Translations under genes and position numbers: made by a program | DNA from: Ceratodon purpureus | Lineage: Eukaryota > Streptophyta > Bryopsida > Pseudoditrichales > Ditrichaceae | DNA length: 64,000 bases | Direction: 5' to 3' | Assembly (NCBI GenBank): GCA_014871385.1 | Contig: CM026431.1 | Coordinates: 5,121,089 to 5,185,088, forward strand | The notes under the pieces: generated by a model | Told to the model about the DNA's origin: nothing | The model's input: only the letters and a program-made list of their open reading frames with translations | The model's database searches: none | In this document: positions 1-64,000 of the stretch, in pieces | How the letters are laid out: every line of letters begins with the position of its first letter | Position numbering within the stretch: the first letter of the stretch is position 1

Positions 1-166
1 GTGGATGAATACCAAAATTGATATTGATATCCCAAAACCTACAAAATACCCCCTCCCAAATTTCCACACCTCTAACAACATTCTTATATTGATTCAATCC
101 TCTACAACAACATATAACACAACCTTTCAGAATGCCATGCAAAACAAGCTTTAACTATGCATGAAA

Positions 167-412
167 TTAATACTTCATTTCAATACCTCCTCTTAGACGA
201 AGTACTACATGTAGAGTAGACTCCTTCTGGATGTTGTAGTGAGCCAAGGTATGCCCATCTTCTAATTGCCTATGAGCAAAGATCAAACGCTGCTGATTGG
301 GAGGAATGCCAATTTTATACTGAATTTTTGTCTTTACAGCATCGATGGTATCAAAGCTTTGAATCTCCAAGGTGATGGTGTTGCCAGTCAATGTTTTCAC
401 AAAGATTTGCAT
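167..412 (-). pseudogene. Divergent single ubiquitin-like coding frame
   Basis: The frame encodes 81 residues: a full 76-residue ubiquitin fold starting [10 protein letters not shown] and ending LRLRGG, plus a five-residue tail (IEMKY) before the stop. Compared with the near-invariant plant ubiquitin it carries about fourteen substitutions. K11 is Asn and K48 is Arg, while K6, K27, K29, K33 and K63 and the L8/I44/V70 hydrophobic patch are kept. Real ubiquitin genes tolerate almost no change, so this is either a decaying copy or a specialised ubiquitin-like modifier. Directly upstream on the same strand, and in frame with it, lies the last thiolase exon (520-558), so the open frame runs through a piece of a different gene. 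If the protein were made, the tail would need processing to expose GG. Ubiquitin ancestry is certain; function is doubtful. Confidence 0.75.
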
Positions 413-519
413 ACTACCCTTTAGCATCGGTTGGATTTTACTTATGTGTTTGGGCCTATGGCCAAACTGCAAAGTCAGAAATATGCTTGCAAACAAAGCT
501 ATTAATTCTACTCTGTAAC

Positions 520-1065
520 CGGATGAGCATTGCCTGTTGACGGTTCTCCGCACGGTCTCTGTTGCCACCACACAATTAGGCTGGTCAGACTCTAGACTTT
601 GCAACTAATTTTAGTCAGCTACAAAAGAAACTAAAAAATCATTCCGGATGGTTGGCTACAAAGTGGAAACTTAGATATTCAACGAGCTCAACTAAGAATC
701 CCACCTGGGAACCAAGCGAAGAATGCAGCCATGCGGCACTCATCAGCACGCTGTGCACCGGGAGCAAGGACAATCACAATGTCGCCCACTTCTGCAGCCT
801 TCACACCTGTTTTCTCAACGACAGCCTGCATCCAAAACTCGAGTTACTCCAACAGCTGCGACCAAACTACCAACCCTAGTAGACTTATGCTCAACTTCCT
901 GATCGACAGTAAGTGGCACAGGCATAACGAACATAACAGTAAAATTACAATGAGCTAATAAAGGTGGTAGAGCCTCTGACCCTAAGGACTGGTGCCAACA
1001 GGTCATGTGGGTAAGTGTCCTTGAAGCCCCCCCTCTTCGCTCTGCAAATTTCCATCCGGTATGCT
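520..1065 (-). pseudogene. Three-exon fragment of peroxisomal 3-ketoacyl-CoA thiolase (KAT/PED1 type)
   Basis: Three minus-strand blocks at 981-1065, 705-825 and 520-558 have AG acceptors and GT donors and join in one frame. They read AYRMEICRAKRGGFKDTYPH..., then AVVEKTGVKAAEVGDIV...LAPGAQRADECRMAAFFAWFP, then [14 protein letters not shown]. This is the N-terminal thiolase region, including the active-site cysteine motif (NRQCSSG), as in the plant peroxisomal enzyme that performs the last step of beta-oxidation. The family's GT before VLAPG is missing (a two-residue in-frame loss) and the PV after ETV is altered. No upstream targeting exon and none of the downstream two thirds of the enzyme follows; the next coding material is ubiquitin-like. 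Because introns are kept, this is a genomic duplication or capture rather than a retrocopy. Confidence 0.8.
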
Positions 1066-3108
1066 CTGCAACATGAAGCCGAACATGATTTCAACACTCT
1101 TTAAAACCGAGTTCTAAGAAGTGCCGCAAAATGGATTCAACACTAACACTCGATACGTCACTTCACCAATAGGTTGTCAACAAAGAGGGTACGACTACAA
1201 AGACAGAACTCAGTATTGAAGACTTCATAGCACTTACGCCACAACAACGACATCATCGAGGAAGTCGGAAGACCGCTGATAAGCTGCGCTATTGTTGGCG
1301 ATCGAAGACTGCAAGAGGAAAACACCACATATCAAGTGTGTGAACCATCAGCATCGACTTCAAAGGGTTAATTAATCAACGAAAATTCTCATTTGTCCAT
1401 TCTTGCATAAGTCAGGCTTAATTTCTCGTAATGGTAAAGAAAAGCAATGTCGTTTACAACCTTCTTCTACTTTATTCCCACTGCCATTGCCAGCAGACTC
1501 TTGGCCACTGCTTCCTTAGGCTGAAACTAAGCAAAGCAATTAAGAACAGTACAGCTTTAATTATTAATGTACTCAGTAAATGGCTCAAGCAATATCACAG
1601 TGTAGAGATAACCGAGTCTGAAATACTGAATTAATTCAGAAATATGAAACACAAATGTTGAGCTCTACAACAGCTACCTTGCTGTCTTTTTCCATCACAA
1701 GAGAACGGAGCCGTAAGTGAGTTGTCTCCACAATTATTCCCTTCGTTAAATAACACTCGTCGCTGCCCTGTACAAGACCCCGATGAATCAATAAGTAAAC
1801 AATAAAATGCCAGATCGATAGTACAGTACTTTCAATTATAAACAGTGAATAGACAAGCAGTGTTCAGCTACTAGAGCCTTTGTGGAGTAAAGAAGGTGCT
1901 CACACTTACTTGCAGTGTTCTAGATAATCTGTCCACGATGGCTTTCTGCACCAACAACGAACCGTTGGGAGAATATTAGGGAATGTGTTAGCTGGCTCGA
2001 AGGATTAATCAAAACTCTCATTTATCCATTCTTGGAGGAGTCACGCATGATTGCCGCTAATGGTAAAGAAAGGGTACATAAGTGAGTGCTTGGGTCATTG
2101 CATTGGTGTCATACCTTGAAGCTTTGCTCATTGACAACTATGGTGCTCACAATGAATGTTATCGCCATCACGAGTAGAGCCAAGTAGAACAGCTTCGTGA
2201 ACCAGACCAACTTCTTCAATTTGCTGCTGACAACTAGGCTTTTCCCTGACGGCTGTGTGATCAAAGAAGCGAATGGTTAACATGATTCTGTAAATAAATC
2301 ACGTTTTAAAATAGCAGCTAAAGGTATTAGCGTGAATCTCTACGATGGGTCCGTGGGCTTGGCAAGGCAACAAAAAATGCCATAACTGTCCTCAGGAAGT
2401 ATGCGAGGCAAAGCCTGTATTTTAAAGAAAAACAAAAACGAACAGAATTTATTCTCCTGCACAACGTAAGCTAACCCTCAAAGTGTCAAATGTACGAAGT
2501 GCAAAGATCCTTCTCGCTCTCTCTCTTGCCCGCCCTCACAACTTACTGAACTCGCTACAAAACAGATCCACTCACCGATACCAGAAACAAAAAACCCAAA
2601 CTGCACCGCTCAAAATCCTCACAATTCATTCACCCGTCACCCGTGAACTCAAAACCTACCACCTCCGATCACTTTCTGCTAAGGCAGCTGCTATTCCACT
2701 CACCCCGTGACTTTCTGCTCAACACCAAAGAGCTAAACCTTAGCTCAACAGCAAGCATGCTTCCCCTATTCCCCTCTCTCAACCCGAGAACCCTCGCCTC
2801 GGCACACAGGTGACGGAACTCACACAAAATAAAAAAAAAAAGACGCCCAATTCCCCAAAACCAGCTGTCAATTAGCCAAAGCCATGCTCCAGCAGTCTTG
2901 TCAAGTTCTACAACTCAATTCATGAATCTCAAGTTATTCCAAGCACAAGAACAATGATCGTGCTGTATCAACAATTCCTTTCAAAGCATTAACTCACAGC
3001 GTCCACAATAGAAACAAAAAACTATAATCCAACAATACTCATAACAACAACAGAGGATACTGTTAGGTCTTTCCAGATGCCAAACTAGGTCAAGAGGAAG
3101 CACTAATT
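1066..3108. other. No supportable gene
   Basis: About 2 kb of moderately AT-rich DNA. I found only short frames with no recognisable product. A diverged direct repeat (listed separately) is the only structure seen. Confidence 0.5.
1365..2072. repeat. Pair of ~75 bp diverged direct repeats
   Basis: The stretches 1365-1444 and 2001-2072 share the order GGATTAATC, CTCATTTGTCCATTCTTG and TAATGGTAAAGAAA with small gaps between. The copies are about 635 bp apart in the same orientation, suggesting an old local duplication. Confidence 0.6.
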
Positions 3109-4149
3109 CTAAATGCGCCTTCGATTTCTGAGGCTGAAGCAAACAATAGAATCGATCCATTGACTGCTGCTAGAGTCCAATACCTTGTCATAGAAGCCCC
3201 CGCCATACGATGACTTTCCTGCTTGAGCTCGCACTACTGGATCCTGCACAGTACAAACAAACTCAATCACCTCCACATCTGCCAAAACCATCCATTGAAA
3301 TTGGATTGGAGAGTAATCCAATACAGATCACTCCACATTGAGTTCTTCAACAATAGTACGATTACGCTGTTTCACGGAGACACACAAACAGGCCATCACG
3401 AGCTCACTGATATTCTTGAGAGAACAGGCTCTGCCAATGTGAACTCGTTCGCCACGATATTCGCCAAAACTCAACTCCAAGTAGCGTAAGGGTTTCTTGG
3501 TACACATGTATTCTAATGCAAAATGAAAACTGCTTTGCGCAGAGGCTGTCTCAGGATAACCTAAAACCACGAAAAATGTAATAGATCACGGTTTAACTCC
3601 TTTCAGCTCTGGATGCTTGCAAGATTTCATACCGTAGCCCTTGGTTTTGCATAAGGAATCCAGTTCCACCACGACATTTTCGAATCATCACAGACAGCAA
3701 GAAAAATCACAATCCAGCACAATATCAAAGCGACAGTACACTGACAGAAAAAGGATTCACAGAAAAAAGAACCCAAACCAGAGAAGAGAAGCCTGGAAGG
3801 GAAGGGAATCACATAGGTTAACATTACTTACTTACACAATGTTATAAGAAACTCTCAACTTTGAGGGTTAGCTTACGTCTGATAAACATTCTCCTGCACA
3901 AGCCGACCTTGCATTCATAGCTGGAAGCACAATAACAGTGGCAACAACTTCGTGGCAGAGACCACCGATTGCCAGGTAGAGGAAGTAGGTCACATTGATT
4001 TTACAGCCTCTTAATTCGGCTACCTTGACAGACAGATAATATGGTTGAGGTATGACTTCCAATATTAGAGGGAGGAAGGGTTGAGGTGTGAACGTTAACG
4101 TACCGAAGGTGTAAACATTGGCAATATCACAGGCGTTTGCTTGAGCCAT
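3109..4149 (-). other. Exon-like coding fragments of an unidentified gene
   Basis: Several minus-strand blocks have good splice signals. 4104-4149 starts MAQANACDIANVYTF with a GTACGT donor. 3644-3695 reads MSWWNWIPYAKPRAT with a GTATGA donor. A block opening at 3560 after TTTTAG reads GYPETASAQSSFHFALEYM and continues about 60 residues. A block near 3255-3170 reads DPVVRAQAGKSSYGGGFYD. The pieces are protein-like, but I cannot name the family or prove they form one transcript. Given the thiolase and ubiquitin pieces next door, they may be another captured fragment; a real intron-rich gene is the alternative. Confidence 0.35.
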
Positions 4150-4657
4150 TTGCCTAATGCTTGCGACATTGTCCCAGCTTTCAGATATGATTCAACCAAA
4201 ACTGATTCAACTAAAGAGTCCCAATCTCGACTGCAACTTCCCTCGAACCCTCCGAGTCCACAAACCAGTCCACCGCTCAAACCACCGAACCAGCAAGAGA
4301 ATTTTCTTTTTAATTCAAACACCGGACACTCGACCAGCTAGTCTCGACTCCTTCACCCGGCTGCTGCAGCCCTTCACCAAATCTCCCACCATTGACCTCC
4401 TCTCGATCTTCCTCTACCGAGCAGTCCACAACCAGCCACCGCTGCTCCTCTTCTTTCGACCACAGAAACCCAGCGAATCTCCAAGCAAATCAGCAACCAA
4501 AACTGAGAGCCGAATGCGCATGCAGCCGCTTCTCCTGACCTCAGCCTTCCCCGACACAATCACCGCTCGTCACCAAAACTGCACTAGTCGAGAACCGCAC
4601 ACAATGCAGAGAGGGGGGAGTGAGAACTCACACCCCTGCGACGGCTGCGGCGGCACC

Positions 4658-4772
4658 AACTAACCTAACCTAATCCCCTCTAACCTAACCCCCTCTAACC
4701 TAACCCCTAACCTAATCCCCTCTAACTATGCCGATCCCCTAACCTAATCCCCTCTAACCGAACCCCCTCGAA
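4658..4772. repeat. CCTAA-rich minisatellite, telomere-like in flavour
   Basis: Irregular tandem units of CCTAACC, TAATCCCCTC and TAACCTAACCCC. It resembles degenerate CCCTAAA-type telomeric repeats but is not a perfect telomere array. It lies just upstream of the minus-strand exon-like fragment at 4149. Confidence 0.75.
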
Positions 4773-4789
4773 GATCATGTGTCAGAATA

Positions 4790-4862
4790 CCTTAGATGTA
4801 ACAAAAACAAAAATATTTTCGGTGTATCATAATACCTTAGATGTACCAAAAACAAAAATATT
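4790..4862. repeat. Short tandem duplication
   Basis: The segment AATACCTTAGATGTA(A/C)CAAAAACAAAAATATT occurs twice, about 48 bp apart, within this block. Confidence 0.7.
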
Positions 4863-5409
4863 GATAAGTCTTCCAAGATCATATGCACATCCTTTTCACC
4901 AAGTTCCTTGGATGTCCCGAATCTCTGCAGGCCCTGGATGATGGAAGACTAGAGGCATGTAAAGTTACTCAACTAAGCCACAAATTCAGAAAACCAGAAA
5001 TAGTATGGAGAACTCTCTTCCAAATCCAAATTCCGCTTAAGTGCAAGGATAAAACTAAAATCTCTGGAAATGGTTGATAAATAGTCACCTTTAAATTTGC
5101 ATGTGGAGGAGAATGAGATACAGTTTATGTGATGGAAAGTGATGAAAGAAAGGCTGCGAGAGCAAACCAAAATTACTCCCTATTCCCAACCAAGCATCTT
5201 TGCCATCACACTCTCTACAGAATCAGCATCTTCGTAGTTCAGAGATTATTCAGAAATGTCAAGGCGGCCGGGTTTTCAATAATCACAAACAAGGGATTTG
5301 GTCATGAGGAATTACTAAAAGCATAGTTAAACTGTAATTCCAGTGATGAAAATTCCAAGGTTTTTAGCAAAATATTTGAAGCACTTCAAAATCATTGAAA
5401 GTTTGAAAA

Positions 5410-5612
5410 TTAGAATTGGAAGATTGAAAATCATACATGGAAGATTGAAAATCATAAATGGAAGATTGAAAATCATAAATGGAAAGTCAAAGATCATATA
5501 TAGATATGGGGTGCATAGACCAAACTCTCCTCTTTGAAAACCAAAAAATGAAAATTAAAGATCCAAAAATGAAAATTGAAGATTTAAAAATGAAAATTGA
5601 AGATCCATAAAT
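5410..5612. repeat. Two adjacent A/G-rich minisatellites
   Basis: Around 5410-5490 a 20-bp unit (GGAAGATTGAAAATCATAAA type) repeats about four times. Around 5535-5612 a related unit (AAAATGAAAATTGAAGAT type) repeats three to four times. Coding frames through them are simple-sequence artefacts. Confidence 0.8.
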
Positions 5613-6449
5613 GATTTTATAGAACATATCTTCATGAAATACCTATATAAGTAAAATCAAGTCTTCAAATATATTCATAGTAAAACATATCAATCTTCAA
5701 ATATGTTTAAGTCTTCAAATATATTCATAAATAAGCTTTTTCATCATGCCCCCCCTGCCTTGAAGTTAGTGAGGAGTGGTCTTTGTTTTTTTGGCCAAAA
5801 CAAAAATAAGAGAGTCTAATGCAACGTTTTTAAGTCATGTTATCAAGATTTGATTAGACCCCTTTATATTGAAAGAATGGTACATGTTGACTGTTGACAT
5901 AAGTACATTTCTGTTTACAAAGTAATATCTAGGTAAAATAAATGTGAACAAGTAATGTCATGTCTTCAATGAACTTGGCATATGCTAAACACTAGTAGTC
6001 CTACATATATGATGTTTCTAAGAAGAAATTACAATGTTTTTGTTACATAGTCACCTTTGAAAAGAGTTCTACTGTTTTCTCCATGTATAGGGTACTTTGT
6101 CATAAGTATTATATTGACGTAACAAATCATGCGATGTATGACATAATATGACAATTCAATACTCTAATAATAATCAAATCAAGTAGGTATGTGAGAGGTC
6201 AATAAGTCTGACACCAAGTGAGTGATAATCGTAATCCAGGTAGCCAAATATTGTGTTTTCCGATCCTCTTCATTATTGTCTATGTGATTCGTCCAGAACA
6301 GTGTACGCTTCTTTTTGAGGTGGAAGACCTCCATCCATTGAAGAGCGCTATTGTCCTAAAATTGGCAAAAACAGTCCAAGTCAATTCAAATACTTCAACT
6401 GCAAGTTTCAAAGTAACTAAAGATGTAGGGAACACAGTGTAGAGCTCAC
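5613..6449. other. AT-rich DNA, no gene seen
   Basis: No supported coding region. Possible further 3' exons of the minus-strand gene to the right could lie here but cannot be defined. Confidence 0.5.
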
Positions 6450-6567
6450 CAGCATGAGCAGAATTAACATCCTCGTGGGAACTGTCAGGGGGATAATCGG
6501 AAGAGTCGCTCTCTGAAAGCACTTCTCTGTCCTCTTTAGAGCATCTCACTGTGGGGTTGGACCCAAT
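6450..6567 (-). CDS. Acidic Ser/Asp-rich exon, probably part of the left-arm gene
   Basis: The acceptor GAAG is followed by a frame reading IGSNPTVRCSKEDREVLSES and then a Ser/Asp/His-rich stretch to a GTGAGC donor. It joins in phase 0 with the exon at 6877-7011. Its acidic SDSSDYPPDSS segment resembles in character the acidic first exon of the transposase-like gene at 21167. I cannot assign a function. The link to the exons at 7.5-14.1 kb is inferred from strand and proximity. Confidence 0.45.
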
Positions 6568-6876
6568 CTTCAAAACGACAATTCAGTACATCAAACAGTG
6601 TAGAGCAAGAGTGTCCCCGTTTATATTTGTTAATAAAATTGAAGTAAAAGTTGCATGACCTAGAATGAATGAGAGACCGTCGGATGTGACTGTGCAGTGT
6701 GTATCTCAAACACATGAACTATACCGACGTGTGACACGGGTTTGGATTACAATAGTACTTAAAAATGGTGACTTCTGGGCCAAAACAATTAATAAATGAT
6801 TTGGAATTGGATGTTGAACATGGTTGAAGATCCTTAAAAATACGAGTCATGCCAACACCATATTCACTTCTCTTAC

Positions 6877-7011
6877 CTGAGTAACCCCTCGAATTTTTAG
6901 CAGTGGTAAAGAAGTTTGAAAATTTGCTGGATTAGAGAGCAATGAAGGGAATTTGGGATTATTTCCAACAATCAAATTATTCAGCATGCACTCTCCCGTC
7001 GTGTTGTGAAC
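6877..7011 (-). CDS. 45-codon internal exon, probably part of the left-arm gene
   Basis: A well-formed exon with acceptor TTATTCAG and donor CAG|GTAAGAG, exactly 45 codons, phase 0 on both sides. It starts VHNTTGECMLNNLIVGNN and ends LPLLKIRGVTQ. The clean splice sites and open frame argue for a real exon. I do not recognise the sequence. Confidence 0.5.
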
Positions 7012-7494
7012 CTGAATAAGAAAACAGTCACTTTGAAATAAGAGCTCTCATTGTACATTAAAAAGGCCGGATATTTCATTAAGTTTGTAAAACATTTACA
7101 TTGGTATATATAGTTCACATCTTATCAAAGATTGTACCGTGTTAAATGCCCTCTTTGGACTTCTAAATGATGGGCGAGTTGTATGTCAAAAAATCCCAAT
7201 CATACCTAATTCCTCGTATATACTCCTCAAAAAAGTGTGTAGAACTAGAATAGGGGGTGGAAAACTCGTCTACAAAGTATACTAAAATGAAGGGGGGCAC
7301 GTCCACCTACGGAAAAATAATGATTGTTTGCAAAACTATCAAAGCTCTCAAAACATTGTTTGCCAGGTGGATTAGCCTATATGGGAAAAAATGTTCACAA
7401 ATGTTCACAAAGACTATCAAAGTTGTCAAGACGCATGGAGTAGTATAGTACGACCTCTTTGAGCACCCTCTTGAACTACAAAATCCTCTCAAAC
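7012..7494. other. Intron-like or intergenic DNA, nothing definable
   Basis: AT-rich with only short chance frames. It may be intronic between the exons at 6877-7011 and 7495-7583. Confidence 0.4.
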
Positions 7495-7583
7495 CTAGAT
7501 CACTGCAATAGAGTTGATGCGGAGTCCTTGTTTCTCATATCCACCTGGCTGGGTACGTCCGTTACATCTATTCCGGATGGTAC
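7495..7583 (-). CDS. Candidate terminal exon of left-arm gene
   Basis: Acceptor AAACAG at 7584 is followed by a frame that joins the preceding exon in phase 1. It reads GTIRNRCNGRTQPGGYEKQG and stops at 7495-7497. An alternative donor (CAG|GTGGAT, near 7545) in another frame could instead join the exon at 6877-7011 in phase 0, so the 3' structure is not settled. Alternative splicing between two C termini is possible. Confidence 0.4.
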
Positions 7584-7642
7584 CTGTTTGGAGGAAATAG
7601 GTATTAGCAACAAGCTGATAACAAACGGGCGAATCTAATTAC

Positions 7643-8807
7643 CTTGTTTACCATCAAACTGACTTAGTAGGAGAGGATCGGGTGTACATGGGACAACTTC
7701 GGGTTCACGTTCTATGAAGATGGGACTCACCAGTAGGATAGATGGATCTGGAATCACAAGCGCAGTTGAGGCAGGAATAACAGGCGGTGGAACTATTGGA
7801 GATCCTGCATTTGAGATACCAGAGTGAATCTCTGAACGGTTACCAGGTCTGGATGATGGCTCAGAGAAAGGAAATGGCACACGGCCAGCATGAAAATCAT
7901 CATATATGGCCTTTAGGAGATCCTGCTTTGACTCAGCAAACTTCTTGTTCACACGCTCAGTTAACTCCACATCAATCTCGGCTTTCCGCTTTCTCATCCA
8001 CCGCTCTTCAACAAGTTCAGTCTTGACGTCACGGAAAATCTCTGCTTCCAAGCTCGAAGGCGGGAGTGGGAAGGACGCGCTACCAGGCCCAGAAGATGTT
8101 GGCTGCAACGGAGTTGGCACTAGAAGAGGCTCCGGGTCTGGCTTCTCGGGCTGAACGATCACTGGGCAATGAATGAGGCCAGCCCTATTGACCGCTCTGG
8201 TACCCTTTCTTGGCAACACGCAGTTGTATTTCCGCAATAGCCTCGCACGAACAACTTCGTCCTCATCGTCAGAGGAGGAGTCTCCGTTAAGGAGAATTCG
8301 AGGGGGGGGAGGCTTGGCAAATTTCTGAAGGAACAGTTGATTTTCCCTTTCTCGCTCCTCCGCCTCCTTGGCACGCTTCTTGACAAGCTTCTCGTCTTCC
8401 GCTCTCCACGCCTCCTCGGCCAGTCTTGCCTCTTCACGCTCGGGTATTGCAACGTCCTCTGCAACAGACGGCTTTCCTGGAGGCATAGCACAAACAGTGG
8501 AACTCAGAAGCTGTCCATCCCCTTCCTGATCCATGTGCATAGCGTCGGGAGTTGGCTGCGATTGTTGTGTTTCAGGGACGTTGGGAGCATCATGGGGCAC
8601 GGGCTCCTCAGTTACACGTTCCTCAGTAAGCGTCCTCTGGTCCTTCTCAACAAACACCGGGGAGGCATCGACTGGTCCGAGGTTGCACTCGTCAACATCC
8701 ATTATATCCTTGTGGAGACTCGGGACATCTACGACAGCCTCCTTGGGGGAAGATATAGCAGGAAAAATTAACTTTCGCACTTGAGCAGGTTCGGAAGTCT
8801 GATCTCC
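7643..8807 (-). CDS. Charged, coiled-coil/Pro-rich region of left-arm protein
   Basis: A long open block of about 388 codons. The first third is acidic and Pro/Glu-rich. It is followed by a strongly charged helical stretch (EEARLAEEAWRAEDEKLVKK and onwards, probable coiled coil), then SSSDDEDE, then Pro-rich linkers and a second charged helix (ERWMRKRKAEIDVELTERV). It ends at CAAG|GTAATT. No catalytic domain is visible; the composition suits a scaffold or nucleic-acid-associated tail. It is out of frame with the next upstream block, which stops at 8829. Either a small intron (several GT sites, AG at CCCGCAG near 8808) joins them, or a frameshift has broken the gene. Confidence 0.55.
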
Positions 8808-8828
8808 TGCTGCGGGCAAGACAACCGC

Positions 8829-9788
8829 TCAAGCTCCAGGCACGGAGTCTGAAGAAGTGGCGACGGCGGCCTCTCCATCCAAGGTAAGCGTCTCCTGTGA
8901 TGCGTGCTGCAACAGAGTTGCAGGGGTCTTGATTCCGACCCCAGCAATCTCTGCTGCAAGCAATTGTGGGGTAACCGAAGCGGAGTCGTTCATGGCGGTC
9001 AATCCTCCCGGTTCTTGCGTACGAGGTTGACGCTGTGCCATCTCAATCACTACCTCCTCCTGAGATGAAAGTAGCTCCGAAGCACCGCAAGGTTGCCTGC
9101 GGCTTTGACGTTGCTCGTCACGGCGCTTCTTCTCACCCTCGAGAGCTCTCAGAGCTTGCGCTTGCACCGCTGCGGCTCTGTCAGACCGTGTTTGGACCCT
9201 AGACTCTCTCTCTTCAGATTCCTCAAAATGCTCCTTCCCCTTCTCCGATGTGTGACTCCGACTAGAGACATCGTTCATATCTCCTTCATCTTCGGACCAA
9301 CCCTTTTCTTCAAACTCGTCTCCGACGTCACTTGCAGAGCAGTGCGGGGAACAGACGTCGTTGTCTTTGGAGTAAGAATGCGTACTGAGAATGTCGTCAT
9401 CGCTCTTTGAGGGCGCTGTAGGGTTTGATCTCTCGGGACACGCTGAGGCTGCGGTGTGTGTGGCTTGCATGTCAGCAGCTGGAGAATGAAGACCTGGCGT
9501 CTCCTGAGTGGATACGGTACCAGCCACGCTTGTCTGAGACAACCTAAGGCTTTGAGGGTCATCCTCTGTGTAAAATCCGCCCAGTCTAACATTTGGGTGA
9601 ATTTCGTAGTTCACTAAAATCTGGGTATGCATAGGGTCATACTGGTCAACCTTATCACCGACCATGTTATCTTTTGCAGGGAGATAGTAAGTCCGCCAGA
9701 GAGAGGGGGCTTCGGTCACGGCCTTGCTAAGAATCTTTGCAGACCGTTCACTTATTGACTCGAAGGAGATGGTATTACGCTTCATCAT
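8829..9788 (-). CDS. Acidic low-complexity region of left-arm protein
   Basis: The exon begins after CCGCAG (alternatively after TACTAAG slightly upstream) and joins the previous exon, which ends ...LMACR, in phase 0. The first ~60 residues (MMKRNTISFESISERSAKIL and on) look globular. The rest is Ser/Asp/Glu-rich with a basic RRDEQRQSRRQ patch, probably disordered. The frame closes with TGA at 8829, only a few bases before the next open block. Confidence 0.55.
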   Translation of the reverse strand: MMKRNTISFESISERSAKILSKAVTEAPSLWRTYYLPAKDNMVGDKVDQYDPMHTQILVNYEIHPNVRLGGFYTEDDPQSLRLSQTSVAGTVSTQETPGLHSPAADMQATHTAASACPERSNPTAPSKSDDDILSTHSYSKDNDVCSPHCSASDVGDEFEEKGWSEDEGDMNDVSSRSHTSEKGKEHFEESEERESRVQTRSDRAAAVQAQALRALEGEKKRRDEQRQSRRQPCGASELLSSQEEVVIEMAQRQPRTQEPGGLTAMNDSASVTPQLLAAEIAGVGIKTPATLLQHASQETLTLDGEAAVATSSDSVPGA

Positions 9789-9889
9789 CTGCGGGACAAT
9801 CATTTCTTAGTAACCAAGAGAAAACAACAATTGCAAAGCCATTGTCGGATTTAAATTATTGCGATACAAAAACCTAACGGAATTAAATT

Positions 9890-9903
9890 CGAACTTAAGT
9901 TCG
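9890..9903. repeat. Palindrome copy 1
   Basis: CGAACTTAAGTTCG is a perfect 14-bp palindrome in the 180-bp intron between left-arm exons, with TAAG on the right flank. Confidence 0.8.
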
Positions 9904-9968
9904 TAAGCTGTGACGATTGTTATAGTCTGGCTTAGGAAAAATGAGTAGGGAGGACATTCAGGACATAC

Positions 9969-11327
9969 GCGGCAAGCCATCAGGGCCTTGGCTCTAGCAA
10001 ATCCGAGAATAACGTTGTGATTCATGCGGGTATGCCGTCCAATGAAGCGAATATACGTCTCCATACGCAATTCATCAAGGGCCAAAGTACCTCTGTGCTC
10101 AGCCCGATAGTACTCTCGCTTCTCAAATTGATCACCGAAAATGGTCTCCTCCTCAACATCGTCTGAGACGTAACACTGTGAACCATCGTCATAAGGGTCG
10201 TAAGCAACTTCCAAGTACGAGATTTCAACCCGGGAATATTTGTTCTTATGGCCAGGCTCCCCATGAGAGTAATTGTATGGAACGTGCTTGCATCGATGGT
10301 TCGGAAAGAAATGAGAACGGAGTATATTCACCAAACTTCGCCTATCTCTTGGAGCGATGATCATCCAGGCATCATTCGTCCTGAATCCAACCTTCAATGC
10401 CCGTACCTCCATCATCTTCATGATCTGGTTCCAACTACTGCCCTCCTCTGCCTCTTCTGATACCAACGGAAAGTGACGCAAGTCTAGTATGCCAGCATCC
10501 AGCCTCTTTGGATTGAATCTCCACTCGAACTCTGTGACTAGCATTCCGCTCACGCCAAATGTTGCAGTACTTAAGGAGAATCTCCCTTCTGGCTTCCATT
10601 GAATAAAAACAGACCAGTTTCCAGCAGCGACGGACTTAGTGCGGCGATGATTGACTATTGCTTGGTCAATCTTCACAAGCACGTCGTGTGGCGGGAAATC
10701 TGGAGTGGTTGCGTTCTTCTTAATCGTCTCGCTTACAAAAGCAGCAGCCTCCTTAGCAAAGTATATGCACTGCATAATTGTCGAAGAAATAAGCTTATCG
10801 TTCTTCCACCTCCTCCAGTTTGTCTTGTTAATCTCCTGGTTCGCGTCCAGGAAAATGTTTGGCTTTTTGGGACTGAAATAATGAATTCGGTCTCCAATTG
10901 CCTTCACCAACACATCTTTCCATTTACGCCGCTCACACCACTTGTCAAGGGAGAGAGCGAATGTCCATTTCTTGGGGGCCTTGCCAAGGTAGATACGTGG
11001 CGGATTACTCAGTATATGGTCCGCTGCTACTCCAAGGCTCTCGAAGCTAACGCTGGCAAGTCCACGAAGCAAGGTTCCATTTACGTGAGCCAAATTCATT
11101 AGATCCTCGGCATTGCTGGATTCTTTAACTTCTTTCATAGTGTCGAGGTCGATTAATTCTCCAGCTTCGTACTTCTTGAAAACAGACTCCCATTTTGTCC
11201 AGATGTGGTCAGGAGCCATAATGATTTGTCGCTCGCCACGTTTCTCCCACTCTATACGAACTGGTTTGTCTGGATGCTCCTGCTTGACAGTGTGACTTAA
11301 AGACTGACATGCTCGCACGCGGAATGC
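9969..11327 (-). CDS. Central globular region of left-arm protein, family not recognised
   Basis: The exon opens after TTGTTGTAG at 11328 (AFRVRACQSLSHTVKQ) and closes at a strong GTATGT donor after ...LMACR, about 453 codons. The sequence is complex and protein-like, with many aromatic and charged residues, for example WTFALSLDKWCERRKW and FEWRFNPKRLDAGILDLRHF. I recognise no domain. The next intron (9789-9968, only 180 bp) contains a perfect 14-bp copy of the palindrome that marks this whole region. Frame extension past 9969 toward 9807 is read-through of that intron. Confidence 0.6.
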
Positions 11328-11414
11328 CTACAACAAATCCAGAGCACAGTTTAGAAGGAGGCATAATCAGATGAAATTAGAATATATCCATGCTCATTCA
11401 CCTGAAACTGCTTG

Positions 11415-11428
11415 CGAACTAAAGTTCG
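11415..11428. repeat. Palindrome copy 2
   Basis: CGAACT-AA-AGTTCG, in the intron between the ParB-like exon and the next left-arm exon. Confidence 0.8.
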
Positions 11429-11731
11429 TGAAGTAATCCATTTAATCAACTGAGAAATAGTAATATGTATAATTCCAGCAGAGCGAGCTCTCTACTTTTT
11501 GCATTTACCTCTTACGCTAGTTAACATGACATGTGAACTGATACTGTAACTGCTTGAATAAACGCACCAAGCGAGCTAGACTTCGGAAAAGACAGTTAAT
11601 CTTGCGGCATACAACAATCGGACGATCTTATCTTCTACTTGCTAGTCCTTACTAGCTAGGACAGGAACACTGAGGTAGAGATATATTCCTAAACACTCCA
11701 GTTAGAAATCGAAGCCAATTCAAAGACAGTG

Positions 11732-11753
11732 CTTACGAACCGAGGTTCGTAAG
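11732..11753. repeat. Palindrome copy 3
   Basis: CTTACGAACC-GA-GGTTCGTAAG has perfect 10-bp arms around a GA spacer. Compared with copy 4, the innermost base pair has changed on both sides (C/G for T/A), so symmetry has been preserved. Confidence 0.85.
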
Positions 11754-12126
11754 TTTCTCCACTCAAAGTAGAGAAAGTTGCCGTTGTTACATTCAAGATC
11801 CTCCCGTCTTAATTTTGATATACCTCCAAATTTAGTTAGAATGAATTTTATAAGTGAAAATGTATGTGCTCGAATAAACGCACCGAAGTGCTTAAATAAA
11901 GCGCTTAAGTAATAGACAGAAGAGAGGGAAGTTAAGTAATATCTAGACACTACAATTTCAAGGAGTTTACTACAAATTCACAACCAATGCTTGAACCGGA
12001 GAGATCATTGAATTCAAGGCACATCACATTGGGAAGAACTAAATTGTAATAATAAAATCTTACTACCTACAACATTAGTACAGGGCGCGAGATAGAGAAA
12101 GTCGAATAACAGTTTCACAGCAAATT

Positions 12127-12148
12127 CTTACGAACTGAAGTTCGTAAG
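12127..12148. repeat. Palindrome copy 4
   Basis: CTTACGAACT-GA-AGTTCGTAAG has perfect 10-bp arms. It lies in the same intron as copies 2 and 3. Confidence 0.85.
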
Positions 12149-12236
12149 TTAGTCTATTCAATCTGCAGAGTACTAAATTGGTGTTAAACTTATGAAATCC
12201 AATGAATTAAAAACTGAAATGCAAGTGCTGAAATAC

Positions 12237-14134
12237 AAAGCACTAAATTTTAAGTGGGTACAGATAAGCTTGTTGACCTCATATTTAGATTTCGCTTCCA
12301 AGTCAACTGCACTCTCTTCATTCTGAGCAGCTTTCTTCTTTTTTGTAGAGGCGTTCTTGCGTACCATCGGTGGTTTGCCTTCCTGTTCGAACAGGACACG
12401 GCAATGAAGAATCGCATGTAGAAGGGATGTTAGATGTCTTGTTTCGTTCTGCCCCTCGTTGCATTTGTAGGACAGCGCATGCAAATGATGAACTTTATTA
12501 GTCCAAACAACCTGCACATCCCAAAGTTTCATCGTTTCAATGCTTGGGTACGCTTCTCGCAGAATAGCGTCACTGAGGCAGGACTTAGCAGCGTGCCATG
12601 TGTGTTGGCCGTTTATTATTTTGAATTTCCCGGCATTAACGCACTCAGCCCAATCCTTTGGACGATGCGCCAGATTCGGCATGACTGTAAGCACCGGCTT
12701 TACGAAGTTAGCCAAAATTAGATTTCGCTTTATGTCTTCGGCCCCAGCTTTTTCGAAATCTCGATATATCCTCCCTGATCTGTGATCACTCGGCTCCATG
12801 TGTTGAAGGGAGAGTTCAAAAATCTGATCACGTCCAAATATGTACATGTAGTCGGATTCTCGTATGAACTTCTCATTAAGCAGGGCACGTCGTCTCAGCT
12901 CCGCGGCTTTGTCTTCTACCTTCTTTGAACTCACGACAGTGACAACCTCGGTCTCCAACTCCTCAGGGATCTGCAACGTAGCATCTTCGTTCCTAACTAT
13001 TGGATTTGCACTCCATTCTTTTTCCGAGAGTAGGAGAACTTTTGGAGGTTTAGGGGGTAAAACTCGTGGCATAATATTGAGAACGTCATCAAGTCGGCCA
13101 GGCAGTTCTCCACTCATAATCACAGTTTCACCGACGTTAGAGGTTGCTCCAGCAGTGATAATTTCTCTGGAGATGTCTTCGGGCTGGCTTCCAGGTACAT
13201 CATTTGTGCAAGGAGGCGTCTCGTCATCGTCATCGTCTAATCCTGGTTGGCAGCGCAGCGACGTGGACTCCGGGATAGGCGCCGGTGTTACCTGTTTTGG
13301 TTTCCTAGACTTAGAAACTGGTTGCTTTGGCCGCGAAGTCTTTCCGGTTAGGGAAGAGGTAGCGCCAGGGAGCGTTGTTGTTGGTGTTGTAGGAACATCG
13401 CCACTCCTACCTCCCGTGCTCTTCTCGGTGGAAGCAGGTCCAGAGGAGGTTCTAGGGACGACATTACGCGGCGCAGTCCTTGACCGCTTCTCTTCAGCCA
13501 ACTTCACTTTCTTCGCAAGCTTCTGGTTGGTCTTTTCTCTCTGTTTTCCCATTGAATCCGCTTCAGCTATGTGCTGCTCACGGTTTAGAAGTTCAGTTCT
13601 TGCAGACAACCCTGCTGCACGGCGGTCAAGCATCTTCGTTAGTCTGGTCCACTGCAAGGCTACATCATAACTGTGGGGAGGCATTCCTTGAAGGGGTCCA
13701 AAGATGGAGCCAATACAAGATTTCCAAGGCTCCCCCAGTCCAGCGGATTTGGTTAAGAAGTAATCCAAATCAAAGGGGTGATTGTCCGTGATTTGTATAA
13801 TTAGCTTTGCAATAGACTCATTCCCGTAAAGAGTTGCAATCACCACGCCTGGAGCAGTAGCTATCCCGAGGATAGTGACTGACTTAAATGCCTTCCAGTG
13901 ATAGTTGTTTTCGGACTTAAATTTTCCAACAGCAAGGGAAAAATGAACATTGTTTCTGTCCGAACTTGTTTCGGGCGTGATTGACCAAGCTGATCGATCA
14001 AGCTCATTTAGTGTCACTCCAATTTCACCGGTCACAATCTCAGATGCCAGCCCCTCCGTAAGTTTTGATCGATCCAGTTCAGTTACATAAGGAGACAGAC
14101 GAATTGTCTGTTGCAAAAAACTATTTTGCTCCAT
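12237..14134 (-). CDS. ParB/sulfiredoxin-like domain protein, first coding block of left-arm gene
   Basis: The start is ATG at 14134 (MEQNSFLQQT), directly after a CCCAG acceptor, with G at +4. Residues ~190-230 form a charged helix, and ~230-360 are Pro/Ser/Thr/Lys-rich. From ~430 to ~560 there is a ParB/Srx-like segment: FELSLQHMEPSDHRSGRIY, a helix, FVKPVLTVMP, then FKIINGQHTWHAAK. That last motif matches the family's 'I(I/V)DGxHRxxAA' nucleotide-binding turn, with Thr in place of Arg. Bacterial ParB uses this fold to bind CTP and load at palindromic parS sites; other members are nucleases or sulfiredoxin. A basic KKKK segment follows near 620. The 3' exon edge is uncertain (GAG|GTCAAC near 12270 is one phase-0 choice; read-through continues to 12173). 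The fold assignment is from motif pattern only. Confidence 0.6.
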
Positions 14135-14234
14135 TCCTGGGAGTTCAACCACACAGGAAAGGTAAAGCTCCAATAGTCATCAACTAGAATTTGTATTCTC
14201 TTAGTGATGTTATACAAATCTTCCCTCATCTCTA

Positions 14235-14248
14235 CGAACTTTAGTTCG
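14235..14248. repeat. Palindrome copy 5
   Basis: CGAACT-TT-AGTTCG, about 100 bp upstream of the left-arm start codon. Confidence 0.8.
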
Positions 14249-14361
14249 CAATCTAATGGTTAGACCTGCTACCCTTGCTCTGACTCTAGCGGTTCATGTA
14301 GTGACGTCGCAAAATTCTCCTTTGGAAGCCTCGGAAAAAAGGGATCGCCAACTCCAAGTTG

Positions 14362-14375
14362 CGAACCGGGGTTCG
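14362..14375. repeat. Palindrome copy 6
   Basis: CGAACC-GG-GGTTCG within a longer imperfect palindrome (TTG on the left, TAA on the right), about 230 bp upstream of the left-arm start codon. It again shows paired changes in both arms. Confidence 0.8.
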
Positions 14376-14650
14376 TAACCAGTCCACACTAATATGAATA
14401 AACTAGTCACTGCATTTATTATCTTGTCCATTGTAATTCTATTCGTTGTCAGATGTCAGAACACAAACGCAGCGGCAAAGTTCTGACTATACCATGTGCT
14501 TGGCAAATTTTGGGGGGGAAATAGTGGAAGAACAAGGATGGACTGAAGGGACCCTCTAATGCTCTTACTTGAATTACATAAGAATTGATTAATTTTCTTC
14601 CTATTTGTGCCATATAACAGAACACCCTCCCTCTAATTTGGAGTGTAGGA

Positions 14651-14675
14651 GCTTGCAAACTAAGTTCTATGTAAG
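14651..14675. repeat. Decayed palindrome copy
   Basis: GCTTGCAAACTAAGTTC followed by TATGTAAG keeps the outline of the motif with several mismatches. Confidence 0.45.
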
Positions 14676-15660
14676 TCACATACGGACCCGATCAACACCG
14701 ACCAGAAAGTCCAAAGTATTGCACTTAAAGTAACAGAGACGACAGAGTGAAGAAAAATCGAAAGTGGAGTGTACATACTGAGGAGATATTTTATGTAATG
14801 CACTGCAACAAGGTGCGCCTTTGTTAACCCGCCTCCTCCTGCAAGCAATGGAATTCCCATCAGACATGTCAATTGAATTCTGATGATCAGAGCTTCAACT
14901 ATGCCGAGAAAGAAGACCAAAAAGACAGAAACTTAATTTAGCAAGAGAGTAACATTGCGTACAAACCAGAGGTATATGACGAGACTTGCGTTCGGAGAGC
15001 ACTCTCAGCCTCCCCCTCGTCCACGCCGCTAGCTTCTCCACTTCCTGCGCGCTCTTGACACTGCAAGGGAGTCTGAGGAATTGGCGCCTAACCTAACGGT
15101 TCTGGAAATAAGAAACCCTAGGAGGGGAAACATAGAAAGCCCGAGAAGAGAGCGAGGGCGTCGAAGCCTCACCTTATCAACAACAATGCAGCTTGAGGTG
15201 ACCAACGTGGGAAGACATTATCCACAGCACCAAGGTTTCCGAAGATCTGAACGCAGAGCCGCGCAATGCTCCAACGCCGCCTCCAAGCCGTTTTGCAATG
15301 AACTCAGCAACACCGTCCCACCTCCGTAAGCAACACGCATGTCTTCATCTCCGAGAAGGACATCACTTACAAGACGACAAAACGACAACCACGTCCACAG
15401 CAGGTGATTGACGCCGAGAGCAGGAACGACAACGAGGTGCAATGGAAGCGGAGAGGTCGCGGCGATGGGAGCTGTCGCTGAGGAGAGGGATGTCCTCGGC
15501 GGTAGGGTTTAGGGCAGGGCAATGAAAGGGCAGCCCGGGCATGTGTACTTGAAATTTCCACGGGCAGAACTCCTCCAAGGCGATAGATTCTTTAGGTACG
15601 CCCACTCGGTCAAGGGCCCCTCCTCTTTCACAGCACCCACGTGGTTTTAATAAGATCACA

Positions 15661-18600
15661 CTAAAAATTTAATTATATTTAAAATAAATTCCCTTTAATT
15701 AAATATCTACAATAGTTGTATTGACAATGGTTGATCATACGTCAATGTCGTACATAATGGCTAAGCCACCAAATTGTTGTAGATCCAAGAAATGCAACCA
15801 TGACAATACTCTGACAAACAATAATTTTTTTAAAATACACACTGTAACCATTTGTCATTTTTATACACGCTAAATTTGATTTGTTTGTATTAAACAAAAG
15901 TTACATAATTTGCAATAATTACATGTAATGTCTATAAGATGAGTTAAAAAAATATTCTTTTTTTAAAAAATGTTTTTTTTTATTAAAAAAATTAATAAGC
16001 ATATGTTTGTCTAAAAAAAGAAAATGTAAACATATACTTATATGATTATAAACACCATTTAAAAAAATAAAATTCATTAAATGTAAATTCCTTTTAGAAT
16101 GCAACAAAATGTAATTGAATATTTACTTTGGGTTAATTTTAAGAACTTGAGCTCCAAAAGTTCCTATTGATGCTCCTTCACAAATGGCAGCCGCACCCAA
16201 TAGCATTAATCTCTTAATCTGTCATCCAAAAATAAAATAAAAACTATAATTTTGAAATTTTAAGTTATTTTTCATAGTCGTTTAAACCTATAATAAAAAT
16301 GTAGAATTAGTGAACGACGGTTGAGGACAGGCCAAAATATTTCATGCATTCCATGACTACTAAATTGAATTAATTATGGATACATTTTTGTTGAAACTTT
16401 CATCGTACTAGATAAATGTAAATATTTTATGTCGTATTAAATGTACAACTTTGCATGGGTGTACTCCACGTGTTCATTTGTAATTATTCTTCAGTATTTC
16501 ATCATTAATATCGAACCTTTGATCATTAATCACAATTTGTTCATTATGTATTTTCCAACTGGGCTCAATAATTTGTATATTTTCAATATACAAATTGTTT
16601 TGAGGCTTAATTAAAGAGTAATATTTTGCCACTTTATCTATAGACTTTGGATTATAAATCATCATTTAGTCATGATCAGCCCACAGAATCAAATTATTCA
16701 TCTTCTTCTGAGAATTACGAATTTTTATTTTTGAATTATTATTCTTGATTATTTTGTAATAGCAATCTAGAACCTTTAACAAATACTCATTCATTTTTGG
16801 ACAAGTTCATCGACATTTTGAACTTTTTTTTTTTCCCTTATTCCGGTAACAGTCTTTTTTTGTTTATTTCCAAACTCGTGAACCAATTATAATTTATTAT
16901 TTATTTTTTGCAATGTTTAGGAACTCTAATTATGATTCCGTGGGTTTTATTAGAGATCATCGTATGTTCCAATCATAAATCTATATTTCTTACGGAAGTT
17001 CAGATGTCAATTATACATGTAAGGATTTATAGAATTTCACTCTAGCCTTAGAATATTTGCAAATATAGCGTGATTATTTACCAAACTCGTTCAGGGTTGG
17101 CATTTTGACGAGCCGGATGTAGCCCGTGACTGCGCCTCAAGAAATTTTGTACTCTAATTGACCCTATCTCCATTTAAAAAAAAAGTAAAAAAGAAAGGAG
17201 TACGGTGAGGGACATATGAAAAAAAAGGGAAGAAAAATTAAATGCTTGGAAAAAAAATGAATGATATAATGAGTGAGAGCTTGAGGGAGACGGGAAGAAA
17301 GGAAAAACAAAAAAGCAAAAAAACAAGCGTCAGATAGGAGATAGAGATAGAAAGTAAGAGGAACAATAAAAAAATATTAAGGAAAATAAAAACAATGATC
17401 GACTGTGAAGTACGACAACGGAAAGATGAATAATCAGGCGAGAAACAATTCAAAAGGGGACGTAATTAATGATATAGTGAGCGAGGAAGAGATATGAGGA
17501 CGGTGGTAGATATAAAATAAAGGGGAAAAAAATAGAAGAATAACGACAACAATGACTGATAGAAGGAGAGAGTTTATCATGTTTACAAGGGCAGTCTCCA
17601 AAAATTACAAAGATAAGCTTCAAAGCTTTTAGTAATTTTTGAACTTCTCGTTTAAAAACTTGTCAAAATTCAAGACTTCTGAATTTATAAAATTTGTTTT
17701 TTCCTAAAAATTAAAAATTTATACAAGTAGCTACTCACCGTTCAGTGTCTCCTTAGCTCACAAATTGTTTTAGTAATGCATGTTTTTTACTAATTTGTCA
17801 ATTTTATACGTTCTTATAGAAAATATTTTTTTTAGGTCTAAAAGGCGTTTTCTGGCCTAAAATTTTGCATGACCATATGTAACCTAGTTAGTTGCATGGA
17901 AAAAAAAGTGACCTTATCAAATCTTCCTTTGGCCCATTTGCACCATGCCTCTCGAATAAGGCCCAAAAAAATATTTCTTGAAACTTTGAACACTAAGGTC
18001 TCACTAATGAAAAACATCCAACGGTTGAAATTTGGAACAGTTCTTTTAAATAGGGTTAGGTACAAGATCTTACGGTTGAAGTTCCAAAAAACGTTAAGAA
18101 AGTTGTTTCATATTCTCAAAGGCCATAGTGGTAATTAATTGCAATTTTGAGGATTGAGGCTCTAAAAAACACAAGGAAATTTAGGGGTTAATAATAGATT
18201 GAGATAGAGATAGTCAGATAGAAGGAGAGAGGGATAGAAAATAACGGGAAAACAAATACAGAGGAACGAGGAAAAATAAATGATAGAGTGAGAGAGATGC
18301 AAGGGGAATTTCCATTCCACACTTCATGTAATTTGAAATTGTGACTACTATACGCACTGCCATTTTACTTTATCATCAAAAATATAGCTGCAAAGAATGA
18401 AAGCCATTTTCCGTATGTTACATTTGAAGTTCACCATGTGCTTTTTCCATTGCCTAGTAATAACAATAGAACTTCACTTGAAAACTTCAGAAGAGAATGA
18501 TATAAATGTTAGAATGACATGTCGCATGTTATATTGAAATAGGGATTTGATTCAAAACATTTCTTAAATTGCACTATTGTCAATATGTAATATTCTACAT

Positions 18601-19640
18601 TAGAATGCATAGTTGATTTGCACAACATCAATTGAATACTTTTCAAATACAGCATGCATCACAACTCAATACAATATACAATCGTTCTTAAATGTACTCA
18701 ATGATGTATAACCTTTCTTTGCCTTAATATAATGTACAATGTTGACCTTACTTTATATACCGAATGAACTCTAATCTTTCTTGAATATATTGAATGAGGA
18801 TTTTGAGAAACTGTATTTTTCAAAAACACTGTATATCTTCCTCCTCCAAATTCAATGCAGTATTCCACGATCTCAAAGAATGGTTCGTTAATTGACAATT
18901 GTTTGCTATTTTAGAAATTCATAAACCCCATTGAAATTCATACACCCCATTGAAATTCATATCCCTCACAAAGTCGAAAACATCATTCTGAATATTGCAT
19001 GATCTAAACTTCATATCACATTAGCACGTTCTCTGTAGACCCAACTACTATTTGCTCTACTGTGGAAATGTTTTTGAAGTTTCTTTTTTTAATAAACCGT
19101 CTTTTTTCATTCCACTCGTCAGTTTGAATAGAATTACCTTTCATTTTATATAATTAATCAAGAATTTCCTTGGCCAGTTTTTTAATGGAAGCTACCCTTA
19201 CTTGTATACAGATTGGTTCTATGTTCCTTTTAATCTCACTATGCCATAACAAGGTTGCAAATTATCTTTTCAATTACAATTTCCGAAAATAATCATTATT
19301 ATTCAGGTTTACATCAACAGTCTGTAGTCAATAGCTCACAAACTGAAAGTCCTTCTTCACCCTAGCTCTTTCCACCAAGTATGCCCCAAAATTTTTATTT
19401 CAAATAAAGCGTTTCCAATTTCATGACATTGAAACGCATGGCAATTTTCCCATCTACACAGTTTTTGCTGCACCTTTTCTGAAGATGACTACCGTAAATT
19501 AAAAATCAAATAGCATTAATTTCCCACACACAGCCGTCGCCGTCGTCCACCTTCCCTGCATTGAATACGTAGATAATTTGTAATCACTTCGGTGGGCAGC
19601 CCGGAATTCACTCCAAAATTTCGCAGTGGGCACTCATTCG
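15661..19640. other. AT-rich gene desert in the middle of the two-armed unit
   Basis: Apart from the exon-like block at 16123-16218, I see no gene. Purine-rich tracts (17.2-17.6 and 18.2-18.3 kb) and poly-A/T runs dominate. It may be an insertion that separated the two arms; no terminal repeats were found to prove this. Confidence 0.5.
16123..16218 (-). pseudogene. Single exon resembling Bax inhibitor-1 (TMBIM) family
   Basis: After an AG acceptor (TGACAG) a short frame reads IKRLMLLGAAAICEGASIGT and then FGAQVLKINPK before a stop. The pattern of basic residues, hydrophobic helix, GASIG, then a run ending in I(N/D)P resembles the second or third membrane helix of Bax inhibitor-1, an ER membrane cell-death suppressor. 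No neighbouring exon was found and the surroundings are over 70% AT by eye, so this is at best an isolated relic. Confidence 0.3.
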
Positions 19641-19647
19641 GACCCTA

Positions 19648-19665
19648 AAACCAGAGGTATATAAG
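19648..19665 (+). promoter_or_regulatory. Candidate core promoter (TATA box) for the right-arm gene
   Basis: AAACCAGAGGTATATAAG contains TATATAAG, followed about 30 bp later by a pyrimidine-rich TCACAATTCTGTCTTC typical of a start site. The same 15-mer AAACCAGAGGTATAT occurs at 14963-14977 in the same orientation. If it is the promoter, the transcript has a 1.5 kb leader, probably with introns. Confidence 0.4.
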
Positions 19666-19811
19666 TTTCGGGGCCTCACAATTCTGTCTTCTTTTTTTGG
19701 CTCTCGTCATGATGCATCGTATGCTCTGAGATTTCTTGGGACTGCTCATTTGTTGCCGACGTCACTAGGACTGTTCTCAGCTCTGATAGGTGGGTTTTGT
19801 CAGAGATAGCC

Positions 19812-19893
19812 CGTCAGTGGCAGGCGTGTCAGTCAGTCAGTGGCAGTCCGTCAGTGGCAGTCAGTCAGTGGCAGTCAGTCTGAGTCAGTCACC
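19812..19893. repeat. GTCAGTGGCA tandem repeat
   Basis: Units of GTCAGTGGCAGTCAGTCA type repeat four to five times with small variations, in the presumed leader of the right-arm gene. Confidence 0.8.
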
Positions 19894-19943
19894 TCGATAT
19901 CTGTGCCAAAACTGACATGTCAGTTCTTTTGGAATCCGGGTTA

Positions 19944-19957
19944 CGAACTTCAGTTCG
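19944..19957. repeat. Palindrome copy 7
   Basis: CGAACT-TC-AGTTCG with TTA on the left flank. This is the first copy on the right-arm side. Confidence 0.8.
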
Positions 19958-20506
19958 AATCCTATTCTGTAGCCGGGTACTCTTGAATGTAACTCTCATT
20001 GCACGTTTCCAACTTCCGTTCGTTTATTGTATACGTCTGTCCATTCAAGTCAGAACTTTAATATAAATACACTTCCAGAAATTGACTTGCTATCCATCTT
20101 AGTCCTCAAACTTTATTGTACCTTGATGCTCCAAGGGCGGCTTAGGATTGCAGCACATTGCTTGGCTGCTCGCTCATGTCCTTCCCAACATAGGCATGTA
20201 ATATAACGCAACATGGTCACTGATTCTGTTATCTCTTTGACTGTAGTACTTTACAAGAAGACTATGAAGTTCATAATTTGGTAGTTTAGTTTTGGTCTTA
20301 CTCAAAATATGTTTTGTTCAAACAGTCTAGAATGAACATTGCTCACGGCCACTCTAATATGTCTCCACAGGAGTAGGGTCATTCATTTCTATTCTTGACC
20401 CCATTGATTCCGTTGGAGAATTCTCGACCGTTGGAAATCCTTAACTGTTTATATTGCTTCCTTCTTCTTTTCAGGTTCACTTTCTCATCGATCGCGGAAA
20501 TGCAAA

Positions 20507-20526
20507 TTACGATCTTAAGTTCGTAA
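20507..20526. repeat. Palindrome copy 8
   Basis: TTACGATCTTAAGTTCGTAA is a 20-bp palindrome with one mismatched pair. Confidence 0.8.
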
Positions 20527-21009
20527 CCATCACTCTTACAACGTGAAGATCAAGGATTGTAGGGTTGGAAGTGGTGCTTCACAATTCTATCTGCGCAACC
20601 GATAGCAGAACACATCAAGTCCCATTAATTTTCATGGATATTGCTCAACTCCATCTGCAGTACTAAGGTATTATTCTATCGATACTATAACATTGGCTGT
20701 ATATGTTTCCCTATTTCTTGAGGTGGTAAATGTTTTCTGAAATTGTCTCCGATTCATCAAGGTCCACATTACAGCTCCAAGACTTCTTCTTGCTTATTGT
20801 CAAGCACTTTATTGAACATGGCCTTAAGAAACCACTGCCATTTGTGATCTCCTCTACGTGATATTCTCTCCCACAATAATCTTCAATTGTCTTCAGCGTA
20901 ATTGCTTAAGCAACCATCTTGCATACTTTGTCCAAGAATTGATACCAGCCATTCATGTCCCTTTTTGTGATAAGGTCCTCATGCAATATGGTCCAAGTCG
21001 CTAGTCCGA

Positions 21010-21030
21010 GTTACGAATTGAGTATTTGTC
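21010..21030. repeat. Decayed palindrome copy
   Basis: GTTACGAATTGAGTATTTGT keeps the left half-site only. Confidence 0.4.
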
Positions 21031-21166
21031 CTAAAAAGAGCTAGCTGATTTCAAATTGGTATTGTTGAGGAATGAGAGCCCAATCTCATGGTCACTATTT
21101 GTTTAGATGATATCTCACTAGCTTGAAGTTCCACCTCTATCATTGATAGATTGAGAAGACCCAGCA

Positions 21167-24100
21167 ATGGCCTCACGTTTATTACAAGCAAGAAATATAC
21201 ATCATGGCTTCAATCATCCAATAATGGCTAGGCGTTCTTTACGAGCAAGAAATATACATCCTTGCTTCAATCATCCAGTAGCGGCTCCCTTGACAAGTTC
21301 CTCCTCTGATGAAGATGATGACTACACGCCAGATTCTGATGCAATACACATCAGTGATACAGACTCAACATCAAGTGGAGATGAAAGTAGTGGATGGGTA
21401 TGTTTTCTCCAAGTTTCACGTTATGTTCCTTCTCTAGAGGTTATTATGTGTCATGTCTATTGCTATGGAGGACTATTGCTTAATCTATATTCCTTGCAAT
21501 GAATAAATGTTCTTCTCGACCAAAAACATAAACAATGAACGATACTACAGCTTGTCTTAATATTCCTAAATAGGCCTTGGTCGAGTTTTTTTAAAACCAA
21601 TGATGTTTTAACAAGGACGGTTACGACGTTACAAGTATCATCACTACATCATTATGATTAACGTGAATCCATATAATTTATAATTTATTGTGTTTCTGCA
21701 CTTGAATAGGATTGTTCTTCATAGCCAACATTCTATAAACCGTTGCTTTTCTTCTCTACATACTACTACTATACATGTGGCATGCACGTCGCTGATTTGT
21801 GCGTCATTTCCATTGTTTTTGTCTTCATACCTCCTTTACTCTCCAAGTAAGAGTAGTCTCATTTGAGCTAAATAAGCTAATACCGTGTAGGAGCGGTATT
21901 TGTATGGTACTGCCTATCATTGTTTCCTACAAAGTAATAGAGCAGTAATGGATATCTCACGATCATGGCATTGGTGCCACGTTACGAACTTCAGTTCATT
22001 ACTTCTCAATGCCTCTTCTGGGACGTTATTGTGTTCTCAATCATTACCACCTTCAACTTGAACAGAGACGGCAATGTGCAGGACACACCATCTACCTCTG
22101 ATGTCTCGGATAACGAGAGTCGTGACAAACACATAGACAATTCACCAATTCCTGCTTGCGAAGATATTGCAAGAGAAGACTGGAAAGGACTAATTGTGGA
22201 AGCAAGGCATGAACACGGAATCAAGTTTGCTACTGCACTCGTGACTGCTACAAATTCAACAATGTCAGTGGATGGAGAGAACGACCTAGGGGATCACCAA
22301 TTTGGTATTGTGGTTCTTGAAGTATTTGAAGGCGATTCTATCTTACGAGACCATTGTCTATCTTGGCCTGTAAACTTGCTTTTTTATAAGAATGTTAGTG
22401 TCTATGATCATCTCCGAAGGCACTCAACAACTATACTGGAGGACGAACTTAGAAGGGTAGATCGGAAAGGGAAGCGCACCTACGATACCTCCAATAGACC
22501 ATCCAAGGAGAAGAAAACTCAGAAATGGAGGATTAGTGATGATGAGATATCCAAATTGTATATGGCTGACTGTTGCCACCGTCATTGCACCAGGGTATTT
22601 TCCCCAGAGACTGTTCGTTCGCTTCGATATGGGATGTATCTACACAATCCAGAGGAAAGGCGTTTGAGAAACCTTGACGTCCACCGAATAAGATTTCGCT
22701 CCTCGGATGGAAAAGAGGATTTGGTCATGCTTGAATTTAAAGAAGTTTGTATAAAAGGGTGGAAGCTTATCCACGGTGTTCCTGACCGAACGTTTCGTCG
22801 CTACAACAAACAAGCTAAGGACGGAGAAGGAACTCGACCTCATGGCAATCTTGGGAAGTCAAAGCCAAGACTAGCAACACTGCAAGCCACGGAAACTTTA
22901 CGTACACTTGTTGACGGGCTTGCTGATCAAATGCCGTATACATGCACACTTCCTTCAGGAGAACGAGTTCCGCAAAAGATTCTTCCAAGAGGAATTCAAT
23001 GGAAGCAATTTCTGCCTCAGATAAACAAGGTAGAATACTACTACTTCTACATCTAAGCATCCATTATGCTTTCCATGCATTCCATGATTTTCTAAAATTG
23101 ATTGTAAAGTTGTAACTCATTACGTTCCATATTTTGTAACATGTGAATGTTCAAGTTGGCTTGAAACCTATTTCCGTTGCTCTTCTAAGTAAGATCCGTG
23201 TGGGTAAATATGCGGACTACATGATCAAAAGAAGAGGGGACCTTTTCGCAAGGTGCTCGAAGTGTGACTTGTACACAACTCTTCGTAATGCAGCACCCCG
23301 CGGATCAAAGGAGCAAAAACAGTGGGCCCTCAAATTCAACAAGCACACTAAAGCTCAGTGGGCAGCGCGAAATGTGTATTGGTCAGATCGTCTTCATTCT
23401 ATTAACCGGCCACTGGAGTTTGTATCTATTATCCATGACAAAATGGATCACTCTAAGACAGCACTTCCATGCTTGCGGAACCGGACAAAAGACCTCGATG
23501 GCCTTTCAAAATTGCCTATATCGGTGACTGGGATGTATGCCCATGGTCATGCTGATGCAAGGTATGCCCACTATACGCTAGACGTTTATGCAAATGATAG
23601 CAATTTCACAATCGGTTCCATTGCCAAATTGCTGCGTGACTTAGAGGATCCTCCGAAAACATACACCAGAGCTCTTTTCAAGGAAAATGCAAGCAATCCT
23701 TTATATGATGCTGTGCTCTACGGAAAAGAGATGTGTTTGCCGTCACTAGGAGAGCCAGCAGACACTCCAAGACCAAACCGAGACCTTCCTCCTGTGTTGC
23801 ATGTCCAGCTTGATAATTGTTGGCGGGAGAATAAAAATAGATTCGCTTTTTGTTTCTGGTCACTTCTGGTCGCAAAGAAGATTGTCCAAGAGGTGGTAGT
23901 CTCATTCATGATGGTTGGACATACACATGACGACATCGACGCTTCTTTTGGAAGATGGAGCATGGTTTTGAAAGAAAAAGACCATCCAACGCTACCGATG
24001 CTCATGAAATCCTATATGGATCTAGACGAAGATGGTCCCATGATTCCACATCTAATTGAAGAGGTTCCGGACTTCAAAAAGTTCATTGCTCCTTACATTG

Positions 24101-25260
24101 CATCGAAAGGTAAGAAAAAACTGCAGGGGCATAGCAAAGGAGCCCAATTTAGATTCTTCTTGCACGAAAATGAGTGGCCTTTGATGCAATACAAGTTAGC
24201 TTGTACAGAGAAAGAATGGAAACCTATACACGCACCTGGTATCAAATTGTGGAAAGAAGACAACGAAGGTAAGCCAATCCTTCCTCCAGATGGCGCAGAA
24301 CCAAGTGCGGTTAAACCGCATAAGCTCAAGCTCAGTGATGATTTATTAAAGGGCATTGAAGGGTTCTTGGCTTATTACAACAAACTTCTGAAAGAAGAGG
24401 TTACGCCGGCATTCAAGGCACAACAACTGCATTACGTGGAATACTGGACTGGTGTACGAGATGCAATCAAATCAATGGGTCCTCAATCAACAGAGTCAGA
24501 TACCGCCGGAACTCCTGTAGAAAGAACTCCTGATGAGGATGCAGAAGCGAGTAACTCTGGACAATGTGAGAATGAGGATGATGCAAATGATCGCGATATC
24601 GCCAATTCTTTGGAAACAGATGAGGTTCTCCTTCATCCAGAAGCATCAAATGTAGAGGATCTGCATGAAAATTACACATCAAATGAGAATGTGCACTGCG
24701 ACATTCCTTTGCGGTTTGGATTTTGGCCTAAAACGAGACTCCCAATCGATGCGAGTGTATCAAGGACAAATAGTGAAATTCCTTTACCGCAAGCTCTATT
24801 TCAGGAAGGCGATCTTGATTTGGAAGAGCAGCCGTACATTGGTACAGTGGAGGGTAGACCCCCTCCTCCATTTACAGCTGCAAGGGATATTCGGAAGGGT
24901 TTTTTTGTATTTGTTAGACCAGGGGAAGGCTGTGAAGATCCAATCTGGTTAGGAAAAGTCATGGAGCATCCACAAATGAATGCATCGTTGCCAAATTATA
25001 AATCTCTCAAAGTAAGATGGTGGGTCCCGAACAATGCAAACAATCCAGCGGATGATGCATACCGTGGATGGAATACGCTCCCCATGTTTCCATATAAACT
25101 GGACTTCGACGCAAAAACACAGGACAGGATTTCAACAGATAGCGTTCTTGCTTCTTGGAAACCAGATAAGGGACGGATTCAAGTTGCCCCAACAATACAA
25201 ATTCAATTCGCTGAGGACAACCTTCGCCGGATTATCGAGTTTGAGAACAGGTGCCATTGA
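21167..25260 (+). CDS. DUF7869-type transposase-like protein, three exons, apparently intact
   Basis: Exons 21167-21397, 22082-23029 and 23194-25260 join in phase 0 (donors TGG|GTATGT and AAG|GTAGAA; acceptors GTGCAG and AGTAAG) to give 1081 residues with no stop. Residues 1-77 carry a 20-residue duplication and an acidic SSSSDEDDDYTPDSD tail. Residues ~230-390 include a CCHRHC cluster followed by the VCIKGWKLIHGVPDRTFRRY region typical of this family. Residues ~394-700 form the DUF7869-like core, with acidic motifs IIHDKMDHSK (D475/D478), QLDNCWRENKN (D600) and GHTHDDIDASFGRW (H636-D642). These look like an RNase H/DDE-type metal site. The last ~150 residues hold a possible BAH/Tudor-like module (KGFFVFVRPG...WLGKV). 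Family proteins occur in many eukaryotes and are suspected transposases. A palindrome copy lies in intron 1. The intact frame suggests recent activity or selection. Confidence 0.75.
21982..22001. repeat. Palindrome copy 9
   Basis: TTACGAACTTCAGTTCATTA has one mismatched pair and lies in the first coding intron of the right-arm gene, about 80 bp before the acceptor. Confidence 0.75.
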
Positions 25261-26271
25261 ATTCATCATCGACCACCAGTACGAAGAGCACAAGTCTGAG
25301 GAACATTTTCAAATAGTATAGTATATTAAAACCATCCCGATCTTTTGCTTCACAATGTCGGAATTTTACAATATTCATCCTGAACTACTACGTAGTACCT
25401 GATATATGAAATCTTAGATGCAACTGTACACTTTGCATTTTTGTTAATAGTTAGCAAAGAAGAATATAGGATCTCTTTTATCTAATGCTTAGACACATAC
25501 TTAGTTTTTGAACGTATGACTGCTATCATCATATGCTAACTCCTTTGAGGACTTATATAAATACAATATTGAAGTAAACCTTTATGCTAGGCTTCTTATA
25601 ACCTAGTAATTTCCATACTATAGTCATCCACCTCGGATGTTATATTTTTGGATCTTCAAAATATCCCCTATATCATGGCATCGAAACTCCTAAGCGGTCG
25701 CCTTCGAAGTCATTTCCAGATTTTTCGAATCTAGGACTGGTTCAACCTTTTAATCTCTTATAACTTGAAGAAAGAATACCTTAAGTCGGAGGGCAACAAT
25801 GAAAGTTTGTACCCACGAAGATCATGAAGAATTTGAACACAACAAATAATCAACATCTGCGTTTTTCTAAGTAATCGTTGTTACACGATGGTTGATATTT
25901 AACAAACCATGATTGTGTACCTTTAGTCCTTAAAGATGATTCCCAATCATAATACAAACCAAAGTTCGAAAGCCGTGCAAAGACCGCACAGAGTTGGCTG
26001 AGTACTCACATGTCATTCACTCTTCTCATTGATTAAAAAATGTCTGCACCTCACATCCTTCACTTTTAGTCCTCACGTTATACATCCGTCGTAACCTTTT
26101 TTCACAGCAACTTGTTCCAATGAAGTTATTGTATTCCAGTGTAACTCTGTTATGTTCACGAGCACCAACGTTTATGTATGGCACTCTTTACTCACCATTA
26201 TCGGTTCCCGTCTACTATGCAGTTGTCATTTTTTCCTTTGAATAAAATGCTTTTCCATTACTTTATCTTTT
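25261..26271. other. 3' flank, no gene seen
   Basis: AT-rich. It contains a short palindrome ACTACTACGTAGTA near 25387 and a half-site AAAGTTCGAAAG near 25964. The right end of the element could be here, but I could not identify a terminal repeat. Confidence 0.4.
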
Positions 26272-26465
26272 ATTGGAATTTCTTTATCTTTACTAATTTT
26301 ACCCTTTCTTTACTAAATTTACCTTTTCTTTACTGAGTTACTTTTCCTTTACTTTAATTACTTTTCTTTACTATGATTACTTTTCTTTACTATGATTACT
26401 TTTCTTTACTATGATTACTTTTCTTTACTATGATTACTTTTCTTTACTATGATTACTTTTCTTTC
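26272..26465. repeat. Minisatellite of 19-bp CTTTACTATGATTACTTTT units
   Basis: About five near-perfect 19-bp units (26362-26463) are preceded by more diverged CTTTACT-type units. It ends about 200-300 bp before the BURP gene, so it is probably promoter-proximal. Confidence 0.85.
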
Positions 26466-26777
26466 AATTTCCATTCAGATCTTTTAGAATTGTGCCGCAT
26501 CTTTTACTGTTTGCTCTTGTATTCCGTATTAATGTTATTTCACGTTATTTTTTATATGTCCATATTATTCCACATTGGCACCCCATTTATAGTAAAAAGT
26601 ATTACTAATTTGTACGTCCACACTAATATGGACCCCTACTTAAGGTAATATTATTGTCACACGTCAAATAGTATGACACTGAATGTAACGTGTAGTGGCC
26701 AATTTAATGAATATGGCGTTCATGGTAAGTACACCAACATCCTTTTTTCTGTTCTAGCTCATTTTTCCCTTGATCAT

Positions 26778-27764
26778 ATGTGCAGCTCCTGTACAGTGCA
26801 TGATGTTCTCATATTCAGCTGGCTTGTCTTCTCACATGCATGGGTGTGTGTGAATATTGATGCGGCAATGGTACAGGCTGGTGCTAGCAGGCCATTTGTG
26901 GATGAGGTGCCGACCAGCTCCTTGACGGACAAGCTCATGTTGGAGGTCTGTTCTGCTGAGTATCTCATTTGCAGTAACTTCCAGACTGCAGGTTCCATCA
27001 AGTCAGATGACGTAGCCAAGGCTGCGAGTCTGCGAGATGCGTCAGTCCTCACAATCAACGACCTCCAGGAGGACTTCTTTCTGGAGTCTTCTTTGGTTGA
27101 AGGTGGAATAATTACGCTGAAGAACAATCTGCAGGATGCTGCGCCTGCGAGAGCGTTCCTCTCCGCTGTAGCTGCAAACGCCCTTCCGGCCCTTACGGCT
27201 TACAACACTTTGAGCATCATGAAGCAATTCGGAGTTGCCCAAGACTCTAGCATGGCGACTTCAGTTGCCACGGCTGCGTACCTGTGCGGCGGCGCGGCTC
27301 TCCCCGGGGAAGCCAGGAGCTGTGCAACCTCCGCCGACGCTTTGGCAGCGTTCGTGGCGGCCGAGCTGGGCAACAATGTCAACGTCCATGCCACAAAAGG
27401 TGCCCCAATATCCACATCCACCTCCACCTCCGTTGCGAAAGCGCCGGTGACCATCGTCAAAGTTGTCAAGGGCTCTGTTGAGGAGGGTAAGAAGGTTGTG
27501 GTATGCCATCACCTCGCCTTCCCTTCGTCATTGTACTACTGCCACCGTGTCACAGGGACGAAGGTCATCCAGACGACTTTGAAGACAAACGAGGGTTCTC
27601 TCATCAAGGGGATGGCAATCTGCCATCTCAACACCAAGTTGTGGTTGAGCCGCCATCCTGCCTTCAAGGCGCTCAACATCGCCCGTGGAGATGAGGCATG
27701 TCATTTCGTGGTAGAGAATGACATCATTTTCACCGCAGCCATGGCCCAGGACACTCTCGCGTAG
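26778..27764 (+). CDS. BURP-domain protein
   Basis: The C-terminal ~220 residues are a complete BURP domain, which defines plant extracellular/cell-wall proteins of the USP, RD22 and PG1beta type. It opens with DFFLESSLVEGGIITL and carries the signature CH-X10-CH-X25-CH-X24-CH (VVCHHLAFP, YYCHRV, AICHLN, EACHFV). It also keeps the GEARSCATSADALAAFV segment seen in family members. The start is uncertain. I chose the ATG at 26778, which gives a hydrophobic leader (VLIFSWLVFSHAWVCVN) suited to secretion. The frame is open back to an ATG at 26673, and a strong donor (CATG|GTAAGT, near 26723) shows a spliced alternative first exon (MNMAFM...) may be used, for example with the acceptor at GGTACAG just before AGASRPF. 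Clearly more GC-rich than its surroundings. Confidence 0.85.
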   Translation: MCSSCTVHDVLIFSWLVFSHAWVCVNIDAAMVQAGASRPFVDEVPTSSLTDKLMLEVCSAEYLICSNFQTAGSIKSDDVAKAASLRDASVLTINDLQEDFFLESSLVEGGIITLKNNLQDAAPARAFLSAVAANALPALTAYNTLSIMKQFGVAQDSSMATSVATAAYLCGGAALPGEARSCATSADALAAFVAAELGNNVNVHATKGAPISTSTSTSVAKAPVTIVKVVKGSVEEGKKVVVCHHLAFPSSLYYCHRVTGTKVIQTTLKTNEGSLIKGMAICHLNTKLWLSRHPAFKALNIARGDEACHFVVENDIIFTAAMAQDTLA

Positions 27765-29233
27765 TGGGACTGACACTGAATGGCGGATTGCTGAGTGCGC
27801 CATCCGCGGAGACAAACCCATCCAGACTCACGTCCTTGGATCTGAGATGATGTGTACAGTACAGCAGCATGAATGTATTTCGGGTACATGGTCATAAGTT
27901 TCATAAGTTGGGTGGGTGTTGTATTTTTATGGTGGAGTTTCGCACCCAGGACTGGATGTACAAGCCTGATGATATATAGTGCACATACTGTATCTGGGAG
28001 CAGCTGATCCCTGCCATTCCAGCTTCTTACATGTTGTGATTCTAAGTGTGTTGGCAAATTCCGTTGAGATCATCAACGTGCATAAATAAAGTGTTGTCAT
28101 ATATTATTATAAACTAAATCTGGTAACTGTGGTTAATTATGATCCAAATGAGCTTGGCATCATTTTGACGTGCCTTGAGCTGTCGCGAGTCTGGTTAATT
28201 GTGAGAAGCCCATGGTGGTCAGGCTTGATGAGTTTGAGGTGTTGTCAATCTGTGTGCACTGTTCATGTGTCACCTTTGCTCAGCGCGCGCGGAATCAAAG
28301 CTCGCCCATCTTTCCTTGGCGGTGCTGCAATTTTCTGAAGTTCCGTGCGATGGTCACGGTGAAGGTGTGTAGCAGATGGTGGCTGGTGTTATTTTTGTGC
28401 CGAACCAACTGGGACCATATCGTGAGAATATTCAATATACCTGGCGGAAGTAGCGGCTGATTACGCCGTGACTCCACTGACCCGTGAGCACAATGTGCTT
28501 TTAGCGAGTTCTTACAAATTAATGATCAATTTTCACAAGTTTCATTTGCAGTGGTCATTTGTGGAATTACATATCGTTTTAACCAGATTGTCAGATTCAA
28601 GTACATGTCCATATATCTATGATGTTGCACCACACAATAAGCCAACAGCGCAAAGTCTATTGATATTGCTGCAGTGCCATCCATAGCCATACAATTCGAC
28701 ATGAGGTATCCAAGCTGACACACCCGTTTTCTGACCTCCGTGTTAGAATGCAAACAACGCCGAAGCGAATCGGCAGAGATTCAGCGTAACCATGTGATTC
28801 ATCTCTGATATTTGCGCAAATTTCAAACCGAAAATTCGACTGATCGATTGCAAGTTCTGGAAAACTCTGGTGTCGGGTTGGTAGCTGGGGCAGTGACGAT
28901 GGGGATGTGTCGATGGGCGTTCGTGATTATCCTCACTCTGTGTCTCTTCCGCACGCTATCCCCTGCCGCACGCTGCCTTACGCGCTGTCTTCAGTGACTG
29001 TCTTTGAGTCTTCAGTGGTCCCAAACATGTCCCATTCAGCCTTTTTCAACACTCACTGAGAAGGCAAAAGCATGCAATTTGTGGTTGATCGGTCTTCGTC
29101 GACAGGACAGCGTTGATGGCAGGTCACCACAATATCTCCTTTGAGACTTTATGGATGACTCTAACATTATGAAAATTTCTCTAAGGATCATTAAAATGGA
29201 AGCTTGAATATAAATTCCTATTAATGCAAACTA
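27765..29233. other. Intergenic, no gene seen
   Basis: 3' flank of the BURP gene followed by unique sequence. Short frames are not supported by composition or similarity. Confidence 0.5.
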
Positions 29234-29975
29234 GGGGGAGAGCACAATAAAGTGGACCACAAAGTGCAATATGTGATCTCTAAGAAGTGAATGTGAAGTG
29301 TGCGGTTTTTTAAAGCTCAAAGCTGATTTTGAGCATTTTGGTGAAGTTTTTGAGCATTTTAGTCACATTCTAGGGTGTCATAAGGTATCTTATACGCATC
29401 TTCATAAAAAGAACATCCTATATTGAAACTAAATTTGACGACTAGTTCTAAAGCATGAAAATGAACTTTTCCAAAGTCTTGATTTCTTCATTTGGTGCTC
29501 TCTATTGTCTTTAGAGGATGTTTTTTTCAATTTATAAAACAATGTTCCGTGAAAAAAAACTCAATAAAAGTACCGCCAAAGTGCCCCTCCTAAAAAACTT
29601 CCCGGTGGTACTTTACGAACCCTAAACTAAATATTGAGTATATGAATTGACTATTTTAGAATACCTCTTAAACATACATAGGGCTCCACTTCATCAAAAG
29701 TGATTTTTGGATAATTTTTTATTCTTTTATAGCCACTTTTTCAAATGACTGCATTCACTTTGCTTGGGTTTGAAGCCCTCAGGCAATAAGTTTATAGTGT
29801 CTACTTTGCTTGAAACTTTTTCAAGTTGTAAAAAAATAAGTCGAGAATCTATATTCTCTCTGAAAAAATTGACTTCAATTACATCTTTCTATCACTTTTT
29901 TGCACTTTTTTTAAAAGGGCTGAAATTGATTATGAGATGTCCACTTTTGTGGTCCAATTTATTGTGCTTTCTCCC
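29234..29975 (+). mobile_element. MITE family A, copy 1 (742 bp)
   Basis: Terminal inverted repeats GGGGGAGAGCACAATAAAGT and, reverse-complemented from the right end, GGGAGAAAGCACAATAAATT, both followed by GGACCAC. It is flanked by the 4-bp direct repeat ACTA at 29230-29233 and 29976-29979. The interior has no coding capacity. It is the same family as copies at 35372, 54161 and 55097. Confidence 0.85.
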
Positions 29976-29979
29976 ACTA

Positions 29980-30848
29980 AAGATTGTTTTCGTAATTCTC
30001 ATGTAACTAAATGGACTACATAGGACTAAAGTTCGGTCGGGAAGTTTCAAAGGTCATTGAACTATTATCCTCTTTTTACTGAGATTATTTAGTAAGTTAT
30101 ATATGATATTATGTGATACTTGGGTGATACTAATATGATATTTAGTTGTGATTTAAATTTTGAACCAGAAAATTCCTAAACCTATCGGTAGTAAGTTGCC
30201 GGATCTCCTGCACCATTGCATGGGACATACAATAGTGTGAAACCAGTCCTCAGCCAGATGGGCGAGTGACAGCTCGGAGCCACGTGGCTTCCGAATTTCA
30301 CAAATAACTCGGCATTCTGACGCCTGTCGAGGCGAATTGCGAATTGCGGATGCTTGGCTCAAGTGCTCCATTCAGCTCTCTCCTCGTCTCTGTGCTACCG
30401 GGACTCGGTCATCGCTCCCTTCCTCGCCACGGCCATCATCTCACTGCATGCTACAGTCACTGCTTACAACCCGGTGCTGTTTTTTCTCTCTTTCGACCTC
30501 AAATTTGACCACAGTCCATCATTAGGGTTTGGTGGACAGGGTTCTCTCATATTCTGGATTCGCCTCGGCTGGATCTCTTTATCTTCACGGCCACCTTTCC
30601 ACCGCACGGCGCAATAGCTGGGAGCAATCGGTTGTCGTGTTTGAGATCTATGTGGAGATCGATTTTGACCTCAGTGCATTATTAGGGTTTGGGGGCAGGG
30701 TTTCATTCGCCTCGATCTGATCTCTTTTTTGTCGCGGGAGTCGTTTCTCTGTGGACTTAATTTTTGAGAATAGATTACAGGTGATTCTGTTTTCTTTTGA
30801 GGTGAATTGGTCAAGCTGCAGCGTTAGGGTTTGGGGGGAGGGGAATCG
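29980..30848. other. Upstream region of the USE1-like gene with an internal duplication
   Basis: The segment around 30500-30600 (TTTGACC, CATTAGGGTTTGG, CAGGGTT, GATTCGCCTCGG, TGGATCTCTTT) is repeated at about 30660-30725, and TTAGGGTTTGGGGG occurs again just before the start codon. This is probably a tandem duplication in the promoter or 5' leader. Confidence 0.6.
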
Positions 30849-31604
30849 ATGGGTGTGAGCAAGGCGGAGGTGAATTTGAAGCGCTTGCTGAGGGCGCAGG
30901 GGAACCAGACCAACGAAGCGAAGCTTGTGCACTATGTGGCCACCATGCGGTCGTTGCTGGCTGAGCTCACGGGTGACCCCGCGCACCAGGATCAGTTGCG
31001 CACTATACCTGCTTCACGCGCTCGAGATTACGCGCAGCAGATCGATCTCGTGGCGCAGAAGCTGCAGGGCCGTGGAGTTCCGGAGCAGGAGCTCGTTGAG
31101 GATGTAGCTATGAATGATTGGGAGCCGTCCATAGATGTGGAGCCATCGAGAGGTGAATCCGTGCGTGAGGGTTCCGTGAAGGGAGATGGGGTGCAGGGGA
31201 TGGGGGTGTCGTCCATGCGGAGGCGGCTTCGAGGGGATGATGTGAAGTCCGGGAATTCACCAGGGTTGCCAGTGAGGGAAGGTGTGAGGGTGGACGCTTC
31301 GTTGCAGTCGTTGGTGCAGCGGCACCGGCAGTTGCAGGAGGGGCTGACGGATGAGATGGTGATGTTGTCGGCGCAGCTGAAGGAGAGCAGCTTGTTGATG
31401 GACCAGGCGCTTCACGAGACTGACGAGGTCCTCGAGTCGACGGAGGAAGCGGTTGAGTATAGCCTTGCATCTACGAATCGGGCAAATGAGAGAATGGGCA
31501 CTCTTTCGAGCCAGAGTTGGAAGACGAGCTGCTTGACGTGGCTCGTGCTGTTCATTGTGTTTGGCATGTTTATGTTTATGGTGGTGTTGATTAGGATCAC
31601 GTAA
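30849..31604 (+). CDS. USE1: USE1-like vesicle-transport SNARE
   Basis: A single-exon protein of 251 residues starting MGVSKAEVNLKRLLRAQG. The N-terminal helical region matches the Use1 family. The middle is acidic and variable. Residues ~150-215 form the SNARE-type heptad helix (LQSLVQRHRQLQEGLTDEMV onwards). The C terminus is a tail anchor (CLTWLVLFIVFGMFMFMVVL) with only three residues behind it. Use1/p31 is the Qc-type SNARE acting with Sec20, Sec22 and syntaxin-18/Ufe1 in Golgi-to-ER retrograde transport. The start is the first ATG in a GC-rich context after a TTAGGGTTTGG leader. A complete gene with no oddities. Confidence 0.88.
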   Translation: MGVSKAEVNLKRLLRAQGNQTNEAKLVHYVATMRSLLAELTGDPAHQDQLRTIPASRARDYAQQIDLVAQKLQGRGVPEQELVEDVAMNDWEPSIDVEPSRGESVREGSVKGDGVQGMGVSSMRRRLRGDDVKSGNSPGLPVREGVRVDASLQSLVQRHRQLQEGLTDEMVMLSAQLKESSLLMDQALHETDEVLESTEEAVEYSLASTNRANERMGTLSSQSWKTSCLTWLVLFIVFGMFMFMVVLIRIT

Positions 31605-32008
31605 GTCCTGGATGAAAGTTAATCCATGGATTGCGTTCTGTTCGATTCTTTGTAGTGCAATGCAGATGAATAGTATACGAATGGGACGTACAGGATTTAA
31701 TCATGCAAGAGTAAGAGGTTTTCGGTCTTAAATATAGCAGATTCATGTCTCAGGACAAGGATGCGATGGATGCATTTGTACTTCGCCGCGTCTGGGCTCC
31801 TTCTTAATTGCGTAATAAGTGTACTTGGCCATGGCTCTTTAGGAATCATCGGCTCTGAGTTCAAATTACTAGCCGCTCATGAAGCGGGAGAACTCACAAC
31901 AGGCCCCTTTATATTGCTGGTCTCTTTGGGCATTCCGTTGCTGATTAGCAGAGTTTGGTCTACACGCGTAGTGCTTTTGATCCCAGCGGCGCCGTTTGGT
32001 GTTCAGTC

Positions 32009-33450
32009 ATGTTGCCTATCAAGCCAGCAGTTAATGAAAAGGTAATTTTTTGTCTTTCTGGCTCACATTGTCACTACTTCGTTTTGTGTTCGCTTTTTTA
32101 TTCAGCTGAACTTGCGAGGGGAGTATGTGATTCCACTAAACCAGATTGGTTTGTTGGGGTGTACTTAGGAGACCGGCATTTCCACGAGGTCCACGAACAA
32201 ACTGATGGATGCATTACCCTGCCCCATTTGCTTAAAGCCCCTGTTTCCGCCCGTGTATCAGGTACGTACACAAATTACATCCTACTTAAGTTTTCTTGGA
32301 TTGCTCTGAGATCTGAAATGGGTATGCCAAGCCTCCTCCCCTCCAAGCAATAGGTTTTTTATTATTGTAGGTCGGCATGGAAACCTGGAAAGCATGCTTT
32401 TGGTTTTTGTTTTTTTGGTTCTTTTTTAGTTTCGAAGAGCAAAACTATTTTGCTGAGGCCATGTTTATGTTAGATTTGCAAGATTGTGATATGGAGTGGG
32501 TTTTAACGACCTTTCCTTACAGAGAACAATGCAGTGCAACTTTTTGTCTCCTTTATATGTGTGAGCAATGCGCTTGTGAAGGTGCAGTTTCGTGTATGTA
32601 GCTTTGACTTACGGTACAGAGATTATGAGATCCTGATTCTTATCGAGGGTTTTTTTTATTTGTGATTCAGTGCCAGAATGGTCACACTGCCTGCGCAAGT
32701 TGTTGCAAACTGCAGCTTACGAAAGGGACATGCCCTTCCTGTTCAGCGCCTCTTGGTGGTAATCGATGCAGTGTTGTTGAGAATATCATCGAATCACTGG
32801 AAATAAACTGCAAGTATGATATCTTGGGTTGCTTGAAAACGGTGCAGTACACCAAACTTAGTAAGTGGGCTGAGCACGAGGATGTGTGTGAGTTTCGCCC
32901 CTTCCATTGTCCAGTAGTAGGTTGCAATTACGAAGTTCCGAAGTTAATACTCCCCCTGCACTTTCAGGATAGTCACAATGGTCGGCTAGTATTGTCTGAA
33001 CTGCAACCTGATGATCAGAGGAAAGCTTCTTTTACTATAGAGACAGGCGATAGTGACTATGATGTCTGTCATAGTCAGTATGTAATAGTGCTGGTCTCAA
33101 GTGATGAAAATACAGAGGACCAAGGTTCCGATGTAAAAAGCTTTTTCCTTATTCATCACCAGGTTGACGACGAATTCTGTAGATACAGCTTTTCCTGTAC
33201 AACTTTTGGACCGAGCATCATGTCGACACGTTACCGCTTGTTAGTTGAAATAGAGAAACCTGGAAACCTCAAGGTTAACCACACCATAGAGGGTCCCGTC
33301 CTCGACAATCAAGAAGACAAAACATTACTCAGTAAGGTCGTACGACACGGAGATTGTCTTCTTGTTCCGAAATTGAATGATTCGCGCTTGGGCGGTTCGT
33401 CTGCGACGCGAAAGGACTTCTCGTTTCGAGTGCAGCTCTTGCTCCTGTAA
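32009..33450 (+). CDS. SINA-like E3 ubiquitin ligase (RING + SIAH zinc finger), three exons
   Basis: Exons 32009-32041, 32169-32261 and 32671-33450 (donors AAG|GTAATT and CAG|GTACGT; acceptors ACTTAG and ATTCAG) give 301 residues in phase 0. The RING is formed across the second intron: CPICLKPLFPPVYQ then CQNGHTACASCC...CPSC. It is followed by the SIAH-type zinc finger (CKYDILGCLK...HEDVCEFRPFHCPVVGCNYEV...HFQDSH) and a diverged substrate-binding beta-sandwich. SINA/SIAH proteins ubiquitinate targets for proteasomal decay. The C-terminal half is less conserved than the RING. The first ATG (MLPIKPAVNEK) is the best start; an upstream exon is not excluded. Confidence 0.85.
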
Positions 33451-34403
33451 CGCCGTAGCTGGTCTATGATAGGCACTCTGTTCTCAAATTAGCGCCGTTG
33501 CTCAGTTATCCACCACTGTCTTGAGACAAGATGTAAGTTTCTTATCTTAAAATTTTATGTGAAGTCTTTAACTTCAAGAATTGCTGTGTGCCTTCCGCCT
33601 GTTACCTGGTCTTATCCCGTGTGACCCATTCAGTGTCGGGATCTTCAATTTTAATGCTGTCGGGCATCAATGTATGTTACGAACGAGTCTTATGTTCTGT
33701 AGGAGCCTCTCTCGTACGAGACACTGGCCTCACAATTGGAGGAGTATCTGGAAATCTTATTAGTAGATCAACTGCACGATTCAGCTGGGAAATTTTAACT
33801 GGGTGCTGATACGATGACGCACAAGTTGAATTGCAGTAGCAGATCAGTCGGTTTTCGACCGGGTCCACTTGACCAGTCTCCTACAAAATTGATGGACTGG
33901 TGTCGTGCATGTACAATACCCGAAGAGTTCCGTTGCCAGAAATTCAGTAAGTCGGCAGCATAACCCTCCCAGACTTTTAGTGCATCGAGATGTTGCAGTC
34001 GAGTTGGATGCAGTCCTTTTTTATCGACTATTTTGACCACTGCCCCAGTTGGCCCAGTACCCTATATTATTCCCGACTGAGAGTCCCGACTGACTCATAG
34101 TGCTGAGATCATATATCTCTTGGTAGTTCCTAGTGTTCCCTATCACTTAGCAATGCAGCATTCGTTTTTGCATCCAGGATTTTAGCTCTCGTTATCTGGT
34201 TGGATCACCATCTCATTCCTATCTCATTACAGTTCATATCCATTGTGTGGAATGATTTAGCAGTCCTCGAATTAGAATCCTCACTTCCATAATCTAGAAA
34301 TTAGAACTAGATCTGTCCACTTCGAGCCAAACCATCGTCCCCAGATGACCATTGCTGCTGCTCATTATTCGATTGCATCTCTGCAATTTGTTACTCCCAC
34401 GCA
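33451..34403. other. Intergenic, no gene seen
   Basis: 3' flank of the SINA-like gene and promoter region of the next small gene. Nothing specific was recognised. Confidence 0.5.
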
Positions 34404-34787
34404 ATGGCCACAAAACTCACCACTGCAATCAGCAACCGAACTCTGCAAGCATTAGTCCTGAAAGTCGGAAACCAAAACTACTTCGCCAAACTCGCCACGG
34501 TCGCAGTCGGTAGTGAGCACAAGGTGGAGATTGACGTCAACTGGACATACCAGGAATTCTCCCTGGAGCCTGTACTCACTGCTGGTGCAACACTGCAGAA
34601 GATCATCGTCAATTCAGACGATTGCTGCGACTTCGAGCGGATAACCATCACAGAGTCTGATGGCAAGCTGCAGGCGGACAAAACTCCTCGAGGGCAACTC
34701 AACGATGCCGACAGTGCGTCTTTCAACACCTGGAGGTCCTATTTCGGTTGGCCCAAGTTCAACTGGCGATTCTGGCTATGGACTTGA
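34404..34787 (+). CDS. Small 127-residue protein, possibly of a basal-plant family (DUF7748-like)
   Basis: ATG in a good context (GCAATGGCC) starts MATKLTTAISNRTLQALVLK. There is no signal peptide. The middle has alternating hydrophobic residues suggesting a beta-rich fold (HKVEIDVNWTYQEFSLEPVL, LQKIIVNSDDCCDFERITIT). The tail is aromatic (WPKFNWRFWLWT). The IIVNSDDCCDFERITI region is reminiscent of small moss proteins grouped as DUF7748. I am not certain of the assignment and the function is unknown. GC content is higher than the flanks, supporting coding. Confidence 0.6.
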   Translation: MATKLTTAISNRTLQALVLKVGNQNYFAKLATVAVGSEHKVEIDVNWTYQEFSLEPVLTAGATLQKIIVNSDDCCDFERITITESDGKLQADKTPRGQLNDADSASFNTWRSYFGWPKFNWRFWLWT

Positions 34788-35371
34788 GTGTGAAGGCATG
34801 GAGGATCTGGTCATTGGGATGTTCTGCAGCTGATTATCGGTATGGTTTTTGTCGGTATACATGCCAATCTTCCTTGTATGTTTCAATTTCAATTCCGAGA
34901 TGGTTTTGACTGCATTATCAAGGGAAGATTATGTGAAGATGTACATGTTGTGAATGTTTTGTGGATATGAATAGTTCTATGAATTTTCAACGTTCTACCT
35001 CATGGAATCTTCAACCATGGGTAGCCTCTAATTACCTGGTGGTTGAGTACAGTATTTTCAACAATTAGTTAGTTGTAGATTTTTATTGGTGAAGATTTTA
35101 AAATAGGTTTAGGAATAGACTACCTTTTAATTACTTTTTTGGAAAATATACTTAGAATTAGAGATTGTTGTTAAAATTACATGTATATTAGATTTAAAAG
35201 TATAAGTGACACTAGTTGTCATATTGTATGTCATAACGTCTTTATTATCCTTATGATTAATATCAATAATCTAATAATTTATGTAAAATGAGTGTCAAAT
35301 GATCAAAATCTTTGTAATTGTCACCAAACAATCCACAATTGGCTTAAAGCATATCAATCATGAACATATTG
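34788..35371. other. Intergenic AT-rich, no gene seen
   Basis: 3' flank of the small gene, nothing recognised. Confidence 0.5.
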
Positions 35372-36111
35372 GGGGGGAAGCATGATAAAGTGTACAACAA
35401 AGTGACCGATGTGACCAAATGGAAGTGATTATGAAGTGTGCTGTTTTTCAAAGCTCAAATCTGATTTTGAGCATTTTGGTGTAGTTTTTGAGCATTTTAG
35501 TCACGTTTTTGGATGTCACAATGTATCTTATATACAGCTTTAGGAAGAAAAGATCTTCAATTGAAACTTAATTTGACCACTAGTTCTAAATCATGAAAAT
35601 GAACTTTTTCAATGTCTTAATTTCTTCATTTGGGGCCCTCTATTGACTTTAGAGGATGTTTTTTCCAATTTAGAAAACAATGTTCAGTGAAAAAAAAGTG
35701 ACAAAAAGTACCGCGGAAGTGATCCTCCTAAATAACATTTTTGCGGTACTTTTGGAACCCTAAACCAATTGATGAGTATATGAATTGACTATTTTAGAAT
35801 ACTTCTTAAACATATAGAGGGCCCCACATCATCAAAAGTGATTTTTAGATAGTTTTTTATTCTTTTATAGCCACTTTTTCAAATTATTGCATTCACTTTG
35901 CTTGGGTTTGAAGCCCTCAAACAATAACTTTAAAGTGTCCACTTTGCACGAAACTTTTCCAAGTTGTACAAAAACAAGTTGAGAATCTATCTTAGCAAAA
36001 AAATTTGACTTCAATTACATCTTTCCATCACTTTCGTGCACTTTTTGCAAAAGGGCTGAAATTGACAAATAGATAAGCACTTTTCCTGTACACTTTATCA
36101 TGCTTCCCCCC
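35372..36111 (+). mobile_element. MITE family A, copy 2 (740 bp)
   Basis: Ends GGGGGGAAGCATGATAAAGT and the inverse ACTTTATCATGCTTCCCCCC, flanked by ATTG at 35368-35371 and 36112-36115. Same orientation as copy 1 and alignable along its length. Confidence 0.88.
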
Positions 36112-36115
36112 ATTG

Positions 36116-36804
36116 TCAAACATTTATCATCGAAATTGTTGAGATTGTAACAACAAAGAAGTTTCAATGTGTACATACAATAATTTCTTAACATAAATAC
36201 CAAAATCTTTTTCAATGCATATGATTTATGGACCTCCAAATTCATTTAGAGATGTCCTCCAATTTTTGGCACCAATGCATGTATACTGTGGATTGATTTA
36301 TGGTGTGTGATGACTAGCAAGTCCACCCGAGCAAGTACCAACTTGAATCAGAGAGCGCCGGATTAGTGATCTAAAACACATCCCAGAGTTGTGACGCATG
36401 CAACTGTAAAACATAAATACTACTCCCAAGTTTGGTGTTGCCGACATCGCGATGGCAATCTGTTACCGACACCGCGATTACACGGAGTCATAACATGATG
36501 CATATAAATGACCCAAATGAGCTCATTTGCACTTATCACTCATACCCCACAAATTTGCACTTATCACTCATACTCAACCATTACCATAGTTCCCACCAGT
36601 GATCAGCACATATGATACAGCTTCTGACGTAGCTCGATCAATTTCCAGAACATCCAGAGACGTATATAGTTGTATTGGTATTTCTCTACTAATCTGTACT
36701 AAGTTGTAACTATACATTTAGGTTTCACCCCTTCATCTTATGATGCACGCATCAGTACCTTGCTTGCTTGAGCAAGAGTATAGTTATCTACAGTTTCCTA
36801 CAGT
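36116..36804. other. Intergenic, 3' flank of the carboxypeptidase gene
   Basis: No gene recognised. A CTTATCACTCATAC motif occurs twice near 36535-36570. Confidence 0.5.
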
Positions 36805-39800
36805 TTACCTTTCAGATAAGAGCCTGGAGCCAGAACCTGAATTTCCGACGATGAGCTCCAGCATCTTAAGCCCCATACACGGATTATCAGATGGTACCTG
36901 TGATTAAAAACAAACACCAGTTGTTACCGACATAGTGCTTGTTCTTATATCCTTGTTAGACGAAGTCCAAAACAGGTCAGCACATAAAGGTGGTGTGTAG
37001 CCCTACTTTACCAACATTCAAAAGAATCAAGCAAGTCACAAACTCCTTTGGAGATTTTTAAAGTAAGTGTTTTAAGGCTTCTAATTGCAAGATGGGCAGA
37101 CAACAGGTTGTAATAAAAGCTTCCCGGATAGTGTTACCCGGTGGCCAGCATTCATGATCCAAAAGAAGCTCAAGTTTTTGTGTCTCTTCACAAATGCTGC
37201 CGTCTCACGGTCATTATCACAATACAGAGAAGATCGCTTTGCAGACAGAAATCCCGTGAGATCTGGCCAGCTGCAAGAAACAAATATCAGTATTTCTTCC
37301 TGTGGTCGCAACTCGGTTCACTTTGGTATAACATGAAAGATTCAAGACATGTGAGGGTCTATGAAGTCCACAACTTACGTCAATTTCCGAACCCAAGTCT
37401 CTGTCCCCGTAGTGCAGGCAATCAAGTCTAGCTGCAAAATATAAGGTGCATATAGCATCATTGCAGAAAGCACAATAATTGCTCAAGGACAGTATGCTCT
37501 AGGCATCACCTAAGCATCAGAATGTTCATCTTCAATGATTCACTTCATCTGAATCAATAGTCACGGACTGCATCATGTTATAGTCCTCTAAAAGGATTAT
37601 GACCACCCTTTCAGCTCATTCAAAGATTTCCAACAGATTCGCAGCAGTTTGAGATTGTCAAGTGACTCAAGCAATCAGCTAAATGCAAAAAGTATCGGTG
37701 TGACTTACTTGTCCACTATATATGGTGATATTTACTCCTGCAGCTAAGAGTTCATCAACCTGCGCAACACAAATAGACAAAAGGTTCATCTCTATCTTAT
37801 GGCTCATCATTTTCATCTCCTATAGATTAGCTTAGACCATAATTAGATTTCAGTCCTACCAATTGGATGCAAATTTCCACCAATGCCTTCGTAAAATAGC
37901 CTAAATTGTGTAAATGGTTTACTCGTAAGTTTTGCAAGTGTCAAAAACTATTCAACCTTCCGCCCTGGACGTTTGTCCGATGAGGGTTGTTTCTTTCCCC
38001 GTGCAATGAAATTCGTTCATTTGCTTTGAAAAATAAAAATAAAAAACTATTCAACCAATACTTGTTCGCATCCGTATTTTAAAATGAAATTCAATGATCA
38101 CACGGTGAATCTGATGAAGAAATCTTGTTATCACCTGCTTTATATTGTCCTTCATAAAGTCTCCAGAAAGAGCGCCAAACGCCAATTCTGAAAATTGTGA
38201 CCAGCTGCAAACATGAAAGCGCAAGACTTTTAAACCAGATCACGAGCAGGTTCAATAAATTCCTTTCAACTGTCACTCTTTCATGTTGCATAAAGCCAAT
38301 TATTGAAACAGATGTAGTAGCCCAGAAAGATACAAGTGAACATTGGTCCTGATCAATTGGATGATTTGGGTGCTCACGAATGGTACTCGAGAAGCAACCA
38401 ATGAAGGCCAAATGATAGACACAACACAGAGAGCACCCTTGGATATATGATAATTATCCTACTTCGATCTTTAAAGAACTTCTGAACAATATCTTCAACC
38501 CCCTAGAGAACAATAGTCTGAGTCAAGGATGGAAGAATTGACCTGATGTTACTCGGAATGATCTTCAGCTTCTCTCGGATGGGCCCATTCATAAGTTCTG
38601 CTAAATCTGTAGTTTCAGTGACAGAGAGATGTCGAGCAGCCAGCCTAGCAAGCCCAGATGCATTTGCGGACAACTCATACGCGCTTTGATGATGCTTTAA
38701 CAAGTTATAGAAGTCCTATTCCAGCAAACATCGTGACAATTACTCTTAGTAAATTATACAAAACAGGTGTCTTTTAACACCCGCGGGAACTACGATCGAA
38801 CAATAGGAACGTCACAAGCACTGTAACGCAGAAGCTGACCAACTGAACCAGAACAGTGTCTTCTCATTGACATTTAACATGCCCAGATTGTCATTACTCA
38901 GAAATTAGTAAGAAATGATTGATTCGCACATACCACATCGTCTGCAATCTTCCTCACAGCCTCCTCCATATCACTCCATATCATGGTTGCACCTGTGAAA
39001 TTCCCGTTTTCCATTTCAAATCGTGCCGAGTCTGCGTACCTGGAAGACACAGCCAAGCCTTTAGTACAATTCGTTTCTGCGTTCTCTTAAGTTCGGCAAG
39101 CCTTCAGTATATAAAATCCACGGGCCGGAGTTATCTACGAAGTATCTAAATACACTTCCAAATTATCTTGACAATAAAAATGCTTTTCCTTGATCTCCAA
39201 AAATCTCAGTCTAAAAACCGATTCAGCCTTCATTCGTAAAACAGGTTTTATTTAAAATAGTACGTGCTATTACCTAAGAAGAGAGCGAGCCTCTGCTTCA
39301 TCAATCAGCGAGAAAGATTGCAATAGCGAGGGCCAGGAATACTGCTTCCAATGGATTTTGTCAGTAAAATGCCAAATAATTCTCCTATCAAGGTTTTTTA
39401 AATCTGAGCGGCACAGCCTTCTACATACTGAACATGAAAGAAATATGAACTGTACTACATTTTAGATATGGTGATAAATACTTCAAACGTGCGGAAGGAA
39501 TTGTGGTGAAACGAGTTTCACATGAACAACTAATGAGCGAAGCAGCATGTCGAAATTACATTAGCCTGAGATGCTATTTAAGGTTCTACGAGCATGAGTA
39601 CATACCAAGAAGTCAAGGGGCGAGGTCCAGGAATCTCCAAGCGCTATGCCTGCAGGTGACAACCGCATTTCAATTTTTAAGTTAAACAGAATTTTTTTCT
39701 GGGAGAACCTGGCAAACCTTATAAGTCAGATGCAATATCAATGTAGGATCTTCTTGAGATTAACTCACAAGTTCAAATTTCAAGTCTATTCTACATATAA

Positions 39801-41843
39801 AGCACAGTGCCGATATCATTTACATAATATTTAGTGATACTTTACCTTTAAGGTTGATATCAAGAGAGTCTGCGTTAGATCTCTTCAAAAGTGCTATAGC
39901 TAACTCGGTAGCAAACCTGCCTCCATACGACTCACCGATGACAAAGAAAGGGGCTTCTCCAAGCGATTTGTGAGAACCAAAAAACTTTTCCAAAAAGACC
40001 AACAAGTCTTTCGTAGCTTGGTTCTTCTCCCTTACAAAAAGGGTCGAATTCTCCACATAGCTAAAACCTGCCAAATCAAAAAGGAAGTAATGACAGTTCG
40101 ATGGAGCAAAACTTCGACATACACATCAACCGGAATGCAACAGCTGCGAAAGATTGCAGAAGTTGCAGCGATAAAAAATTATGACAATGGTATTGATCCA
40201 AGTACCAACTGACAAACAAGGTAGGGGAGTGACAAGCACAACACATAGGAGTATAACAACAGATTTCATAACATATCCTCATGGTAGAGGTAACATTAAT
40301 ACAACTCCGGAAATCCGAAGGAAAATATAGGTGGGCAGCGACTTAAAAGCTTAACAAGAGCTATACCTGTACCGACAGGGAAGTCCTGATTGTCGAGCCA
40401 AATACCGCAGTCCCACATCACCACAACCTCAGCATTCAGCAAAATCAATACCACTACAACATAGGTTTCCAAGGAGGAGATGCTCTTGCATAGACAACAA
40501 TGAACTCAACCATGCATTTTGGGTATGCGCAGAGTATCAACCTCAACACATGACAGGTGCTAAGAGATGTTATAATTGACAAGCAATACGGAGAGTGAGC
40601 TCTAAATTGAGAGGCCAAACATTACCACAAAGAGCATATGGCCCACATTCAGCCATGTGCTAGGTCGAGGCTTTAAGTCCACTGTAAGAGGGCCTACTTC
40701 TTTAAAGTTACCAAATCCGACCCCAGATCCACCCTGCACATACGGCCATTTATTTTCAAACTTTGCTTGACAAGTTTACCGGACAAGACCAGGAATATTA
40801 CTCTAAAAAGATAATCAAAAAGAAAAATAGAGGAAGACACAATCTGAGTGACTAGCAACTTCTAAAGAATTATGGATGCTGCAGTCGAACTTGTCAACTC
40901 GTATGCGATCAACCTGTAAACGAGGAGCTGAAAGAAGCAAACAAGTAGTACTCAGATTTTCGAGTCATCACCCATTTGTCTAGAAAGTCTCAAATACATG
41001 AGGAAGTTTTCATTGAAACTTACAGGTCCACCTTGGAGCCACATGATCAGGGGCAAGTTGCTGGAAGTGATCACGTTTTCTTTGCAATACAACCACCAAA
41101 ACAAGTGCACCCCTGCAAGAGGCACACATTCACTTCACACGTGTTTCTATAATGCACATCAACCTCTAGCTACTCATCCAGTCCATTTCCACTGCAATCT
41201 CTTCTCATGATAAATCAACACACTTCACACAATACTAGAATCTCCATCATACCAAATACAATCAATCTATACGTAAAAAAAAACTTGCACTGAAGGCCCC
41301 TCTCTCAAAATCGGATACGAGAACTTCAGAGATACCAAATCCAAGGCTCTGCCACTAAACTCCGCACATAAAATTATGTCAAACACACCCTCCAACATAT
41401 GAATTCCCATTCAAAACCGCAAATCACATCGCGTGAGCACAGTCAGCCAGCACTCTCACATCCAGAACAACTCCATATCTTACACAGACTCAAAATCCCA
41501 AACTAGAGTGGTACCGGTACCCAGTTTCAAAACAGGCATCCTAAGAGCAGAGAAGAAATCTGCAGATACAGTACTCCACTGATCTCAAAACCATACAATC
41601 TGCACCTCTCCTAAAATGCAACTGAAGCTAGACATAGAATAGAGAAATTGACTGATGATTGAGTAGAAAGTAATCATGTGATATATGGTGGAATCACTCA
41701 CCGGGGCGCACGTCAATGTAGCCCCACTCCTCGGTGCCATCGGAGGTGCCACTGGAGATGTCAGCATGAGAGGGAATGGGAGAGATGAGGAGCAGGAGGA
41801 GGAGCAGCAACGGTAGCAGCAGGTGCCTGGGCGCCATCGCCAT
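36805..41843 (-). CDS. Serine carboxypeptidase-like protein (SCPL51 / S10 family), 14 exons, complete
   Basis: Exons (5' to 3'): 41702-41843, 41024-41112, 40626-40733, 40367-40385, 39846-40067, 39606-39649, 39274-39341, 38934-39039, 38543-38715, 38135-38204, 37709-37759, 37379-37431, 37138-37270, 36805-36897. All phases agree and give 456 residues. A signal peptide (MAMAPRHLLLPLLLLLLLLI) directs the protein to the secretory pathway or vacuole. It continues with EEWGYIDVRPGVHLFWWLY, LIMWLQGGPGGSGVGFGNF (oxyanion region) and DFPVGTGFSYVE. The catalytic serine is in FVIGESYGGRFA, the aspartate in NITIYSGQLDLIACTTG, and the histidine in MNAGHRVPSDNP. This is the triad order of family S10. Length suits SCPL51-type enzymes. 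Exon 4 is only 19 nt. Substrate unknown; some SCPL members are acyltransferases. Confidence 0.93.
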
Positions 41844-42393
41844 AGCCAGAGATGGGGTGCAACCAAAACTGGGACCTTGGGGAGTCGACTCTACTTTTGA
41901 GAGGTGTCTTTGAGTTGCCGTTTTCACACTTCATGGAATGTATGACAAGGTGCTCACTGTCTGTCTTCTAATTTCAATGTGTTTTGGGAGATTTTGAAAC
42001 TGGGTACCGTCACTCTAAAATACTGCAATCCAAAGAATTTCTTTTTTTTTATAGAATATACCTCTTCTTGTAAGTCAAATGTTATTCTATGTGATTGATT
42101 TTTCTATGCTTTTGAAGAAAGTGTTTCAGAGACATGTCAACTCAATTTCATGGTTGTTTAATCCCTAAAGTTCTTTTGAAGACAAATTAGTTTTTGGAGG
42201 TTTTGGTCATTCTTGATGATGTATCAATCTTTAAAATTCCATTTTTAAGTTTTTATAAATGTGGATAATTCAAAGGACTTTGTGAAAAGTCAATTTTCAC
42301 AGGAAGAAGACTAGTGGTTTAAGAATTATGAAACTTTCTAGTTTTGAGACCCAATTGAGGCATTTCAGAAGAAATATATATATATAAATATAT

Positions 42394-42473
<80 letters not shown>

Positions 42474-43447
42474 TTTTGGAAAAAAAAATCGTTTGAGGAA
42501 ATTATTTGGAGATATGTAAACTCAATTTTTGATTTTTTAAGATAAATTTGCGGAATTCCTAAACAAATCCACTAAAGTTTGCCATTATTTATTATTTTAA
42601 TCTCCTAAGATAATTAGTGTTCTTCAACAACCATCTTTAGAAAGGATGCAACTCAATTTCATCATCATTAATTCGTTTGAATAAAAAATTAATGAATTTT
42701 TTAGGTCGTTGTCTTTGTATAAATATGCCATGCTCATAAACTTTTCGGCCTTTGAATATTTCCTCCTTTACATTCTAAGGTTTTCCAAAGTTAAATATCA
42801 ATAGCATCTCAATAAAGTCTCTTCCATAATACATTTTTTTCTCAATTATTTTGCATAACAATGTAGCCTAATAAAAACCTATGCATGGAATGAAACCTTC
42901 TAAGGAGGAAAAGATAACTTAACGTGCAGCTCCAAAACTTACAAAATCATCCACTTATTAAAGGCCACAAAACTTGACAATTAAAGAACCAATTATATTA
43001 AACCTGACCATTGAAATACCTACTCTCTGAGGCTGATTTATCCCCAGTTTTAACTTCTACATAGAATTTGCTTTCTGCACTTCTCTCACAGGTGACAAAA
43101 TCTCAAAAACACTCTAAATAGGAACCATTCTTCAGAAGTAGAGATAAAAAAAAAAAATCACTATTTTCAATCAGAAATAGTTGAGGTGCATTTTCAAGTT
43201 TTTAGTTTAAACAATTAGGAGTTACTGTTTGTCAATAGGAGGTTAGTTCACCCTTAAAGAAATATTTATATTTTTTTGAAAAATAAAGTTTGTGCCTCAA
43301 AAATTTAATTTCTCAGTTTTTTATTTTTAGAAAATCACTTAAATTACCTTAATGATTAAAAAACACACATATCTTACATAAAATAAATTTTCAAAATTTT
43401 ATTTTCCTATCTTTATAATCCATCAAATCTTTCTTTTGAAGATAGAA
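41844..43447. other. AT-rich intergenic region with a (TA)n tract
   Basis: No gene seen. It holds the promoter side of the carboxypeptidase gene and the TA microsatellite listed below. Confidence 0.5.
42374..42471. repeat. (TA)n microsatellite
   Basis: Almost 100 bp of alternating TA with a few A and G interruptions. Likely highly variable in length and able to form cruciforms. Confidence 0.95.
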
Positions 43448-44008
43448 TTATGCTTTTGGAAGGATACTCAAAAGGTCTTCAAATTTTGTACTAGGATAAA
43501 TATCTTGTAGTGTTACTTTTGCACTTTCTGAAATATAATCTAAAAAACACTCATATTTTTTTAGCTTTTCTAGTGCATTGTCTTGTATATTCTTGAAGTA
43601 ATTTGTAATATTATAGAAATCTTTTTCTAAATTAAACACGTCATTTCCTAAGTGCTGAGTTTGTTTAGTAAGTTCTTGTAAATGTGGTACGTCCCTCGCC
43701 AACTTCAAAAGCCGGAAATGACTTATCGAAATATCTTGTAGCAATTTCTTTAAATAAATATTTCGATTTAAGATCCATCCTTCTTGTTCCTTCATCAATT
43801 CACGAACAACTAAATTGTCTTCCACAGTACCAATAATGTTGACAAGACGTTTGTATTTTGATAAAGAAGGAATGACTTCAAGAATTTGTTTTGCAAAGCG
43901 ATAAATATCAAGTTTGAGTGAATTGACTCTACCGTCTTGGTATGAATTCACATATGAATCACACTTCTTTTTTGATTCTTCTAAATTGAAATTCAAAACC
44001 AAATCCAT
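43448..44008 (-). CDS. Unidentified 186-residue helical, Lys/Ile/Leu-rich protein
   Basis: Starts at the ATG at 44008 (MDLVLNFNLEESKKKC); the frame also stays open upstream to 44062. It is probably all-helical with heptad-like spacing (LEVIPSLSKYKRLVNIIGTV, LQELTKQTQHLGNDVFNLEK), with no signal peptide or membrane segment. A stop-free frame this long in DNA that is roughly 70% AT is unlikely by chance and the composition is protein-like. Codon use is very A/T-rich, unlike the GC-richer neighbouring genes. I recognise no family. It may be one exon of a larger gene, a decayed gene, or material from an AT-rich donor. Confidence 0.45.
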   Translation of the reverse strand: MDLVLNFNLEESKKKCDSYVNSYQDGRVNSLKLDIYRFAKQILEVIPSLSKYKRLVNIIGTVEDNLVVRELMKEQEGWILNRNIYLKKLLQDISISHFRLLKLARDVPHLQELTKQTQHLGNDVFNLEKDFYNITNYFKNIQDNALEKLKKYECFLDYISESAKVTLQDIYPSTKFEDLLSILPKA

Positions 44009-44062
44009 TTTTTTAAAGTTAAATTTGAATGCTAATAATAATATAATAAATTGATCAAACAA

Positions 44063-45350
44063 TCTCTATTCAATACTTCTACAAAAGAAAAAACAAGTAA
44101 AATCAAGAATATAAATGAATAATAAAATCACAAAAAAACTAACAAATAATTTATATAAAGAAAACCATATACTAATTTCAACTTAATCAAACAACATTAC
44201 ATAGAAATATATAGATTTGAAATAAGAACAACGTAAAATCAAAATATATTTAAAAAGAAGGTAAAAATATAGATTCATAGAAATAGAGGATTCAAAGAAA
44301 AATAAAAGTAAAACAAAAGTAGAGAGGAAAAATAAAAATGTCCTATATTTAAAATACAAGGTCTTTAAAATGAAAATAAAAGGTACAGAACACGAGTTAC
44401 AGCAAGTACAGTTAAACGCAAACGCAAATATAGATAACCGCCTAATACCCGCACCCTGTCCGCCCAAACGGGTATCACCCAGGTACTGAAGCAAGAGAAG
44501 CGAGCACTTGCCTGGCTTCGGAGATGCGGAGTGTGGGATCCCCGAGAAGAAAAGCCGCAAAAGCACCGGAGCGATGGCGAAGAATCCTCTTCCCAAAATG
44601 CTGGACAATCCTCCCGGTCCTGCCCAGCACAGTAGTAGCCTACCACTGTCGCAATGCACGCACTCGTAGTGTAGGCCCACTGCAGACACTTTCCAACGAT
44701 CCATCATATCAAGCAACCGAGCTCAGTCGGATCACCACCATCGCTGCAGCTGCAGCTAGCTCCACCAGAAATCATCGTCACGGAACTCCTCCCAACTCTC
44801 ACCGGAATCCCGCAACTCACAAGGATCCTCCACCGCATGTGATTCCCCCCCTCCCCTTCCCCTTCCCCCTCCCTTCCACTGTTCATCTGCTCCCCCCTTT
44901 GCTCTCCCCACTTCCATCAATCATGACTTTCTTCCCCCTTCGAGCTCACAAACTGGGAATCCATCTCTAGATTCTCAACCCATGTCATGTGGGAAGAACA
45001 CACCACATGTATATCAGTGTAGTTCTTTCGTTTCCTGCATCCCTGCATTGCTGTACCCACGTTAGAGATTAATTATTTCGACATTCTTAGCTTTTGTCTT
45101 CTGGGCTGGATTTTTTGGGGGGTGGATTAAGGGTTGTACTTGCTAGATCAGTCCTTGTGAGGTATTTTGTACCAGGTTTTTGGTTTGTTGTGTTAGGGTG
45201 GAGTTGCCCTTTTTTTTGGAAGGGAAGAAGGGAGAGTTTTGTGTTTTTGGTAGCTGGATGGGGAGATAAGTTGGGGATTTAGAAGAGGTGTTGGGTGGAT
45301 TTTAGGGGGAGAAGTGGTTGAGTTTTTGAGGTGGGATTGAAGTGGTTGCT
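44063..45350. other. Upstream region of GT8 gene
   Basis: 44.4-44.95 kb is GC-rich with pyrimidine tracts (CCCCTCCCCTTCCCC near 44850), like a plant 5' leader or promoter. Long frames here have simple composition and I do not call them. Confidence 0.45.
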
Positions 45351-48300
45351 ATGCCAGACTATCAGCCGTCGTCCGGGATGGCGACTAGGAGGGTGCAGCC
45401 GCGGAATTCTGACGAGGAGGCGAATAGGTCTCGTACCATTCGGCCGGACCTGGAGCCCGCGCCCCAGCCGTGGCCTGGGTTGCCGTATGTGGCGGTGTTG
45501 GTGATGTGCGGGTTTCTGGCGCTGCAGTTGTACCCGTCCACGCATTGGCGTCACCCGCAGGACCGGCTCAAGAGGTGGGTGCCGCATGGGGATCCGCAGA
45601 TCGTCCAGGCCACGGGGAAGGATTCCTTCTACAGCACCTTAGATGAGGTGCAGGTGCAGCAGGCCGAGGACTTGGCCGCGCAAGAGGAACTTTCTGCTCT
45701 CCCTAAGGTCTGTCTTTCATCTCCGTGGTTTTTATTTTTGATTTCTGGTATAACATTTCCGAGTACTGCTACAGGGTAGTATACCGGTAGTACCATTCGT
45801 CTTTCAGAGTTAAGACCTTTTTAAGAATTTTCATCTTTAACCAACATGATCGAAGTAAATCATGTCTGAGATAGGTCAAAAAAAATGTTTGTATCAAGCA
45901 CGTTGAGAAGGTTGACATTTTGGAAATTGGATTACCGGATCAGTCATGAATATTCTTCTTATGGGCGCTATGATCATTTCTGTAATTTGAAGCAGAATTC
46001 GACGGTGAGTTTTCGAGCCCTCAAGTACTTTATCTGGAAATGAGCGGAGGCCAATTTAATCTATCTGGGAAAGGAAAGAGAGAAATCCATAATGATCTTT
46101 CTTTCAGTTTGTGGGAGCTCAGTTGACATCTCTTCGGTGTGTGTTGAGGAACATTTGAGACACAAAAAATATTTTAGGGTTTTATGTCCCAAGAAGTTGG
46201 GCATGAAGATGGATTTGAAACCCATATTTTGGTCTTGGCATTTTTTTGCATCTGGTGGCTCAGAGATTTCGGAGTTAGGTTTGTGCATAAACTCAAGATG
46301 TCAGGGTGAATTCGCGCATTGAGCTAAGCATAAGATTGGATAAATGCAATTGCCTGTCTTGTGAGATGGGTGATTTTGGTTGTAACATTCGAAATTAGAA
46401 TTCAGTGATTGATGCAACATACGAAGTTAGTGATGTACGATACAGCAGGGCAGCTTTTTCTTTGCTTGTCAGTAAGGGTGAAATAAACTTCGGCTGGGGA
46501 CAAATGCGCTACTGGGAACCTCCCTGCCTGCACCCGACGTTTCTGGGGGTCCTCAAATGGGACCTTCGGTTCGTTGGTGCGCGGTTTAACCTCTGGGACT
46601 CGATCAAACATAAACCAATCTTCTTAGTGATTTAAACTATCAATCCAGTAATTCCCACTCAAATTTAACTCGGAATTCCATGACCTCAAGCCAGCTACCC
46701 TGTAAAAGTCAGGTACAAAGTCAAGTACAGGAAGGGGAGGTCCCGAGTAGTGCATTCTACCTCTTCCGCTGTTGGGAAATATCTCGCTCGTGCTGGTCTC
46801 TGATAGTTTAGAGGTCTGATGCTTGCAGGATGAGGATCACGACGAGGATACCTTAGCTTTCTTGAAGAAAGCTGGTGAGCAAGAAGTACATATCTTTGTG
46901 AGTACAGATGCAAGCGACTTTCGGCCACTTGCTGTGCTCGTGAATTCTACCATCTCCAATGCTTTGTAAGTTCTCTGACATCTGTTCTTTATTCAGGACT
47001 TACGTAATTGTCGGTAATTCGTCTTTGTGATATCGGAACAATGAAAAGGTTGTGTTCAGACGTGCCAAACTGTGGGAATTCAGTATGCAAGGAAGTTACT
47101 ATTTTGGTAATCATATTCTGTCAAAGATGGCCTTGACGTTGTGTGAAGGAGCTTACTGTTGTTTTCTGGGAACAGGCATCCAGAGCGCCTACACTTCCAT
47201 TTGGTGATGCCACCAAGCCATCGCTTCAGAGCAAAGCATTTGAGTGCTTTCTTTAGAGATGTGAAGATTGAGATAGTCAGGTAGGCCATTGAAACTCTAC
47301 TCTTCCATGAGGTTCCAGCTCTAGCAATGTGTCTTTTAGGTTTTTGGAAAGTAATCCGTGTCTAGAATTGGATAGGTACTCATGATTTAGTTGTATTGGA
47401 CTAGGTAATGTGCACGCAGCCCCTGGTTATGAGAGATAACCTTGTCGAGCTACGGGAGTGGTGAGATTGGTTGTCTTCATAACCAGGGGCTGAATGCACA
47501 TTACCGGACATAACATCAATGGTTGGATCTTGTTCAATCTTGTTCGATGTTTATTAATTAGGTTCAGAAACGAAAAGATAGGCATCATAACTGCAAAGCA
47601 GTCCCCGATAATAGGAAATAACTTGTCATTCTGATCCAATGGTTGCCAACCACCACTACAGTCATGCGCTGCATTGACGTAATGAAATCATGAATTGTGT
47701 TAATGTTTACAGCGAAAATATTGATTTGAAAGAGATGGAGAGTCATATTTCTTTCCGGAACAACAGCAAGGCAAGACCAGAGCTACAGAGCGTGTACAAC
47801 TTTGTACCTTTCTTACTTCCCCGCTACTTCAAAGATATTGACAGATTTATCTACCTTGATGCTGACGTAGTAGTGAAGGTATGGAAATTATTTCTTCTGT
47901 TTTTTTATTGTCTCCTCGTTTTTGGCATCATCGTTTTTCTGCATGAAAGTATGTGTTAGACTTGGATTGCTGGTACAGCATGGTCTATTCTGCTACAGAT
48001 AAAATTGTGCTAGAATACCGATCATTGTTCGACAGGTGTACATGATATTCAGCTATCATTTTTATGAAGATTAAGCGAATGTATCACTGAGTTAAGTATT
48101 TATTCTGCAGGGCAATATTGAGGAGCTATTGCAGATTGATCTCGAAGATCGAGCAGCTGCTGCAGTAGAGGACTGTTCTCAAAAGCTTGAGACTTATTTT
48201 GATTTTGACCAACTGGCAAAGATCCAGGCACGCCCTAATAAGCCTGCTTGGGTTCCTAGTGTACCCATCAATTCAGAGGCCTGTGTGTTCAACAGAGGTG

Positions 48301-48977
48301 TGCTTGTGATCAATACCAAACAGTGGATCAAAGAGCAGGTGACAGAAGCTATTCTGTGGTGGATGGACGAATTTCACGATGCCGACTCAGTCCTTTACAA
48401 GTACGTGTTGAAGAAATCAATTCAATTTGAAACTTTGCATGGTTGGAGTAGAAGAAAGATTGCATAGAACTCAGATGGAACTTTTCACATGGCAAATCGT
48501 TTTTGGATTGAACGAAATAGCTGTGATGAAGCGTCTATAACATATCTAGCTGGCAATTGTATGTGATGGATATAGTGCTGCTGTACTCATTTATTTCTTT
48601 TTTTCTTACGTTTCAGGTATGGACTCTCGCAACCACCCTTCTTACTAGCACTATACGGAAAATACAAGAAATTAGAGACTCTCTGGAATGTCCGTGGGCT
48701 TGGACGCCATGAGTTCAGCGAGCATGAGCGGGAATTTTTAGAAAAGAAATACAATCACAAGCCAGACCGAAAACCCTTCATTTCTTTCGAAGCTGATTCT
48801 GCAAAGATTTTGCACTTCAACGGCAAGTTCAAGCCTTGGAAACGGGTAAGGCCAGTCGGAGCATCGAAAGATGTCATTTCACGTTGTGGGGCGAAAGGGG
48901 TCGAATGTGCCAAGCTTTGGTGGGAGTATCTTAGCCCTCTTGCTGATGAAATTCTAAAACACGATGATACTATGTAG
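45351..48977 (+). CDS. GT8-family glycosyltransferase, type II membrane protein, six exons
   Basis: Exons 45351-45707, 46829-46965, 47176-47280, 47713-47878, 48111-48400 and 48617-48977 join in consistent phase to give 471 residues. A Pro/Arg-rich cytosolic N terminus is followed by a single membrane anchor (LPYVAVLVMCGFLALQLYP, ~residues 44-62), implying a Golgi type II enzyme. The catalytic part contains VHIFVSTDASDFRPLAVLVN, HPERLHFHLVMP, the DxD metal/UDP-sugar motif in FIYLDADVVVKGNIEELL, and INSEACVFNRGVLVINTKQW. It ends with the family's GLSQPPFLLAL and HFNGKFKPWK (histidine near the second metal ligand). GT8 plant members include galacturonosyltransferases and related cell-wall enzymes; the donor and acceptor cannot be told from sequence. 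Intron 3 holds a small fold-back element. Confidence 0.9.
47404..47505. mobile_element. Fold-back mini-element in GT8 intron 3
   Basis: Arms GGTAATGTGCA(CG)CAGCCCCTGGTTATGA and its near-exact inverse at 47478-47505 enclose only ~45 bp. The flanks share GGAC (5' GGACTA, 3' GGACAT), a possible target duplication. The transcript would form a long hairpin in the intron of the pre-mRNA. Confidence 0.75.
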
Positions 48978-50982
48978 TCTGCTTGGTAGATTTCGCATAC
49001 CTGCCTTCCTCCAAAAATTGGGAGCACCATTGTACCACTAGATTCACTGCGTCCGCAGTATTGATTCACAGCTTGATTAAAAACAGATAGAGGTAACAGG
49101 CCTTGCAACAATCCTTGGAACGTTGTAGAATTGTCACAGCTCAAAAGTAGAACATCCAGAACTTCAGACTCGTAGGGGAGAGGATGTGAAGCAAGAAGAA
49201 TTTCCATTGCCTTGTGAAACATTAGACACATCTCGAATAGAACCGGGTAGAAGGAGATCTCCAGGATTGCAGTCCTGGAAACTGTATCATGTAGGTCTTA
49301 GGTTAAACTTATTGAATAGGAAATATTACCGAAGGAGATATTCTACCATTTATCACTGTCTTCACCTACCATATTCATATGTGAACCTCAAATGTATACT
49401 CGCTTTATCAAACCTGTTTGGATCATTTCAGGGACCGCCAAATTGACCTTTCGGCTTCATTGACTCTATTTCTTGCAATACCATACAAACCTTCTAATAT
49501 TATGTGTATAGAAAATTCAGGTGCTTAACTTTAATGTTATGAATACTAGTTCATGTTGTGTGAACAGTCCTGCTGACGAGTCTTTGAGCTGTCTTCACAC
49601 GCTACCAGACGCTTCTCCGCCGCATAGGAATTGGGCCATGACCTTGTGACACTACATCCTCGTTTTGTTGCAGAAATCATGTTTTTTGCATCAAGTGCAC
49701 ATGCAATCTGGGTCCCAATGGCCATTATGGCCTGTAGAGTAGCTCTATCCCCAACCTATTGGGTAGCTCTATCCCTGCAGACTTTTGGTTCACTGGTGAC
49801 CTCTTTAGACACTTGATTTAGGCTTCTAGAACAGGCTCTTTATATAGTGTGAACAGAAGTGTTTTAGATTTCTACACCAATTGGAAGTTTACATGCAATC
49901 GCTTAGTGACACACTAGTGCTTGAAATGAATGTGCATTGAAAAATTGATAGAGGAGTGCTTGATGGAAATTAGTGTGAAGTATCCGCATTAGTTTTCAAT
50001 CCACACAATCTAAGGTGAACCGTGTATCAGGGCTTCCTTTTCTTGTTTTGTTGTTCTAGACTTCACCAATCTATACTAGTTTGGCTATAAGATGTGCAAA
50101 ATTACGAATATCTTGTTGCAAAACGACATATTTTTTTATGCCTCTGGAGATTGCAACCTAACAAAGTACCTTCTAACTGATAATATGGATATGATGACAT
50201 GGACATGATGACAGTCTCTTATCACCCCATTAATCCTCTTTAAATATAGGATTAGGGTGACATGGTGAGGTTACAGTACCCATGGTCAACAGTTAAGCCC
50301 TTGTGCATATGTGTAGTTGAAATCATCTTAGTCACAATTTTTGAATTCTATTAAAAATAAAAAATGAGAATAAATGCCATGAGAATCAAAGTTTTTGAAG
50401 TTACAATTATTTTTGATAAAAATCGTCAAAATGAAAAGATATTTCATCTCTTGGTTGAATGAATTAGTTTGATTCATATCCATAAGAAACACAAGAACTT
50501 TGCTTTAGATTTTGCTTTGGATTTTGCTTTGGCATCTATTTGGCAATAAAGTAGAGTGACAAGGCACAATAAATGTAGTTCAAAATTACCAGCCTGCACT
50601 AATGTTTAGAACTCCACAGTATAGGGAGAAAAACAAGGAAAATGAGACTTTTCAAAACAAAGTGCCATTTTGGAGTTAGTTGTAAAACTTCATGTGGCTC
50701 TTGTGTGGTTTGGGCCAGTGTTGATTTGTCACTGGTTAGAGATGCACTAGTAGCAACCTTGTCTCCCCTCATTTACTATTTCAAGCATTTTAGATGTCGG
50801 TGAGTCTGCCTAGGTCACAAAAGACAAGAAGGAAAGTGTCCTCTTCCACATTCTACGTAAATGTTTAATGAAGGACGACACTTTATGAGTGAGGAACAAC
50901 AAGTTTCTTATAGCAACGATGGATTCACATTGAGGCTTTAAAATGTCAATGTGTAGATGTTTGTAATGGGATCAAAACTAAG
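48978..50982. other. Intergenic, no gene seen
   Basis: 3' flank of the GT8 gene, then AT-rich DNA. A minus-strand frame overlapping 48755-49231 is antisense to the last GT8 exon and is not called. Confidence 0.5.
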
Positions 50983-51204
50983 ATGAGTTCTGAGACCGAA
51001 GAGCACTTAGTTGCAGTGCGTAAGGTGATGAAAGGAACATGGTGCAGGAACTACTTTGCTAAGACTAAATCTGACACGGAGTCCATTGTGGAGTTTGATG
51101 CTATTACCGGAGTGACGTCTGTGATGAGTTGGGATGCACAGCGACTCTGCAATCCTGCAACGGCGCCGGATTGCTCGAAACAGTCCATTCTCGCTGTCTA
51201 CTGA
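50983..51204 (+). CDS. Hypothetical 73-residue protein
   Basis: Reads MSSETEEHLVAVRKVMKGTW and contains NYFAK, followed by a D-x-(I/V)-x-x-x-T pattern. The small gene at 34404 has the same NYFAK in a similar position, so this may be a distant or broken relative. The region is less AT-rich than its surroundings. Weak support. Confidence 0.3.
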   Translation: MSSETEEHLVAVRKVMKGTWCRNYFAKTKSDTESIVEFDAITGVTSVMSWDAQRLCNPATAPDCSKQSILAVY

Positions 51205-54160
51205 CCTGGGCAGGCTCCAAATACTCACTTTTTCTCGCGCTTGCTAATGCGAGTGGTGCCGTGTTGGAGTATTGGATTTGTTAGTCCAGGTTGAAAGTTT
51301 TTGGAATCCGTTGGATTTGCTGGAAATGAACATTTTAGGACATTGTGGTGGATTGCGAGAATGAAATGTGCGTGGGATGAGGGCGATTTTTGATGTGCAA
51401 TGGACGAGATGATGGTGATCAAGGTTTGAGATGAGCCTCAGGGTGGTGGCAACTTGATAACAGGGCGTAGCAACTGGGTTAATTTTCGTTTGCTTTTTCA
51501 ACATTGTTAATGCTTTCATGAATGGTGAAGTACTGCAGTAAGTGGATAGACGTCAAATATAGTATTTTTTGTGAATGTACATGAGAGTGTTTGGAATTCT
51601 TATTAATGTAAGTACATGATTTACATTCGACATTGAAACTCGGCTTAGTACAAGCTTCAAGTTGATACGCATTGGGGAAGAACGATTTCCGATGCGAAGG
51701 TTTGGATGCATGTGGCGAGAGTAAGTCTACAGAGCTGTTGGATTTCTTAAATGTTCAGCACCTGCTATTCCTCTAGGAGGTGTTTGTAAGAACTTTTTTG
51801 TGGCTAAGTTGCGCCGACTTTGTTGTAGCTGTGAGATTTCAACTCTACGATTCACTTTAGGAGCAGAGCTAATGATGAATGATTCGGATGCTCTCATGGT
51901 GTCACCGTTCTCAGTCACCCATGTGGTATTCAGCCACATTCACGTGAAAACTGGACAGGAATGCACTCACAGCTCTTCGATTCTCATGATCTTCTCTATA
52001 TCAGGTGATAGATTAAAGTATGTTACTCAGTGTCTCTTTAGGGGATGTTACTTTCTTACCGCTTTAATTTTCACTGCCACTTTGATCTTTTTGGAATCCA
52101 TCGTGCTCCAAAGAGATGATTGGTAGCACATAATTTGTGTGTACGTTGGCTCTCCTCCAAAATTAGTCAATAGACTTCTCACAGTACTGTTGTGGTTCTG
52201 ACTTTTCAAGTACAGTAAACCTGACTTTTGAGCACCCGTCTTTCTTTCCACTGAGTAGTACACTACAGCGGCAGCGGAATTTCCAATAAGTGGCAAGGGA
52301 TCAGAAAATCAGTTCCGAAAACAGCAGTTCGGATCTTGACGCCGTACCAAAGCATCCGGGCTGCACCCAGAAGAGCTGCAGTCATGGCATCAGCAGTCCA
52401 AGCTGGGGCCTCCTGGTGGTGCAACTTACGTCAAGTCCTCAAACCATCCGTTTGGAGCTCTAGCTGCTGACTTCTTCAAGGTACTGTGCTATGCAGTGTG
52501 CACGCTTGGGTCGGGTGGAGATTCTGGAGAATGATCGGAATCTGATATCTATATCATCGAGGCACTATATTAGTTATGTTTCTTAAGCGGAGCCGTGGAG
52601 ATTCGAGAAGTGGTACATTGTCCACTGCTTCCATGAGCAGTAAAGTTTATATCACTTGTCATATAGGTGCATTATGCACGTCAGCAGTAGATGTCTGAAG
52701 GAATACTATCGTCACTCTTGGGACTGGCTTTAAGCAGAATAAGAGTCTTTAAGCAGAATCCAAATGGACAGGAATTGCTTGAAGTTCAAGGTGTTTTTTG
52801 CTCTTGGAATAACTCACTTGTTTAATGTAACACTTGAGCACCTGCAAATTACTGAGAGGCTTGGAATGAGGTGGTTCCTTTCATTCCAAGGTCTCATATA
52901 ATTTGTTATCCCTTCATCCTTGTAGAGGGTCCGGGATTGGCATCCCATCGCATAGAACGTTGAATTCATTGGCCTAGAAAAAGAGATGACTACCAATGAC
53001 CCTTCTGTAATCAGAATTATATATAAAATCACTCAATTTTTCCATAGAATAGGTGAGTACATACTTTTATCTTTAAAATTCTTGATTGAAATACTTACCA
53101 ATCAAGTCATTGCTTACCTACCACCACAATGTATCAGGTGCACTCTATTGTGTTCTGGGAATCATTGCCTTTTCAAGTTCGCTAAAGTTGCACACAGGTA
53201 TCACGTTGATTTTTACTAGGTGCCGATGAAATTTTATTTTTTGTGCAATATTGAAATTCAGTGGCATTTGTTCACAAAAATAAAAATAAAGATTGAGAAG
53301 AATAATTTGTCTCAATATCCTGTCAACTACAGTAGTGTCTTTTAAAACAATTTAAATAAACGGAATGAGAATTTTATGGCAGAACAGAATATGGTGACAT
53401 GTGTGGTGACATAAGTGACACCGTAATCCAGGAGAAGGAACTAACTTGAGGAACTACAGTTACCCCAAAGTCTGCAGGAAGCAAGCAGCCGTCAAGGCAC
53501 TAATCAAATGACAAGTAAGACCTCTATCGACTCCATTTATCTGGACTAATGTTCTAGAAGTAGAATAATTCTGGTCCCTTTTTAGAAGAGCTGGCGTGAA
53601 TTATGTGTTTGTTTGTTAAGTATCTCACATCAAATGTCCAAATGAGAAAGAAGAACTCAAGTTTTGTGTTTAAAGAAGCATGCGTGAATTATGTGTATGT
53701 TGGTTGGGTATCTCGAAGACTTATACTAGTAGAAATCATGTCTGCAATGACCATAACAGGTGACTAGAGTTATGACCATTTTGACCAGACTTTTCATAAT
53801 TTGGTGAGAATGATCATGATCTTGGTTACATGTTCTAGTCATTGCAGGTATGGCTTCCACTAATCTAATTCCAAGTTCAAAATTCCATAGACTCATTTGT
53901 GTGGTTTTGAATTCTAAACTACTAGTGATAAACAAAAATGTAGGAACTGTAGAAGTTGTACTAACTAGTAAAGTCCACCCATCCACCCTTTTAAAGTTAT
54001 CAGAATTGGAATATACATTTGAATTATGGAAGGACATACCAATGATATTTACAATTATCAAATAACAAAAAGGTAGTATCACCAACGTTTTATTATAAGA
54101 CTACGAGTGTACGCATCCCTACACTACATGAGAAAATCTTATAAAGTATTTAATCATCTG
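51205..54160. other. Intergenic, no gene seen
   Basis: About 3 kb of unique-looking sequence with short frames only. No recognised domain. Confidence 0.5.
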
Positions 54161-54911
54161 GGTGTAAGCATGGTAAAGTGGACCAAAAAAGTGCTTAACT
54201 ATTTGTCAGTTTCAGCCCTCTTGCAAAAATTGCACAAAAGTGACGGAAAGATGTAATTGAAGTCAATTTTTTTTGCTAATATGGATTCTTAACTTGTTTT
54301 TCTACAACTTGGAAAAGTTTCGTGCAAAGTAGACACTTTAAAGTTATTGTATAAAGGCTTTAAATCCAAGCAAAGTGAATGCAGTCATTTGGAAAAGTGA
54401 ACATAATGGTTTAGGGTTTTGTCCGAAATCACTTTTATTTTCGCGATGCCCTCTGTATGTTTAAGAGGTATTCTAAAATAGTCAATTCATATACTCATTA
54501 ATTGGTTTAGCGTTCCAAAAGTACCGCAAGGAAGTTATTTAAGAGGATCACTTCCAAGTTGAAGTTCCGCGGTACTTTTTGTCACTTTTTTTTCACCGAA
54601 CATTGTTTTTTAAATTGAAAAAAACATCCTCTAAAGACAACAGAGGGCACCAAATGAATAAATCAAGACTTTGGAAAAGTTCATTTTCATGATTTAGAAC
54701 TAGTGGTCAAATTTAGTTTCAATTCAGGATGTTTTTTTTTTGAAGCTGCGTGTAAGATACCTTGCGACACCCTAAAAAGTGACTAAAATGGTCAAAAACT
54801 ACACCAAAATGCTCAAAATCAGCTTTGAGCTTTAAAAAACAGCACACTTCATATTCACTTGTTAGTGGTCACATGTTGCACTTTGTGGTCCACTTTATTG
54901 TGCTTACACCC
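54161..54911 (-). mobile_element. MITE family A, copy 3 (751 bp), inverted relative to copies 1-2
   Basis: Ends GGGTGTAAGCATGGTAAAGT and the inverse ACTTTATTGTGCTTACACCC, flanked by ATCT at 54157-54160 and 54912-54915. The interior aligns to the reverse complement of copies 1 and 2. Confidence 0.88.
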
Positions 54912-54915
54912 ATCT

Positions 54916-55096
54916 ACACTTCAACATGTTGAAAAGTAAAAGGAAAGGTATTTTTTTATTCTCAAATACTAGGATTTGAGAGTATTAATAATGAAAACAC
55001 ATTCAAAAATCATGTAAAGTAAGGACAATACTTTGATATACTTGCAATTGACACAGTTTTGTTATCTAATTTTCAAATATTTTACTTTATCATCAA
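54916..55096. other. Spacer between two MITE copies
   Basis: AT-rich unique sequence of about 180 bp. Confidence 0.5.
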
Positions 55097-55638
55097 GGGA
55101 GAAGCACAATAAAGTGGACCACAAAAGTACTTAGCTATTTGCTAGTTTCAGTTTCAGCCCTTTTGCAAAAATTGCACAAAAGTAATGGAAATTTTTTTTT
55201 TGCTAATATAGATTCTCAACTTGTTTTTCTACGACTTGGAAAAGTTTCGTACAAAGTAGACACTTTAAAGTTATTGTATAAAGGCTTTAAATCCAAGCAA
55301 AGTGAATGCAATCATTTGAAAAAGTGATTATAAAAGAATCAAAGACCATAAAAAATCACTTTTAATTAAGTGGTGACCTCTGTATGTGACAATGTGTATG
55401 TTTAAGAGGTATTCTAAAATAGTCAATTCATATACTCATTGATTGGTTTAGGGTTCCAAAAGTAGCGCAAGGATCACTTCCGTGGTACCTTCTATGCATT
55501 TTTTTTCACCAAACGTTGTTTTTTAAATTGAAAAAAACATCCTCTAAAGACAATAGAGGCCATCAAATGAAGAAATCAAGACTTTGGAAAAGTTCATTTT
55601 CATGATTTAGAACTAGTGGTCAAATTTAGTTTCAATTG
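55097..55638 (-). mobile_element. MITE family A, copy 4, truncated
   Basis: Begins GGGAGAAGCACAATAAAGTG and follows copy 3 closely, but the match stops near TTTCAATTGATG. It lacks the last ~190 bp and the second terminal repeat. Same orientation as copy 3. Confidence 0.85.
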
Positions 55639-56866
55639 ATGTTATTTTTATTATTAGTCTCAAGATATGTGCTGGTAGCTGCTTGTATCAGTTAATAAGT
55701 TCAATGGGAATCAAATTCAAATTAATTTAATTCCTAAAATTTCTTTAAATCCAAATGAAATTTTCGAGTTATGGGCAACTTAGATGAATTAGTAAAAAAT
55801 ATTATTTTGGCATATAAATTTTTGATAAAAAAAGATTTTACTCATTAACTAATTGTGTGATATTTTTTAGTGAATTTATGATTTTGGAAAAAAGTTTTAG
55901 CTACGAGCTCATTTTCATTTCAAATTTGGGCATCAAAGAACTTTTTATTTTAAAGATTTTTCTTAAAATTGTAATGTATTCTTAACCAAATTCCTACTTA
56001 AACTACTAGCGTGCCCAACTTTTAGTATATATAAGTTCTACAAAGGGAGGAAGTAAAGTTTGACCAAAAAATCCATATTTGTTGAAAAGGAATATTAGCC
56101 CTTTTTAGCTTTACAATCCCACAAGTGAAGAAAATCAAGAACATAAATTTGATATATGAGTAGATGTGGAATCATCAAAATTTTAGCAGTTTTATAAAGA
56201 GATAGAAAAAGAAAAAGAAAAATGATTAAATTTGGTAGAAAGATTCCATACTGCAAAACCTCTCCTTATATTTTAATTTTTTGGTCAAAATCTCCGATGC
56301 CTTAGATGAGCAAATAAACTTCGGCAAAGTCTCAGAAATCAAGAAATTTTGTTTGATCCACAATTCTTGGCCAATGCTAGATTCCTCAAATACATCAATT
56401 TAATTTTAAGATCTTAGGGCTAAATCTACTAAAAATATACTTAGGTTGAGATTCATTAGACTTAAAGTAGAAAAAGAGTCACTTTTGGCACTTTTAAGTT
56501 TTGATCAATTTGCAATAGAGAATTTGCATTTAATCTAATAAGCCAATTGAATTTGTGATTTGTTAAATGATCTTGTACATAAAATGTTTATCATTCCTTT
56601 GTCATGATTTTTATTGAATCCCATTACCTGGTTTATCTTAGATATATATTTTTTAGATATCTTTTTAAATTAATAAATTTTAGTTCATCATTTAGAAATT
56701 AGACCAGAAAATTTTATTCAACAAAAAAAATGATAAGAAAAAAAATAGATTTTATATATCTTAAAATAAATAAAAGCTATTTTAGTATGGATCTTTGTAG
56801 GAGTGATAAGGTGTTGAAATATTGAGAAATGGATTGATGTTGAAATTTGAATATCTTTTTCCAATC
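55639..56866. other. AT-rich intergenic, no gene seen
   Basis: Very AT-rich and featureless at my resolution. Confidence 0.5.
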
Positions 56867-56874
56867 GTTATAAC
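56867..56874. repeat. Left 8-bp target-site duplication of hAT-type element
   Basis: GTTATAAC, identical to 61186-61193. Confidence 0.9.
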
Positions 56875-57059
56875 CAGGGTTGTCACGGTCGTCCGGGACG
56901 CTCGGGACGTGGGGACGTCCGCGGACGTCCGCCAGCGCCAGAGGACGTCCTGTGACTTAGAAAAAAAAAATCACCCGCATAGGTTTCACCCCGGGGTGAA
57001 ACCACACCTTCTACGCGGGGGAGGGGTTGCGGGGGAGGGTGCGGCCGTCCCCGCGGAGC

Positions 57060-57330
57060 GGGGGGGGGGGGCCGTCGGCCGCGTCGGGAAGGGGCCGTCC
57101 CCGGCGACGGCCCCTTGCCGTCGCCGCGGAGGGGGGGGCCGTCCCCGGCGACGGCCCCTTGCCGTCGCCGCGGTGGAGGGGGTCGTCCCCGGCGACGGCC
57201 CCTTGCCGTCGCCGCGGTGGGGGGGGCCGTCCCCGGCCACAGCCCCTTGCCGTGGCCACGGAGGGGGGGGTCGTCCCAGGCGACGGCCCCTTGCCGTCGC
57301 CGCGGAGGGGAGGCCGTCCCCCGCGACGGC
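57060..57330. repeat. GC-rich tandem array inside hAT element
   Basis: Five units of about 45 bp built on CCGTCCCCGGCGACGGCCCC then TTGCCGTCGCCGCGG. Each unit is itself self-complementary (GGCGACGG / CCGTCGCC), so it can fold into a series of GC hairpins. Confidence 0.85.
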
Positions 57331-58147
57331 CGCGGGGACGGCCGCAAATTTTTAAAAAAAAAATCCCGAATCTTAAAATCTTCATAACGTTTTCAAAACG
57401 TCTCCAAATCGGGCTTATGAGGTGTTTTTTGGCATCTACATTTCCTGTAGATGCCATAAAACATCTCATAAGTCCAATTTGGACAAGCTTTGAAGAAGTT
57501 ACGGGAATTTGGAGATTTCGGGAAGTTGAGGGGTCGGCCGTCGGCGGGGACGGAGGGCCGACCCCGGCGACGGCCGCGGGGACGGCCCTCCGTCCGCTTG
57601 GAGGCGGGGTCTCGCATGGCCTTCCTTCTTCTCTTGCGTTTTCTCTAGAGAGGGCCATCCCTCCCCTCTTCCCCTCGTCCAACCTTGACAAAAAAAATTC
57701 TATTTCTAGATACTCTAAAAACAAAATCAATACGGAATTAGAAATTTCAGACATATCCCTGAAATCATGGAAAATGTCCAAAAGATTTTGTAATCGGGAT
57801 TGTGGGATCCGCCTTGATATTGGGGTATACTTTAGAAGGAGATATTTATGCCGTTCAATTGTTGGTGCTCTACTATGGTTTGCAAACATAATCTCAATGT
57901 TTAGAAGGAAGAATACATTTGTTTTGGAAATGAAATTATGGCCCATGGGCCTATAGACGAGGGAGGTATACGATGGGGGGTACAACTTAAAAGGTAATGA
58001 GAAGCTTATAAAAAATAATATTCTTTTATTTGAAGACATTATTTCGTTAGGTAATAAAGTTAAAGGAGAACTCGACATGGATTTCTCTTACATTAATATG
58101 ACAAGTTTGTATGTTTTTGGCTTTAATTTTATATGGCAAGACAAATC
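57330..58147. repeat. Left inverted arm inside hAT element
   Basis: About 0.8 kb whose reverse complement recurs at 59764-60588 with few differences, including the unusual ACATCTCATAAGTCCAATTT block and the ATGGCCCATGGGCCTATAGACG block. Confidence 0.88.
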
Positions 58148-59763
58148 CCTTTCTCCATAAATGGAACATTGGAATTAAATAAAGGATAAACTTGAAATTT
58201 AGAAATGAATTTGAATGAGAGGATTTGGAAGGTATGTTGTAGAGGACGTAACACTTAGAAATTAGATTTTAAATCAAATTAGATAGAAGTTGAAATTGTG
58301 TGAAGGAGGTTGGAGGACACATTAAATAGAATTGAGGATTGTAAAGTTGAATTAGAAGTCGAAGATGGTGGACAAAAAATTCATTATAAGTGATAGAGGA
58401 TAGAAATTTAAATACAACAAATTTTAGTTCTAATAATAAATAAATTGATTAATTAATTAAAAAACCAAGCAATCTGACAAGGGTGGATGCTTAATTTTAA
58501 AAGGTGAGTGAATTTTGAAGGTTTGGGAGTTGACATTAAGAGAAATGTTTCTTGCTTTTGAAATGAAAGATATGCTAGTATTACATTTGAGTACTTGGGC
58601 AAGTGAATGCCACATTGTTTGCCTTCCATTCCTTTTAGACAAACACCGAGTCTATATGGCTTAAAGTTTAACAAATCTCGTCAATTTTTTATTCTGAGAC
58701 TTATGATTTTTTTCCATCTTAAAGGTGATTCATAATCATTATTTTTATGAATGAAAGACATAACATGTGGATTCATCTAAATGTGGAAATACAAACACAT
58801 ACTTCATAGCCAAAAATTTATATTTGTTTATTTATTTATTTAAGTATTTAATTATTTTGTATTCTTTCTTTAGTCTCCGATTCTACCTTTTATTTTTATA
58901 CTTTTTCCATTTGCCTTCCATTCTATCTTCTTGTTATTTTATTATTACACTATTATTCCATTCTATACTCTGAACTTTTTATTATTACACTATTTTTCCA
59001 TTCTATCGTCTCTTTAGTTTTTTATCTTAACATTATTCTTCCATTTTATCTTCTCATTTTCCTATCCTTCCATTCCTCTCCCATCATCTATTTATTTATT
59101 TAATATTCCTCTAATCTGTCTCCCATTCTATCTTTTTACTTTTGCCTATCGGAAGAAAGGAAAAATAAATAAAAGATTAGGGGATTATATTATGTACAAG
59201 ACAATAATAAAAAAACAGACAATTGAAATAAAATACAATATGACAGTAAATGAAACATAACAAATAACCGCGAGACAGACAAACTACAATGGGAAAAGGT
59301 TTGAAGGAAATAGATGTGTATAGAGAAGATAGATATCAAGGGAAAAAACAAAAAATAAAAAAAGTACATGAGAGGTAATAATAAATCAAAAAGATAATTA
59401 GAGTAAAAGATCAAATAAAAAATAATAATAATAATTGCAAGAGTGGAAATGACATACAAGAAGAAATGAGGAGTATGAAGTGAATAGAAAAAACCATGTC
59501 ATGGTGATAACATTATGGCAAAAGAAGAAACTAAATAAAAATATCCAACTTAGAAAGGACTTTTTTCTTAAAGATTAAAGGATTAGATAAAGCACGAGAC
59601 AATAATTGGAAAATAGTTAATTAAAATTACATAGAATAAAATGGTATTTGAAAACATAAGAAATAAGTTCAATAACACTAAGATATACAAACTACAGTGG
59701 GCATAATTTTAAATACCCAAGAAACCAATTAATTAGGAAAAGAGCATTTTCATGGAAAAAAGA
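58148..59763. other. AT-rich core between inverted arms
   Basis: No coding region seen. It contains TTTATTTATTTA and pyrimidine-rich stretches (58.8-59.1 kb) and purine-rich stretches (59.15-59.6 kb) that are partly complementary in composition. Confidence 0.5.
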
Positions 59764-60588
59764 ATTTGTCTTGCCTTATAAAATTAAAGCCAAAAACATA
59801 CAAACTTGTCATATTAATGTAAGAGAAATCCATGTCGAGTTCTCCTTTAACTTTATTACCTAACGAAATAATGTCTTCAAATAAAAGAATATTATTATAT
59901 ATAAGCTTCTCATTACCTTTTAAGTTGTACCCCCCATCGTATACCTCCCTCGTCTATAGGCCTATGGGCCATAATTTCATTTCCAAAACAAATGTATTCT
60001 TCCTTCTAAACATTGAGATTATGTTTGCAAACCATAGTAGAGCACCAACAATTGAACGTCATAAATATCTCCTTCTAAATTATACCCCAACATCAAGGCG
60101 GATCCCACAATCCCGATTACAAAATCTTTTGGACATTTTCCATGATTTCAGGGATATGTCTGAAATTTCTAATTCGGTATTGATTTTGTTTTTAGAATAT
60201 CTAAAAATAGATTCTTTTTTTGTCAAGGTTGGACGAGGGGAGGAGGGGAGGGATGGCCGTCTCTAGAGAAAACGCAAGAGAAGAAGGAAGGCCATGCGAG
60301 ACCCCGCCTCCAAGCGGACGGGGGGCCGTCCCCGCGGCCGTCGCCGGGGTCGGCCCTCCGTCCCCGCCGACGGCCGACCCCTCAACTTCCCGAAATCTCC
60401 AAATTCCCGTAACTTCTTCAAAACTTGTCCAAATTGGACTTATGAGATGTTTTATGGCATCTACAGGAAATGTAGATGCCAAAAAACACCTCATAAGCCC
60501 GATTTGGAGACGTTTTGAAGAAGTTTTGAAGATTTTAAGATTCGGGATTTTTTTTTTTTTAATTTGCGGCCGTCCCCGCGGACGGCCG
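59764..60588. repeat. Right inverted arm inside hAT element
   Basis: Reverse complement of the left arm, starting TTTGTCTTGCC and ending at the GCGGCCGTCCCCGCGG boundary. Confidence 0.88.
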
Positions 60589-61060
60589 CGTCTCCACGCG
60601 GTCGCCACGCGGACGGCCGCGGGATCGGACGGCCCTCTGCGGCCAACCATGCCGGCCGCGGGCCGTCCGATCCCGCGGCCGTCGCCGTTGCCGACCGTGG
60701 GGACGGCCGCGGGATCGGACGGCCCGCGGTCGGCCGCGCCACTCGAGCGGTCCCCGATGGCCTGCGCCGGGGTCGATCCGGGCCGTCGGATCCCGCGGCC
60801 GTCCCCGAGGCCGTCCCCGCGGTCGGTCACGGCGACGGCCGTGGGATCCGACGGCCCAGGAGGGCCCCCACATCCGACGGCCCGCGATGTGCCAGGACGG
60901 CCGCATCTTGGCCGTCGGATCGACGTGCGGCCGTCCCCAACGACCCCGCGGCCGTCTCCGCGGCCGTCCCCGCGGCCGTCCTCGCGAACGGAGGGCCGAG
61001 ATGGGGCGTGGTGGCGGGATCGGCCGATCGGACGGCTGGGGAATGTTTTTAATCCTCCGG
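60588..61060. repeat. GC-rich array, right side of hAT element
   Basis: Irregular repeats of GGCCGCGGGATCGGACGGCC. The unit differs from the left array, so the two GC blocks are not simple inverted copies. Confidence 0.75.
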
Positions 61061-61185
61061 GGTCGCAAAATTATTACCGCGACGTAATTCTCGAGCGTCG
61101 GGGACGCCACGTCCGGGACAGGGGACGTCCGGGTCGGACGTCTTGACGTCCGGAGCCGGGTCGGACGTCTATTTGAACAACCCTG

Positions 61186-61193
61186 GTTATAAC
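61186..61193. repeat. Right 8-bp target-site duplication
   Basis: GTTATAAC, matching 56867-56874. Confidence 0.9.
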
Positions 61194-63005
61194 TCAACTT
61201 CCCCTTTTGTATATAGCTGGTCATTCTTGGGAGACATGAGGTTTTGTTTTAATGTTTTTTATTTTTGATTTAAAATTTTAGATAGTATTTCCTCTCTTTG
61301 GAGGAATTATTGGTTGCAAAAATGAAGGAAATGATGCCATTTAGTCATTTTAGAACAAAGACAATTTTGAAGCCGGAGAAACCATTTGAAAATGGCAATC
61401 ATTTCATTGTGACTTTCATGTATTGTAGATCTTATTTTAGCTACAACAATAGGTGATGACATCCCTTAGATTGACTTACAATCTTTCAAATTTGATTCTT
61501 CAAATTAAATTATCCATCTTGACTCTATTATCAACTAGTAGGTTATTGATAATTGAGAAACACTTCTAGATCAACCCAAATGAATAATGATTTTTATTCT
61601 TATTTCATAAAAATTAATAATAAGTTGACATAATAAACTTATTTTGTACATCTTAAACTTGCAAAATTCTCTCCATAATTAAAATATACTTAAATTTTTT
61701 GGACATTCAAAAAGCTCCCTTTAGATGCGACGCAATGAGGCTCCGAGAGCTCTGCGCACCCACGAAAGGATCAATCGCGGCGTATCCACATACACATCGG
61801 GTCTGGTACTAAGTACGCATTCTCAATATACGATTGTCAAGAATTTTTCTTGTGATAATTAGGATTGTCTTTAGATTCAAGAAGTCCAACACAAGGGAAC
61901 GACAATGGATGTCGAGAGAATTTTTAAAGGTTTTGGATATTGTCAGAGGTCAATAGTGGGCGTTGGACAAAGGACCCCTTCACAACCTAGGGTTTGGGCC
62001 TCTGCGTAGTCTGGTCCGATCTGGGCATGACTAGGCGGATCCAAGCAACGGATCACTATCGGCTGCGACGGTTGGGGATGCGATAGCTGAACTCTGCCCT
62101 GCTGGCACTAGAAGGTGACCTCCAAGGGAAAGACGGAGACGAAGTCTCGGACACGGCCACCACCAGCAACGGGATCGCGGTCCGCCATGGGGGGGACATC
62201 GAATCTCAAGACACTTAGCTATGCTGTAGCACTACATATGCAGCTTGCACACGCCCCCAAGAAGGCTTCGAGCCAAGAGAACAAGAAGTGGCGGAAAGGT
62301 TGTTGCGACACGAGCAGGTGGAGGCCGAATTAGTGGCGGCCACCACACACTTGGAACAGTTTTCAAGAACCCACTCAACTCGTGCCATGCCGGGTGAGAC
62401 TTTGCTAGAGAGGGTGGAGAGGAGTAGGGCCGGATTCCTCATCAAGACAATGACACATAAGGTGCTACTCAGCAAAAATATAAAATCCAAAAGGAAATAG
62501 AACACTTCTAGAGTAAGGTGATCATTGCTTGTTTTGTAGGTGGAAGTTGACAATCGTCACGAGCTTCAATTGAATGGGCAATTGAGTTGTTCAAGGAGAT
62601 CAAAGAGGGATGTTGAATTCCAGGTTGTGACTAGAAGAGCGGTTGCTACGTAGAGTGTGTTGATGCTCACACCACATCTATTCAAATGGGGAACCTGCAA
62701 AATGCAGCCATGGATACCGGGTTTTAATACTAGCAAACTTAGAGGAATAAAGATGCCAATATGGATAACCCTAAATTTTGTCCCAGGAAAAATCCTTTCT
62801 AGTTATATGATGATCTTGCTCAAAGCCTGGGAGTAGTCTTGGGTCGACACAAAGGCTAAGTTCTAAAAACTTAATAAAATTACTAAGTTCTAAAAACTTT
62901 AAACTGTAAACAGATTATGTCAGAAACTATTGAAACAAAAGAACAAACATAAGAAAAGAGAAAAACTAAACAGACTTATGATTGAGGATCGTAGAGGCTC
63001 CCGTC
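61194..63005. other. Mostly AT-rich; a short GC-richer block with no assignable gene
   Basis: 61.95-62.5 kb has higher GC and a plus-strand frame reading AERLLRHEQVEAELVAATTH (helical) before a stop near 62500. It may be a fragment of an exon or of a mobile-element protein, but I cannot identify it. Confidence 0.4.
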
Positions 63006-63911
63006 CTATTTAGTGACTTGGAGCTCAAAATCATGGAGAAGTTCAACGAAACCGCGAATGTCATCTTCCTCCGAAAGTTCTCCAATGGTCTTCTTGGTGG
63101 AAATCCCTCGAAAACGCCTCCATTCGTCAAAAGCGTTTCTAGCCCAGATCTCAAAATGCAGACTCCGTCTCTCACCACCCATTGAGGTATTTTTGAATTC
63201 CTTCTCGTCCAGTTCACGGAACCGGGAACTATTTTTCACACGGCCTACAACCAACAAACCGAAACAGAAAACTGGAAACCAACTCAAATCTTAATAGAAA
63301 AATGAAAGCCGCAATAAAACAAAACAGACAGTTTACAAATTCATATATTTATTAAACTTCAAAGATAGGCAGCTTAAAAAAGGGACAAACCTGAGGTTCT
63401 CTGATTATTGTCGTTATTGTTATCTTCAGCGTCGTCGTCGTTCGTATCATCTTCATATTCTGGAAAGTTTCCACTCTGTGGAATGAAGACATTATCGGCA
63501 TCATCCTCCTCGTCATCATCGCGATCATACTTATCCTCTCCGCGGCAAACATCTCCATCGCCCTCCCTTAAATCTTCTTCATCGTCTTCCTCTGCCACCG
63601 CCGCAAACATCCCTCCCTCGAGCAACTCTGCAATCACCTCGCCAATACCACACAAACCCAATATCAGTCTAGAGGTAATCTAAGTAGACAGTTATCTCTA
63701 AGCAGACGAAAGAAGTAAAATCAAAATAAAACTGAATGTATTAAGTGAAGCACTAAGCAGGAAAAAAAGATCAGACATAAAACTTACCTGGAGCCTGGAA
63801 TCACCTCTCCAAGAACAGTAACCGCAGAAACCAACTCCTCCGGCGACGTTGGAATCACTTGTGGTGGAATCAACTGCTCAGGGACAGCGGGTAGCATCTC
63901 CTCTTTGGCAA
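63006..63911 (-). CDS. 3' part of a gene with a ZMYM/QRICH1/KIAA1958-like segment (Crypton-derived family), partial
   Basis: Exons 63788-63911, 63391-63668 and 63006-63244 join in consistent phase (GTAAGT and GTTTGT donors; GTAG, CTAG and GTAG acceptors). The 5' end lies beyond the window. The first exon is Pro/Glu-rich (PEQLIPPQVIPTSPEELVSA). The second is extremely acidic (EEDDEEDL...DDDEEDDADNV). The third ends with WARNAFDEWRRFRGISTKKT...FVELLHDFELQVTK. This resembles the N-terminal SAM-like part of the ZMYM2/QRICH1/KIAA1958 domain, which derives from Crypton tyrosine recombinases. In the family this continues into '(K)DGxxYPPxTL...'; here a TAG stop follows at once, so the recombinase-like core is missing. 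Truncated gene, short isoform or exonised fragment. Confidence 0.55.
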
Positions 63912-64000
63912 CTACAAATTCACAATAAACATATTAGATTCAACAAAGATGAAAAAAAAACCCAATAAACAAAGACAAATCACTAAATCAACTCAAATAA

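Follow-up and report, generated by a model that had tools for sequence, protein, structure and literature searches.

The window, a 64-kb stretch of the Ceratodon purpureus genome, opens inside a large transposon, and the features found in it are collected in Table 1. The whole element spans C11:5115605-5147808 (32,204 bp) and begins 5.5 kb to the left of the first base of the window. Its two ends, which read AACGCC...GGCGTT, gave a 45-bp inverted match of 97.8% identity, the 4-bp flank included; the left partner of the right terminal repeat is outside the window (L053, from 517). The same inverted ends were found at other copies, the longer of which measured 32-39 kb, and most of positions 301-26720 aligned to other copies in segments of 91-99% identity, with 98% over 301-2901 in two C6 copies. 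When seven copies were read at both ends, 4-bp target duplications were present in five of them (CATG, AAAG, ACTA, ATAA and TCAT). The C6 copy showed a TTTT duplication only when paired with its farther left end, and the C7 copy, with both ends read, had no target duplication. Terminal inverted repeats and target duplications of fixed length are those of a TIR (cut-and-paste) DNA transposon, and a 4-bp duplication with such repeats agrees with Sola1; a Salpingoeca Sola1 has a TSD of 4 and an ITR of 32 (PMC6875170), and a Physcomitrella Sola1 is listed in PMC9033089. The element is a giant cut-and-paste DNA transposon of a moss, probably of the Sola1 kind. These ends, the duplications and the many copies bear out the proposal of the first-pass annotation that a single large mobile element unites the two divergent genes with the palindromes. 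Position 2903 was considered as an element end and ruled out, because other copies run on leftward and carry an insertion there. The left arm holds a ubiquitin-like open frame as cargo, and the element also carries a candidate TET/JBP-like dioxygenase gene (weak match).

The rightward gene encodes a DUF7869 protein, in which D103, D225 and D267 were invariant among 18 aligned sequences and are candidates for the acidic catalytic triad of an RNase H-like transposase. A PDB search returned no meaningful match for it, and the protein would best be explained as the transposase of the element. The leftward gene had been described as encoding a protein with a ParB/Srx-like motif, and this likeness did not extend beyond the motif: Pfam and PDB searches gave no ParB match, the hhalign comparison with a narrow F-plasmid ParB profile scored no better than the reversed control, and the GxxR motif, the phosphate motif (Box II) of the ParB/Srx superfamily (PMC12704722), reads GQHT in 10 of 10 aligned sequences, those of C and D elements included. 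"ParB-like" is thus used here as a label suggested by a short motif. The named homologue of the large exon was from Ceratodon (n = 1), and no DNA-binding domain was identified in the analysis. The end of the next exon resembles, by eye, the SAM-binding motif of amino-methyltransferases; this exon had no Pfam or PDB match, and a methyltransferase identity was set aside. The further exons in the table are probable parts of the same gene.

Table 1. Features of the transposon within the window (coordinates are window positions).
Feature	Position	Strand	Evidence
In-window part of transposon	1..26720	.	inverted terminal repeats, TSD, aligned copies
Ubiquitin-like open frame, cargo in left arm	167..601	-	PF00240, E 1.2e-25
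ParB-like gene, probable further exons, low-complexity tail	7635..9806	-	open frames 7635-8828 and 8829-9806; splicing inferred
Palindrome 1	9887..9906	.	window scan
ParB-like gene, next exon	9964..11327	-	aligns with the corresponding exon in C and D elements
Palindrome 2	11412..11431	.	window scan
Palindrome 3, CGAACC/GGTTCG	11733..11752	.	window scan
Palindrome 4, perfect	12128..12147	.	window scan
ParB-like gene, large exon, motif INGQHTWHAA	12176..14140	-	homologue searches
Palindrome 5	14232..14251	.	window scan
Palindrome 6	14359..14378	.	window scan
Palindrome 7	19941..19960	.	window scan
Palindrome 8	20507..20526	.	window scan
Palindrome 9	21982..22001	.	window scan
DUF7869 transposase gene, middle exon	22069..23028	+	open frame; borders inferred
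DUF7869 transposase gene, last exon	23140..25260	+	PF25273, E 1.1e-43; 18-sequence alignment
Palindrome 10, decayed, 4 mismatches, 3' of DUF7869 gene	25952..25971	.	window scan and other copies
Right terminal inverted repeat, ends ...AATATGGCGTT	26682..26720	+	45-bp inverted match; right end sharp in other copies
Target site duplication CATG	26721..26724	.	second CATG left of element, outside window

A scan of the whole window recovered the nine palindromes counted by the first-pass annotation, each within 3 bases and with 0-3 mismatches, and no tenth site at ≤3 mismatches was found anywhere else in the 64 kb; 100 shuffles gave a mean of 0.04 sites and a maximum of 1. Decayed copies had been proposed as well. 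Two weaker candidates, each with 4 mismatches, were detected at 25952 and 16139; the former is better preserved in three other element copies (L015, L016 and L017), with 2-3 mismatches, and the latter may be a chance match. Three palindromes (11412, 11733 and 12128) lie between two ParB-like exons and four (14232, 14359, 19941 and 20507) 5' of coding parts. Those at 9887 and 21982 fall within open frames, but in stretches (9806-9960 and 21398-22068) that read as introns from their splice signals. On this reading none of the nine would be inside a long coding exon, consistent with the proposed placement in introns and upstream DNA.

Across the genome, 289 palindrome sites were detected, against 13 in the reversed control. 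All 50 of the listed sites, which are exact matches among the 289, were ≤5.2 kb from an A/B-type ParB-like or DUF7869 copy, where a zone of ±10 kb around such copies makes up 0.245% of the genome. For these 50 sites, the clustering around the two kinds of gene, which the first-pass annotation had set as its check, was observed. A viral signal was considered as well, the palindrome matching five stretches on four IMG/VR contigs. The two genes themselves were arranged as divergent pairs at 23 of the 24 DUF7869 copies having a ParB-like match within 30 kb. Loci with one gene only, which the first-pass annotation would have counted against a common element, do occur: 7 of 21 A/B-type DUF7869 copies had no ParB-like match within 30 kb, at least two of them being short elements of ~14 kb. 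Among other DUF7869 copies, 31 of 41 had no such match within 30 kb when the A-type query was used.

Related elements were then distinguished by their palindromes. The palindrome of family A, that of the window, is of the TTACGAACT type. Family B, whose DUF7869 protein is 65-72% identical to that of the window, kept the A/B palindrome in six of seven short loci; no A/B site was found in the short flanks of the remaining one, of four of five decayed or other loci, or of L030. More distant DUF7869/ParB-like elements lacked the window palindrome and had TTAAGGTG-NN-CACCTTAA instead. In this family C (53-54% DUF7869 identity), 51 copies were counted in eight of eight short loci, several of which are close copies of one another, with no A/B-type palindrome in any of the eight; conversely, the A and B loci had no C-type palindrome. 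A long family-C locus contained 27 C-type sites at ≤4 mismatches, against 0.9 in shuffles. The spacer was 2 bp in both types, and no mixing of types was seen across the 44 loci compared. Family D possibly has a third type, which the first two blind scans did not pick up; its five copies come from a single 19-kb locus, where two are near-identical and 65 bp apart. The sites are in non-coding DNA with tandem-repeat expansion, as in a 755-bp array in L047 and in degenerate repeats of the ParB-like intron.

Next, we analyzed the changes in the two arms, since the first-pass annotation had taken the double change CGAACC/GGTTCG as a sign that symmetry is maintained. The double change is real and was found in two of the nine window copies (11733 and 14359). 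However, in 53 non-redundant A/B palindromes from the window and 19 loci, identical changes in both arms numbered 3, against 3.05 expected under independence, and arm changes within families look independent (3 vs. 3.05; 17 vs. 11.9). Maintained symmetry is, therefore, unsupported within the A/B family, and compensatory change was dropped as evidence of symmetry within families.

Collectively, these data make it somewhat probable, in our judgment, that a protein encoded by the element, most likely the ParB-like one, binds the palindromes of its family for self-recognition, in a VANC-like manner. The divergent partner gene would supply a large ParB-like accessory protein, and the palindromes dispersed in introns and upstream DNA of both core genes would be the binding sites of a symmetric protein encoded by the element. 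By occupying many non-coding sites of its own family, the binder would recognize "self", and the bound sites could set the state of the two core genes, in chromatin or in transcription, through anti-silencing or autoregulation, as for VANC. Site and binder would change together as families diverge, and the different palindromes of distant families suggest that each family marks and recognizes its own DNA.

Transposases often bind internal repeated sites. The palindromes could accordingly be bound by the DUF7869 transposase itself, for complex assembly or repression of its own gene, the ParB-like protein having another role; we regard this as rather unlikely. The DUF7869 exons are flanked by palindromes in families A, B and C, and palindromes are present at loci with no nearby ParB-like match, e.g., C2:20.04M and C7:6.50M, as this explanation would predict. 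Against it, sites are also retained at the ParB-only remnants C2:19.90M and C7:12.44M, and the left arm has no palindrome at ≤4 mismatches (L053; window 1-9886). Moreover, the palindromes are not subterminal repeats, because the closest one to the right terminus, the decayed copy, is ~0.75 kb away.

A host regulatory function of the palindromes, or their functionless inheritance from one ancestral element, is improbable. Common descent does account for much within family A, where DUF7869 exons are mostly 96-99% identical and DNA identity with the C9 copy is 98-99%, so that conservation of the palindrome within this family means nothing. Nevertheless, at the family-B locus compared at length (n = 1), the DNA upstream of DUF7869 did not align with that around the window palindromes at E 1e-10, despite the shared palindrome; family C has a different palindrome with the same geometry, and the listed sites are restricted to the surroundings of these genes. 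Tiny mobile units inserted repeatedly into the elements would explain many dispersed, near-identical 20-mers, and the C9:5.47M copy does lack palindrome 3 along with ~305 bp; this stretch, however, corresponds to about one unit of the degenerate repeats in the ParB-like intron, no target duplication was seen by eye around the palindromes, and the motifs are specific to families and, for the listed sites, to these elements, leaving the explanation very improbable. Equally improbable is a role as hairpins of RNA or DNA, in intron processing or as cruciforms, rather than as protein sites: the palindromes lie in apparent introns and leaders, and folding into a stem closed by a 4-base loop is feasible for them, but paired changes were not in excess among the 53 A/B sites, and sites also occur 3' of DUF7869, at 25952 in A and past the exon in some C loci.

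Returning to self-recognition by an element-encoded binder, a broader version is conceivable, and we put it forward tentatively: giant transposons of land plants may use a private lock-and-key code, in which a ParB-like accessory protein and its many dispersed palindromes co-evolve, each family using its own palindrome to find and epigenetically mark or protect only its own copies, perhaps with the TET/JBP-like dioxygenase. In this moss, the palindromes of the families are defined and mutually exclusive, and several DUF7869 and ParB-like frames are open; therefore, self-recognition and its change at family splits could be probed directly with short oligonucleotides.

Among known systems, Lanisha was reportedly proposed by the authors of the Ceratodon genome. 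As described in the available portion of PMC12730594, Lanisha/CMCT elements have CA...TG termini and, beyond the second D, the motifs CxxC and H(3-4)H, and the CMCT clade generates 2-5 bp target duplications, a point of agreement with the moss element. The moss termini differ from these, and no CxxC/H(3-4)H lies between conserved aspartates two and three (D225 and D267) of the DUF7869 protein in the window. Fungal transposons carrying TET/JBP genes share a TET/JBP-like dioxygenase gene, a weak match in moss, but belong to other transposase groups, and the term ParB does not appear in the main text of the same source. With bacterial ParB-parS, the moss element has in common dispersed palindromic sites and a GxH-type motif in the protein, whereas the moss protein has no profile match and GQHT in place of GxxR, and the setting is a transposon rather than a replicon.

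A closer parallel is Ectocarpus Sola1-1_Ec32, a 21.5-kb giant transposon in which a ParB-like/methyltransferase gene and the transposase gene are on opposite strands (PMC12477816, here and below as an excerpt). The same source cites similar ParB-like proteins from transposons of green and red algae and proposes that such proteins bind their own transposon and modify it epigenetically. The arrangement that the first-pass annotation had taken as new is thus not wholly so; this excerpt reports no dispersed family-specific palindromes and names no binding sites for the algal proteins. The moss element differs, in addition, in belonging to a land plant, in its DUF7869 transposase, in its size of 32-39 kb and in a ParB-like gene with no methyltransferase domain in Pfam. 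Finally, Arabidopsis VANC21/VANDAL21, according to the accessible part of PMC5735166, likewise has a short motif, specific to the element, that lies in its introns and other non-coding sequence, with tandem-repeat expansion and a different motif in related families, and family-specific, tandemly expanded short motifs in non-coding DNA are what we found in moss. The superfamily and protein are different, and the VANC21 motif, YAGTATTAY, is non-palindromic and arrayed in one orientation, whereas the moss sites are palindromes of putative function. If they are anti-silencing targets, a VANC-like solution would have arisen in another type of transposon.

Nine copies of the palindrome, a dyad of about 20 bp with a 2-bp spacer, were found at the positions reported in the first-pass annotation, and elsewhere in the window none was detected at up to three mismatches, with shuffled sequences giving 0.04; the observation was right. 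Two further, weaker candidates were seen at 16139 and 25952; three other element copies have kept the latter in a better state. The element has two core genes, coding for the ParB-like and DUF7869 proteins; the palindromes are placed in their putative introns and 5' regions and 3' of the DUF7869 gene, and a scan of the window and the left-arm DNA found none in the left arm of the element or adjoining its termini. Separately, G+C-rich stretches at 57000-57400 and 60500-61100 showed recurrent GGGCCGTC dyads and long, spurious-looking open frames on both strands.

Homology to the C9 copy, which is 98-99% identical, stopped sharply at 26720. The left end was located beyond the window (C11:5121089-5185088), where this right end has an inverted counterpart at position 517 of L053, the DNA piece to the left, and the element was therefore delimited as in the table. 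When the right end was used as a genome-wide query, these termini turned up at many loci. Both ends were read for seven copies, and five of these are flanked by clean 4-bp duplications (CATG for the window element, AAAG, ACTA, ATAA and TCAT); the C6 copy had a TTTT duplication only when the right end was paired with the more distant of two left ends, and the seventh, on C7, had none. Nearest termini were 13.6-39 kb apart, or 75 kb in the C6 copy, should the more distant left end be the real one. In that structure (C6:18022606-18097636), the ParB-like gene and the left end each occur twice, and the TTTT pairing looks as if the element had been partly duplicated. The proposal that both genes and the palindromes lie in one large element is right. 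In the C9 copy (read as pieces L040-L042), about 4.6 kb of inserted DNA interrupts the spacer that separates the core genes, between the equivalents of 16302 and 16305, and a related right-terminus family of 75-76% identity occurs mostly on small contigs (C8, C51, C54, C70, C88 and C103). Just past the right end begins a BURP-domain gene (26725-27764), and the element may have inserted in its promoter or 5' part.

Features of the element and of a related copy
Feature	Coordinates	Size or strand	Remarks
Whole element	C11:5115605-5147808	32,204 bp	inverted ends
Tandem array	L047:5110-7374 (C4:20.34M)	755 bp, about three units	packed with palindromes
Ubiquitin frame, left arm	window 167-601	-	E 1.2e-25
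C2H2 zinc-finger frame (zf-met), left arm	L053:3987-4574	-	E 1e-4, above its cut-off
TET/JBP-like dioxygenase frame, left arm	L053:3333-3884	-	E 3.8e-4

The main new finding is that the palindrome differs between related families of the element, with no mixing in the loci compared. The families differ in DUF7869 identity to the window's protein (A, the window's own; B, 65-72%; C, 53-54%; D, the copy at C10:6.16M), and the comparison covered 44 loci and the window, leaving out L001-L009 and short end pieces. A blind search for recurrent dyads, run on the window and on A, B, C and D elements, ranked the palindrome described here first among the dyad families of the window and of A and B elements. 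For the family-C element at C6:3.32M, the same search returned a different palindrome, TTAAGGTG-NN-CACCTTAA, with a 2-bp spacer like that of A/B; it had 27 copies in 20 kb at up to four mismatches vs 0.9 in 20 mononucleotide shuffles, counted in the very locus that supplied the motif. All eight short family-C loci, several being close copies of one another and one overlapping the long C locus, contained it, with 51 copies in total at up to two mismatches, and none of the eight contained the A/B palindrome. Conversely, the A/B palindrome was found in 9/9 short family-A loci (89-100% identity) and 6/7 family-B loci, and the C palindrome was absent from all of these. Family D gave no recurrent dyad in the scan used for A, B and C; a scan with wider spacers detected one resolving into five copies of CCAGTAGTCAATTGACTACTGG, a weaker third motif because two of the five are near-identical and 65 bp apart. 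None of the three palindromes was present in the 4.3 kb read of L030, a diverged copy, and one of five decayed or other loci had an A/B site.

This argument, drawn from the differences between families, takes the place of one based on compensatory change, by which matched changes in both arms had been taken to indicate maintained symmetry. Three matched changes were counted in 53 A/B sites (19 loci plus the window) vs 3.05 expected for independent arms, and 17 vs 11.9 in 40 C sites from nine loci, mostly from two positions; for the final arm position of A/B the figures were 2 vs 0.35. Since matched changes within families were no commoner than independent arms predict, the argument from compensatory change is not supported. 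Family B has retained the A palindrome, although in the one B locus examined over a long stretch the sequence 5' of the DUF7869 gene did not align with that of the window around the sites.

Genome-wide, the A/B palindrome had 289 sites at up to two mismatches vs 13 for the pattern read backwards. Positions were compared for the first 50 of the 289, each an exact match on C2 to C7, and all 50 lay within 5.2 kb of an A/B-type ParB-like or DUF7869 copy (49 within 5 kb), the ±10 kb zone around the gene copies used being 0.245% of the genome; for these sites, the predicted clustering at the two genes was confirmed. Three exact copies were also present on the 28-kb IMG/VR contig 3300031227_000318 (L002:5891, L002:7268 and L004:6521), more than our chance expectation, and these are perhaps phage operators.

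The palindromes multiply along with tandem repeats. The array in L047 adjoins a family-B ParB-like gene, and the ParB-like intron in the window holds partial, degenerate repeats, 72-78% identical, with sites within two of three matches; the C9 copy is without about one such unit, including one palindrome.

Gene pairing was examined with exon queries. That for DUF7869 gave at least 106 genomic matches (63 of 1456 candidates scored), merged into at least 62 copies after one short C7 fragment was dropped, and that for the ParB-like gene gave 68, merged into 63. A ParB-like match lay within 30 kb of 24 of the 62 listed DUF7869 copies, in 23 cases divergently, like the window pair. The A/B type accounted for 21 copies (56-100% identity, counting decayed ones); 14 of them were paired and seven were not, two of the latter being short elements of about 14 kb. 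Loci with one gene only, named in the first-pass annotation as speaking against the arrangement, do occur in part of this set. At least ten of the remaining 41 copies were paired, at least nine divergently, lower bounds set by the family-A protein used as query. About twenty near-uniform ParB-like matches of 28% identity, in a frame of about 507 aa with mostly two TAG (e.g., C6:8988064, C12:13676375 and C2:9711777), were not close to listed DUF7869 copies and perhaps represent a different repeat family that has a ParB-like gene of its own.

The DUF7869 protein clearly matched PF25273 (E 1.1e-43), and the invariant residues of its alignment include three aspartates, which is compatible with an RNase H-fold transposase, short of proof. 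Between families A, C and D, the ParB-like protein has little in common beyond the motif IxGQHTxxAA and scattered residues, and Pfam, PDB and one profile comparison gave no ParB match. The end of its next exon looks by eye like a SAM-binding motif, with no library match to this stretch. In the left arm, the TET/JBP-like frame is a weak Pfam match (20.2 bits against a cut-off of 34.9) with H-x-D and the distal H present by eye. Which protein would bind the palindromes, and to what purpose, we infer rather than observe.

The word DUF7869 was not found in the literature searched, nor was any account of elements of this kind having dispersed palindromes specific to each family; subscription papers and Repbase reports lay mostly outside this scope. 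The site placement and tandem expansion seen in the moss resemble those described for VANC21 targets in VANDAL21 (PMC5735166). In the literature searched, the nearest report to the moss element is the 21.5-kb Ectocarpus Sola1 transposon, in which a ParB-like/methyltransferase gene runs opposite to the transposase gene, and the same paper cites green and red algal cases (PMC12477816). Other sources describe a 4-bp target duplication for Salpingoeca Sola1 (PMC6875170) and list Sola1 in a table for Physcomitrella (PMC9033089). From these three reports, and by comparison of descriptions rather than of sequences, we think that the moss element is Sola1-like.
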